A DNA stretch of 64,000 nucleotides. Origin: Amyelois transitella. Its lineage: Eukaryota; Arthropoda; Insecta; Lepidoptera; Pyralidae. This document shows positions 1 to 64,000 of this stretch, piece by piece; the stretch's first letter is position 1; every line of letters starts with the position of its first letter. The DNA lies in assembly GCF_032362555.1 (NCBI RefSeq), contig NC_083522.1, positions 6,550,001 through 6,614,000 on the forward strand, written 5' to 3'. Made by a program: the position numbers and the translations under genes. The notes below the pieces were generated by a model. The model saw only the letters and a program-made list of their open reading frames with translations. It was not told the DNA's origin and searched no databases.

Positions 1-1490
1 ATTTTACAGGATGTCTGGTAAATCGTATTTTTATATTTAAGGGCATAGTAAATCATTCACACGCTTACTTTACGCTTTCTAATGTAATATAACCAACAAA
101 ATACATTTCTATAAAAATAAACATAATCAATATAGTGCACGAAGTGTCAGAATGTTTGTACACCGTGCAATCGTACGCGCATCCAGCGAAAAAAGCTGGC
201 GGCCTTTTGAATTCACGCCGCCCGCGTGGTGGTCACTTCTTTTTTTATGGGATGAAATGTTGATCCCTATTTTTAAATTATTTGGAACGAGAATCAGACA
301 CTGAGTGCACCCCTTTTATCGATTTACAAGACATTATACAGCAGTGAAAATTATTTTAAGGTCAAGTTTTATAAAGCTAAGCAATTATTTTTTTCATTCT
401 CATATTAATCTCTGTACTCGAACCTAAGTAATAGTTAAAGAGGTAGTTATTTTATGCAATATAGAGAAATGCATTCAAATATTAATGGTGGTAAAAATAC
501 TTATTTTTGTTTAGGTATGGGATCAAAAATGGGTGATGTCAGGCAGGCCGCTGACTTTTGACATATCTTTCCTCAACATGTAAATATTAAAAACGAGTAT
601 GTACAGTAACCTGCAAAAAAACATAACCAACAGCTCGAATTAATATTGAAATATCTATAGCAATAGCTCAATCTGTCTGATTTGTCCCACATATTTATTG
701 CCATGTCACACAGATACAAGTTAAAAGCCGCTGAAACGTTTTGATTCGCGGCTGTCACCTCACAATAGGTTATTGAGCAGACATCCGTAATAAATCATCG
801 GGAGCCCAACCCGCCAACGCAAGTATCGCAACACAAAGCGACACATACCGCCATTCACACCGACGTCCGTGGCAAATGTTTAAATTATGATTTACGATTG
901 CTTGTATCTGCATCAATGCGAGTACGAGTATGTCATTTCCATTTAAGACATTTTATCTAATTTTATTTAGATACTTTTTTCATTGATCAACTTTCTTTAT
1001 ACAGCTTAGAGTTAATATAAAAATCACTTTTGTAGAAAGAGAGCCGCCTCCAATCGATATCGTCTTTTTTTGAAGTGGGCTAAATTTCTAAAACTTTATC
1101 CTTAATGTAAGAAACACTTTCTTGAAATGGCATCAAAGGAGGCATGAGAAGCACATTTATTTTTGAAAGCGGTTAATACAAATAAGCAGGATCACATACT
1201 TACTATAAAAGCTGTATTGAGCCAAGACCGAGTTTAAAAGCTACAATTTGAAATACTATTGAGACATCTTTATCAAGTATGGCGACACAAAACAACATAC
1301 TCGTATACCGCCGTTCACAATAGTTCAAATTATGATTTACGATTGCTTGTATGGATATGTTTTCATTTTTATTTAAAAGCCTTTCTTTTTTCTGATTTTC
1401 TTTAAATGTTAGATATTTTCACTCATTGACGTTCTTATTTATTGCTTTGAAATTCTATAGCACAAATTTTGTACAAATGTTGGTCTTGAT
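1..1490. other. AT-rich intergenic DNA, no gene seen
   Basis: No open frame with protein-like composition, splice context or recognisable motif was found on either strand. The sequence is AT-rich with short, frequently stopped frames. A motif near 869-905 (aaatgtttaaattatgattt type) recurs near 1320-1350, so part of this stretch may be an old local duplication or repeat. Confidence 0.5.
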
Positions 1491-1496
1491 GTCCTT

Positions 1497-1670
1497 GACT
1501 CTGGATCCTTAATTGAGTGAGTCAGGTCTTTCAGGTCAGGTTTACAGAGTAACCTAAAACCCGTATTGGATCATGGTCATTGGTATAAGGCCGAGGTAGG
1601 AATTCGAACCTCTATCTTTATGCGCATCCCGCATTTTAACCGGGCACCTTACCGGTTCGACCATGGACCA
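1497..1670 (-). repeat. Decayed tRNA-related SINE (family B)
   Basis: Read on the minus strand this has a tRNA-like block: a box-B-like GGTTCGAATTCC and a degenerate box A. It is linked to the phrase tgagtgagtcaggt and a ccatggtc/catggatcc block. The same words recur at 2215, 10030, 22195, 48510, 51895 and 54775, which defines a dispersed family. It does not fold into an intact tRNA, so it is called a SINE relic and not a tRNA gene. Confidence 0.55.
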
Positions 1671-1786
1671 TCTCTGAGATACTTGAATATACATAGGTTC
1701 GTATTTCGTAATAAATAGGCTGTAAGCATGTCTTATTCATCTGTATTTCTTCCATCCATCCATCCATAAAATTACGTATATATCCC

Positions 1787-1895
1787 TTGCGGGGTAGACA
1801 GAGTCAGCAGTCTTGAAAGATTGACATTCCACGTTCAGCTGATAAGCTTAATGATAGAATTGAGATTCAAATAGTGACAGGTTGCTATATTTATT
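1787..1895 (-). repeat. Fragment of family A SINE-like repeat
   Basis: Shares tcccttgcggggtagacaga, the cacgttcagct block and gatagaattgagattcaaat with better copies at 7429 and 16866. In the family orientation (minus strand) this is the 3' part. It is truncated after about 110 bases. Confidence 0.65.
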
Positions 1896-2214
1896 TATTT
1901 CTCTCTGTTTGTATTTCTTTGCGATGGCTTATTCGTTTACCTTTTTCATTCCCTTATCTTTTTGTAATATAGAATGGACGAGAACCGGCTGAAAATTGTA
2001 CGGTAAACGATAAGTAATGATTTGAAGATGAAGGCAGTTGGGATACTTTACTCTGTTTTCATTTATATACCTTATTATTTGAATAGGTTACGGACAAAAG
2101 AAACTCGTTGATCGCACTTTATTTTCTCTTACGCATAATTCAAAAGGTTTCCTTGAAAAGATTGCTTAAAGGTCTTCTTTTATGCATCACTTATTTAAAC
2201 TTATCATCGTCGTT

Positions 2215-2345
2215 CTGGCTTTACCCAGTTGCGTTATCACCTCTCTTGGGGCCAATACCCAAGTGTGACTTGAATGCGATCCTGGAGTGGTTAAGTCAGG
2301 TTCTTATACAAAGCAACTGCCGTCTAACCACCGCAATTTAAAAAC
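2215..2345 (-). repeat. Degenerate family B SINE fragment
   Basis: Contains diverged versions of the family B blocks (cccagttgcgttatcacctctc; ggttaagtcaggttcttatac; accaccgcaat). Short open frames over it have no domain signature and are explained by the repeat. Confidence 0.4.
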
Positions 2346-2999
2346 GGGTCTAAACAAATATGCAAGTTTACTCGCAGAACAAGCGAACTGGTTGGCAAAC
2401 AAACTAATGTACGTTAGTATTATATGGTGGCCTAACCGTTCAATCACCGGCGCTCTAATCATACATCTAATTACTGTACATGAAATGTGTTCCTCAAAAA
2501 TGAAGTAATTTTTATAAAAATGTAAACGCTAATAATATGTATGTATATTATGTTTTATAATCTCTAAAAACGGATTTAATTTATTATTTTTACTTAAATT
2601 ATAATTTTGGTGGCTGGCCTCCATCATGTGCAACACTAAATCTTATTTCATGAAATGCACAAGAATGAACTAGCTAGCAACCGGTCACTATTTGAAGCCC
2701 AATTACATAAAGCAGCCCTTGAGTCTATTCGAGACTGTTAGCTCTTTCTCTCCCGAAAAGAATAAAGAAGTGATTATTTGTACGTATGTACATATTGTAC
2801 ATATGCAGTTGCGAGCGCTAGCTAGTATAAATATAGACAAACATAAAAAATGCAAATCATAACTTCGTGGTGAGCTAATCTCGTCACGGCCTTGAGAAGC
2901 GACTAATAATACCTATGTTCAAGACTATGAGTTAAATTAATTGGTTTTTTTTCTACTCCGCTATTTCATCATGCGGTCATCATATTCCGCGTATTACAT

Positions 3000-3135
3000 A
3001 TTTATTCATTACGGGGTAGATAGAGTTTTTAGAACAGATGTCATGCCACATCATAGAGTATCATCATGTAGGTACACCACTGCCATAAAGCATGTGGCTT
3101 CATTTAATCATTCATTTAGAATACTCTATGATGTT
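3000..3135. repeat. Repeat-derived stretch with 13-bp inverted repeat
   Basis: The phrase acggggtagatagagtttt resembles the family A tail. Inside lies a perfect 13-base inverted repeat, catcatagagtat near 3050 and atactctatgatg near 3120. The 95-residue open frame across it looks fortuitous. Confidence 0.35.
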
Positions 3136-3239
3136 GATAGTGTCAGGTTGCCTTTAAATCTGCCGGAAATTGAATCAGCTAGCCACGTTAGGTTAAAAGA
3201 GAACTTTAGTGTTAGTGACGAAGTTTAGTGGGAAAAAGA

Positions 3240-5690
3240 AAAAATAGGAAAATTAATCATGTTCATCTTCATCGTCACTAACCACTGTGTGAGAAGGAAG
3301 ACAAATGCGTTATCCAATTTTAAATTTTACAAAATAAATTGCTACAGCATAGATCTACTTAATTCTACCGACTTACATAAAGAGAAATTAAAGTAGAAAG
3401 ATAGAGTTTTTGCCTACCCCTCCAGGAAAAAGGCATGTAATGGGAGACAGCTTCTAAAATATCCGAGAAATGTCTAATCCTCTTCCTTTTATCGCGTGAT
3501 CTGCGGCAGTATTACTGGCTGCAATTATCGTGGGTTATTTGTTCGTCTGTTCGTAAACACACTGGATACCACCTTTGTTTTGAACTCGAGCAAAGATCGC
3601 AACCATTGATGGTTTTTTATTGATTTTTCAAACGGGTGGTCTTGTCTTGAGTGGATTCTGAAGGTTCAGAACCAGTTTCGTTTTGAAGTATCGTTGAGGC
3701 GAACTGCCAATTTTGGCGTGGCAAAAAACTACTTCTACTCTGTTTAAATTTTTTATCATCATTCGTTTAGATTATAAAGATAAATTACATTGAATTTTTA
3801 GAAACAAACAAACAGTTAAATTTTGAAGACCTACTTGGGGAGCAGTTTCCTAATTGGAAATGCCTAATTCGAAAATATAAATATTAAATAGGTATAGGAA
3901 ATAAATATATTACATGAATGTATGTACGAGTATGTATATTTAAAAAAAACTTTATTTAAACATATTTTAGATTCTTATTTTGACTGGTATGTTTGACTAT
4001 TTTGTCTTTTACTTGATCAAAATATTATTGAGATGTTATGTTAAAATCTTAAAAACATTTGAAAGGAAGCCATCAGTACTCAGGAAACGTATGTAAAAAA
4101 CCTCGCGTCTTCCACATTAGAAGTGCCAATCAATAAAACTGAACGCCGCGTCATCCACAAGCGTAGCATGACTCAAGATTTCACGGTAAGGCAAAGTCTC
4201 CCAAAATGGATTTTGTTATAATTTCTTATAGTAAAGACAGCCACTCACTCAAAAATCTCGAGGTCATATTTAGCTGACTCAATTATAAAAAAAATTCTTA
4301 CAACCCTTTACCTTTCACAATCTGCGCGAGAAGAGAATCCTTTGACACAGTCTAAGATTTTACGCTACCAAACCAATATGGGAGCCAGGAATCGTAATTT
4401 ACGACAAATGTGCGGGTAAAGTTTTAATGTCGTCATAAAATGAACACTCGTGTGTCAGACTTATTGTATGTAAATGCGGGCTGAGTAGGTGGTAGAACTA
4501 TATGGAAGACGCAAAAAATGTTTAGTAGGTATTCGCAACCAATATACTCATTAATATGATGGATAGCTAGGTTTCCTTGCCTTTTAGGACTTAGCAAATT
4601 TTTCACGGTCGGCTGTCTGCCTGGTAGTCTGATCTGAAACATTGCTAATGGCTAGATGTTTGGGCTTTTGGCACCACATTTCCATAAGTATTTTGGGTTT
4701 TTTAGGAAGTGGCACAATTCTCGAATACTGAAGTAATTTTAACAACATTTTTTACAAAAGCCTAAAGTAAAAAAATTGCACCTTATATTCCAGAGAAGTA
4801 GTACCTAGTAGTTTAACAGACACTACTTAAATATTTCCAATTATGACGATCTTTGCATACCTACTTCTTTCGCATACAAACTTTCTCATATTTATTACAT
4901 ACAAACTTATTACAAAATAATCAAGTAAAATTAATAAGATTACCGAACTCCCAAATATATTTTCGCCAACAATCCCTTACTATTACTTCCCTAATATTGA
5001 TTTATCAGGCAATGAAAAACACGATAGCTGAGCTGTCCGTAATACTCAACTATCCGAAAATATCTCATAAGGCTCTTCTACCTCCAATTAGAAACGTATC
5101 TTTCTTAATTTCCCCGATGAGTTGTTGATGTATCTTACACCCACATTTGTTTACATGGCTGGAAACCCTGTTTAAGGGCCATTCCCTGCGGCTTTATTTT
5201 CTACGCATAAAATACCTAGGCGCCTCATTATCATCCGAAACTATAATTGGGGTCCATATTCATGATTCTTTAACCTACATAACTGCTGAATGAACTATGC
5301 TTTTCTATCGTATTTTGAGGCACTATTCAGATATAATCTTATTCCTCCTACTGTTCCTGTTTGAGAACAGAAACACGATATGTACTTATCATGTTTTATT
5401 CTTACTGTTTCCGTGCGAAAATAGTGATGCTATCATTGAGAACTAGAAAACCATATTTACTTTCTGTATTTTTTTTAAATATTGATGTGTGTACTTTACA
5501 TATAAAACCAATCAACACACATCGATTGATTTACTATAAATAAATTCCCAGTCCTCAAAGCGTCCATTGTAACAAATACCATGAACGGACATAGTTCTGA
5601 AATAGATGCTTCAATAAAGTTAGCTGTTTCATAATTCATACGGCACGCGATTCGTGCCAAACTAGGCTTAACATGACCATTCCATACGTG
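3240..5690. other. Intergenic DNA, nothing recognised
   Basis: AT-rich sequence with only short open frames lacking motif content. No tRNA, microsatellite or transposon terminus was recognised by eye. Confidence 0.5.
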
Positions 5691-6115
5691 CATGGTCATT
5701 GCGTGGCGGTCGCAAAACATCGCGATTCTCAACCGGCCTCGTAGATTCCCGTTACATAACACACCTGCATTCCAAATTCGCTCACCATACACCGGTACTT
5801 ACTGCATCGATTATGTCACCTCTCAGCTGACAATTATTGCACTGATTCGATTGGGCCCGCGATATAAGTCGATACACACGCCGGTCGGATCGCGTGCGAG
5901 AGAACGCGGGGTCGATGGGGTGGCGGGTTGGAGGCTGCACTCACCGGATGGTTACATAAGTCGCAAAACAGAAGACGAGACGTGCGGCCCCTCTGGGGCA
6001 TGAAGCGCGACTGGCGAAGGCTCGGGCGCCGCCCCGCGTCAATTGAGCCACGCGGAGCGCCCCCGCCGTCCAGACGCGAAGGCTTCACGTGTACCCCTCA
6101 TGGAAGGGGCTAATA
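5690..6115. promoter_or_regulatory. CpG-rich island, possible minus-strand 5' exon
   Basis: This 400-bp stretch is markedly GC- and CpG-rich compared with the surrounding AT-rich DNA (many CGCG, GCGC and GGCGCC words around 5860-6090), as moth promoters or first exons often are. On the minus strand a consensus donor gtgagt lies at 5944-5939, so an exon could end at 5945. The minus frame upstream of it is open for about 50 codons but has no ATG in good context and no recognisable domain. A non-coding 5' exon or promoter is more likely than a coding exon. No downstream partner exon was identified. Confidence 0.35.
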
Positions 6116-7002
6116 AACCTTTATACCAAATCTGAGATTACCTGATTAGAAGTATAGGATTCCATGAATCTAACTTTAAATAACTTAGGGTAAGCTAATG
6201 TATTATTAGATGCATTTAATTATAGGATTTTAAGTGTTAATTTAAAAGTAGATCGAAGCTGTTTTTAATTTTGATCCGATACCATTTAAAGTTCACAATT
6301 TTCAACACTATTTGGGCATTCAATATTTTCAAAACAATTTTTTTTTTTCGATATTGGAGGGAACATATTGAACAATCTGTCACAAAAAGCTCACCTCTTT
6401 CAGTTATCATCCTCAGTAGTTGCTTTCAAAGTGGGTAATCTCTTTTCTGACACTAAACTTATTTATTCATATAATCTGAATGATATTATCATTTAGTCGC
6501 TTCCTACGATATTCAAATAAATGAGGGTAGGTACACACTACTCGTATTGGTCGCTTAGCTTATTTATGTGCAGGATGCACATAAATCTTGCATCAGCTTA
6601 GGGAAACCAGTGGGACGTTGTGGGCGAAATGTCAAAAGATGTTTCGCTCTCTCTATTTTTATTTATACCATATGTTAACATTTAAAGTTTACTCATAAAC
6701 TTATTACTTGCCTCAAAATATTAATAGCAATTTACCTTTGGCTTGCAGGTTTTCGTAAAAAGGCAATATGTGCAAATGTACGTAAGCTATACATTCATGT
6801 TCGCTATTTAAATATGTAAAAAAGGACTTGGTTTTTCAGTAATTGATAAAAATAATATTTTTATATTTTGCAAATAAATATTTTGTTATTATTTCTCTCT
6901 ACTCGGCCTGAAAGTAGTAATGTAGTGAAAAAAATGTTGCGGAAAGTTTTATTTATGGCATAATCGCTACCTGACCTAATGTTTAAAAAGCATTATAAAT
7001 TA

Positions 7003-7100
7003 CTAGCTGTGCCCGCGACTGCGTTCGCGTGGAATAGTTATTTTGGGCATCTTTTAAGCCCTCAAGGATGAATAATTTTCCCCGTTTTTTCCACATAAAC
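7003..7100 (-). mobile_element. Helitron 3' terminal fragment
   Basis: Begins with CTAG at 7003, then a short hairpin region (gcgact/cgttcgc) and ccctcaaggatgaataatt. The same layout is seen in complete copies at 38519 and 58897. In element orientation this is the 3' hairpin plus CTAG terminus followed by T. The rest of the element is missing. Confidence 0.7.
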
Positions 7101-7428
7101 CGAATAATTGTCCAATTGACGATTAAAAAGCTAATTACATGTAAGCAAAGAATCGAATTGAAAACCTTATTTTACGTTGGCTGAATAGAAATTACACAAG
7201 TTTCTATACAGCCAACTAAAAAAGGATTAATTAACCTTAGATTCGACAGTTTACGTGTTATTACTTTAACATATCTATTTACACAGAAGTCTGACTGTCT
7301 TGTTTTCGTGGTCACAAAACTTATGAAACTATTTCGATAAGGCATCTTTTCGATTTATTGGTTGTTGCGCTAGCTAGTATGATAGATACTTAACAGCGTT
7401 TGTCCCGAAACAAGTGCATACATATCCA

Positions 7429-7670
7429 TATAATCACGTCTATACCTATACCTTGCGGGGTAGACAAAGCCAACAGTCTCGAAAAGACTGATACGCCACG
7501 TTCAGTTGTTTGGAAGTTTAGAATTGAGATTCAAATAGTGGCATGTTGTAACCCCGTCGCCAAAAGAAGAATCCCAAGTTTATAAGCCTACCCCTTAGTC
7601 GCCTTTTACGACATCCATGGGAACGAGATGGACGGTCCTATTCTTTTTTTAATTGATGCCGGGAACCACA
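7429..7670 (-). mobile_element. Family A SINE-like element, near full length
   Basis: Spans the whole family A layout: ccttgcggggtagacaaag at one end, the cacgttcag block, gagattcaaatagtggcatg, cgccttttacgacatccatg, then tgccgggaaccacacgac at the other end. In element orientation the head is the gtgtggttcccggca side and the tail is the ctaccccgcaagg side. Copies are dispersed through intergenic DNA and introns. Confidence 0.75.
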
Positions 7671-10029
7671 CGACATCCAACAATTGCAAGACCCGAAATT
7701 CACCTGTGACTATGACCACGATCGATCCTAAAATATATTTTCACAGGAAGCGTCTCTCGTGTGATCATCGTAAGCTTTGCAAGGAAAACTTACTTATAAT
7801 AGATCATGGTTTCCCATCCAAACCTGGCTAAAGGCCTTCCTCTATCTGCAAGCCTCTATTTTCAAGGCACACACACCAACAATCGTTTTAACAAAAGCCA
7901 CTCAGTGCACCTTAATTTAGCGGGTTATGTATTTGTATCAAAACTCCGTAAATATACAATCGAAACATGATCCAAATGACTGGACATTTGTTAGCTGAAA
8001 TCTTCATTAAGAATTGGATTTTGGGAAGTGTAGGACGGAATACTAATACAGCACTCCCTGAAAGTTCTACAAGAAGAGGTTATAGGAAAATTTCTTACAA
8101 TCTAGCACTTTACTTAAATATATTAAGGGCAAGTTCTTATAAGTAAGCAAGTTCCAAAGAATGAGTATAACAAACATACCTACGAGAACGTTCTGTTTCA
8201 GTACAAAAGAAGTGAATGGCGGTGTTGTTATTCAGCCTTTGGATATTATGTAACAAAATCCATATTAAGGAAGACTTGGAGCTCTGGCGGAAAACTTTTT
8301 TCATGGGAACAGAACCATCTAGTATCGAGTAGCTGAACTATTTTTAACCGATCTGCGCTCTATCTTTGTATATTTTTGCGTAGCACAGAGTAACGTTTAT
8401 AGCAAACATACGGACACGGGAATGCAGCTAAAATGAACCACAACCTTGTCATTTTACTGCAGCGCCTGTAAATGAGGCACGGGCTGATATCAACACACAG
8501 CTCAAACCGCTGAGTCTAGTCTAGGTCTGGTCTAGGGGTGCACTAAGAGAGATTTTCCTGAAATTAACGGAACGGAAATCAACATTTTACATGACAAACC
8601 GCGGCCGTTCCCTAGTTCATCATATTTTACAAGCTCCAACATACATATGTTGAGCTGGAACTAAGTTAATTTATTAGAATCCTTGTGTTCTTTCATTAGT
8701 ATTTACCATGTAGAAATCAGAATAATAACAAGATATTTTGTAATATTCCTTAAATAACTGGAAATATTGAATCAAACTTACATTTTGTTCGTACAACCTT
8801 TATTGTGAGAATAAATTATAATAAACACATTCTTAACTAACATTGACGTTGATGACGTGTTTTAACAACAAAGACTTAGCCATAAAGTTGAGACCTTTTA
8901 GGACCATACATTTTACCATAATGGTATTTTAGTACCCAGATTTAAGCCATGATATATTATGTTTGAGTTAAATACGTTTGTATTAATCATTTACAGTATC
9001 ATTATAAATTCTAAATCAATTAAACATACTTTAAGAATTAATTTAACAAAAGCATTGAACTTTGGCAATAAAAATGAAGTGAAAAATTTAAAACATTTAT
9101 TACTCATTTCACTATTTTTTCTCTCCTTGGATCCTCCTAATAATTCAGTATCTTTTACCCTTAAAATAAAAAAATAGTTAAAATAAGTTATCCTACAGAT
9201 ATTGTTATAGAAAAATTTCATGTTTCTGTTTGAAATTGTAACGAGTAATATCAAAATCAGCTCAATTCATAGTAAAAATTATTACTACGAATACCAGATA
9301 CATAATGTGCAATGAATGCACACTTACTTATGACCTATTTTAAGTTTTTTTTTTTTTGAGGAAGAAGAAGAAGTTGATTTTGATTATGAGAGCATCGTTA
9401 ACTAAATCTTTTCTTGATTGAAAAAATATTTAATTTATTTCAAATTGATATGCGTTTAAGCTCTTACAATGGTCCTTATTAAACGTGAAACTTACAACTA
9501 TCTAGTGAAAGATTCGTTATACGGTTACAATTATTTTCAAAAATGTTTGGCTTATTACAAACACGCTTAAGTTTCTTAGTGATGATGTAAGTAAGCCATT
9601 AGTTTTATTCTAAAACATTAATAAGAAAATACTTTTTCGAAATGGCTAAAGCACAGAAACTTGTTCTATAAATTCTTAAACTCTAATCTCGGTTACAAGA
9701 AAGGTAATAGATATATCCATCATTACATGAGTAGTGTTTAAATACCAACCACATATAAAAATAGTATATTACTAGTTGACATAATAATTGGCACAAGTAA
9801 AAATATTAAAAGCAATCCTTTTCTAAATTAAAATTGGACACAGGTATATAGATGGTAGGTACATAACTGTTTAGAAGAATTATATATACATATATAATTC
9901 TTCCAAACATAATATTAACATATTAATTCCACCCCGCTCCTAATGGGATAAAGATAGCTTATGGCATAGCTGTAGGTACCTACCCATCGCTATTTTGAAA
10001 ATGTCGCTAGTAGGTTTCCAAATTTCTTT

Positions 10030-10385
10030 TTCCTTCTGGCTTTTGTCCCGGTTGCATCCTCATCACTCTGGAGAGAAGCCCAAGGTATGGCTTTGACCAT
10101 GGATCCTGGATTGGGTGAGTCAGATTTTTACACAAAGGTCTCTCTCTCTCTCTCTCTCATCTGACCTCCGCGGTTAAACATAACAAATTTGATCGATCAT
10201 GTTTACACATTCAATTCCCTGAATGTGCAGGTTTTCTCCTATGTTTTCCCTAACCGTAAGAGCATAGTTTAGAATTCAAACTAATGTACAAAATAGTCAT
10301 TGATACACCGAGATGGGATTTGAACCTGTGCCTTCTGCGCATCACGCATTTTACCGACCTTACCTATTCGACCAGACTTTCTATC
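10030..10385 (-). mobile_element. tRNA-related SINE, family B, with (TC)n tract
   Basis: The most complete family B copy in the intergenic part. It has tttgtcccggttgcatcctc, catggatcctggattgggtg, a (TC)n microsatellite at about 10139-10158, ctgacctccgcggtt, then on the minus strand a box-B-like GGTTCAAATCCC at the 10310-10330 end. It is not a functional tRNA. Confidence 0.6.
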
Positions 10386-10824
10386 GAGGCCGTGTTTTCA
10401 CATTTAGCTATAATTAACACTTAAAACATTTATTTCTTAAATGTTAACGCACTTCAACATATATTAACATTTCACTCCAAGAATTGACTTTGAATTATAT
10501 AGCCATATTTCTATAACGACAATCAAACCGTTTTCAAGTTCTAGGTCCTACTTATCTCTGAACGGACTTATTGGATGGTTTTGTCGGCGATCGTCAAAAA
10601 ATAATTTTTAACCAGCTGTTCCAACATTTTTATACGCTCGTTTTATGCAAATTTTCATTTTGCTCTTTGCTGGATAGTTTATTACAAAACATACATAAAA
10701 CGACTAAATATTATTCTATTCACAGTGCCGAAAATCAAATTGGCAAAAATAGGAACTAACATTTTAACAGAATCAAAATCCTAAAATCATCCTCTGTAAT
10801 TAACCATAATATTCAATTCACAAC

Positions 10825-12038
10825 TTACTTACGCATGCAACAGAACACATACAATAACCTTCGGGACTTTGATTTGGTCTTCTTCGGCGAGGATGTTGGT
10901 ACTCGTTGGTACCTTGAAGACTGCATCGGGATTACCAACTCGAGGACTGAAGCGTCATCGTCTTCGTCAGATGCTGTGAGTTCAACTTCGTAAAGTGGGG
11001 GGGATGAGCGGTCCAAACTATCCAAAGATTTACGTTTGTCGTTTTGGTCCGGCCAGGTTATGTCCATTGGATCCAGTGGACCGTTTTTCATTGCTTTCTG
11101 AAAATTTATTAGGGAGGTTTATAGCATTCATTAATAAGAAAACCGGTATAACCCAACTTTTATTAGTAATATTGCAGATAGTATATTGCATCGGAAGAAA
11201 TTTTCTTGGAGCAACACGGGCTTCCGACTCGTGTAGTTCTAAGGAGATGATAAATCAATCTACACCTAAACTGTATAAAAGTAGATATATTTTGTAAATA
11301 TTTGTTTCAAATTAGGTTCCTTGTTTTAAAGTTTGATTTTACCTACTACGATTGTAATTAGGTAACGCAGAAGAAGATATATATTTTTTTTACTTTTTTA
11401 AGACATTACGTTTCAGCTAGATAAGAAAGCGAAAATGATTTATTAAAATTTCTATGTTTGAAGTCAACAGCTAAAAATGGGTATAATTTACGATCGTTAT
11501 CTATGCTATAACACAATATTGACAAATCAAACTGACCTGTTCATCGTTCTTCGTTTTCTGCACAGGCCACCAAGGCCTGATCATAAGTTCCTCATCACTG
11601 CTGCTCTCGCTCTGGAAATAACATAACAAATGAATATTAATGTTATACTAGTCTTAAAATAAACAGAGATTTCGTTTAATTTTGCTTCTTTAAAAAACTA
11701 CTCACTTGATGCTAAATTTCGCCAACGTATTTTCGCTCTCATTTTAAAATTTGCAAGTAGAGAAATTACTTAAACCTTCAGTTGTATATTTAAATGGCTT
11801 ACTTTTGATATATTTTTACTGAATACATACATACATACATAAATCATGACTCTTTCCCGGAGGGGTAGGCAGAGACTTACTTGGTGTTCAAGTCTATCTC
11901 TTCTCGTATTAGTGGTCTCGTCACTGTCAATCCCGCTATCATCAGGCTCATAGAACAAACGGATCAGGTGTCCGTCCAAAGGTTCCGCCTCCGCCGCCAG
12001 CTTGCCTGATTTTTTTAACTCTTCACTCTTGAAGACTC
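10825..12038 (-). CDS. Hypothetical acidic protein, at least three exons, 5' end not found
   Basis: Three minus-strand exons with compatible phases: 12038-11881, 11611-11537 and 11097-10825. The pieces read VFKSEELKKSGKLAAEAEP at the start, DDSGIDSDETTNTRR, then SESSSDEELMIRPWWPV, then LTASDEDDDASVLELVIP and a basic tract near SPKKTKSKSRR. The composition is Ser/Asp/Glu-rich and looks disordered; no domain was recognised. The first visible exon starts in phase 1, so at least one upstream exon is missing, perhaps near 12.1-13.1 kb facing the dynein gene. At the 3' end the frame either stops at 10827-10825 (MRK then TAA) or is spliced at a strong gtaagt donor just before it (exon end 10833). 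The donor of the 11881 exon abuts a retroposon tail. Function unknown. Confidence 0.6.
11823..11880 (-). mobile_element. 5'-truncated RTE tail abutting a splice donor
   Basis: On the minus strand the intron begins gtaagtctctgcctacccct and ends in a (ATGT)n tract. The complete RTE at 23550-25516 ends gtagtctctgcctacccctc and then (ATGT)n. The retroposon tail therefore starts at, or within a few bases of, the donor of the preceding coding exon. Confidence 0.7.
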
Positions 12039-12250
12039 CTTGAAAATCAAGATTTTATCATAAGATAATAACTTATCATGGACGTGAGAAAGCCAAGGCC
12101 ACGCCATGAAATAGCCTGGCGCCTACAACACAATAATTTGTTTGCCCATCTCAGAATTCCGAAAAATGAGCCGAGTGCTCTTGTAATAGCTTTCTAAGCA
12201 GGAGTTGGTCGTTATAGCGACGTCCTTCAGACATGAGGAAATTTCGTAGA

Positions 12251-12352
12251 ATAAATATGTATATACAGGACAAATTACACTGATTGAGTTAGCCTCGAAG
12301 TAAGTTCGAGACTTGTGTTACGAGATAACTCAACGATACAATATTTATTAGT
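12251..12352 (-). mobile_element. SINE 3' fragment (same family as 13979-14240)
   Basis: Carries acaggacaaattacactgat, gcctcgaagtaagttcgaga and tgttacgagataactcaacg, nearly identical to the tail half of the SINE at 13979-14240. The tRNA-like head is absent, so this is a 5'-truncated copy. Confidence 0.75.
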
Positions 12353-13102
12353 TAAACTTGTAGTCTGAATTCCGTTAGACGCATTATTATAAAAAAAATT
12401 TATATAATTAGAAAAAGTAAGCTGATCTATTACCTAATAAGGTTTTCATTACTACAACCTTGGGTCGAAACCAAAGGTCGATATTTCCATGAAATGAAAT
12501 AAAACAACGTAGAAAAAAATAATTATAAATCTCAAATTTTGGTAGTATTGCTACAGCATGAGAAGATGAATTTGCAGCATTTCAAATAATATTAAAAATT
12601 CTATATAAGGCGGCTTTACTTAAAATAAAAGCACCATTTTATATATTGACACTGCACCAATCAATTATTTTATAAGATTTGTTATTGTGTTTTATTTTAG
12701 TACCCACATTTATAGGGTACCGTAAGGCACCGTTCAGCCTTTCAGCTAATTTTTTTTAATCTTTAAGAAACAGGTTTATAATAACAGGTATTAGGTTTAT
12801 AAATACAGGACTATTTTATCATTTTTTTAAGATCACATACGTGTCATTTTAATGCCTTTCAGATTTATACGTACAAGCTTAGATTCCTCTTACACCTTAT
12901 TTTTGTCACACTAATCTTTAATAGTTATTTGTTCACATTGTTCCTCAAACAATAATACATTGCACTTTATAGTTTAGTCAAAATATAGCAGATATTACCG
13001 AAAATCAAGGGAAATATGCCTCTTGGATACAATGGACCGGCTGGCTGGTGAAACACAGTAGACCTTCATGGACTATCACCCTTCACCCTTCTTTTCACCT
13101 CC

Positions 13103-13116
13103 GTTGTCATGGAAAC
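13103..13116 (+). promoter_or_regulatory. X-box-like RFX site upstream of dynein exon
   Basis: GTTGTCATGGAAAC fits the insect X-box form RYYVYY-N(1-3)-RRHRAC (GTTGTC, AT, GGAAAC). It lies about 140 bp upstream of the ATG at 13258, the first candidate exon of the dynein intermediate chain. RFX factors activate ciliary genes through such sites. A single 14-bp match can occur by chance, but its placement fits. Confidence 0.5.
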
Positions 13117-13257
13117 AAAGCCTTGCGCGCGCAGCCCAATCTCTTTGAACTACTACTCTCAAATTTATTTACGAATGAAGACAACTTTTTTGTTAGCTTT
13201 GTTTTGAAAAAAATATCGTGTTTCTTTAATATGTTAGTATCTATATAGTTTAGAATA

Positions 13258-16200
13258 ATGGCTCCGAAAAAGGTAAGAATTTTGGCCGATTAATAAATTT
13301 AATGATTTTTAATTTATATTTTTATTTATGTACAAATATCTAAGAAACACGTTTTCGTACAAATATATTACTTAGGTACTTATTTATTGTTAACAAACTC
13401 AGTCAAAATACAAATTAAAACTTTACGAAAAATATGAGTCCATCTAATACGTAATATAAGAAATAGCAATAACGTCAACGTGTTACAAGGCCCATCGATC
13501 AAACTTTTCTTTTACGTAATTCAAACACTTATTATTTTTCCTGTTAGTAAAATTTACAGAAAATATCTATGCATACCTTCCTAATTTCTCGCAAACGGAT
13601 ATTTATAAAAAACTAAATTTACTTTCCCTATTGGAACAGGAATCTCTATAAATTCAATCTCTTTAAATACCCATTTCACTCCAATAGGCTATTTTACACC
13701 ATGTAAAAAAAATATAAAAATGCACGTATCTTATAGATTTTGTAAAAAATAAAAGAAAAACATCGATCATTATTCATAAAAGTGCAATATGGATTTTATA
13801 ATTCAATTTAAAAAATCCTCTTTTTTAATCTGTTCTTCAAAAGTCGAAAACGCTATCCGCCATGTTGGGTACTGACGTGACGTCATACTTTTAGTAAACA
13901 AATATCGAATCGAAAACATATTGATGATGTCAGGCTCTGTTTATTTTGAAATTTTAAAATTTCTATCACGTTTTTGGGTTTTTTTTTTTTTTTTTTTAAT
14001 AAATAAATATATACGGGACAAATTACACTGATTGAGTTAGCCTCGAAGTAAGTTCGAGACTTGTGTTACGAGATACTAACTCAACGATACTATATTTTAT
14101 AATAAATACTTATATAGATAAACATCCAAGACCCAGGCCAATCAGAAAAAGTTCTTTTCTCATCATGCCCTGGCCGGGATTCGAACCCGGGACCTCCGGT
14201 GTCACAGACAAGCGTACTACCGCTGAGCCACAGAGGCCGTCGTTTTTACTCTTTAATAATTTAATAGAATCATGGAAGACGGTTTTGTGAAAGCAGACAA
14301 TATACATCTACCGAGGATTAATACGTTGATGGTGGCGAAATTTTTTGCGTCCAATCCCGATTTCTGTTCTGCTGAGTTATGAAATGTTAAAACAGCGATG
14401 TAAGTATTTATTGTATTAAACATTCTCTTACAATACACAATTATAATAGGTAAATTATTACACAACCAATCCAACATAACCTATTTTGGATCTCTTCTTG
14501 CTAATTTCAACCAAGTGTCTCTCATTTTAATATCACTTGGCAGTGGAATCCACAATTTTTCTGGTGTTTTTATACTTGTATTCTTGCATTCAGGAAAAAG
14601 ACACCAACAATATGTATTGTAATTCATTATTACAAAAATCTTTTTACTTTAGTCTTACGTAGAGCCGTATTGTTTACTAAAAGTATGACGTCACGAGTCA
14701 AAACAGCATGGCGGATGGCGTTTTCGCGCGAAAATACAAAATCAAAAATAATAAATCGTTTTTAGAGCACTTTTCGGCTTCAAAAAATTTTAATAAAAAT
14801 TCTATAGGTATAATACAGTCTCAGGGTTGATTTAAAACAGTTTTCAAAAAAGAGTGTAATAGCCTATTAAATCAAATATCTTCCTCCTGCTGCTAGTACC
14901 CACTTCTTTTAATACGGGTTAGATTCAAACATAACACACCCATGTTTCCCGGAAGGGGTAGGGAGAGACTACATCTTTCGTTCGGGTAAAGATTACCTGT
15001 TGCTGAAGTCGGTTCGTGTAAAACCTGACCTTTTGGTTTGTTTTCGAATGGGAAATCTGCCTCCCGGGTCTTCACCCGGGTTAGTGTGGAACTCCTGGCA
15101 TCTAGTGAACCCACTTAAACTCTCCGGTGCGCCCTTCTTGTAATTTTATGGACTTCATGAGATCGCATGGCATTTCACCACGATGCCCTCTGGCTCCGCG
15201 GTGCTGTGTAAAACCTGACCTAAAAAATTCAGGATAATGTTTAAAAAGCGAACTCTGGGTTCCTCTCCAGAGAAAAACTAACGTTAAGAGAATGCTATAA
15301 TTTGAAGTGAGCTTTCAGAGTAATATGTAACGAAACTAAATACATAATTTTCTTCAATACTTAATACACTTCTATAGCCCAAGAAGATTAATATCTACAA
15401 AATATATTAGTCAATATACGAGTATGTATCTTCAGTTTCAACAATAACAATACAGAGTAAAGACTAACATTTCGTTGAACTGATTACTTACTATGCAAAC
15501 CATATTATCATATCTGTGATGTAGATTACAAACATATGTACTTACATATACAATACAGGTATATTCATTACAATATGAATATACTTAAATTGACTTCTGA
15601 CTCCAAGCTATAATGGTTTTAGTGTGCCAACTAAGTGTTTTAGTCACGAATTTTAGTTTGAAGGAAAATGCGTAAAGAAAACATGTTTTCAAAAAATGTT
15701 TTTTTTAATAACCTACGAACTGACAGATAATGCTTTTAGCATTAAGCTCAATAAAAATAAAAAAACGCTCAAACGGCAATTGTCTCAGATATTTTTACCT
15801 CTTATGATTCCTTTTAATCCTGAGTCTTTTGCATCTGTTATAGCAGTCACCATTGTCGGGTATGGATATAATTAAAAACAATGTATGGTTGATAAATTGT
15901 TCAGTAACTTTTTGTTCACAATTAATCTATTCAATAAAAATATATATATAAATATAAATACAACTATAATATTACAAAACTAATTTTACCAACTTTATTT
16001 AGCTGCCTAGCCCTGAAGGGATCAGTAAGGCCTTGAAATTGCCAGATATTTGGCGAAATAAGTCTTCTGAGAAATCCCTAGGGCTCCTACTAAATCGGAT
16101 AAGAGTGAGTACCGTCATTAGAGCTTAGCATGGCAGCGGCTCATTGTAAATACGACTCTACCACTATGTGATTGTGTCCGTTTTCGTCTGTCGTCGGCGT

Positions 16201-19200
16201 TTGTGTGCGTCCTATCACATGTTTTGTCCAATGTTTGGCTATTGGTGCAAACATATCCAAATATTTCTTTCTAATTTTAAACATTTCCTTACGAGATATG
16301 TTGGAACCAATACGCCTTGTGACGTCATTCATGTCTAAAGCCATGTTGTAAATATGTGTGCTCTTTTACATGTTTACTTATATAACAATTTGTGTTTTAT
16401 ATGTACCTATTTGCTATATTCAATATGTTACTTTGCATGCTCTGTGGCCTTTTTTATGTTTGAAGAAGCGAGGGTACGAATGGGTGTAAAATAGCAGTAA
16501 CGTCATAAGTAAAACAGTAAAAACTACCTATGCGATGTGAGTACCAAATAATAAATGTGTATCGTCAGTTATCTCTATGGTTTTCATAAAATAGTATATA
16601 AGTACCTAACATAGTACTTTATCGAACCTAAGTACTTACTACTTGTCTCGGTTACCTGGGTAGGTATAAAAGGTTTGTTTGTAAATTATTTATTTCGCGT
16701 AAAAAAAATATATTTAAAAACCTACGAAAATCTGCAGATTCCACCTGTATCCATCCCTTTCGTTACGTTACAGAAGTTTTTTTTTTATTAAATTGTGAAT
16801 TTATAAATGTTGCGTTCAAATGAAAAAAAATCTCATTGCCAAAAATTAATATTAACTTCGTATTTAAATACATACATACATATGGTCACGTCTATATCCC
16901 TTGCGGGGTAGACAGAGCTAACAGTCTTAAAAAGACTGAATAGCCACGTTCAGCTATTTGGCTTAATGATAGAATTGAGATTCAAATAGTGACAGGTTGC
17001 TAGCCCATCGCCCAAAAAAGAATCCCAAGTTTGTAAGCCTATCCCATAGTCGCCTTTTACGACATCCATGGGAAAGAGATGGAGTGGTCCTATTCTTTTT
17101 TGTATTGGTGCCGGGAACCACACGGCACATATCGTATTTAAATACAAAATATATTTTTAATAAAATCGTCCAACTTTTTTTATATCTTATTAAAAGTTCA
17201 AATATAAAAAAAAATACAAAATTATATTCAGCCAGTACTCCAAGTCACAAATAAACATCACGATAATTAATAACACTGAAAACCGTTATCAGACTGACTA
17301 TTATCATGGAAATTTATCAATATTTATCTCTACCAAACTATTTATACAGCGTCGTGCCCCCAACATGCAACACAAATAGATCGTAAAACATTTTATGTCC
17401 GTATCAATTTTATGCCATTAGGCACTCATGTTTACTGGAAACTCTATTTTGAGGCCGGAAACCAAACATTTTGTATGAAACGGCAATGCCGTTCCGTGTC
17501 AAGCCGGTATAAGCATTAAACTTTACAAAAGTTTGGAAGTAATTTGCAGTTTCAGTATTTTAAAGTCGGTTCCATTGTAAAAGGTCAAAGTTATTTCGGA
17601 AAGTAGTCTGCAAGGTTGGATAAGATTTATGCTCGTCGCGGTCAGTACACTCTACATAACTATTTGCCATCAATTTAGACCGTTTGTTATTCGTACGGAA
17701 AGTGAAACGTATGAAAGGATTTTCTACTTATATATTAACGATGAAAGGTATACCAGGGATACGATAAAATTAAAAAGTCATCGTTGAATTATGTCATTAT
17801 ACACTACCCAAAGCTGGCAGTATCATTCGGTGTCAAATGCTCATCCACCGGCCAAATAAAATAAACACATATCCCGCCTTAACCACTAACGCGGAATAAA
17901 AGATCCAGTAGGTATTCTCGAAAAGGCTGAAAAGTCACGTTCAGCTGAATGACTCAATGGTAAAATGGAGATTCAGATAGTGACGGGTTGCTAGCCTATC
18001 ACCTAAAGGACATAATGCTAACGCGTTACATTTTTCTCTCTCGCTTGGATAAAATTAACAGAGAACTTCACTACCTTACGGTACAACTTTAAAGAGTTAT
18101 ATCCAAAATTTAAATAATAAAACTTACATACTTTAGCACGTCACTCAAAAACACAGATAAAAATCGGTACGTCTTGCCCAAGAAACGTTCGCAATTCAAA
18201 TGGTACATCATGATTAGTACAACAAAGGAATTTGATGTACTCGGCACGAGCTGATCCCTGTACTACCTTACGCCAGACACCGTCTAATTAGAATTTGGCG
18301 ACACGCCCAACCCTGGCCGGTAATTTTCTTGCTACGGTCAGCAAAAAATAAAAAATATGAGTATGAGAAATTTTTCCCGCGTTTTTCCGACAATGTTGGC
18401 TCGTGAGTCATGACGTATGTGAGACGTAGGTTCATACGTAAACACAATGAATACATACCTAGTATTTTTTATTAGAATAAACTTACGTGGGAATGATTGT
18501 TTCGTTAATAGAAAGCAAGCCTCGCCTTAAATTTTTTTTATAAGTACCAAATAAAAGTACACCTATTTATCTAAGTATGATAATATTGATGTAATAGAGA
18601 AATCGCGACTTTATTACGATGGTTAAGAATTATTCGTACAGTCAGTTGGTAATATTGAAAGGTCGCGAACAATAAATTCATTCTATTTTAATAAATTATA
18701 TATCTAATGTTATACCTATAGTATTATCAAATTAATAAATAGTGTACAATAAAAATTGGGGAAAGTTTTTGCGTGGATAATTACAAGACACATAGTAAGT
18801 CATACAATTTAAATTATTGTTAAATTTCCTTAAGTTAAAAATATCCTTCAAGGTTACACGTCACTTAAAATAGTTTGGATAAAAAATTGCAATAAAAATC
18901 AAAATTTTACTTACGTATATAAATTACAAAATCTTTTTAGTAGTCGCTACCCATTATCATTACCAGCTATAATCTATGCAATGCAGTTACACTACCCTAC
19001 CCCTCATTATAATTCAGACTAGGCATTAGCACCGCGGCAGTCTGATATTGATGGCAGAATTTAGTGAAATCTGCATAAAATCTTATTTTATTTGCATGAG
19101 ATCAGACAATACCCAAAATTATCCGTCATTTCCAAAAAAATATAGAAGTTTCACACACAATGATTAAATTTAAATGTGAATTCAATTATTTGTGTAATTC

Positions 19201-22200
19201 TGAGGATAAACAAATTATTTATTCAAATTTATACTTGGAATTTCTAAAAATAATTTAAATATTTTTATTTTTAAATTGCAATGTCTTCAGTCCAAACAGC
19301 AAGTAACGAAGATATTATTTTGTCGGAGTCCGATTCCGAAGATGACGTGAGTACAACCTCTTTCGTGAGCGAAGCCAACATTTAACAAGAATTAAAAATG
19401 TACAAATTTGGAGCACGCTATGTCCCAAATCGTCCCGTCGTTTGTTAAAGCTACTCTAAAGCGCTAACAATTATTTATATTTGTATAACATGATTATTGG
19501 CCATAAAGTCGTAACAATATGCAAATGTTTGTGTATATTTTACTCGTAAATTCTAAGTTCGAATTTCGATGTCAGTCCTTCATTTGCTGCCGACCAAAGC
19601 TTGCGTGCTTTTTCGATACCTACGGAGCTTTTGTAAACTTTTAAATGTTGAAAGCTTTAATCAAACGCGCTTTGCAGAGTGATGACGAAACAGTGCTTTT
19701 GTCCAAAACTTTACTGTGTTTCGATGTCTGTATCCCAAGATTTATTTATTTACTTAATAATTACTTCGTCATTAAACACTGCAGTTAAATATTGCATATT
19801 TTATTTTTTCCTTTGGTTAAATAAGCGTTCTTTTTTTTAATAGTATAAAAGTGCTAATTTATCTCAAAGACGAAAGTCTTGATCAAAGAAAATACTTGTG
19901 AGAAAACGTCAGATTTGTCTTATTTAAATAATATGAAGTTCGACAAACATATAGCAATCGTAGATATCATTTTTAATAGTTAATTTATAATTTTTCCCCC
20001 TTGGTATTTTAACTTATGCGTGTTACGGGAACAAAATAATTCTTTCTCTATCATCTTTTCTCATTGTTGGGAAAAGAGAAAATTATACCGACCTTAAAAT
20101 AATTTTTAATTTCAATGTATATATAATATATGTACACATTTCATTACCAAATGCTTATGTTTTATGTGCCTCAATGTTTGTGTCCACCAAACGTCCGTCT
20201 CATCTATTGCAATTTTATTTTTTACACAAATCTGCACTGGCATTGCTTTAAAATATTCTATTGAATTAATGATTCATTTGTAGAAAGAAGCTAACAAGTC
20301 TCGTGGAAACCTTGTTGAAGATGAGGGGTTAGATTGGCTGAAACCACGCACCTTGATTAAGCCAGACGACCAAGAGGAAGTACCTGATGCTGTAAGTGCA
20401 TAATATTTTACTATTGGCTTGAAATTTAATTGAAATAATATAAGTTTTAACCTTACGTTTAATCTTTTTGGCATAAAAATGTGTTGCTATGCCAGCAATA
20501 AAATATATTACAATATATATTTGTTATGATATGCAGTATCCATTATGTCTTGTCATTAAGTCGTTTGATATTTATTTTCATCCTACTAATATTATAAATG
20601 CGAAAGTTTGTGAGTATATCAGGATGTCAGTATGGATGTTTGTTACTCTTTCGCGCAAAAACTATTGAACCGATTACGATGTAATTTAATATGTAGGTAG
20701 TTGAAGACTCGATAACATACTACTTTTTATCCCGGGGTTCCAGCGGGATTGATTAATTATGATAGGGTTTCCCCATTTCGGCCTCTAGTATAACATAAGG
20801 CGGACCTTGAGCCCCAAAACACTTCTGTGGAGGGTGCAACCGGGAACACGCAGATATGAGAGAGAGCATAGAGCATATAATTATATAATAACAATGTAGT
20901 TACCTACATATAATTATATAATAACAATGTAGTTACCTTAATCATAAAAAAATGATAAATTAATAATATGTTAATTTATGAAGAACTGATCTCTTTCAGG
21001 ATCTAGAAGAAGACGTTGGTCGTATTCTGACGACGATCAATCCACAGTGGGTAGCTGACGAGGTCGCCTATCATTATGGTCGCCATCTGTTCGTAGTAAA
21101 ACCAAAACCGACCTATGGGAAAGCGTATCCTTTGTTCGTGTATCAGGGCACTGCTATACGGAAGGATTCAGATGAGGCAAAGGCTCAAATCGCTTCTGGA
21201 TATGGTGAGATTTGCCATCATAAAATTATGGAAACGAAAAAATAACTGAGATGTCTACCAACGCACAGCCACTTTTAACTGATTGGAGACATTTGATCCT
21301 GATTTGATTGGTATACATGAAGTTATATATAATATGGACATTTGCTGAAGATGGAATTTCTAAAATATCCAAGGAAATTAAACCCCTGTTAATAGCTATA
21401 TAAAGACTTATGTCTCGTCCGAAAATATAATCTTTGGGCCTTTCAGACTATTTTTATTAATTCAATTTATTTTAAAATATTTTTTTTTAATTATATATGT
21501 TGGTAGGACATTAAAAAATTGGTTATTGTAATCGCAATATTTTTTTTAATACAAAATTATTGAAAGTTGATTATAATATTTTTGTTTAAAATGAATAGGT
21601 GGTCTCGGGTTTGATGAAGCTGGCCCAAAACGAGCCAAGGTCAAAAAGTCCAGAGCAAATTTAGAAGATGAAGAGGAACCGGAACCAGAACCAGCGGCTC
21701 CAGCTGAGGAGGCTAAACCAGAAGGTTTAGTATACAGTGCTTGCCAAACGATACCATTAATTAAATTTCACAAAAATAAAAATATGTTTTTCTTAAAAAA
21801 ATCGAAAGGCGAACGCTCGATCCTGAAAGATTATTACCTAAAGAGGACGAAATGGGGAAAGATGAGAGAGATAATAGAGACACATTTATTTTATGCAGAG
21901 GACGCAGTTGGTGAGGAAGAAAAGCCGGCTGAGGCGGCTGAAGGCGGTGAAGCGGCGACTCCCAAGGAAGCAGTCGAAGGCGAAGAAGTGACTGGCGAAG
22001 GCGAAGGTGGTGAAGAAGCACAGCCTGAAGAACGTGAGTAAACCTAAACTGTATTTAATATAACCATCATTAAGCCAACTATTTAAACGTAACCTTAAAG
22101 CCATACCTTATGACACTTCAGAGACTACCCAAAGATATACTGACTTAACGTTTTCTTGTAAATAAACTGCAAACATATCAGTCAGCATTATCATTGACTG

Positions 22201-25200
22201 TACATACATATATCAAACCATGGATCCAATACGGGTAAGGTTTCCCTGCGAAGGTTGCGGAAGTCAGACTCACCCAATACCCTGGGCTCTTTTCCAGAGC
22301 GGTGAAGATACAAACGGGACTAAAGCCAGGAGGAAGAGATACTGTACATACATATCCATACATATACATATAATAAAACTGTAACTGAACTTTGTCTGTA
22401 CATTGAAGATATTTAAGAAAAAAAATTATAAGGTGTCTTTTTAGGGTCAATAGAAGACAAAACAATTTTTTTTAGAATTTTTGTCTGTCTGTCTGTCTGT
22501 CTGTATGTCTGTCCGTCTGTCTGTCTGTATGTTTGTACGCGCATCACACAAAATCTACCGAACGGATCTGAACGAAATTCGGCACAGATATAGTTAGTAA
22601 CCTGGATTGGAATATAGGCTACTTTTTATTCTGAAATTCTATCCCAAGGGGAGGAAATAGGGGATGCAAGTTTGTATGGAACTTCGTCATTTTTGAATCG
22701 ATAAAAAAAAGCTATGAATAAATTATTATTATATTTATTATGATGATTATGATTATTAAAAATATGATTTAAAAAATAGCATTTTATTGATTTAAATTCA
22801 TTATGCTTTGTTTATTGTTTTAGTTCCCGTGGTTTAGATATTTATTTTTTGACCACTCGATACGAGATGGCGCCTCATGAGAATTTAAGAAATAACACGA
22901 TTGTAGCCGCTGGCAAAATTTTTAATTATTAAATTAAAAAAAATCTTTTTTTCATTGATTTCGTTTCGCCAGTACTCATAAAAAAGCAGTGGAAGCAGTC
23001 GACCGTACGCTTAAAGATATCCGGCGAAACAATCGCATTATGGGAGGTACCACTGTATTATTTTGTGGTGATTTCCGCCAGACTCTACCCGTCATAAGCC
23101 GTGGTACTAGAGCTGATGAATTAAGTAAGCGCATATCTCAAACGTTCCATACTCCGGCCTCATGTTAGGAAATTAAGTCTAACACGTAATATGAGAGCTT
23201 AGTTGGGTGGTAATCCTCGAGCGCAAAAATTCTCAGATGTGTTATTAAAAATCGGTAATGGTACATTGCCTGAATCGAACGGATTGGTGACTCTGCCAGA
23301 GAACCTCTGTCAAGTAGTTACTTCGGTGGAGGAACTTATTCATTGCGTTTATGGAGACCTATCTCAAATAGTTCATCACGAAGATTCTTGGATATGCGAG
23401 CGAGCAATCCTAACACCCAAAAATGAGCAAGCCGCTGCTATTAATTTAAGTATTTCGGAAAATTTATGAGAACGAGGTGGTATACTAATCCATAAATGCA
23501 GTTTTAGATAGTACCGATGCTACAACTTATCCGGTAGGGTTCCTTAATTGCAATGAATGAATGCAAGAGGTTATAGATGAAGATGTGAATGAAGCACGTA
23601 AGGAATATAAGAAAATGAAAGATTTGGTTAAGAAAGCTGTGATTAGAAAGAAAGAAGAGTATAAAGAGGATTTTGATAAAAGGCTATCAGAAGACTTTCA
23701 GTCAAATCTGAAAGTATTCTGGAAATCCGTAAGGTCAGCCCGAGGAAATACTATAACCAGAGAGCTGACTAGGATCAGATGCCAGGATGGTAGCGTTGTG
23801 AAAGGAGAAGAATGTGTACTAAAGATATGGAAGGACTATTTTGAAAGTTTATTTGAAAAAAAGGAAGGAAATAAGAAAGATTTCTGCTATAGCGAAGAAA
23901 AAGAGAATGAGATGGAAGGCGAAATTGAAATGTTCGAAATTGTGGAAGCACTTAAGAGTATGAAAGCGGGAAAGGCTGCTGGGTGTGATAGAGTGTCGGT
24001 CGAGATGCTTAAAGCAGGAAAAGGCGTAGTAGCTAGTCAGTTGTACTGCCTTTTCAATTTGTGTTGGAGAAGCGGCCGAGTACCAAAAGATTGGTGTAAG
24101 GCTGTTATCGTGCCACTTTACAAAGGAAAAGGGTCACAGCTGGACTGCAAAAATTATCGTGGTATAAGCCTGCTTAGCGTCGTCGGCAAATTGTATGCTA
24201 AGGTATTGATTAATAGAGTCAGGAATGAAACTGATGACAAAATATGGGATGCTCAAGCGGGATTTCGAAAGGGAATGGGATGTACTGATCAGGTCTTTTC
24301 CTTGCGGTGCATAGCCGAAAAGTTTTTGGCCAAGAGTCAAAAAGTCTATTGCACATTCGTAGATCTGGAAAAGGCCTATGACAGAGTTGAGAGGAATGAA
24401 TTGTGGTCAGCACTTTCTATGCATGGGGTGAGCAGTCTCTTAATACGAGCACTGAAATCCTTATATGAGGATTCGAGTGCTTGTGTCAGGATAAACGGAG
24501 CGCACACTGAGTGGTTTAAGATTGAGAAAGGCGTTAGGCAAGGATGTGTTGCGTCACCGTGGCTGTTCAACCTATTTATGGATAGCTGTTTGACAGATTT
24601 GAAAGAGTCTAAAAGTGGATTAAGGATGAATGAGTTACTCGTCAAATGTCTGCTCTATGCCGACGATCAGGTTATACTGGCGTCATCAGCGGAGGAGTTA
24701 CAGGAGATGGTAAACTGTATGCATGAAGCTTTAAAAGAGAAAGGAATGAAAGTGAACGTAAGTAAAACTAAAACACTGGTTTTTGAAATGGAGAAAGAAA
24801 TGACAGCATGTAATATTTTGATTGGAGGAGAAAAAGTGGAGCAAGTGAAAGAGTTTGTATATCTAGGATCAAAGTTTACATCAGATGGCAAGTATGATAG
24901 TGATATTGAAAGGAGAGTGAACGCGGGGAACATGGTGAATGGAGCTTTGCATGCCTTTATGAGCAGTCAGAAACTATCCAAAAAGGCTCGACTGGCTGTG
25001 CACAGGGGCGTGTTGGTCCCGACATTAATGTATGGGAGTGAAAGTTGGGTATGGCAAAAGAAGCATGAAAGCAGAATAAATGCAGTGGAAATGAGAGCGT
25101 TAAGGAGTATGATGGGTGTGAAATTGAGTGACAGGATAAGGAACAGCGTGATAAGGGAATGTTGTGATGTGAAAGAAGATGTAGTTACAGGAATAGAAAA

Positions 25201-28200
25201 GGGTATGTTAAGATGGTTCGGTCATGTGGAGAGGATGAATGAAAGCAGGTTGACTAAGCAGATATACAAGGAGAGTGTGGAGGGAAAGGTCGGAGTGGGA
25301 AGACCTAGACGAACGTATCTTGATCAAATTAAGGACGTCCTGGTAAAGGGTCAGGTCAAAAGTACCCGAAACCGCCGAGCTTGTATGAAGAGAGTTATGA
25401 ATGTGGACGAAGCGAAAGAAGTATGCAGAGATCGTGGCAAGTGGAAAGAGGTAGTCTCTGCCTACCCCTCCGGGAAAGAGGCGTGATTTTATGTATGTAT
25501 GTATGTATGTATGTATGTTCCTTAATTCACTTTTGGCATCTGGACTGCCCGCGCATACAATTGCACTAAAAGTAGGCATTTCAATTATGTTGCTACGCAA
25601 CTTAACCCCTCCGAAACTTAGTAATGGGACTCGCCTTAAAGTGGTGTCGCTTAATAACAATATTATAGAAGCTAAAATACTTACTGGTTGTGCAGCTGGT
25701 GAAATTGTTTTTATACCGCATCATTAGAATTTATTCGTTTTTTAACAACGGCGCCGCCGCCAGGTCTTTGCTTTTGTAGGAAAAATAAACTATGTTCTAT
25801 TCCAGGCATTATTCTTCCCGTGTACGTAAGTTTCATCAAAATCCATCCAGTAGAATTTGCGTGATTAAATAGCATCCTCAAACACGCACTCACGTAGGTA
25901 CATCTATTTTTTTTTTGCATAATATTAGTTTGCTCTTTATCTAAGCATACTTTTTATGGAAGCGAAATTAACGCAGGCGAAGCCGCGGGCAAAAGCTAGT
26001 ATAAAATAAGGTGCGGCAGAAACTAAATCTTTTTATTGTCACGATCCCTTCACCTCTTTCGCTTCATACACATTCATAACGTTTTCATGCTCAAGCTGTT
26101 TACGATACCTACTATTAACCTTTCGCCAGGATCAATGACTGTTTCTGTTTTAAAAGATAAAGACTTAAATCAGAACTAATTAATTCAGAGGAAGTACCGG
26201 AAACCACTGACGCTGGTGACGAAGTCTTTGAAATCAAACCCCGTGTGAAGAAGCTGGCGAACCAGTTCAACTTCTGCGAACGAGCCGCCCTTACATACAA
26301 CTTCCCAAGACGGGTATGTTAGCTTTATAAAATTCAGTTTATTTACAGTTTTGTTTCGGAATCAGTATTTAACATAAATTAAATCTCTTGGGCTTAATAC
26401 TGTGCGATCCATACTACCCATGATCCATAGTAATATTATATAACAGAATTGTAGTTTGAATTGCAACGACTAATCTAAAGTAAAAAACCCTGATGCACAG
26501 TTTCAAATACTGCCACTACATGTAGGTACCTATGACACTTTTTTGAATTTGATGACTACCCGATGCTCTTACCATGATCCCTCATATATCATGATTCATC
26601 ATGAGAAAACCTGCACATAACTGGGTGCTCACCGTGATTTAATATGCATCAGGTGCAAAGTACAGAGAGACAAAGGTTATGGAGGCCAAACGATAGTGGC
26701 TTATTTTATAAACTTGACTTACACATTTTGGGATCGTGGCCATAGAAATATATAAATTCGTGCTCCTCTTCAGAGAAGTGAGAACGCAACCAGGACTAAT
26801 ATTAAGAGGAGGATGAATGACATAAACTAAATCAATATTTGAATTTTTCGTTCGTTTTAGTCGGTAGATACGCAGACTATACCGCCACCAAGAGCCAATT
26901 ACGGCTCCACGGCCTTGCAGAGCATCATTTTCGACTTCTATCAAGAAGACTATGCTAAAAAAATGAAAGAGAAGGAAGATGAAAAGCCAAAACGGGTAAT
27001 TTTATTATATACATACATACGAGTATAATCAAAACCAACAGTCTTGAAATGGCTGAAAGGTCATGTTCAGCTGTATGGTAATGATTGACACGTTGCTAGC
27101 CTGTCGCCTAAAAATATCATTCAAAGTTTATTAGCCTCTCCCTTGATTTTTACAATCTGCACAGTAAGACATGGCGCTGGCGCACACTATGTTTTTTTCG
27201 GTACTAAACCAGCATGTTAATTTTATCTTTTGTACAATTCAAATAAAATAACATATATATACAACATGCTTTGAGGTTTGGTGTTTCCAAATTTGCACAT
27301 TACCAAGAAATAACCTGATTGACCTATGAGGAAAAAGATTTAAAAATTCCACTGTCAAACATTCAACAATGAAGAGTATTAAAAATATATTTAAATGTAT
27401 AATTTCATTTAATGATTAATAAGTGCTATAAATATCTTTCTACTATTTGGTATTCAAGGTATCTGAGACTTTTTTACCGATGGAAGTAATTTTCGTATAT
27501 ACATATATTCAAGTTTCGCATTTATCAATTAACATAAAAATCCAGATTTAATTTTTTGAAAAGCAATTCCAAACGAATCCCATCCCAATGAATGTCATTT
27601 GCTTGTTTTTACCTGATATACGATTTCAATCACGCAAAATTATTTAGACTATATATTCGACGAAACAATAATGTATTTCTTTTACGTTCTTATACAGCTT
27701 CGTAAGAAAGCGGCCAAACACGCCAAGTCGGCTCAGCAGATACACGACGAGCAACTAGCCCAGAGGATCAGAGAGGCCTGGGCCATCCTCGAGAGACTGG
27801 TCAATCAGAACATTTATGATGATATCGGTATGATTTTACGGCTTTTTTTTCTTGAGGTTTCTCTAGCAAGAATCTTATTGCTTGAAAATTCAGTGAAATA
27901 GTAGATCTCCTTGTAAAAAGCCGACTTTCTCAAATACTTCGCCCATCAAATTTTCTTATATATCAGTTGTTCTCTAATTGTACTTTTACGTTTCTCCCAG
28001 CCCAAGACTACCGCTACTGGGACGACCCGTCGGACGAGTTTCGCGAAGGCATGGGCTCTCTGCTGCCTCTGTGGAAGTTCCAGTTCGAGCCGATGAGAAG
28101 CCACGCTGTATGCGACTTACAGTGGAACCCTCACTATCAGGACTTGTTCGCTGTTGCCTATGGATCCTGTTAGTCGTCTGCTTTCTATATTATTTAAAAG

Positions 28201-31200
28201 AGGACACTAACTGACTGGACACTGGTTACCTGACATATTAGGAATTTGCCATGTATATGAATCGGGTCAAGGTGTGCACTAAGAGAACATTTCCAGAAAC
28301 AATAGGTACGTGAGTTTAGCCACGCAGTCGGAGTCATAAACTTAGGTACGCTGGTGAAATATAAATATCTGATACACTTATCCCCTCAGAAGTCGTTTGA
28401 CATGTCGGTTGTTTACAAAAATTATCAAGGGCTTAATTTTCAGATGTACCATTTTTTCAATGTAACTAAACTGCAGGTGAGTGAATCCAACCTTCAAAAA
28501 GATTAAGTTTTTGACTGACTGTTCCAACAGTCAGTCAAAAACCGGCCTCGTGGGTACACCAAAAAAGAGTGCACAACATTGCATAATTATGTTGAAATTT
28601 TTGTTTTGCTATAGTGGACTTCCAAAACCAGCAGAATGAGGGTTGCCTGTGCATGTACAGCATCAAAAACCCGGCGTACCCGGAGTACGCGGTCATCACA
28701 GAATCACCCATCATCTGCCTCGATGTGTACAAGGAAATACCTTACTTGGTCTGTGTTGGTTAGTCTGCAAGTAAATTCATCTTCTTAAACGGTTATCATC
28801 GATCATCTCATGGTCATTATTGAAATACAACTGTCATGGATACATTTATCTCGTTTCTATTGGCTTTATATGGTAGATAGTCAAACAGTCAAAAAGGCTG
28901 AAAGCCCACATTCAGCTGGATGGCTTAATATGGCCTAAAAGTATACCTAGTTTACAAGCTTTTATTTTGAATGGCGTTTACTGCACGGAAATGACGCAGC
29001 TGCATACATTTTTTTCTTCCTTGTCAGACCAGCATAGAAGTTGCACATTTTTGTGGCATTCATAATGCCACAAAAATGTTCTTCGCGATTATGATTTGCC
29101 ACAGTCGACACGCTAAGAAAAAGAAGAATGCCACATGCTCTTGTCGCCGTCTTCAGTATTTGATTAGAATATTAGATCTACCTAATGTTTCCAGGACTGT
29201 ACGATGGAAACGTTTGCGTCTATAATGCGCAGTTGACTTTGGAGTCATCATACCAGTACAAGTCTGATTCTGTACGAGACAAGCATAGCAATATTGTTTG
29301 GGAGGTAAGACACAAAGGTTTTTTATATGTACCTTCATATTGATTAAAATATAGAACATAGGTGCCAGTAAAGTTTTAAAGTAGGAGCAGAACAAAAAAG
29401 ACGAAGCGTCACGAAATCAAATGACAATGAATGGCAAAATGCATTCCAACACACAGTACAAAATACACACACACACACACATGATCACGTCTATTTCCCT
29501 TGCGGGGTAGACAGAGCCAACAGTCTTGAAAAGACTGAATGGCCACGTTCAGCTATTTGGCTCAATGATAGAATTGAGATAATAAAATAAAAGGTACAAC
29601 ATACTTTAGCATACATACCACGTCCTTGCTGATTTGACGGAGAAGTCAGAGTCAAGGCACAAACACCACGTTTATCTGGAAAATGTATGAAGCCGATCAT
29701 AAACGCAAGAATTTTTTCCGGCTCTATAATTAATTAATTATGTACCTATCCAATGATCCGATGTTCTAATTCCTTTTCTCCTAATTATTTCAAGTACGAG
29801 TTAGTTTGATACCAACCGATGTTCTTAATATGAGAAAAACATTATGAGGAAAGCTTCAAATTCAAAGAATTAAAGAGTTGTGAAGATCAAACTGGAGTAG
29901 CTTCATGTAAAATCACTTCAGACTTACGCTATTCAGATCATGGTCATAGGCGCTCATCGGGCTCCTCACGAGGTATAGACAATATGGCATTTATAATAAA
30001 AAATAAAAGTCTATATATATATTACGATTTCTACAGGGTGACTTTTAATTCAACTGCATAAATTTAACTGTTAAGTATACTCATCTAAAGGATATTTAAA
30101 AACGTTAAAAGAAAAATATCAGTTCATATTTCAGAAAGTACGAAAAAAAATAAAAGTATCAAAATCCACGATCCTAAATACGTCATATCACCCCGGCCGG
30201 CGGAAAAGCGACGCATAAGATTCAGAGGTCAACGACACAATTCATTCAGCTGAGCGATCTCGACAACTCTGTACTTTCCTTGATCTCGATACTAGAAAAA
30301 TATTTTTTTTTCAGACATTTATTTACATGTTTAGTTTTAATTTCTTTTTGTAGTAGGTATTGGTCTTTAATAAAGCGTGTGACGTAGTTTTTGAGGGTTT
30401 TTTAAATGTGAAAATGATGACGTTTAATTTAAATAAAAATAGGCTCAAACGGCTCAGAAGCATGGGTATAGTCTATGTTTAAAAGGATGCAGTTGTTTTA
30501 AATGTCACCCTGTATGTGCAGCCACAAAATTCTTACAGATCCGCTGGGGACCGCGCCTCATAGACGGCGAGGCGTCCTTCTTCTCAATCTCTGGAGACGG
30601 TAAAGTGGTCCAATGGGCCGTGATGCCGGGGGAACTGCAGGCTACTACAATCATTACTTTGTCCTCTAGCGTCCCGCCCGTACCAGGGCCGGACGGGACT
30701 TTGGTCACTGTCAATAGTAAGTTTCGTGTTATCAGACTTTAGGCAATGATATGGATGACCCATTATTAGAGGAATTAACAATAATTATTACATCCATAAT
30801 TTCCTCACTATAATAAGTTTATTTGTGTGTTTTTGATGTAAAAAGATCAAGCGGACCTACTTACGATCAGAAAGTTCGTCCCAAAACCCTTTTTCGCCTC
30901 AACACAGTTAGATTTACTGAACAGGCATAAATGCCTCCTAGTGTAAGAGATAGAGTCTGTAATTTTATCTGTGACCCTTTTTATAAATTTTTTGGCTAAT
31001 AAAGATTGCAAATTGGATCCAAAAACCTACTCTGTCCTTGTTACCTCCAGGCTGTGGTAGCTGCATATGTTTCCACCCCGAAAAGTCTGAGATCTTCATG
31101 GTCGGGACGGAAGACGGGATGATCCACACGTGTTCCCTGAAATACAACCGCAACTACGTGCGCTCAGTCCAGGGCCACCACATGCCGGTGTATAGGATCC

Positions 31201-33807
31201 ACTACAACTTGTACTATAACAGCATCTACGCGTCGTGTTCGGGAGACTGGAGGGTCAAGATTTGGGAGGACGGACGGGAGTGAGTATCCCCGATACCTAT
31301 GATTCTGGCTATTTAAAACTTTCTTAGTATTTTGGTCTTACATAGCGTGTTCCCAAGAATTTTCAGTGGTTTCCAAAGGATAATTTATTTTATTAACGGT
31401 TCTTTAGAATTACTCGCAATTCTAAGTTATCTTATCTGTAATCTGGTATCTTTTGTCTGTGGATAGGCTAAATACGAGTACATATATGACTTATCCATAT
31501 ATTATATTGCTATGACAAACAAGCAAATTTGATTTTCTCATCCACAAAGACACCGAAGATCACACTTAATCACAAGCTTTCGTCGTCAAAACTTATTCTT
31601 TGGTATAAAAATATTTTGACTCCATTCAATAATTAGGTACTATTCAAAATATCATGGCATCCGACTGAACGTGGCCTTTCAGTCTTTTTTCGAGACTCTA
31701 ATAATAAATAAAGTATAAGCAAATACTTTTTCACTTCAATAATCATGTGTGTTATCTTGTTCAGTGAACCCCTGTTTATGTTCGAGTTGGGGTCACCGGT
31801 GGGCGATGTGAAGTGGGCCCCTTACTCCAGCACAGTCTTCGCCGCTTGCACCGCTGATGGAAAGGTGACGCCACATTTACTAATAACAGTTTCTTACGCG
31901 AAGTAATTAGGTACGGAACACACGGTACTTTTTTGACGAAGCATGTTGCTGATATTCAGCTGTTTTTCTTTTGTAATTACATTACAATAGTACCAATCTT
32001 CTTACTCTGACGCGAACAAATTAGGTACGGAACCCACGGTACTTTTTTGACGAAGCATGTTGCTGATATTCAGCTGTTTTTCTTTTGTAATTACATTACA
32101 ATAGTACCAATCTTCTTACTCTGACGCGAACAAATTAGGTACGGAACCCACTGTACTTTTTTGACGAAGCATGTTGCTGATTTTCAGCTGTTTTTCTTTT
32201 GTAATTACATTACAATAGTACCAATCCCACCAGGTATACGTGTACGATTTGAACGTGAACAAGTACCGGCCGATCTGCGTGCAAGCGGTCGTCTCTAAGA
32301 AGACAAAGAAACTCACCAGGCTAGATTTTAACTCTCGCCTGCCTGTTATAGTCACAGGTGATACAAAGTAAGTAGTATGTACCTACGTAATAAATAATAG
32401 TAATTATGTTAGCCAAACGAAAAATAAAGCAGAAAAAGTTGAGTGAACATAAAATATGCAAGATTCTTTTCTTTCCATGTAGATTTTAGAAATCAGTTAA
32501 GAGAAAAGCTGCAAGCTAGCGAACCTTTTTTATATCTGAACTTTAAGCAATCCAGCTTGGTAACTTGGCATACGAGTCTTTTAGAGGTAGCTCTGTCTAC
32601 CCCGCAATGGAAAAAGACGTGAATTATGAAATTTACGCAAATAAAGTCACAATGGTCATATTGTAGTTTGGTCCTATTGTAGAGTTCCGGGAAAGACACG
32701 GCATAAATAAGCATAAATACTTATTGCATATTTTTGACTTACCTTAATTTTGCTAATAATTAAACTAGTGTCTGGAATATAATGAATTATTGTTTACATT
32801 AGTTTTTTCCCTGTGCCAAATCCAAAATTTTCGAAGTGAATATCACATGTTGCTTAAAAGCGCCATCTATGAGAAAAGTAAGAAATTTACTGCCGCGAGA
32901 TTTTAATTCAGTAGATCTTTAATAATTATTTTAATTATATAGCTAGGTAGGTACCATTTTATCGAATTAAAATTAAAGAAGTTGGTCATATTGCCCAATA
33001 TGAACTATACACTAATTTCAACTTGCCACTCATCGCCTCCATAGCTCAGGGGTTAGAGCACTGGTCTTGTAAACCAGGGGTCGAGAGTTCAAATCTCTCT
33101 GGGGGCATCTAAAGATACTTCTGTATTTTTGCCTTTTTTATTACCTTAATGCATGAAAAATATGTTCATAAAAAAAATTGTTCTCAGGGGTACATGTCAC
33201 GTGCTGAAATTATCTCCTAATTTGAGAGTTATGGTCAAACCTCCGAAGAAGGCTCAAGGTACCGATCAGAGGACATTACAGGCAAGTAATATAAATTTAT
33301 TGTAACCGATTATTTTTGTAATCTATAAAAAAATATGGTACCCTGTTATATAATTATCTTGCGCCGATTCTACTCTGGCTCACAAATAAATTCTACGTTT
33401 TTATGACAGGATTTAGCTATTGGGTTATGTTCTACCTTTACAAATTTCACTTGAAAAAAATTGTTTGTGGTGGTTATATGATAAAGCTCTTAAGATACTC
33501 TATTATATCTACCCATTCATGTTACTTTTGTTTTTCTGTTCCGAATTCTTTAAAATAATAATAAATCCTAAAAATCTTTCGTAGGCAAATGTCATTGTAA
33601 TATACTATTTGTAACCAAATATTTTCTGGATTTGTATGTACGCAAAGATGACATGATTCCGATATGCCAATGACCTTTTCCCTCTACTGTTCATTTACCT
33701 ACTTCATAAATATTTTACAGATAATGAAACTAGACAAGCTGCTATCCTTAGTCCGCGACCCACCGTTCACGCCCGGGGTTGTTGACGAGAAGTTCGAAGA
33801 CGATTAG
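13258..33807 (+). CDS. Dnai1: Axonemal outer-arm dynein intermediate chain (DNAI1 type)
   Basis: WD40 intermediate chain that docks outer dynein arms in motile cilia and flagella. In a moth this means sperm tails and probably chordotonal neurons. Coding exons: 13258-13272 (MAPKK), 20284-20391, 21000-21204, 21599-21724, 21899-22033, 26189-26313, 26861-26995, 27698-27827, 28001-28168, 28615-28758, 29195-29304, 30539-30716, 31051-31279, 31765-31864, 32234-32367, 33188-33281, 33721-33807. All phases agree, giving about 740 aa; human DNAI1 is about 700. Diagnostic blocks are [73 protein letters not shown] and the C-terminal [13 protein letters not shown] Glu/Pro/Ala-rich low-complexity tract covers roughly residues 130-195, and WD repeats fill the C-terminal half. 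The first exon is uncertain: 19281-19346 is also in phase 0. The intron after 33281 starts with GC. Introns are packed with transposons. Confidence 0.93.
13979..14240 (-). mobile_element. Full-length tRNA-derived SINE, nested
   Basis: On the minus strand it starts GGCCTCTGTGGCTCAGCGG (box A-like), continues with box B GGGTTCGAATCCC, then a tail with tcttggatgtttatctata and acaagtctcgaacttacttc, and ends in a run of about 20 A (T at 13979-13998 on plus). The arrangement matches noctuid-type SINEs. The flanks share cgttttt, a weak candidate target duplication. Confidence 0.85.
14481..14627 (-). pseudogene. THAP-like zinc-finger exon of the TIR transposon
   Basis: A 48-codon minus-strand frame starting with an ATG reads [18 protein letters not shown], then KLWIPLPSD and [12 protein letters not shown]. 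The C-x4-C pair, aromatic/proline centre and the following Trp fit the N-terminal half of a THAP DNA-binding domain (C2CH). The C-terminal Cys-x2-His pair is not in this exon; the frame ends at TAG 14483-14481, overlapping a possible donor. Likely the remnant of a transposase first exon. Confidence 0.5.
14928..15255 (-). repeat. Composite of RTE-type tail and family B fragments
   Basis: catgtttcccggaaggggta and gggagagactacat are the inverse of the RTE 3' end. The phrases gtgtaaaacctgacc (twice) and ttcctctccagag are family B words. It looks like mixed old insertions in the dynein intron. Confidence 0.45.
16003..16104 (+). CDS. Candidate coding exon in the dynein intron, unassigned
   Basis: A 34-codon frame is flanked by a good acceptor (aactttatttag) and a consensus donor gtgagt. 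It reads [15 protein letters not shown], then [19 protein letters not shown]. It begins and ends in phase 0, so it could be an alternative exon between MAPKK (13258) and the exon at 20284, or belong to an unrelated transcript. Codon content looks protein-like but no family was recognised. Confidence 0.35.
16141..16344 (-). CDS. Small intronless ORF, 67 aa, opposite strand to dynein
   Basis: Starts at ATG 16344-16342 in the context acaacATGg and ends at TGA 16143-16141. The protein begins [20 protein letters not shown] and continues with [17 protein letters not shown] and a polar C-terminus ([15 protein letters not shown]). Balanced amino-acid composition distinguishes it from neighbouring AT-rich frames. 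It is soluble, with no signal peptide or membrane segment. Possible short gene, terminal exon or retrocopy. Function unknown. Confidence 0.35.
   Translation of the reverse strand: MALDMNDVTRRIGSNISRKEMFKIRKKYLDMFAPIAKHWTKHVIGRTQTPTTDENGHNHIVVESYLQ
16866..17130 (-). mobile_element. Full-length family A SINE-like element
   Basis: Best copy in the window. In element orientation the head is gtgccgtgtggttcccggca and the tail gtctaccccgcaagggatat followed by (TATG)n. The tail resembles the RTE 3' end, suggesting it is mobilised by that retroposon. It lies in dynein intron 1. Confidence 0.8.
17911..18009 (-). repeat. Family A fragment
   Basis: Matches the centre of family A (gaaaaggctgaaaagtcacg, gagattcagatagtgacggg, ttgctagcc). 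Both ends are missing. Confidence 0.65.
19281..19346 (+). CDS. Dnai1: Alternative first coding exon of the dynein chain
   Basis: ATG at 19281 opens a 22-codon frame [20 protein letters not shown] plus two Asp, ending at donor gtgagt in phase 0. It joins in frame to the exon at 20284, exactly as the 13258 exon does. The acidic Ser-rich content contrasts with the basic MAPKK start. Which start is used, or whether both are, cannot be decided here. A forkhead-like word gataaaca lies about 75 bp upstream. Confidence 0.5.
20581..20770 (+). mobile_element. Helitron 5' terminus
   Basis: TCCTACTAATATTATAAATG directly after an A at 20580 is the typical 5' end of lepidopteran Helitrons (insertion between A and T). 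It is followed by gcgaaagtttgtgag and a diverged version of the region also seen at 22540-22650. No CTAG hairpin end was found nearby, so the 3' limit is approximate. Confidence 0.7.
20874..20939 (+). repeat. Tandem duplication, 33-bp unit, two copies
   Basis: The unit starting catataattatataataaca occurs at 20874 and again at 20907, identical apart from the end. It sits 60 bp before a dynein exon. Confidence 0.8.
22195..22345 (+). repeat. Family B SINE fragment
   Basis: Contains accatggatccaatacgggt, gaaggttgcggaagtcagac, tcacccaataccctgggctc and ctaaagccaggaggaagag, the same block order as at 51895-52065. Confidence 0.65.
23550..25516 (+). mobile_element. 5'-truncated RTE-type non-LTR retrotransposon with 11-bp TSD
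   Basis: The insertion is bounded by GTTCCTTAATT at 23539-23549 and again at 25517-25527, an exact target-site duplication. It ends in (ATGT)n, the short tandem tail typical of RTE elements. It lacks the 5' half, including the endonuclease, as expected of target-primed reverse transcription stopping early. The intact frame suggests a young insertion. Confidence 0.9.
23561..25486 (+). CDS. RTE-type reverse transcriptase, N-terminally truncated (641 aa)
   Basis: An uninterrupted frame carrying the reverse transcriptase of a non-LTR retrotransposon. Fingers/palm motifs appear in order: [16 protein letters not shown] and [16 protein letters not shown] (about residues 175-215), [11 protein letters not shown] (motif A, about 265), [16 protein letters not shown] (motif B, about 322) and LYADDQVIL (motif C with YADD, about 364). 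A C-terminal RTE-type tail follows with [11 protein letters not shown] and [16 protein letters not shown]. The catalytic Asp residues are present. The APE endonuclease domain normally found at the N-terminus is missing because the copy is 5'-truncated, so the first Met is internal and not a native start. It cannot transpose on its own. It lies in the sense direction in a dynein intron. Confidence 0.92.
26040..26105 (-). repeat. Small RTE 3' fragment, inverted
   Basis: The minus strand reads gagcatgaaaacgttatgaa then tgtatgaagcgaaagaggtg, a diverged copy of the RTE region encoding [14 protein letters not shown]. Confidence 0.6.
27015..27155 (-). repeat. Family A fragment
   Basis: aaccaacagtcttgaaatgg, catgttcagctgtatgg and gttgctagcctgtcgcctaa match family A. 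The intervening region has small deletions. Confidence 0.65.
28870..28960 (-). repeat. Family A fragment
   Basis: gtcaaaaaggctgaaagccc and cacattcagctggatggctt match the family A centre. Highly diverged. Confidence 0.55.
29460..29585 (-). repeat. Family A tail fragment with (CA)n tract
   Basis: A (CA)n run at about 29465-29480 precedes gatcacgtctatttcccttg and the standard gcggggtagacagagccaac and gaattgagat blocks, after which the copy breaks off. Confidence 0.7.
30034..30512. mobile_element. MITE with TIRs and TA target duplication
   Basis: The left end is CAGGGTGACTTTTAATTCAA with ctgcat shortly after; the right end, inverted, reads CAGGGTGACATTTAAAACAA then ctgcat. TA dinucleotides flank both ends (30032-30033 and 30513-30514). 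About 480 bp, AT-rich, no coding. TA duplication and CAGGGTG ends suggest a Tc1/mariner-type MITE. Confidence 0.75.
31898..32233 (+). repeat. Three tandem copies of a 114-bp unit next to a splice acceptor
   Basis: The word aattaggtacgg recurs with 114-base spacing (gtacgg at 31911, 32025, 32139). Each unit carries gacgaagcatgttgctgat and tttgtaattacattacaata. Copies 2 and 3 are nearly identical. The third ends in the accaatcccaccag acceptor of the dynein exon at 32234. Confidence 0.9.
33035..33107 (+). tRNA. tRNA-Thr: tRNA-Thr (anticodon TGT)
   Basis: A 73-base cloverleaf. Acceptor arm GCCTCCA pairs with TGGGGGC (one T-G wobble), discriminator A at 33107. D-arm region AGCTCAGGGGTTAGAGC. Anticodon arm CTGGT-CTTGTAA-ACCAG with TGT in the loop. 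T arm carries GAGAGTTCAAATCTCTC. No CCA is encoded. A T5 terminator for Pol III lies at 33126-33130. It sits in the same orientation within a dynein intron. Stems are intact, so it is probably functional. Confidence 0.93.
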
Positions 33808-35121
33808 GAATAATAAATGTTATGTATTAGTGTTATATGTGATTTTATTAGAATAATATGTAATTGTAATAAATGTTAATAAAACAATTGCCATCTTGTT
33901 TAAATTTTATTAAGGTATAAGCATTCAAAAAAGTTAATAATAAAAAACAATACAAGATCATAGCTTCAATACTTTTTTCTTTTTTGACACATTTCCAACA
34001 AGACTATATTCTATGCTCACCATCCTTAAACTTTAAAAATAAAACATATTTAAGTCATTGAATGACTAATAATAATAATTGCTACGTATATTGACTAGAA
34101 ATATTTCGAGATCTGATTGCTTTGCTAGCTGAACGCTATTTGAACTCGATTTTATATTCTTGACAAAATCAGTACACATACACATACATTTTATTGTCTG
34201 CAATAAACAGACTTGTGTTCACTATAATACTAAAAATCACTAAGACAGAAAGGACCAAAAGTTATCTTTCATAAAATTTATTTAGACTAGAAAATAGACT
34301 CGTAATTGTAACTATATTAAAAAAATAATACTCATTTTATTTTCAATTCAACAAATACATAAGACACAGTGGACTTTTATATATTTTCTTTATATAGTAA
34401 AATATAAGCAAAATTATGATATCTAAAACTAGAAGTATAGTCAGATGATTTTCACATTTAATACTTATCATAAAGCGCTTATCACACTGTGAACATGTGG
34501 GGTGAGTGACGCGAATTTGCATTTATCACAACACAGTCAGGGTGTGGATAAGCCTCCCTAATATATATCAAAATATAATGTGAACGTGTCATTGCATTTT
34601 CTTACAAGAGATTAAAAATAAATGCTACCTTGTGCCAGATGTCAGCTTATGTTTCTTGTTGTTCTTAAATAAATGTTATTTGTGATCATTTAATAATGAC
34701 TGATTTTATAATATAATTATGTAAATACTGACATTTTCAGAGTATAAGCTTTGGAATTACTAATACATTTTATCTGAACGGGGAATCGATGTTATCACTC
34801 GACGAAATGTCGATAACGGTGTCGCAATAGGATCTGATCAAAGGGGATGTGATAACACCATAGGATTCAGCATAATATAAGGCAATATAAATGTCATAGT
34901 GTACTTGAAACTATAATAATATTAGAAAGCTGTCCGATAAAACTAGAATTGAGATTCAATATGAAAACATTATGGCGGCTGATGGCGGTGACGACACATT
35001 TAGCAGTATTTCTATCGTCTTAAATTATTCTGAATTCTATAAGAAACACTCTAAAGTTTTAAAAGTACGTACATAATTCTAAAAACATTTTATAAAAGCT
35101 TTGAGTAGACTAGAATACTGT
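33808..35121. other. 3' region between convergent DNAI1 and FKRP
   Basis: AATAAA at 33812-33817, directly after the dynein stop, and further copies near 33868 and 33879 are candidate poly(A) signals. The rest is AT-rich and probably holds the FKRP 3' UTR. No other gene was seen. Confidence 0.5.
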
Positions 35122-37912
35122 TCAAGGGTAAAGTAGTTTGGGTCCAAATTTGTTGCATCTCTCCACCGCGGCCGCGCCCAGCTTGTGATCGAGGAATGCG
35201 CGCGCGTCGTTCGGCGCGGGCGCTTGGTGGCCAGCGAATTGTATCTGCGAGTATATTAAAATTATTATGAAAAATGATATAGGTTTTGACAACTTGACAA
35301 CTAGTAGGGTATCTGGGTTACACCTAGTTTATTAAGATTATAACGCCAGTGTAATTTTGAAGATTATATAGCCGCCATAGTCGGATTAAAACAATTATCC
35401 AGCTTTTGGCTGTGTTAAAACTACACTTTGTATGCAAAATTTTATGCAGTTTGGTCTAGGGTTTAACTTGGATACACCTTCTTCAACTGATTATATAGTT
35501 TACACAGAGAACATAGGTAAGTACCTATGAAAAATACCTGAGCAAGCGGATGCAAATGTCTTTCAGGAAAGTCTCTTTGATGTGCCAGCACCCAGTCAGC
35601 GGGCCACATTGTCCCGTTTCTAGCGGTGAACGGCAACACTAAGACGTAAACCCTGTTGGCCGCTGAGAAGGCGACGCGGTAATAATGGCCTTTGGTGGCT
35701 CGCTCCCAGACGAAGCCGTCGGCGTCTACTCCGCCGCGTTGGAGCCAGGTTACCCTGGATACGTCGGAAGCGTGGATACCAATTTCGACGTATTCGGCCC
35801 ATGGTAAGATGTCATTGCTGTAAACAATAAAAGAAGTTTTTTTTTCCAACTCTAAGGTATGGTTTTTATAAAATCCATTGCCTTTTTATTTATTATTTAT
35901 AATTTTTTTTAAAATTTATATAATGTGTTATCCCGTATGGGAGAAGACAGAGCCTAAAGTAACGAAAATACTCTAGAGCTATAATGAATAGATCTGATGA
36001 AATTTTAACTGATCGCATAAAAGATGAATTTCAGATTCTTAGTAACACTAAAAAACTACAGCAATGAAGCAAAAGAGCCATAATACAATGCCTTAAGACA
36101 TCGTAAGAAGACCTACCGCATGACGGCGCCCAATAGAGAAGTAGTTTCGAGCCAGCATCGAGCACCAGCTTGTAACAACACGCGCAACACGTGAGCAGCG
36201 ACACGACGCATGTTGCGACGACAACATGGCGGCGTGTTGCGCCCAGAGAGGATGTACGACGGCGTGCCTTGCACTGATGGGTAGCATCTCTGTAATCATA
36301 TCATTTTTTCTTGAAAAACATGCATTAAAAGTAAAAGGAGAACAGGTTACAAAATAATTCTCAAGCATTTGGGGCATGTCAAAATGGTTTATTACCCCCA
36401 CCTATTTCCTTAGGGAATAGGAATGATTTATAATTAGAATTTCATTACATAAATCAATTCCATCATTTAGCCATACAGCTGAATGTAAGACTAGTTAGCT
36501 CTGTCTACCCCATAAGGGTCAAATAGTAAATAAATATGTAAATGAATTAAATGGCAACCATTTGAAATATTTGTTTACCAAAATGATTTTGAACTTAAGG
36601 TGATGTTTAGTTTCTACATGAATTGCAGCTTTTCTCATAAAATAAGTTTCACAAAAGTTTTTTGAACATACCTGTGTCTCTCTCTTACATCCAAACCACT
36701 GGACTCTCCCATCTTCCCTCAACAAAGCTTTCACCCCAAGCTGCTTGTACAACGCCACTCTGTGATCTCTTATTCGTCGCGATACCCTCTGTCGAGCTCC
36801 AGGAGATTTTAACACACTGCGCCCTGTACCCAGCTTTCCATCTAGAATTTGTACCTGATAAAAAAAATATAATAAGTCAGAGAACATATAAATACAATTC
36901 ATGAAACGGATTTGTAATCATGATCTACTTTTTTTATTATATTGTATTTATAATGGCTGTCGGTCTGAATATAAATTAAAAAAGATCTAAGTTGGGTAAT
37001 GAACCTTGTAGGGTTACAGAACACAGGATGCAGTTGCTCTGTGAAATTATCATTTCAGGATCATGGTCACAGGGAGACCTTGGGCTCCTCCCCAGGAAGG
37101 GTACAATATTTAAATATTTTATTACTTGTAACACACATAAATCACACATTATTATAATATTCTGACTTCTTTACCTTAGCATTTTTAACAGAAGTCTGCA
37201 AATACAAAGACTCTGGGAATGGCATTATAAAAGGCTGAGGTAATGTTTGCAACATAGATGTCCTGATCAGCAGAGCATGCTGTCCATGCACAGAATCGCA
37301 GATCTTGCCAGATGCGTCTTTGTTGTACTGTAGAGTCCAATCTACATAATTCCATTTCACTTGCTGACATATCAAATGTGAATTAGCTATTGCAATAGCC
37401 ACAGCATGCGATGACACTGCCGCTGCAGCAGAAGCTGCTTGTTGCAAAACTTTGCGAGAAACCCGAACAGAGTCAGGGACAAACAACACAAACTCTGTTG
37501 ATATATGTGACAAAGGGTTAAGATCTTGTGGTGAAGAATCCAGTTTCAACTCCAAAGACAGAACTTTAACATTTCGAAGTGTCTCGTTGGTCGCAGAAAA
37601 CGGAAAGGGCGGGTAAGGTGTATTTTCACACACAATAAGTACGGGCATATTCGGAAAAGCTGATACGAACGATTGAACGCTGTCAGCGACATCATTCTCG
37701 AAATCTTCAAATTGCCGAAACACTACAGTAACTAACTTAGATAAATGACGAGATGCTCGACCATGTAAAGCATTTGGTGGTAATGTAACAGGCGCGATAG
37801 GATAAAATCTAAACCAAGGGAACAGGTAACTGCAGGCTGAAATTACGACGATTAACACTAAAAATGTATACAACTTGAAAGTAAAACGACCACGACACAA
37901 ACGATAGAACAT
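35122..37912 (-). CDS. FKRP: Fukutin-related protein homologue, catalytic Asp residues missing
   Basis: Golgi type II membrane protein of the LicD/fukutin family; vertebrate FKRP adds ribitol-phosphate to alpha-dystroglycan. Exons: 37912-37175, 36854-36672, 36289-36117, 35817-35538, 35244-35122. All phases agree, giving 498 aa versus 495 in human. The start is ATG 37912; the frame is closed by a stop just upstream. TM segment at residues about 13-33 (YTFLVLIVVISACSYLF). A stem/GT-like half follows (LVTVVFRQFEDFENDV; ISTEFVLFVPD). The zinc finger is complete: WFGCKRETQRC and TPPCC. In the LicD half, human PWDYDVDLG (from memory) corresponds here to PWAEYVEIG, and human HVDLWPF to YVLVLPF, so all four metal-binding Asp are replaced. 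DGFVWERATKG and ARNG are conserved. Possibly a pseudoenzyme. Convergent with DNAI1, divergent from GET3. Confidence 0.92.
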
Positions 37913-39117
37913 TGTTTCCACTCATTAAATTATCCATTTCATTCATCACAACACAAATATGTTTTCAAAAATTAATACATATTTCATAGGTACTATCTCA
38001 AAAGATCAATTTCAATGTCTTGAATAGTTAGTTGATAATTGACAATGATAATTTTTATTGACATCTGACATTGAGTAGTAGCTTCAGAAAGCAGTAGACA
38101 TAAACCAGAGTAACAATATAGAATTAATATGTACAAAGAAATCTTGGATAACGTTGCAAACTTAAGACCGAATGAGTCTTAACTTTGGTACTTTTATTAA
38201 TTATCTTCATTTACCAGTTCTTTCTTTCTTTCTTTTCTATATTATGGCTTAAGTACTACGCAAGTCTCGTGACATCTATCAATCATGCGTTTATTTTTCT
38301 TCAAAAGATCTTCAAGCAAACTCAATGTAATGATATCATTGATGAAAGGAACACTTATTATGACTCATGTAGGTTCATAGGTACTATTAAAACTTTTACA
38401 CTCTATTTGGACGATGATTGTTTTAATTGATTGTTATTTGTGTTGTGTACATATACTGTGTGAGTTTTGCAATATAGGTTCCATTTATATTTATTCTATT
38501 TATAAGGCTTATAAAAAACTAGCTGTGCCCGCGACTTTGTCCGTGTGGAATAGTTTTTTTTTTTTGCATCATTGAAGCCCTCAAGGATGAATAATTATCC
38601 CCGTTTTTTTTACATTTTCCATTATTTCTTTGCTTCTTATAGTTGAAGCGTGATATTATATAGCCTAAAGCCTTCCTCGATAAATTGTCTATTCAACGCA
38701 AAAATAATTTTTCAATTCGAACCAGTAGTTCCTGAGATAAGCGCGTTCAAACAAACAAACTCTTCAGCTTTATAATATTAGTAGAGATACTGAAACGAAC
38801 ATAAAAATTCTGTCACCGTTAAAAAGATACATTATACGCGGGTGTTAAAGGCTACATAGAACCATGGCCGGAGCCGACGGGTTCTCTAGTTTGAAATAAG
38901 AAAATTGAAATACCATTTCTTTACAAACGTACTTATATCTTAATTATTTTATTTTTCTATTCGGCACGATCACAGACTTACTTCAGTAAAAATCCAGCTG
39001 TCAATTTAGTCAATCTGTCAATGTCAATGTCACATACAAAATTGCAGTGCAGATTTTACGTGTTTCTTCTTGAACTTGTCTCTTGAATTTGAAGATAAAA
39101 AAAATAATTCAATAATA
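37913..39117. promoter_or_regulatory. Shared promoter region of FKRP and GET3
   Basis: About 1.2 kb between two divergent start codons. The central part is a Helitron insertion (38519-38787), leaving about 600 bp on the FKRP side and 330 bp on the GET3 side. No specific binding site was recognised. Confidence 0.45.
38519..38787 (-). mobile_element. Complete non-autonomous Helitron
   Basis: In element orientation it starts TCTCTACTAATATTATAAAG after an A and ends with a hairpin and cacagCTAG before a T, matching Helitron insertion between A and T. About 270 bp, non-coding. The same family as 58897-59162. Confidence 0.85.
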
Positions 39118-41157
39118 ATGGATGAAGAAAACCATGATTTGGAGCCCTTGGAACCCTCGCTTAAGAATGTGATAGAGCAGAAATCCTTACGATGGATTTT
39201 TGTTGGTGGGAAAGGTGGTGTTGGGAAAACCACTTGCAGGTACATAAAATACCTTTTATATCATTCATTTGGAAAACTACACTATAGATTGCACTGTTTC
39301 CTACTGTTGATGTTATTTTTCTATTTGCAGCTGCAGCTTGGCCGTTCAACTATCCAAAGTTAGGGAATCAGTTTTGATAATTTCTACAGATCCAGCACAT
39401 AATATTTCTGATGCATTCGACCAAAAATTTTCAAAGGTAATTAGAGCACTTTCACCAATATACGAGCTTCAATAACGCCCCAATCGTTTCTTTATATAAA
39501 ATGTGAGCATGCAATAGGTCTTACGTTTTTACTTCTGCTTATCCTTCATGAAAATTTAAGTGAGTCATGATGTTTTAATCTATTTTATACTTGCTTATAT
39601 ATCAAAAATCATAATCGACACTTTGGGTTGTACCCTGAAGAATTTGAATTATACAGTATGAATTCTTCTCAACTACATAATCTTTGAAATAAATGAATTG
39701 TATATTTTCAGGTCCCAACCAAAGTGAAGGGTTTTGACAACTTGTTTGCAATGGAGATTGACCCTAATGTTGGTCTGACTGAGCTACCAGAAGAGTATTT
39801 TGAAGGTGAAACTGAGGCCATGAGACTCGGCAAGGGAGTCATGCAGGAGATTGTTGGGGCCTTCCCTGGCATTGATGAAGCCATGAGCTATGCTGAGGTA
39901 GGTTAATTTTAAATTTTGTATCATACTATACTACTAAAAATTTAAGGAAGATCTAGAATATTTCTGTACTGAATTTATCAAAATTTGTCCACAACTTGTG
40001 GATTAACTCAAAAACTAATTAATAAAACATAAACAAAAGTAATGCAATTTTTTATATGGAAGTATTAATTGAATTCAGTTACTTAGTTACTATAAATATA
40101 TATGTTATTCTCTGTTTTCCCAATCATACCCTAAGCTGCAATGTTAGCCTGGACTAATTTCTAAAATTTTACTCTAGTTTTTTCTTATTTATGTTTAAAA
40201 TTGTTCATTTGTTTGTTTGTTGTTTGTGTTCCACAAAAGTTTGATTGTTACATTAATTGTGATGTTCACAGGTAATGAAGCTGGTGAAAGGTATGAACTT
40301 TAGTGCTGTAGTGTTTGACACAGCACCTACTGGACACACTCTCCGCCTTCTCTCATTCCCACAAGTTGTAGAAAAGGGGCTCGGCAAGCTAATGCGCTTA
40401 AAGTCTAAGGTATTAATCCATTGCATTTAGAAAGTATTATTTGTTATTAATGACTATAAAAATATTGCATTATATTATATGCAATATTAATACAATATTG
40501 CATCTATTATTTTATTTACCTGCTACTAAGCTCAAGCAATTTGGTTTTAGCCCTCACTATATATGAAATAGTACTTGATGATTATCCAAAATAGTCCAGC
40601 AGTTTTGCAGAAACGCTATTGTCATCTTTTAATATTTATTATGTATTAACTTTATGCAGACATACTTGTTTCATATGTATTTTAATATTTCCTTACAGGT
40701 TGCTCCATTCATCAACCAAGTGGCCACTCTTTTTGGTCTGGCTGAGTTTAATTCAGACATGTTCAGCAACAAAATGGATGAAATGCTCTCTGTAATCAGA
40801 CAAGTCAACACCCAATTCAAAGATCCCAATCAGACCACATTTGTTTGTGTATGTATTGCCGAATTCCTGTCATTATATGAGACGGAACGCTTAGTACAAG
40901 AGCTGACAAGGTGTGGCATTGACACTCACAATATAATCGTGAACCAGCTGTTGCTAAGAACGTCTGCTCCATGCGAACTCTGCGCCGCGAGACACAAAGT
41001 GCAAGAAAAGTATTTAGAACAGATTGCAGACTTGTATGAAGACTTTCATGTTACCAAATTACCTCTGCTAGATAAAGAAGTCCGTGGAGCCCAAGCTGTG
41101 AATGCTTTCTCAGAATATTTGGTCAAACCTTATGTACCACCTCCACAAGCTACATGA
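39118..41157 (+). CDS. Get3: ATPase GET3/ASNA1 (TRC40)
   Basis: Cytosolic ATPase that captures tail-anchored membrane proteins and delivers them to the ER receptor WRB/CAML (Get1/Get2). Exons: 39118-39239, 39331-39436, 39712-39897, 40272-40409, 40699-41157. Phases agree, 336 aa (human about 348). The P-loop [18 protein letters not shown] is split by intron 1. Switch I-like region [29 protein letters not shown], switch II region [23 protein letters not shown]-like [27 protein letters not shown], and the zinc-binding CELC pair that bridges the dimer are all present. C-terminal [20 protein letters not shown] is typical. The ATG fits the family start. An ATTAAA at 41208 may serve as poly(A) signal. 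All key residues are intact, so it is expected to be active. Confidence 0.96.
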
Positions 41158-43986
41158 AGTGTTAATTATATATCAGGTCCCATAATTGTGCAAGTAATTT
41201 GTGTCTATTAAATTCTTAGTACGATTTACTTGGTGCTAATGGTCACACTAATTTTATATCTCAACTTCTCTAATTGGGCCTTCCGGGATTTAATTTATAC
41301 TTTCCAAAGGATTATCCTTGTATATCCAGTAAATGTAATATTACTCTAACAGTTGTTTTAATGAAACCCAAAATGTGCTTAAAATGCTTTATTCAAATTC
41401 ATAGAAAATTTTAATATCCTGCATATAATTTAATTAAGAACATTTTATTTGGTTGGTCATAAGATAAATAATGTATATTAGGTACATATATTAGATTATG
41501 CCGCTAGTCACAATCTAAATTTGCCGAATCTATCTATGAATTCTCAGAACTGAGAACAGAACACTATACACTTTTTATTTTTTGTATTGTTCAGATGGTT
41601 AGGTGTATTATAAAAAATTGACTTTTCATTATTTTTGTTCATTTGTACATAAATTGATTGCATGTTCAGAAACTAAAAATAATTCGTAAAACTATGTACA
41701 CATGACAAATGGTCAATCTATATAAAACTACAATTTAAAAACAAACATTACTTGCACACGTAATAAAAATAGTAATATCGAAAGCTATCATCCTTCAAGT
41801 CTAAATCAAAAACAAATCTTGAATTTGTTTTTCCTTTCTAGCCCCTTCAAATAAGGTCAATAATTCTTTTTCCTCTCTAATAAATAGCACCATTAAGAAA
41901 AGGAGTATGGAAAAATTTCAAGGTAATTTAATACATCTGAAGTTTACTTCGATTTTGCAGGTTACATATCCTGTTAACAAGTTAATAAGATACAATGTAA
42001 ATTTTCCCTCTCTATTCCTAAGGTTATCCGAAGAGAGAGAAGTAAGATAGTCTTATCAATATTCGTAAGTAGCTCCCCTGATCAAGTTTTGGGACCGTGA
42101 TTACACATTCATTTACTTAAGTGTGCAAGTTTTAATACCTATCGAAAGCTTGACATGGATTATTTCCAACATAATACTTATGTTTTCTTATAATACTAGG
42201 TATATTTAGCCTAAAAAGTTGCAAAACTAGATAACATTATGTATTAATTATATCAGCCGATAATATTTTGCTAGGGGAAGCACTGAACGAGTCAATCTTG
42301 GGATCAATTCAGAGCAGGGAAAAAATATTAACCCCTCATTCCTTTCAATTGAAAATTGTGCGAAACAGTATGCTTGTGGCATAAAATATCATACTATCTG
42401 AAAGGAATTAGGTCGATATTTTTACGTGCCCAACTATAATTTTCTTTAGATTTGACGTTTAATTTCCACTACACCTTTGTTCTTTAAAAAAATGCTTCGA
42501 ACTATCTGCGTATGGCGTCCAATGTCAAACAATTTTATTTACAAAATCTTTGGAATCCATTAAAAAAGAAATAACACAACCATAAGAAGCATAATACCTG
42601 AAAGTTATCAATAAATTAATTGGCGAATAACATTCCCATATATTAATAAGTGACTTAATATTATTAACAAATGCTAAAAAATGCATTTTGTCACAGGAAT
42701 CAAGTGTTTGATCCTTGATTTAACATAAGTTTAACGGACGGGTACCTCTCTTTATCTACATAATAAGTATAAAAAAACAACAGAAAGGTTTACAACCACA
42801 ATTTTTGGATAGATTTGTTTCATCCTAGTACATCGGTAAACAAAAGATGTTAGTGGTATCATAATTTTGAGTAAAAACTTATACTTTGAGTATTTTCAAT
42901 GCCACTTCGTATCTCCAATTGTGATGTAATCAAGATGGGAATGGCAAAGTGTCTAACTATGGATAAAAAAACTAGATGTTTTCAATTATTAATTATGTAG
43001 TTATGAATGTGGATGAAGCGAAGGAAGTATGCAGAGATCGTGGCAAGTGGAAAGAGGTAGTCTCTGCCTACCCCTCCGGGAAAGAGGCGTGATTTTATGT
43101 TATGTTTTGTTTCCAATTACAGTTTTGTTTCAACATATTGTGCCTCCATTTTTATGAGATACAAGTAGAGACAACTCTTGAAATATGTATAAATATCTTT
43201 TAATACATTTTTTTATTAAGAGACATATTGAATTAATTACTAATTAATGTGCATGACCCTCGAACGATGTATATTTACACATCAAAATTTCTTGTAGCTT
43301 TCTTAGTAGGTATAAGAATTTTTTTAACAGTGAGACTAATTAAAACTAATATCTATATTTCAATATTTGAAAAACGAAGCCGTCATAAGATGAATATTCA
43401 TAAACTATAGCAGAGATAAAATGCTATGTAATTCATAGGTCTTTAAAATTGAAGCTAAGGCATTGTACACATTTATCTTCTAAAGATTAGCCTACATTTT
43501 GTACAGTCAAAAATGCATATAAGAATTTTCGTTTTGTAAAATTCATTAAATTTGGATGTCATTTTCGTGTAGTAGATTGCAGGAAGATCGCGGTTCGTCT
43601 GTTAATTCCCATAGAATTAAGATATAAATTTTTTAAATCAGTAAATAAGTCAAATTCGACATAGATATTTTTTAATACTAGACATGGCAGTTCAAACGAA
43701 TATATAAAATAATCGCTTAGTAAATATTCATTTTAAAACATCAATCAGGAAGTCAATCATAGAAACCATAAAAATATCTACATTATACATTCTCAATAAT
43801 GACGTAATAAAATGTTACAAGTTCTGACTTCAATGGTGAACAAAACGCAACGTTAACTTTGACTACGAACCTGCGTAGTCATAAAATGTTCTAACACAAT
43901 TACATCAAACAATTAAAGGTTTTATTGCTATTTAACAGTCCTCGAGTACACTTTAAGGTCAAGTTTTCCTAATTGCATTTCTTCTG
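41158..43986. other. 3' intergenic region between GET3 and PIG-O
   Basis: AT-rich DNA between convergent genes. It contains the RTE fragment at 42999 and a poor family B trace near 42075-42140. AATAAA on the minus strand at 43926-43921 lies 61 bp past the PIG-O stop and is its likely poly(A) signal. No gene was seen. Confidence 0.5.
42999..43101 (+). mobile_element. RTE 3' fragment, nearly identical to the 23.5-kb copy
   Basis: agttatgaatgtggatgaag and gtagtctctgcctacccctc through gaggcgtgattttatg match the last 100 bases of the RTE at 23550-25516 with only a few differences. This indicates a recent, strongly 5'-truncated insertion. Confidence 0.85.
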
Positions 43987-46900
43987 TCAACTTTGTCTTT
44001 GGTTCGTGGGTATATGCCACGTGGCGAGGGCAGCTCCTATAATCGTGCCGAGAAGCGCAGCTGCGCAAGCGCCACTTTCGAATAACAACTTCGGTGTGAA
44101 CACACCCCATATCATAAGATGGCGGCAGTGAACTGTTGCTGCTAGGGCAGACGCGAATACCTGAAAATTCATACAAAACTACATAAATTAAAAAAAAAAA
44201 ATCATTTTGACTAGCTGTAGGCTGCGAACATAAAAATCGAATATTTTTAGCGCAATGTAACAACAAACTTTCTTAGGTGCAGTCATACTTTTTAACACGT
44301 AGGTATCAAATTTTTTTAAAACTAATAACCAGTTTTTATGCCTAACAAAATGAATAAATTTACTAACGTTTCCTAGACATCTAGTCTGGCCACTTCATAA
44401 TTCAGCTTGGGAGTTGATTTTAATAAAGTCTAATTATCAAAAAAAAATGCTGCCTCTCGAATACCACCAAAAAGGCTAACACAAGATCCTCTCTTCTGAT
44501 TCTCTCTGAAGAAAGAAGATTACTTACTCTAATAGCGAAGCAGAGTGCGAATTTGAGAGATAACGAGAAGACGGCGGCGAGTTGCGTGCGCGGCCCCACC
44601 GCGGCGCCCCCGCGGCCCCATAAAGCCAGTAATGGGACCGCCGCGCCGAACATCAAGGGCATGCCTGATAAATACATATTTATTTAGCTTGAAAATAAAA
44701 CATAAGATCAAGTCTTTCACATATGTATGTGTAAGAGATTGATGTTATCCGTTATCCATCCTATGTACCTATGTTAAACCATGAACTTTATTTTCTTTAT
44801 AAGTTAACAAAGCAATTTTCGATTTCTATGAAATTTCACTACTTTGGCAAAGTCATAGAAAGTTGATATGCATATCCCTTGAGGGGTAGGCAGCCAAGAG
44901 TCTTGAAAAGAATGGAATCACAAAAGAGCTAAACTCAAATAGTTGTTGGGTTTGGCGGAGATTGGCCCGCCATCGCAAAAGCCCTGAGTACGAACGAACG
45001 TAAGGTTCGTTAATACGGAGCTTTAGTTTAGTTACAATAATAAAGTATATTTTATAGCTTACCGAACAAATCAAGCGACACCAAAGATCCAATGATAAGT
45101 GGGCTTATGCTCAAATAGTTGGGGTCTCCGGCGTGGAAGGCGGGCGCCCATCGCAAATGGCCCAGGGTCGCGTGATGGCCCGTCCCGTAGAAATGATACG
45201 AAGCCAGTAACGTCCATAAACAGGCCACGCTAGCGCTGGAACGCTTCGAGATTGCTGTGAAATATTTGTAACCGCTTTAAATTGGAAGTCTTACTAGCTT
45301 AAGCAATTATATAGCTGTGTTTTGATTTAGTTTGTCAAGGGTATTTTTCATTAAACATTCTAGATATCTTTAAAGACATAAAACTAATTAAGGGTAAACC
45401 TAGATAACGCTAATGAATAAGAGAGAAAAAGCCAGTATATTGTTACACAAAAGTAATGATAAATGGTAAAAATGTGAACAACTTACAATATTTATTATTC
45501 CCTTCACTCTTCATCATTGAAACCACGTTGAGCGCGAGAAACCCGGACACCAAGCCAATAGCAGCCGATGGTGCAAACGACGCCCCCAGCACCAAACAAT
45601 TAGCCACGTAAAACAGAAGACTGCAAACTACCAAGGCCAAAGTCGCCCCTCCCCTCTCCCGTCTCCATAGCAACAAAAACATTACACCAAGTACCAACCA
45701 TGCACCGCGAGCTAATAACCGCGACCTACTCGGGGACCCCAGACTCCTCCACCCCAAAGCCCAGTGCGCACACGAAAACAACCCAGCTAAAACTAATCCA
45801 TGCCCACGCCAACCTAAATGCCTTCTAGTTATCGCTAACACAGCTGCCATAGAACCTAAAGCTAGAATCAGCGCTAATCTACTCGCTTGCCCGCTTGGAA
45901 CCCCCTTCCCCTCAGTCCAACACGCCCCTTGCTCTTCCCTGCAACCTCTATACGACCTCGATATCCCTAACACAATCCCAGACAAAACCCACATAGCGAC
46001 AGCCTCCAAAGTTTTCACATGCCAAACAATAACAGCCAAAACCGACAACGCAAGAAACGACAAACTAGCGCCCTCTTCGATTATAAAACTGTTCGAGGAC
46101 AAAATGGCGGCTGAAGCGAATAACACCCCTCTAGCGAATCGTTCGTAAAACAAATTCTTATTTTCGTACCATCTTTGAGTGATGCCGTCCCAATGCATTA
46201 TAACTAATGTACATAACATAGCTCCGGATATCAATCCGGTGCTCAAAATGATCGCGTGTTCGAGATCTTCTAAAAATTTGAAAATGTATGCGGTGTAACA
46301 CATAGATATGCAGATAGCATTGGCAAGGATGCCGGTGGGTACGAATGAACTAGCGAAAATGCTTGGAATCCTGTTAGTGGGAAGCCCTTCTGTCACGAGG
46401 CAGTTGAAAAATATCGCAAGGATGAGCAGCAGTAGAGCTCTAAGCATTGACAAGGAATCAAACTCGACCCACACCTCCCGGAAACCACCGCGTATGCTGT
46501 CGGTCAGCAATCTGAAATTACATAAGAAATGTATTGTGATGTTTATTGATAAAACTTAGATTGAATAGTTGTATAAACTTAAGTAAATAATGAGCTCATT
46601 TTGCGAATTGGAAATTCAGTACTTCAAGTACACATTCCAATACGGTTTGATGATTTTTGTATTGTAAGATATTTGTATAAATGTATACTTTTTAATTAAC
46701 ATGCAAAATGGAAATAAATAAATAACTCAGAGACGTTTGTCTTACTATGGAACTTTATATTCACCTGACTTCATCAAAATATTTGACTAGTTCCTCTTCA
46801 GTGCTCACTTTGTGAATTTTATCTAATTGTTCCCTTGTTGCGTTTATAAACTGCGCCAATCTATCAAGCGGTATTTGCTGAGATTCTTCACCATACCTTA

Positions 46901-49900
46901 CTAGGTACCTCATCATCTGAAATAGATATCATATTATAATTTAGTACATTTCATTAAAAGAGACGGATATTCTGAGCACTTGCAAGCAATTTGTTGGTCT
47001 TCATTTTATTTTCAGGGGTGTAATGTACTAAGTATGAATTCAAATTCTGATATGAGTAAATTGTAGAAAAACATAGTAGTACTTAAAATACATAATAATA
47101 TAAGATTTTCTCAAAGTTGTATTTTGGCTAAAAATATAATAAATTTCTACTCATCATCATCATGGGCCTCCCCCAATGAATTCCAACTCGCTCTGTTAAA
47201 GGCGACCTACATCTTAATGCAAAATTTTAATAATTACAATGAATTATCATTAGAAATACTAACCTGTTTCATTCCATTGCTCATATGCAGCAAAGTCTGC
47301 GGTACCGTCAATGTGGGTAGAATTGGAAACAAAATGCTACCAAGAGATGGCGCTGGCGGCGGTCTGCCTAACGCCGCGCTCATAGTTGGCGCCAACTCCG
47401 TTTGTTGTATCTCCTTGCCGTTTGAAAAACCGAAATTATTTGCAGAAAGACCGGCTCCACGATACGCGAACAAAGCTGCTGTTCTTTCCGCTCTGCTTTC
47501 ACCACCATGGTCTCCTAGTGTAAATTAAGAATATCGGAGATATTATAATTAGATACTTTTTAATTCCCGTAATATGCTCCAAACGCTCAAGCGAGGCGCA
47601 AGCCCTTTCAAACTACACATTCTTATAGGGAACATCAGGTTCAGATCAGATCTATTGGCATACCAGGGCATTTATCCCTAGCTGAAACGACAAGGATGTT
47701 TGAATTTTCAACATACCCAAATGGTCTAATATTATATCTCATTCATTAGTTTAAGATTCAGAACAAGATCCTTAAAATTATAATTTACATATATAAAGAG
47801 CAAACTGCTAAAACCCATTTATTTAAAAATTATAATGTTAATGTCTACTTGGTTTGTGTTACCACCCACCATATAAGGCTCCCTATTTTAGCGCATGCAA
47901 TGTTTTACAATGGCGTAACCATCACCAAAATTGTTCTATTTTTCTAAATCTCACTTAAACAAAAAAAAACACAAAAAATTATATTTCTTAATGTCTTGCT
48001 AAAATAAGCTTTTAAAACACTACCTACATTGCATATATAAATGTATATTAAAAGATGCTTTAGAATCACACACACAGCAAAAACATGTTTAACTGAAACT
48101 GTACAAATTATACAAAAACATACAGTACAGGAATATATCATTTAACTTGTTTGTTATGTGAGGTACAAAGTTAGTATAGTTCAACAAAATTATATAAAAG
48201 AAATTTTGAAAACATTTGTTGTATTATTTTTTTAGTTATTAATATAATAATAAAAAAATAGATTTACCCTCTACCTCACACTCCAGCCGATGGAGGCTGG
48301 ATTGTAAATATGTATACATACATTTATTTATACATAATGAATTACTATATAAGAATGCATGAGTCATAAAAAACTTAGAAATAGAAGACTGTTAAGCAAT
48401 GGATAAAGATTAACTATAAAGAATGTGATAAGATAAATTTAGCATTCTTGCACTTTGGACACATCAATAGGCTGTAATCTATTTTGCTCTGTCATCAACA
48501 ACCTCCTCCTGGAGTTAGTTACAGTTATAATTGCACCTCTCTGGAGGGTGAGCTTATGACCATGTTCCTAAATTGGGTAAACAAGGTTTTTACATGATGT
48601 GACTCTCACCTGACCTCAGAATCCTTACTCATATTGGATTATGTAGAATTAGGTAAGTATCAATTTTGGCTTAGTGGCCTGTTCATGGGTCAAATTTATG
48701 GGGAGGATACAATATATATTTTTCTTTAAACATTATATTATATACAACATCACATTTGCCTCAGAATAACACAGTTAAACAATATACCTGTACTGTCTAA
48801 ATCACAAGCAACTCTATTTACCTACCCTGATCATCATATCCTTCTTGTGAGTCTAAAACAATATGAAATCATACTTTAATATACTTATAGTATATTCTAG
48901 AATGATACTTATTTACAAACTAGAAAACATTTATGAGACTCCAATAACGATGTTTTGAGAATGTAATATTTATTATACAAAAAAATTATGTAATTAAAAG
49001 TATTAAAAAAAATATATATTATTTTGCAGTTTCAAAACAACATAATATTATTATTTCTAGTTGTAATTCATGTTACATTTTAGTAACCAATTTGTAAATT
49101 AATAGTTTCAATATTGGTCTATTTACCAATTCTTACTGTTCCTGAAGTGAATGTTTCAATTACCTGTCTCAGTCATTCCATGGTCCCCTACAACATACAG
49201 TAGCACATCCGGAGGAATTGTCTCTAGAATCTTCTTCAAACGGTTGTTGGTCTCATTAAGCTTCCTTGTCATCTCTCGATGGTTGGGCCCGTAACGGTGG
49301 CCTGCGTGGTCTACTCCTAAATAGTGGGCAATGAGTAGGTTCCAGTCGTCTCTTCGCAGTTCATCATATATTTTTGTATCAACCTCTGAAATTTTTATAG
49401 TCATAAGGAAATTAATAATTTGTTCCATTGAAGAATTACATTTTCAGAATGGATGGCTAAATTTACAGCAGTAATTATTGTAATAAATATAAAAGCATTA
49501 ATACAATATGTTACCATTATCAACAGTATCAAGATCCCATGTATGAAAAGAGTACATTACATGAGAGCGAAGATATTTCCCTGGAATCAGTCGAGCCCAT
49601 GTATCATCACCCAGTAATACAATTTTACCACCATCCAAAGCCACCTACAATAAAAAAATAACATTAGTCTACAAGATAAGGTTTATACTTGAAATTGTTT
49701 AATTAAATTTAATCATTCAGAAAGAGGTTCATACTTGGTCAATTGTATTGTCTTCTAGCAATTCTGTTGCAGCAAAATTTGAGCTCGCATCAACGAATGT
49801 GGGTAAAGAACCGGTGACTAATGCTTTAACCCTTTGGAGAGTAGTCGTCGGCGGGTCCGCCATAAAGCGAAAAAGTCTAGCACGTTTCGGCCATTTTTCT

Positions 49901-50271
49901 AATGTCTCCTTTATTACGGGAAGACGATTCTGATAAGGCAAAGGATCCTGAAGGTCTGGGTCATACTCTGTAAAGTCATATCGCAATGCATCTACGAGCA
50001 AAAACACAACTCTAAATCGAGTAGGGGAACAAACTAAATCTGCCGCGGGATAAGAAAGGATCGACCGAATTTTCTCATCCTCTGTACATACGTCCGTCGA
50101 AAGCTTCTCTATTTGACCATTGCATCCAAAGTCTTTCAAAGGCACACATTCAGTGACATCAGATAAGGTTTTACGGGACAGCAAAAATCCATGACCGAAC
50201 ATCAGAACGGCTGACAAGATCAAATACGAAAACCATATAAGATATATAATGTAATTCCATTTTTCTTTCAT
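43987..50271 (-). CDS. PIGO: GPI ethanolamine phosphate transferase 3 (PIG-O)
   Basis: ER membrane enzyme that adds ethanolamine-phosphate to the third mannose of the GPI anchor, the group later linked to protein. Exons: 50271-49735, 49644-49515, 49385-49164, 47514-47264, 46916-46765, 46511-45487, 45254-45063, 44664-44528, 44160-43987. All phases agree, 939 aa (human about 1089). An N-terminal TM segment (IIYLIWFSYLILSAVLMFG) precedes a lumenal alkaline-phosphatase-like domain: VVFLLVDALRYDF, MADPPTTTLQRVKALVTGS (nucleophile Thr region), YLGVDHAGHRYGP, and VVGDHGMTETGDHGG across an exon junction. These supply the expected Asp/His metal ligands. The C-terminal half is a multi-span membrane region ending HLMIWGVFTPKLLFESG, typical of PIG-O. 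The start is ATG 50269-50271; an upstream GTG in frame is not used. Divergent from the gene at 51311. Confidence 0.94.
48510..48690 (-). repeat. Family B SINE fragment in PIG-O intron
   Basis: aattgcacctctctggaggg, catgttcctaaattgggtaa and gactctcacctgacctcaga are diverged family B blocks. Confidence 0.55.
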
Positions 50272-51310
50272 AGTAATCACAAAACCCGCAATATTTATGT
50301 GTACATTGACTTAGCTTCTTATCAATAGTCCAAAAAATTAATTTATTGAAATAATCTAGCCGTGGTGGAATGGAAACACCTGGATTTTTGTTTCACGGTG
50401 TGACATATTCTGTCTGACATTAACATCTTCACATGACAGTGAGTGTGAGTATAATATGTTTTTTTTTTTTAATTTTTGGCAGCAGAACCTCTAGGATAAA
50501 TAACCGAACAGCTGAAAGAAAGTAATCATTGCGGCCTATTTCACCACATTTGGTTTTAGTGGTTCTAGCCATATAGATAGAAAATTCTTCGTCATAGCAA
50601 ATAGTTAATGAACCAATATTGACATATTCAATTTACTGATAAAACTAAATTTAGGTTTGAAAAAGTACTTTATTGTTTTTTAATTATTTATTTTGAAAGG
50701 TATATGCAAAATAATATAATGTGAACATTTTAAACGTTATTAACATGGAGCAAAAACGAATAAGAGATGTCCTATTATAAAGTGCCAAAACTTTGGCAAT
50801 TTTTTCATTATTATTGGAAACTTTAAACTCACTTAATAATTTTTATAGCTTTTGGTTTCACAACATTGGTCAAATAAGTTACTTAAAACTAAGTTTACTG
50901 CCTGTGCAGAAGGAACCATACGGCACGTGTAATGCAACTATGAACTCTGTGACACTACGAATAATTCTTTCAATGTTATGTCAATGTCAAAATAAGTTGC
51001 CAATTTCAATGTCAAAATAGAACTTACCAAAAAAATAATAAGAAAGATATTTGAGCCTAAGCAAAATATGTATATAAACTCAATGCAAGTGATTGTGGTT
51101 TATATGTAAATTCTTCGAGTTCTAAAATTGAAATGGTTTTACAGTTGTGATGTAAGCAGTTCCTAAAATTGCACAATGTACTTTATAACAAGTATTTTGT
51201 CGCATCATAACCTAAATGTTTGGTTTAGTTGATTGAAACTTGACTATAATTTTATCATTACACATAGTGTCCTTGGAAATTCGTATTATGATATTATACA
51301 AAAATAAAAC
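50272..51310. promoter_or_regulatory. Shared promoter region, PIG-O and the 51311 gene
   Basis: About 1 kb between divergent ATGs. AT-rich, with no open frame of interest. No defined binding site was recognised. Confidence 0.4.
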
Positions 51311-51760
51311 ATGTCACTGCCGTCAAAAGTCAACAAAGAAAACTTTCGACTCCTGGATCTGTCTAGTGATGAAGAGTCCGAGGATTTGCACTTAGAAATT
51401 ATTCCCAGCCGAAAAAAGAAGATAACTAGGTACGTATTTTTGTTTGAAAAGCGGTAGAAAAATATCTCTTCATATTCGATTAAAACATTAGACATGTTAC
51501 ACCAGTTAATTGTTACATTGTAAATCATGTATATTATGTATATGCCGAGTTACATTCGTTTATTGTATTCTTACATTTTAGACGTGATCGTTCCCGCGGA
51601 GGCCCCGCAAAAGCCCAGGAGCCCAACATAGGCACTGAAGTGCGGTGTGCCTTACGGTGGGCAGTCCGTGGAACACTATTACTATGGCTGTTAATGCTGA
51701 CTTGGATTTGTGCAGCTCTGTACGACCAAGTGTCTGTAATGAGGGTGGAGATAGCCAAAG
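51311..51760 (+). CDS. Two 5' exons encoding an acidic N-terminus plus TM segment
   Basis: Exons 51311-51429 and 51582-51760 join in phase 2 and end in phase 1. The protein starts MSLPSKVNKENFRLLDLSSD, has an acidic then basic stretch (IIPSRKKKITRRDRSRGG), a TM helix (GTLLLWLLMLTWICAALYD) and a short helix VSVMRVEIAKG. The phase fits the exon at 60852, so these exons are probably an alternative N-terminus of the EFCAB14-like gene, parallel to the exon at 56347. With the common exons the product would be about 305 aa. The alternative is a separate gene whose remaining exons I did not find. The ATG lies 1 kb from the divergent PIG-O start, consistent with a real promoter. Confidence 0.65.
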
Positions 51761-51894
51761 GTAAGATACATGATTTAGACTGATACATAGTTTTGAAAGA
51801 ACAGAATCTCAAAAGTAAAAATAAATTGATTGAGCTCTCAATATATTTATTTTTACTCAACAACATATATTTTACAGTGAGGGTAAACATTGTA

Positions 51895-52065
51895 AGAGAA
51901 ACTACACATTGTAGCAACTGGATCTGTAACCAGGATCAATTCAATACTAGTTTGGATTACCAGCAAAGGTTGCAGATGTCAGATGGGAGTCCCTTTGTGT
52001 AAAAACCTGACTCACCCAATCCGGACTGGTGAGGATGCAACAAGGACTAAAGCCAGGAGGAAGAA
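51895..52065 (+). repeat. Family B SINE
   Basis: ggatctgtaaccaggatcaa, gcaaaggttgcagatgtcag, aaaaacctgactcacccaat and ctaaagccaggaggaagaag give the family B 3' part clearly. It lies 135 bp after the 51760 exon. Confidence 0.7.
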
Positions 52066-53389
52066 GACTATATAATGTATATTATACAAATAAATAATAT
52101 CTTAACAAAGTTTATTTTCTAACATGATCAGGACTGGTTACCACATAATGGGAATATGAAACTGCTGTAGTACTTTATTATATTAGTCATAAATATTTGG
52201 CTGGCTATTATGAACATAAAATATAGAAAAAGCTGTATGATAAAGATAATTGTTTCAACATGTTAGCTTATAACATGAGTCATCTGAAGTTACATGAAAA
52301 TCAGCATCATAATATTTTCACAGATTTAGAGGGCTATAAGAATGCAATGGTACTTGTCACTACATACATACTAAGTTTAATTCTGGAACAAGATATCTAT
52401 TAAAATAAGTAGGTACCTTGTACAGTACATCAACCTTCTCAAATTCATTACAAATTTGCTTCTTTTACTGTATCATAGAGATCCATGCAAGGTAACCACA
52501 TATCAATGTGGTTGTCTATTCCATGTAGTCCTATGCTCTATGCTTATGTTAATCTTTGGGGATTATTCCTTGCACATAATGTTGAACCATATTTGAATAA
52601 GGGTTATGTTCTTTTACAACTGCAAGGTTGGAAAGTAATGCTTCCATACTATCCATAGCTTTATACCATCAGTAATTCAATATCATAAATAGATATAAAT
52701 CTATTTGTTTGTTTGTCACTTTCCAAGTTCACGTCTTTTGCAAACATAGTTAAATTTAGAGGATTAGAAAGGACATTATGGGTAGGTTCTAACTTAAGGG
52801 ATTCATGGACAATTAACTGTGCGCGCTTAACTTAAATAAATAGCCTTGCAGTAGTGCAAAAAATAGGCTTTACGTAATATTTTCGAAATATTTAATTTTT
52901 ATGAATAAATAAATTCCGATTCAATCCTAACTATTTCCCGCAGCGGGTTTAATAGCGGGCGTAATATAGACCCATTTACTGCGGCGTCAAATTGTGAGCT
53001 CGACGATAACAGAAGTAGGTAAGTGGTGGTGTTCTATTACATTCAATTGATGACCCTAAGGATTCATTGAAGTGCAAGTATCTTTTGATTGATATTAGTT
53101 CATCATAAAGTTTGCCTTTTTACTGAACAGGAAAATATTTCCATAACAATGAGTATAATGATAATAAAAACGTTTTGTTTTTTTCTTGCATCTGCATCAG
53201 ATATTTATTTCAAACTTGAAAACCGCGCTGAAATGTAGGTGAAATGCAAAACGACGCCACATTATTTCTATAGTTTTAAGTACAAATTTATGAGATTGTC
53301 TTGTACAATGTACATAATTATTCCGATTTCTTTGCGGAAAGCTTATAGGTAATATTAGAAATGTCTCTTCTTGAAGCGCTATATCCCCA

Positions 53390-54000
53390 TGGGAGTCCTA
53401 CACGCATGCGTCGCCGCGCCTCTGTGACGTCACGGCTAGTACTTTCCGTGACGTCCACAGAGACCCTTGTGCTCAATGTTTTAACAATATTTTTACAAAG
53501 GAAAATAACATTCCCCTTTTGCGTCCAGTGAGTTATACACTAGCAGAAATCGTGTGCAGTGTTTTAAAACGTTACTAGCATTTAATTGTAAAAAGGCCCT
53601 TTCGTCAGCGCTTATCTTATCGCGATTGGTTTATATGGTTTAATTAATATTTCAGTGCTGTAGTAATTTGCTTGTCGACACTCCGATTACAAGCAAAACA
53701 AAATAACTTATAATTTTATAATTTTCTCCAATTTCGTTAACAGTGTGAAATTGTTTTTGTTTTAGTGGTTAGTGTAGTGTAGTAACTATAGTGTCTCTTA
53801 AATAGTGTACGTAGAGGCATTGTCGCATGTGTACTGCGCATGCGTGAATTTCATTCACTGCGCCCATGTCGTAGGTCGATAATATCCCTAACAAAATATT
53901 CCAAATACTTACGTATTTATTTTGTCTCCGTTGAATCTTGTCTTTTTTTTATATAATATTTTTTTAAGTGCGTGCGTTTGACCTCAATCAGCTTGGCGGT
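53390..54000 (+). promoter_or_regulatory. Candidate promoter with CRE pair and NRF1-like site
   Basis: CTGTGACGTCACGG (palindromic CRE TGACGTCA) and CCGTGACGTCCACAG form an imperfect inverted repeat around 53421-53460. Further on, gtgtactgcgcatgcgtga (about 53829-53847) resembles an NRF1 site. A donor-like gtgagc follows ttggcg at 54000. The CpG density is above the surroundings. It could be another promoter or non-coding first exon for the downstream gene. Confidence 0.35.
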
Positions 54001-56200
54001 GAGCAAGATGAGGATGTGCACGCAAACTCAATGCCTATATTCACTCTTGCATTAAAATTCCCCAATTCATTCAATTATGTCGTTCTAACGAGGTTTTACT
54101 CTGTCCGAGGATCTACTCGGTAGTCTAGGGAAAGCACGAATTAAATGTAGGTTTTATGATAATTCTTTTATTTGATGTATTTTCAAAAGAGCAAGAGAAT
54201 TGAGGTCGCTACTAGTTAACTGATAAAAATATATGGCTAACATACCTTATGAAGTATTATTTTCACCAAACAAGTAGGTGCCTAAATAAACAATCAATTT
54301 ATCAGCCTAGTTACTTACATAATACTTTTTAAATTTAATTTAAGAATTTTTAATGCAAGGTTAACAATAATAGAAAGGCATTTATTGTTATAAAACGTAG
54401 GTCAGACAAAGGATCAAAGACAAGGATAAACTTCTTGTATGTTGTCACGACACGAAGTAGGAAACAAACCACACAAATGATAAATAAAAGATTATCCTCT
54501 TGCAATACTTTCTTATTGAATTATATTGTAGCCATATCGTAACATAATTCTAGAGAATGTTATGTTTCAAAATTCGCAAATCACTCTATCCGATGAATTT
54601 TCTCTAGATGAATTTTGATAAATCAGTTTATGAGTGAAGAGACAAACTGAAACGTGTACACTCACAGCCGGGCGGGCTTTTTTCTTTTTGATTTTTTTAC
54701 ATTTAAACAAATATTTTAGCTAAAATCATCTGAGATAATTAAACAGCTCTAATAGTGAGGAAAAACATCGTGAGCAAACCTGCACATTCAGGCAACTGGA
54801 AGTGTAACCATGATCGATTCAAAACGGGTTAAGTTCCCTTGCAAAGGTTGCGGAGATTAGATGGAGTGATGGAGTCGCTTCGTGTAAAAACCTGACGCGC
54901 CCAATCTAGGATTCAAGGTCAAAGGCACAAATATTTAGTTCTTGGTTTTTAACTTATCTCCTCTTCTATGTAGTTTACACTTCTTATATACGACTTTATT
55001 TTCTTCTTTCTTATCTAACTTCTGGACTTCCTCTTTAGTACCTACGATACTACGATAAAATCTGCAACTATTCTCTTGGCCATATCTGGAGATAACAGTG
55101 TTGACCTACATAACACATATGCGATAAGCAATTTGGTGTGTAAGCAACATCTTTTCACGATGTTCTGTAGTCTGCGTTATCTTATTTGCATTTTTGTAAG
55201 ATCTATGATCTAATACGTGAAATTGATCAAACAATTTCGTATGTTTACTTTATGTCACAAACGGTAGCTGCTTATTTCGCAGTCAAATCGTTCTCAGATT
55301 AAATAAGGCGTAGTAAGTGGATAGAAACTGACTCCAACCGATGGAGCATGGACGTCATGAAAGGACAAGAAAAGCACCCGATGTAATGACAAAGGTTGGA
55401 AGTAAGATCAGAATAATTTTCATCAAAGGCTTAGAAATATGAAATATGAAATAAAGGTATCATTAATTGAAAGTTTACATTATTTTCTGGTTTTTTTATT
55501 CGTTAATTTCATCTGCAATATCAAGGTGTGAAAATGGTGTCTTAAATACTTATGCCTGAATATGTACGAACGAAGTAACAGATAAAGAAAACTCTAATTG
55601 ATATTAAATTTTCCACATAAGCATGGGATACGTCATATGCATCGCGCATATTTTTTAATGCTATCACGAAACTTATTTTAAGACAACCTTGGCAATCTTC
55701 TCAAAACAAAAAAAAAAAACTTAAGATGTTCTACTTTTTTATAAATTAGTTATTTGTATCAGGTTTAAATAATAACGATTATTTTTGTTTGTAATTCAAA
55801 GTTTGTTGAATTAAAACAAAAACATTTATTTTACATACGAGTACATAATTCATGTTTCAATTTCTTCAAAATTTGTAAATAACTCTCGCTAGACAAATAC
55901 TGTTTGCGCTATATCGGTCTTTATATATAACCTATTGATTATCCTAATTATGAAATTAAAAGTAGCAGAGCGGTTTGTCCAATTTTATTTCATTGTTTGT
56001 GCAACACCTAACGGAAAAACACTTCTCCAATGCTATCAAGCAAATTATAGCAATTTAAAAATAAGCAGTATAGGATACGCGCTGACGTATAGGGCCTAAG
56101 CAGATAATTTGCAATCGTATACTTATCGCCATTAATCTGTTTAGTAGTAGCGACCTTATCTGCTCACTTTATACATTGTTTGTGTTGCTCATTCCTGATA
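54001..56200. other. Intronic/intergenic DNA with one family B fragment
   Basis: 54775-54910 carries family B words (gtaaccatgatcgattcaaa, gcaaaggttgcggagattag, aaaaacctgacgcgcccaat). Otherwise AT-rich DNA without recognised content. Confidence 0.5.
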
Positions 56201-56346
56201 CTGGCGCCGCGAGGTGCGCACGTGTTTGACAGAAGTGAAAGTGAAGTGGAAGTGGTTTCATTGCGGTGCGGATGCGTGTGAGGTAGCGTTTTTGCGGTAT
56301 GGAGAGTGCGGTTCACGCGGCGGTGCCGCTTCGTGTCGGGAAGAAG

Positions 56347-59300
56347 ATGAGGAAGCGGCGGGAGTTGGACGCGCTGGTGGGAGGCGCTGGTTCCCGCGGC
56401 GGGAGATTGCTTTCCGCTTCTAGTGATGAAGGAGAACCATGGGGGAGGAGGACGACACGACGCCGCCGCTCTCGCCCTTTCGTCCGTCTCGCTGCCGCTT
56501 TAGCACTATGTGTGTGTGTGGTGTCAGCAGCAACAGTGTTATGGCTCTTTGTGGATGTTCGCCGGCAAATTGTCTCATTACGAAACGAGATGGACAGAGG
56601 TTTGTTGAATATTTGCATACTTGAATGGTAGTAAGGTCACCCGACGTGTGGCATTGACACCTAAAGTATGCCTAAGGTTTAAACGATTCTTTTTTTCATA
56701 TCGAAGTTTATGTAAGTTAACATGTTTTTGTTTGTTTTTTACCTGAGATTCAAATCCGGTGTATTGTAGCTATACCTACTTCAAATTCATATAACAGGTA
56801 CTTATTAACTTATGTGTATAATAATTTAATACAACAGATTGAATTAAATCTGTTGAACAACAGATACTTTTTGATGAGAGTTCATATGTTTATTATTTCA
56901 AAATATATTCCAGTTTTTATACGAAATGACCTAGTTTCTATAATAGCCATGCAGTACGTAAATACCTACCAAGGTTTCTTTTTAAAGTTCTTCGAAATTA
57001 TTTCGCTACCACAAAAGGCAACTTGTTTCGCCATTGTAACTTGTCAGGGTGAAACCGATTAATTGTTAAATCAGTCCCATTGAAGGCAAGATAGTTAATT
57101 AAAGTTGTCCCGGGTGTCATGAAGGAAGTACTGAAGGCGCGTAGGTTGCATATATATGTATCTGCATTGTATTGTAATCTGACACTGCGCATATAGTTTT
57201 GTTCACGAATTTACGATAAGTTTTGTACTCCCACGCGAAATTATGACTAATGCTGGTATTCAGTATAATCCGAATGTCAATCTATCATGGTTAGAAAGTG
57301 ACTACACAATGACTACCTCGCCTTGGGAAATTGAAATGGTCTAATAAAGTTTATATAAACTAATATTCTTCCGAGTACAATCAGTATGTTGAGCTTGGTT
57401 TAAATTAATTAAAAGTGGAAATTGACTGACAAATCAATGCACAGCCGATACCCTGTCGGCAGATATTTTAAATTTATCATCTAGGTTGCTTATCTTTTGT
57501 GTACCTACTAAGGGTGCACTTTTGTAGAATTCCCGTGGGAACGGTATTTGTTTTTATGTGCAAGTAGAACCGCGGGCGAACTTAATAAATGAAACAAAAA
57601 GGAAAAATTGTTTGTTTGTTTGTTTGTAAACTCTATATTGCACATTAAAATAAATATAACAAATTACAAAACAGTTATTGGATTTAGAAGAATATGTACA
57701 ATTATTAAATCTATGAACGATTATTCTCAATTTTTACATTATTTACTTTTAGTATTAGCACATAAATGTGAATCTCGGGAATCACATTTTAGTGACACTC
57801 CCTACCTACTACCAAACTACTAATTAACCTTTACTAACAAATTAATTAATCAATTAGCAGGTTTATAGCCCATTATATTAATCGATTTAGTAATTGCTCC
57901 ATTTTAAATATCAATTTTAACTTAATCGTTATAACACGGTGTTAGCATAGCGTAGGTACACTTGTTTTGCCGCGTGACAACGATTTGCTTTGCATAAGTA
58001 CCGACCGCCTTACGTCAACGTAAATATACGTATCTCATGAAGAAAAAAAAGCGTTACTAAAAAAAAACATTTGAAATGAGAAAATTCTCCTTTTTAAAAA
58101 ATAGACTACGAATTATGTCAAACAGGCTATTGTGGTGAGACCATTTGAGGTGTTGTCTACGCTAGATGACTGATATTCAAGTTCAAAAGAAAACATCCCC
58201 AAACGTTGCGTTATATGATGTCCAAGTGCCAAAAATGCAGGTGTTTAGCCTTGGCTCAGTGTAGAGGACACCCCTTTTATATACGAAAGAAAAAGACTAA
58301 ATGTAAACGTGTACTGCGCAATATCCTACGTCCTTTTCCATCCGTACTATGAAATGTAACACTATGTTCGGAGGTAACAAACAAACTTACTTTCGCATTT
58401 ATAATATCTGTAAGGATATGGAAAGATGTTTGGTAGGAGTAATGCTTTTGTCCAACAGTGGGATCTGAAAACTTCTAACACAGTTTGTTAAAAGGGTAAT
58501 TTTCGCCTACTAAAAAAATTAAAGTACCTATATTATAAAAAAAGTACAGTATATTAAATATTGGCAAACATTTGAAGGTTAACCACATACTAAAAGTGAA
58601 CTTTATAATAGTCTATGATACAAAATTATCGACCGGTTTTTATGATATTTTAATGGGCACTATTGTAATTAGAACGACCACCGTTACTATCCGCCTACAA
58701 TTAGAGCTAAATAATCAGGTTGTTTCCCAAGTGCTTATCTGATATAATGATACCTACCAGAATATTCTTATCACACATTATACCGATCGTAAAATGAGAT
58801 GGGGTTGTGGACCCATAGGTCCTACCTTAGATACCTTTATAGTAATTATTTCGTATGTATTTATCTGCAAGATTAAGAGCGCGCATATATATTTTACTAG
58901 CTGTGCCCGCGACTTCGTCTGCGTGGAATAGTGATTTTGGGCATCATTGAAGCCCTCAAGGATGAATAATTTTCCCCGTTTTATTCACATTTTCCAGTAT
59001 TCGCTTCTAAAAGTTGCAGCGTAATGTTAAATAGCCTAAAGCCTGCCTCGATAAATGGTCTATGCAACACAAAAGTAATTTTTCAATTCGAACCAGTAGT
59101 TCCTAAGATTAGCGCGTTCAAACAAACAAACAAACTCTTCAGCTTTATAATATTAATATAGATATTACTAAAACTTACGTAGAATTTGCATAAACGATTA
59201 GAACATATGAAGTGTAATTAAATCACACCTGTTTCTCAAAGGGAAACCTAAATCTTTCCACTCTCCACTATCTCTGCATTCTGTTTTCGCTTCATCCACA

Positions 59301-62300
59301 TTCATCACTTTCTTCATGCAAGCAGGTCGGTTGGGCGGTGCATTCGAAGTGGTGGTAAATATCTTACTGAACGGCAGAATATCATGACTCCTGTTCATAT
59401 AAATCACTGGGAGGTCAAGCTTCTATTCAGTTGACTGTTATGTCTTCAAATATAAAAGGCGGTTTATGTCTTGAAATTCCAACGCCGGCAGCCATACCAT
59501 TCGGAAACAAAAGATACGACGTCGAATGAAAAATTTCTTTAAAAAATACTAAATGTGAACTCTATTGATTAATGATTTTCAATTTTATTGAACAGTGTTG
59601 CCTCGAACAACGGTCAAGGGCTGCCGAAGGTTGACCGGCCGATTCCGCGTAACACATAGTAAACTAATGCGGATATAGACTGTTGCCCACTGTAGGTCAT
59701 GTAGTCTCTTTTCCTTGCAACTTGTATACGTATTTCTTAAATCGCATTTTTGTTATGCCTTTGTTATAAAAAAAATCCTGTTGGATTTACTTTATTATTA
59801 TATAAATAAACTTATGATATAAAATTGTACAGGTTTCGTTGAAGAACATCCATTCACAAAAAAAAATACTGTTAAGTACCAAATTTCACCCAAATAATTT
59901 AGCCCTCTAAGCAAAGTATTGTTTATCGAATAAATACATAGATTTTTTTTAGTTTACTTGATAATATGGGTAAAGATTATTATAAGTTGTAATTTTTGCA
60001 ATTATACAAATAATTATACAAATAGCTATGTCAGCTTGGCCGTGCCCTCGTCTGCATCGAAAGGTCGGAAAGGATTGAAAGGACACACGCAAATGGCAAA
60101 TGACAAGCCGAATGCTTCCGGTCGCCTATAAAATGAAATAATGTCCACCGACTATAAATATCTTGTTATTTTATATGTTATTTAAATGATTTAAACCGAC
60201 GAGCTTGCATGAAGAGAGTCATGAATGTGAATGAAGCGAAAGAAGTGTGCAGGGGTCACAGCAATTAAAAAGATGTACCTACTCAGAATCTACCTATCGA
60301 TCATGCATATGCGTTATGTATGTTTGGTTGATCTGTTGCGTTAACGGCAATGAGAATCGCGGTTAATAATTGATGAAAAAAACTATATGATGCATTTATG
60401 TTATTTTTCTTATCACTGCGTTAATCCTGTTTCATGTATTTTTTAATAAATGTGATTTGCAAGGCCATGCCTTGCTCTATCGGGTATGTCCTTAATGAGA
60501 GTTTGGTTCAGATGTCTGGCCTATAATTCCTTACTTGACTTTCTCAATCCGCCCATGGTCATAGGCGTATCCACAGCTCAAGCTCAAGGGAAATGCAATC
60601 GTGACTAACACCACGAGAATGATGATGATCAATTAATAGATGTCTGCTGAGAAAAAGTCTCCCTATTTCATTCCATTACAAGGAGCTTTTATAAATATCA
60701 TCCACTTGGGGTTAGTCATGGTAGCGTCCTCACCTCTAGCGAGGAGCTCTATCACTCTGAAAAGACTTATTGGGGCACCTTAATCACCCAGGTTTCTAGC
60801 TATATGTATTCTAAAATAGTCTATTAATATACCTATGATCTTCTTCCGCAGTATCAACGAGCAGCGAAGGCGTAGGTGACGCATTACAAGTGTGCCACAC
60901 AGCAGCCAAGGTCCTACGGGAGAATGTCACCGACCTGAGTCTCAGGCTCGGCAAGTTGGAGCACGACCATCAAGAGTTGGTGAAGCAAGTGGACTTGTCG
61001 AAGGCCGAGTTGGCGGCTGTGACAGACAAACTGGCTGCGGCACCCACTTTAGGACAAATGCCGACTAGATTAGCTCAGTTAGAGAAGACAGTAGCTTATT
61101 TTGGTTCACAGGTTTGTTTTTTTCTCTTTTTTTCACATTTCGTACTTAATATTGCCCATTTTTTTCCTTATTCAAGTTGCTAAACCGCCCAGTCTTATAC
61201 TGATTCTGATTTTGGCTGTCAGTATATGTACGAAAATAGAATTCACATCGCGGATAGATTGGCTGGAACTGTGAAACTTAAAGATGGCACCATTTACCCT
61301 CTACCGTTTTGGCAAACGTAACGATTATCATTGTTATTTCTTTCAGATACAAGGCTTCGATTCCGGAATCAACACAGCCCGGTCTCAAGCCGCCACCGCA
61401 GCGTCTGGCGTCGAAGACATCAAGACGATGCTTCAGAAACTGCACGCGAAGAACAACGAGACGAGAGCCGACGTCTCGTCCAATAAGAAGAATGGAGAAG
61501 AGTTGCGTGCGCAACTAGCAGCGCTCAACAACACGCTCGTAACAAGAGTAGACGCGCTGCAAACTAAAGTTGAAGAATTGCAAGTGAGTTCTCAGTGTAT
61601 TTAACCCATAGCGTTTTTATTATATTAGTCAAGTGTATCTGTGCCGCCGTCTCGCCCATTAAGAATAATGGAGAAGAATTGCGCGCGCAACTTGCAGCAC
61701 TGAACAACACACTTGTGACTAGAGTAGACGCGCAACAAATTTAAATCGAAGACTAATAAGCGAGTTGAATGTTATACCCATAGATTTTTGTATAAGTATT
61801 CACGTGGTACGTGAAGTATCAACGAGGCGATATATCCGAATCCCGTGAGTTAAAGCGTGTTTTACCTGATACACAATACCATGTGGAGCAACGACGCGAT
61901 AGCAAAGATACTTATGTTGATTTAGTCTAATACTTTTTATTGTGCAAGTTATTTAATTATCTCAATTAGTGAAAAGATCACATGACATTTGTATAATTTT
62001 GTAATTTCCTTATTGATTACTTAAATAAATATAATGTTCATAATTTATATTTTACAAATTTGCCCTTTGATTCGCTGTTAAAAATAGCCATTCAGTTACT
62101 GTATATAGATTTGAACCTCCTTACTCTTAGCGTTATTTCCGGTTTTACTCTTATTACACAAAGCGATTTTGAACCCGCCTGAACTTCGCAACTTTTAAAA
62201 ACTTACTCTAAATTATCATGTTAAAGCTACACTAATGAGCCTATTAGTCCTTAGTCGCCTTTTACATCATGGACATCACTATGAATTATATGGAGTGGTA

Positions 62301-62939
62301 CTATTCTGACATGCCGAAAATTTAAAATGCCTAATTAATTTTTCAGAAGCCACGCAGTACGGCCGCGCCGACGACGCCATCAACTTCTACCACTTCCAGC
62401 ACGACGTCAACGACAACTACCACAACATTACCGCCAGGTATACCTTCCTCTGTCTCTTTCTACATCTTTGGTTAACTGAAATGATGAAAGAGAAAGATGA
62501 TGAGACATGCCTTGTTGAAGTCAGTGAATAAGGGACTTTTCACGAACCTAGAAAAACCATTTACAGATCTAGCAATCCCTTTATTATTATGAGGTTAACT
62601 GACGCATGACGTTCAATCCAACCCCAAATAATAAATTAACCTCGCCCACTGTAACATAGAAAAATATACCATCAAAGCGACTAACAAAGTATGGCCGAAT
62701 TGAGAACTTCCAACTTTTTGAAGTCTGTAAATAAGAAGGTGGCATACATTACTGTATTCTTTCAGTTTATACTTACCTGATTTTTTCACTACATGTTATA
62801 ACTAATGCGATTCCCAAGTATTGAAAATTTATTTCTTATAGAAGTTTTTTTTGTTTCATCCTATTTTAAAAGTTCGATATAAAGTTTTGATATCTTTATC
62901 TTCCCAGGGCCTCCAGCAAAACCGAACGTGCTGCAATGA
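56347..62939 (+). CDS. EFCAB14: EFCAB14-like single-pass membrane coiled-coil protein lacking EF-hands
   Basis: Exons 56347-56599, 60852-61111, 61347-61583, 62347-62437, 62908-62939. Phases agree, about 290 aa. The start MRKRRELDALVGGAGSRGG resembles the N-terminus of vertebrate EFCAB14 (MKKRKELNALIG, from memory). An in-frame ATG at 56299 would add 16 residues. An acidic patch SASSDEGE, an Arg-rich stretch and a TM helix (LAAALALCVCVVSAATVLWL) follow, giving type II topology with a coiled coil outside the cytosol: VLRENVTDLSLRLGKLEHD, LAQLEKTVAYFG, LRAQLAALNNTL. Next comes a Thr/Ser-rich linker (STAAPTTPSTSTTSSTTS), a likely O-glycosylated stalk, and a short end PPAKPNVLQ before TGA 62937-62939. 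No EF-hand is present, unlike vertebrate EFCAB14, so the name rests on the N-terminus and layout only. Function unknown. Confidence 0.65.
58897..59162 (-). mobile_element. Complete non-autonomous Helitron
   Basis: In element orientation it begins TCTATATTAATATTATAAAG after A and ends in a hairpin then cacagCTAG before T. The interior (ccctcaaggatgaataattt, tcaattcgaaccagtagttc) matches the 38519 copy closely. Confidence 0.85.
59215..59345 (-). repeat. RTE 3' fragment, inverted
   Basis: The minus strand reads gcatgaagaaagtgatgaat, gtggatgaagcgaaaacaga and gatagtggagagtggaaaga, a diverged copy of the [16 protein letters not shown] region. Confidence 0.7.
60195..60275 (+). repeat. RTE 3' fragment
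   Basis: gacgagcttgcatgaagaga, gtcatgaatgtgaatgaagc and gaaagaagtgtgcaggg match the same RTE region in the forward direction. Short and diverged. Confidence 0.7.
61641..61760 (+). pseudogene. Decayed tandem duplicate of the upstream coding exon
   Basis: aagaataatggagaagaatt, ttgcagcactgaacaacaca and actagagtagacgcgcaaca closely match the 3' half of the exon at 61347-61583 (61464-61583), 177 bp downstream. The frame still reads LRAQLAALNNTLVTRVDA at first, but hits TAA where the parent continues, and the donor is lost. Confidence 0.8.
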
Positions 62940-64000
62940 ACAAACCCGTCAAATTAACTGTTAAACCCACGAAGAAGGAAGTTTGCTCACATTTCTTGGT
63001 TTCAAGAACGTCCAGAAGGCATATATATACGATAGGATCGAGAGCTCGTAAGGAAACCCTCCACAATTATCTTAAGGATTAGCAAGGAGCTAGAATTAAA
63101 AATGGAGACTGCGCATTTTCGCTTCAAACTCACTCGACTGAATCGAGACAAAATAATACAATATTATAAGTGCGGACTCCATTCGTAATTTTAGACTTCT
63201 TTGGTTAGTGAGTCGATATTTTTACTGATTCGAAGTTCGCCACACTTCAAGTGTCATTTTTATATCAATGTGAGTTAGTTATGATACAAAAGGTGATATT
63301 TGAATGATGACGAATGTTGGTGGTTCGGCCATATTAGAGGTAATGGTATTTTGGACTTTACCCTTGGGGTGCGATGGTAAAAGACAAATTTAACTTTGAT
63401 ATTTAAAACTACGCATTAAAAATGCGAGAAAACAGCACAGTAAATGATATCGCACGAATTTTTACTTTATTAATTAAAATTTGTTGTACAATATAATCTT
63501 GAACTTAGATTATTTTGATCTTCGATGTGCGATACCAATATCAATATTTGTTGAAATGTGGACATTAAGCACCATTACTGCCCCCAAGCGTAAATTGGCT
63601 CTGTAGAAAACGAATATGTAGATTTTATGTAATACATTTATTGGTGCATCTGAAATGTTTCTTAAAATTTTGTTACAAAAATAAGTTTCTGAAATATATA
63701 AATACTGTAGTTGATTGTAGAAGTATTTTAGTATTATTTCTGAAGTTATGACCCATATTTTAAAGCTGCATATCGTGTCGTTTTCTGCAAAGTTCGATAG
63801 ATCGCCTTATATAATTTGTCGAAATGTAAGGTAGTTGTCGAAACGTAAAGGTTAGAGAAAACGTGATTTGTGTTACACGCTTACTCGATGGTTACTTTCG
63901 AGGAAAAGTACATTATAAAATATTCATATTTTAAAGGAGTATAATTATTTTTATGAATATGCACCTATTTCTGTGATTTTATATAGAGAGTATAACGATT
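62940..64000. other. 3' UTR or intergenic DNA
   Basis: Follows the EFCAB14-like stop. AT-rich; no further exon, EF-hand motif or repeat was recognised up to the window end. Confidence 0.45.

What the first reader, a model, noticed from the sequence alone, without database searches (positions are those of the whole stretch)
35122..37912. FKRP homologue that has lost its catalytic metal site but kept its zinc finger
The protein aligns end to end with FKRP (498 aa; WFGC...RC...PPCC zinc finger, DGFVWE, ARNG). At the LicD catalytic motif, where vertebrate FKRP has PWDYDVDLG, the window reads PWAEYVEIG, and where it has HVDLWPF the window reads YVLVLPF. All four metal-binding Asp are therefore replaced, and the Gly-Gly of the preceding GGSLLGA has become TTSLLGA. 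Splicing, frame and fold residues are intact, so this is not simple decay. That points to a conserved pseudoenzyme, or a scaffold or chaperone role in the Golgi, in this lineage.
Basis: partly seen in the sequence, partly recalled or inferred. Interest (0 to 1): 0.8.

Follow-up and report, generated by a model that had tools for sequence, protein, structure and literature searches.

The report
FKRP lacking its catalytic metal site
This animal genome, probably an insect's, carries one intact-looking copy of the muscular-dystrophy gene FKRP whose four known catalytic aspartates have been replaced, so it probably survives as a non-enzyme version of a sugar-phosphate transferase.

Summary
A five-exon minus-strand gene (37912..35122) encodes a 498-aa FKRP, identical to human FKRP at 168 of 444 aligned positions (E 2.2e-87). 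All four Asp needed for human FKRP activity are replaced (D360A, D362Y, D364E, D416L), and the hG[GS] glycines G344/G345 are Thr/Thr. The four zinc Cys, the acceptor-phosphate Arg295 and interface residues Y88 and S221 are kept. The catalytic core (67/153 identical) is better conserved than the stem (78/242). No second FKRP and no alternative exon was found.

New context from the same 327-Mb assembly: PMT-type mannosyltransferases, dystroglycan and a GT8-GT49 LARGE gene are present. Profiles for ISPD (the CDP-ribitol maker), fukutin and RXYLT1 found nothing over cut-off, though for fukutin and RXYLT1 this does not prove absence.

Best reading: a ribitol-phosphate transferase turned pseudoenzyme, kept as a Golgi acceptor-binding or scaffold protein. 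Loss of the metal ligands is shown; inactivity is a strong inference; the scaffold role is inferred. Sharing across relatives and dN/dS could not be tested with one genome.

The parts
37175..37912 (-). FKRP exon 1: ATG, hydrophobic N-terminal segment (aa about 12-34, signal-anchor-like) and most of the FKRP_N stem domain
36672..36854 (-). FKRP exon 2: end of stem, WFGC with first zinc Cys (C302 = human C289)
36117..36289 (-). FKRP exon 3: R308 (= human R295), zinc Cys C309/C329/C330 and TTSLLGA (human GGSLLGA)
35538..35817 (-). FKRP exon 4: PWAEYVEIG (human PWDYDVDLG), DGFVWE, YVLVLPF (human HVDLWPF), ARNG
35122..35244 (-). FKRP exon 5: C-terminus and TGA stop

Best explanation
The gene is the only FKRP found in this genome. 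It encodes a pseudoenzyme: a Golgi type II membrane protein (by homology) that keeps the stem, the zinc-finger loop and most of the nucleotidyltransferase-like domain, but not the residues with which human FKRP holds Mg2+ to move ribitol-phosphate from CDP-ribitol. The loss fits a pathway that has lost its ribitol-phosphate steps (ISPD, fukutin and RXYLT1 not found), while O-mannosylation, dystroglycan, GT49 enzymes and LARGE remain. I think it now works as an oligomeric Golgi acceptor-binding or scaffold protein that helps position O-mannosylated cargo or partner transferases, a non-catalytic job also proposed for vertebrate FKRP. Shown: intact gene model, replaced residues, no second copy found, presence and non-detection of the pathway genes. 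Inferred: inactivity, oligomer retention, scaffold function, age of the change.
For: All four Asp whose Ala mutants were tested in human FKRP are replaced (PMC6965139 sections and passages). Of 13 listed donor-side or donor-closure residues, 11 are changed or missing and 2 (H435, L488) are kept. Acceptor-side R295 and V300 are kept, with T299S and K256R. Interface residues Y88 and S221 are kept. Zinc Cys 4 of 4 are kept; core identity is 67/153 against stem 78/242, which is not the pattern of neutral decay. No second copy. IspD: 0 candidates here, while the same search rings in 13 of 14 control genomes, 12 over cut-off. FKTN_N: no match. RXYLT1_C 15.3 bits, cut-off 27, and RXYLT1_N none. Genes split over several exons do ring in this genome: Glyco_transf_49, DAG1, PMT. 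A non-catalytic Golgi tether model for FKRP is proposed from human patient cells and zebrafish mutants (PMC8134429 passages).
Against: Only one genome was seen, so conservation of the dead site is unproven. D364E and a new E373 leave two carboxylates nearby, so a different metal site is not excluded. Some acceptor or interface residues are also changed (H252G, H412R, L276A). LARGE is present with both DXD motifs, although known LARGE acts downstream of ribitol-phosphate, so a divergent FKTN/RXYLT1 missed by exon-wise profile search is possible. The FKTN_N and RXYLT1_N searches rang in none of the 14 controls, and the tool says this does not show absence. The LicD profile misses even the FKRP exons here, and the short exon 2 of FKRP scores only 17 bits with its own stem profile, so short exons can be missed. 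PMC8478517 calls the cascade well conserved in Insecta (section 12).
Confidence: 0.62

Rival explanations
1. The protein is still an enzyme with altered chemistry: E373 and E376 (and perhaps others) form a new acidic site, and it transfers a different CDP- or nucleotide-linked group.
For: D364E keeps a carboxylate and E373 is new next to it. The catalytic core is better conserved than the stem. POMK is a former 'pseudokinase' shown active (start of abstract in the listing for PMC5142810). Lepidoptera put phosphorylcholine on N-glycans (PMC6994554 passage), so other phosphodiesters occur there.
Against: D362 and D416, which hold or stabilise the site II metal in human FKRP, are Tyr and Leu, and D360 is Ala; the hG[GS] glycines are Thr (PMC6965139).
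Confidence: 0.13
2. Early decay: FKRP became dispensable once the ribitol-phosphate pathway was lost and is drifting toward a pseudogene.
For: ISPD, fukutin and RXYLT1 not found over cut-off; fly CG15651 (FKRP) deletion mutants are homozygous viable (PMC10671637 passage).
Against: 498-codon frame, splice sites, four zinc Cys and most structural motifs are intact, and the catalytic core is the better conserved part, despite at least 10 nucleotide changes at the active site alone (codons, counted by hand).
Confidence: 0.2
3. Assembly or reading error in exons 3-4.
For: None found; no reads were available to check.
Against: At least 10 base substitutions (by hand), frame kept across two exons; assembly of 33 contigs for 327 Mb.
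Confidence: 0.02

Closest known systems
Human FKRP (PDB 6KAJ and others; ribitol-5-phosphate transferase)
   Same: Colinear stem, zinc-finger loop and catalytic domain (query 58-496); four zinc Cys, R295, Y88, S221 kept; E 2.2e-87
   Different: All four essential Asp and both hG[GS] Gly replaced; 11 of 13 listed donor-side residues changed or missing
Drosophila FKRP (CG15651)
   Same: FKRP kept in an insect family (Drosophilidae) in which FKTN, POMK and RXYLT1 are reported to have no orthologue (PMC8478517 section 12; CG15651 named as fukutin-related protein in PMC10671637 passage)
   Different: Drosophila is said to lack LARGE (PMC6971923 passage), which this genome has. The fly active-site residues could not be checked here
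MiD51, a nucleotidyltransferase-fold protein used as a receptor for Drp1
   Same: Nucleotidyltransferase fold used for recruitment (PMC4897736 passages, cover nucleotide binding at the NTase site and Drp1 recruitment; that it is non-enzymatic is recalled)
   Different: Different family, compartment and partner

Membership tests
FKRP orthologue group | FKRP_N stem domain | tested here: met
   Pfam PF22921 262.8 bits, cut-off 27
FKRP orthologue group | C4 zinc-finger loop, absent from fukutin | tested here: met
   C289, C296, C317, C318 all Cys; absence from fukutin per PMC6965139 passage
FKRP orthologue group | Best relative among solved structures is FKRP over nearly the full length | tested here: met
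   E 2.2e-87; the only other sequence at E up to 1 has E 0.53
Active ribitol-phosphate transferase | Asp360, Asp362, Asp364 and Asp416 | tested here: not met
   A, Y, E, L; needed in human FKRP
Active ribitol-phosphate transferase | hG[GS] motif (G344, G345, S346) | tested here: not met
   T, T, S
Active ribitol-phosphate transferase | A source of CDP-ribitol (ISPD) in the genome | tested here: not met
   IspD profile PF01128: 0 candidates in G000; control rings in 13 of 14, 12 over cut-off
Active ribitol-phosphate transferase | Upstream partner fukutin in the genome | tested here: inconclusive
   FKTN_N no match, but it rang in none of the 14 controls; LicD nothing over cut-off, but LicD also misses this FKRP
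Conserved pseudoenzyme | Substitutions shared by relatives under purifying selection | not testable with these tools
   No orthologue could be fetched
Conserved pseudoenzyme | No active paralogue in the genome | tested here: met
LicD family (Pfam PF04991) | Score over curated cut-off | tested here: not met
   12.7 bits against 22.6

The most novel reading that the evidence does not exclude
In this lineage the tandem ribitol-phosphate linker was lost from the dystroglycan glycan while LARGE and dystroglycan were kept. LARGE would then build its polymer on a different, ribitol-free primer, and FKRP would survive as a catalytically dead acceptor-binding subunit of the Golgi machinery.
Probability: 0.28. 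Interest if true: 0.82.

Novelty: new variant of a known kind. Interest (0 to 1): 0.62.

Why it matters
FKRP mutations cause muscular dystrophy through loss of ribitol-phosphate transfer, yet disease severity is reported to follow dystroglycan glycosylation poorly, and a second Golgi role has been proposed (PMC8134429 abstract and passages). An animal that naturally keeps FKRP without its active site would separate the two roles and show what the non-catalytic part does. Keeping LARGE without detectable ISPD, fukutin and RXYLT1 would also question whether a LARGE polymer always needs a ribitol-phosphate primer.

Tried and rejected
Alternative or mutually exclusive exon with an intact DxD: tblastn of the human chain against the whole window (E up to 10) gave only the five exons plus two chance hits (E 2.8 and 4.3), and a motif scan in six frames gave nothing.

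Orthologues elsewhere: viral contigs (1 pattern match, none a relative) and genome contigs (85 pattern matches, none a relative). dN/dS was therefore not attempted.

LARGE absent, as reported for Drosophila: rejected. One Glyco_transf_49 cluster (C20 about 5.828-5.834 Mb) has GT8 pieces upstream that match LARGE1. For the others I scanned one frame each of L011 and L012 and four of L015; only GT49 was found. L011 and L012 match LARGE1 weakly (58 and 23 bits), so I call them B4GAT1-like; that label is mine. L017, fetched upstream of L012, was not scanned.

LicD genome search: one 15.7-bit hit below cut-off. LicD also fails on the FKRP here, so it says little about fukutin.

Literature. 'FKRP pseudoenzyme' gave 0 papers and 'fukutin Lepidoptera' 0. 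The listings (18 of 19 papers listed; 6; 3; 5) showed nothing on a catalytically dead FKRP. Searches (12 of 19,010 listed; 8 of 32 listed) were too broad to tell. The library holds only open-licence papers. Term look-ups that led nowhere: PMC4924997, PMC11419382, PMC6307911, PMC11854990, PMC4873967. PMC7971549 only names CG15651 among fly flight-performance genes (33).

Taxon check: a search for (TTAGG)6 did not complete twice. The window's GET3 exon matched PDB GET3/ASNA1 chains, which did not settle the order.

Full report
Gene model. The minus strand at 37912..35122 carries five exons with GT-AG introns of 293-382 bp that join to a 498-codon frame plus TGA. Exon GC is 0.41-0.59 against 0.28-0.32 in the introns, and the N-terminus has one hydrophobic stretch, mean Kyte-Doolittle about 2.1 over residues 14-32, as expected for a type II Golgi protein.

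Identity. The closest solved structure is human FKRP, E 2.2e-87, residues 58-496 aligned to chain residues 6-449; the only other sequence at E up to 1 is unrelated at 0.53. 168 of 444 human positions on the alignment are identical. Pfam finds the FKRP stem domain at 262.8 bits and LicD only at 12.7 bits, under its cut-off of 22.6.

Active site. Kuwabara et al. 2020 (PMC6965139; I saw the abstract, section 5 part 2, section 8 and passages) describe Mg2+ near Asp360/362/364 (site I) and at Asp362 with Asp364 and Asp416 (site II). They call the three site-II Asp critical to activity and Asp360 indispensable, from Ala mutants. [quoted passage not shown] their supplementary figure was not seen. In the window protein these positions read A372, Y374, E376, L424 and T356, T357. 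One change, D364E, is conservative. The codons require at least 10 base changes by my count.

What is kept. All four zinc Cys are kept, as are R295 (its Ala mutant is inactive; it contacts the acceptor phosphate) and V300; T299S and K256R are mild. Y88 and S221, at or near the dimer interface, are kept. Changed on the acceptor or oligomer side: H252G, H412R, L276A. On the donor side (loop 433-437, Q482, C-terminal patch 483/484/488, zinc-loop patch 303/308/309/313) H435 and L488 are kept and the other 11 of 13 are changed or missing. Near gaps the pairing is uncertain. By region, identities are 78/242 stem, 17/31 zinc loop and 67/153 catalytic core. A catalytic core that is better conserved than the stem, yet has lost every metal Asp, is what a pseudoenzyme looks like and not what simple decay looks like.

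Copy number. In G000 (327,366,114 bases, 33 contigs; the window is C18:6550001-6614000) the protein query gives five matches at E up to 0.001, all of them the exons of this gene. The FKRP_N profile gives exon 1 (232.6 bits), exon 2 (17 bits) and one 16.4-bit hit elsewhere under the cut-off of 27. No alternative exon in the window carries an intact motif.

Pathway, present. PMT matches at two places, C1 and C17, best 98.7 bits (POMT1/POMT2 is my label). DAG1 on C18, best 58.9 bits. Glyco_transf_49 in 16 matches on C3, C5 and C20, four clusters if the C5 matches 16-18 kb apart are one gene. One C20 cluster has Glyco_transf_8 pieces upstream (33.1 and 22.3 bits, cut-off 24.3) whose best solved relative is LARGE1 (E 3.9e-27 and 8.8e-22). 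It has DSD and DAD where human LARGE1 has DTD and DID; that these are the catalytic DXD motifs is recalled. I take it as a LARGE gene.

Pathway, not found over cut-off. IspD: 0 candidates, while 13 of 14 controls ring, 12 over cut-off. FKTN_N: none. RXYLT1_C: one 15.3-bit match, cut-off 27. RXYLT1_N: none. LicD: one 15.7-bit match, cut-off 22.6. For FKTN_N and RXYLT1_N nothing rang in the 14 controls either, and the tool says this does not show absence. Other split genes do ring, but LicD misses the FKRP exons and FKRP's own exon 2 scores only 17 bits, so short or diverged exons can be missed. POMK, POMGNT1, POMGNT2 and B3GALNT2 were not searched.

In print. Bigotti and Brancaccio 2021 (PMC8478517; sections 11, 12 and passages) report the cascade well conserved in Insecta, but POMK, FKTN and RXYLT1 without orthologues in Drosophilidae. 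CG15651 is described as coding for a fukutin-related protein, and its deletion mutant is homozygous viable (PMC10671637 passages). Drosophila is said to lack LARGE (PMC6971923 passage). Wood et al. 2021 (PMC8134429 abstract and passages) report that FKRP pulls down non-muscle myosin-10, and propose that it localises fibronectin in the Golgi for sialylation, a job they do not ascribe to FKRP catalysis. Searches for FKRP as a pseudoenzyme or for fukutin in Lepidoptera returned no papers.

Reading. The simplest account: a lineage that stopped making CDP-ribitol lost the need for FKRP catalysis, and FKRP was kept for a job that needs its fold, its zinc loop and perhaps its acceptor-phosphate contact. 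Known: sequence, no second copy found, metal ligands replaced. Strong inference: no ribitol-phosphate transfer. Weaker inference: scaffold role and co-loss with ISPD, fukutin and RXYLT1. Against a tidy story: LARGE with both motifs remains, so either another primer is used or a divergent enzyme was missed.

Limits. One genome, no orthologues, no expression data, no structure model. The taxon was not tested; about 327 Mb in 33 contigs fits Lepidoptera but does not prove it.

Noticed in passing
G000:C20:5824500-5834400 (L016): A LARGE-type gene (GT8 then GT49, both DXD motifs kept) in a genome where ISPD, fukutin and RXYLT1 profiles find nothing over cut-off: what primes LARGE here is open.
   Followed up: partly
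G000:C18:6243586-6245816 (L018-L020): Dystroglycan (DAG1) lies on the same contig as FKRP, about 340 kb away.
   Followed up: no
window 23561-25486 (+): 641-aa open frame with a reverse transcriptase domain (RVT_1 142.7 bits), a retroelement copy with an unbroken frame; described only.
   Followed up: no
window 40633-41157 (+): Exon of a GET3/ASNA1-type ATPase: ArsA_ATPase 155.9 bits, best solved relative GET3 at E 1.4e-63.
   Followed up: partly
window 49729-50310 and 45443-46555 (-): Two open frames that read like pieces of a PIG-O type GPI ethanolamine-phosphate transferase (label recalled from reading the translation; Pfam gave no match at E up to 0.01).
   Followed up: no
window 31892-32226: Tandem array of a 114-bp unit, 2.9 copies, 97% matches.
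   Followed up: no
window 33035-33107 (+) and 14166-14237 (-): tRNA matches of 72.1 and 35 bits; the weaker one may be a tRNA-derived repeat.
   Followed up: no
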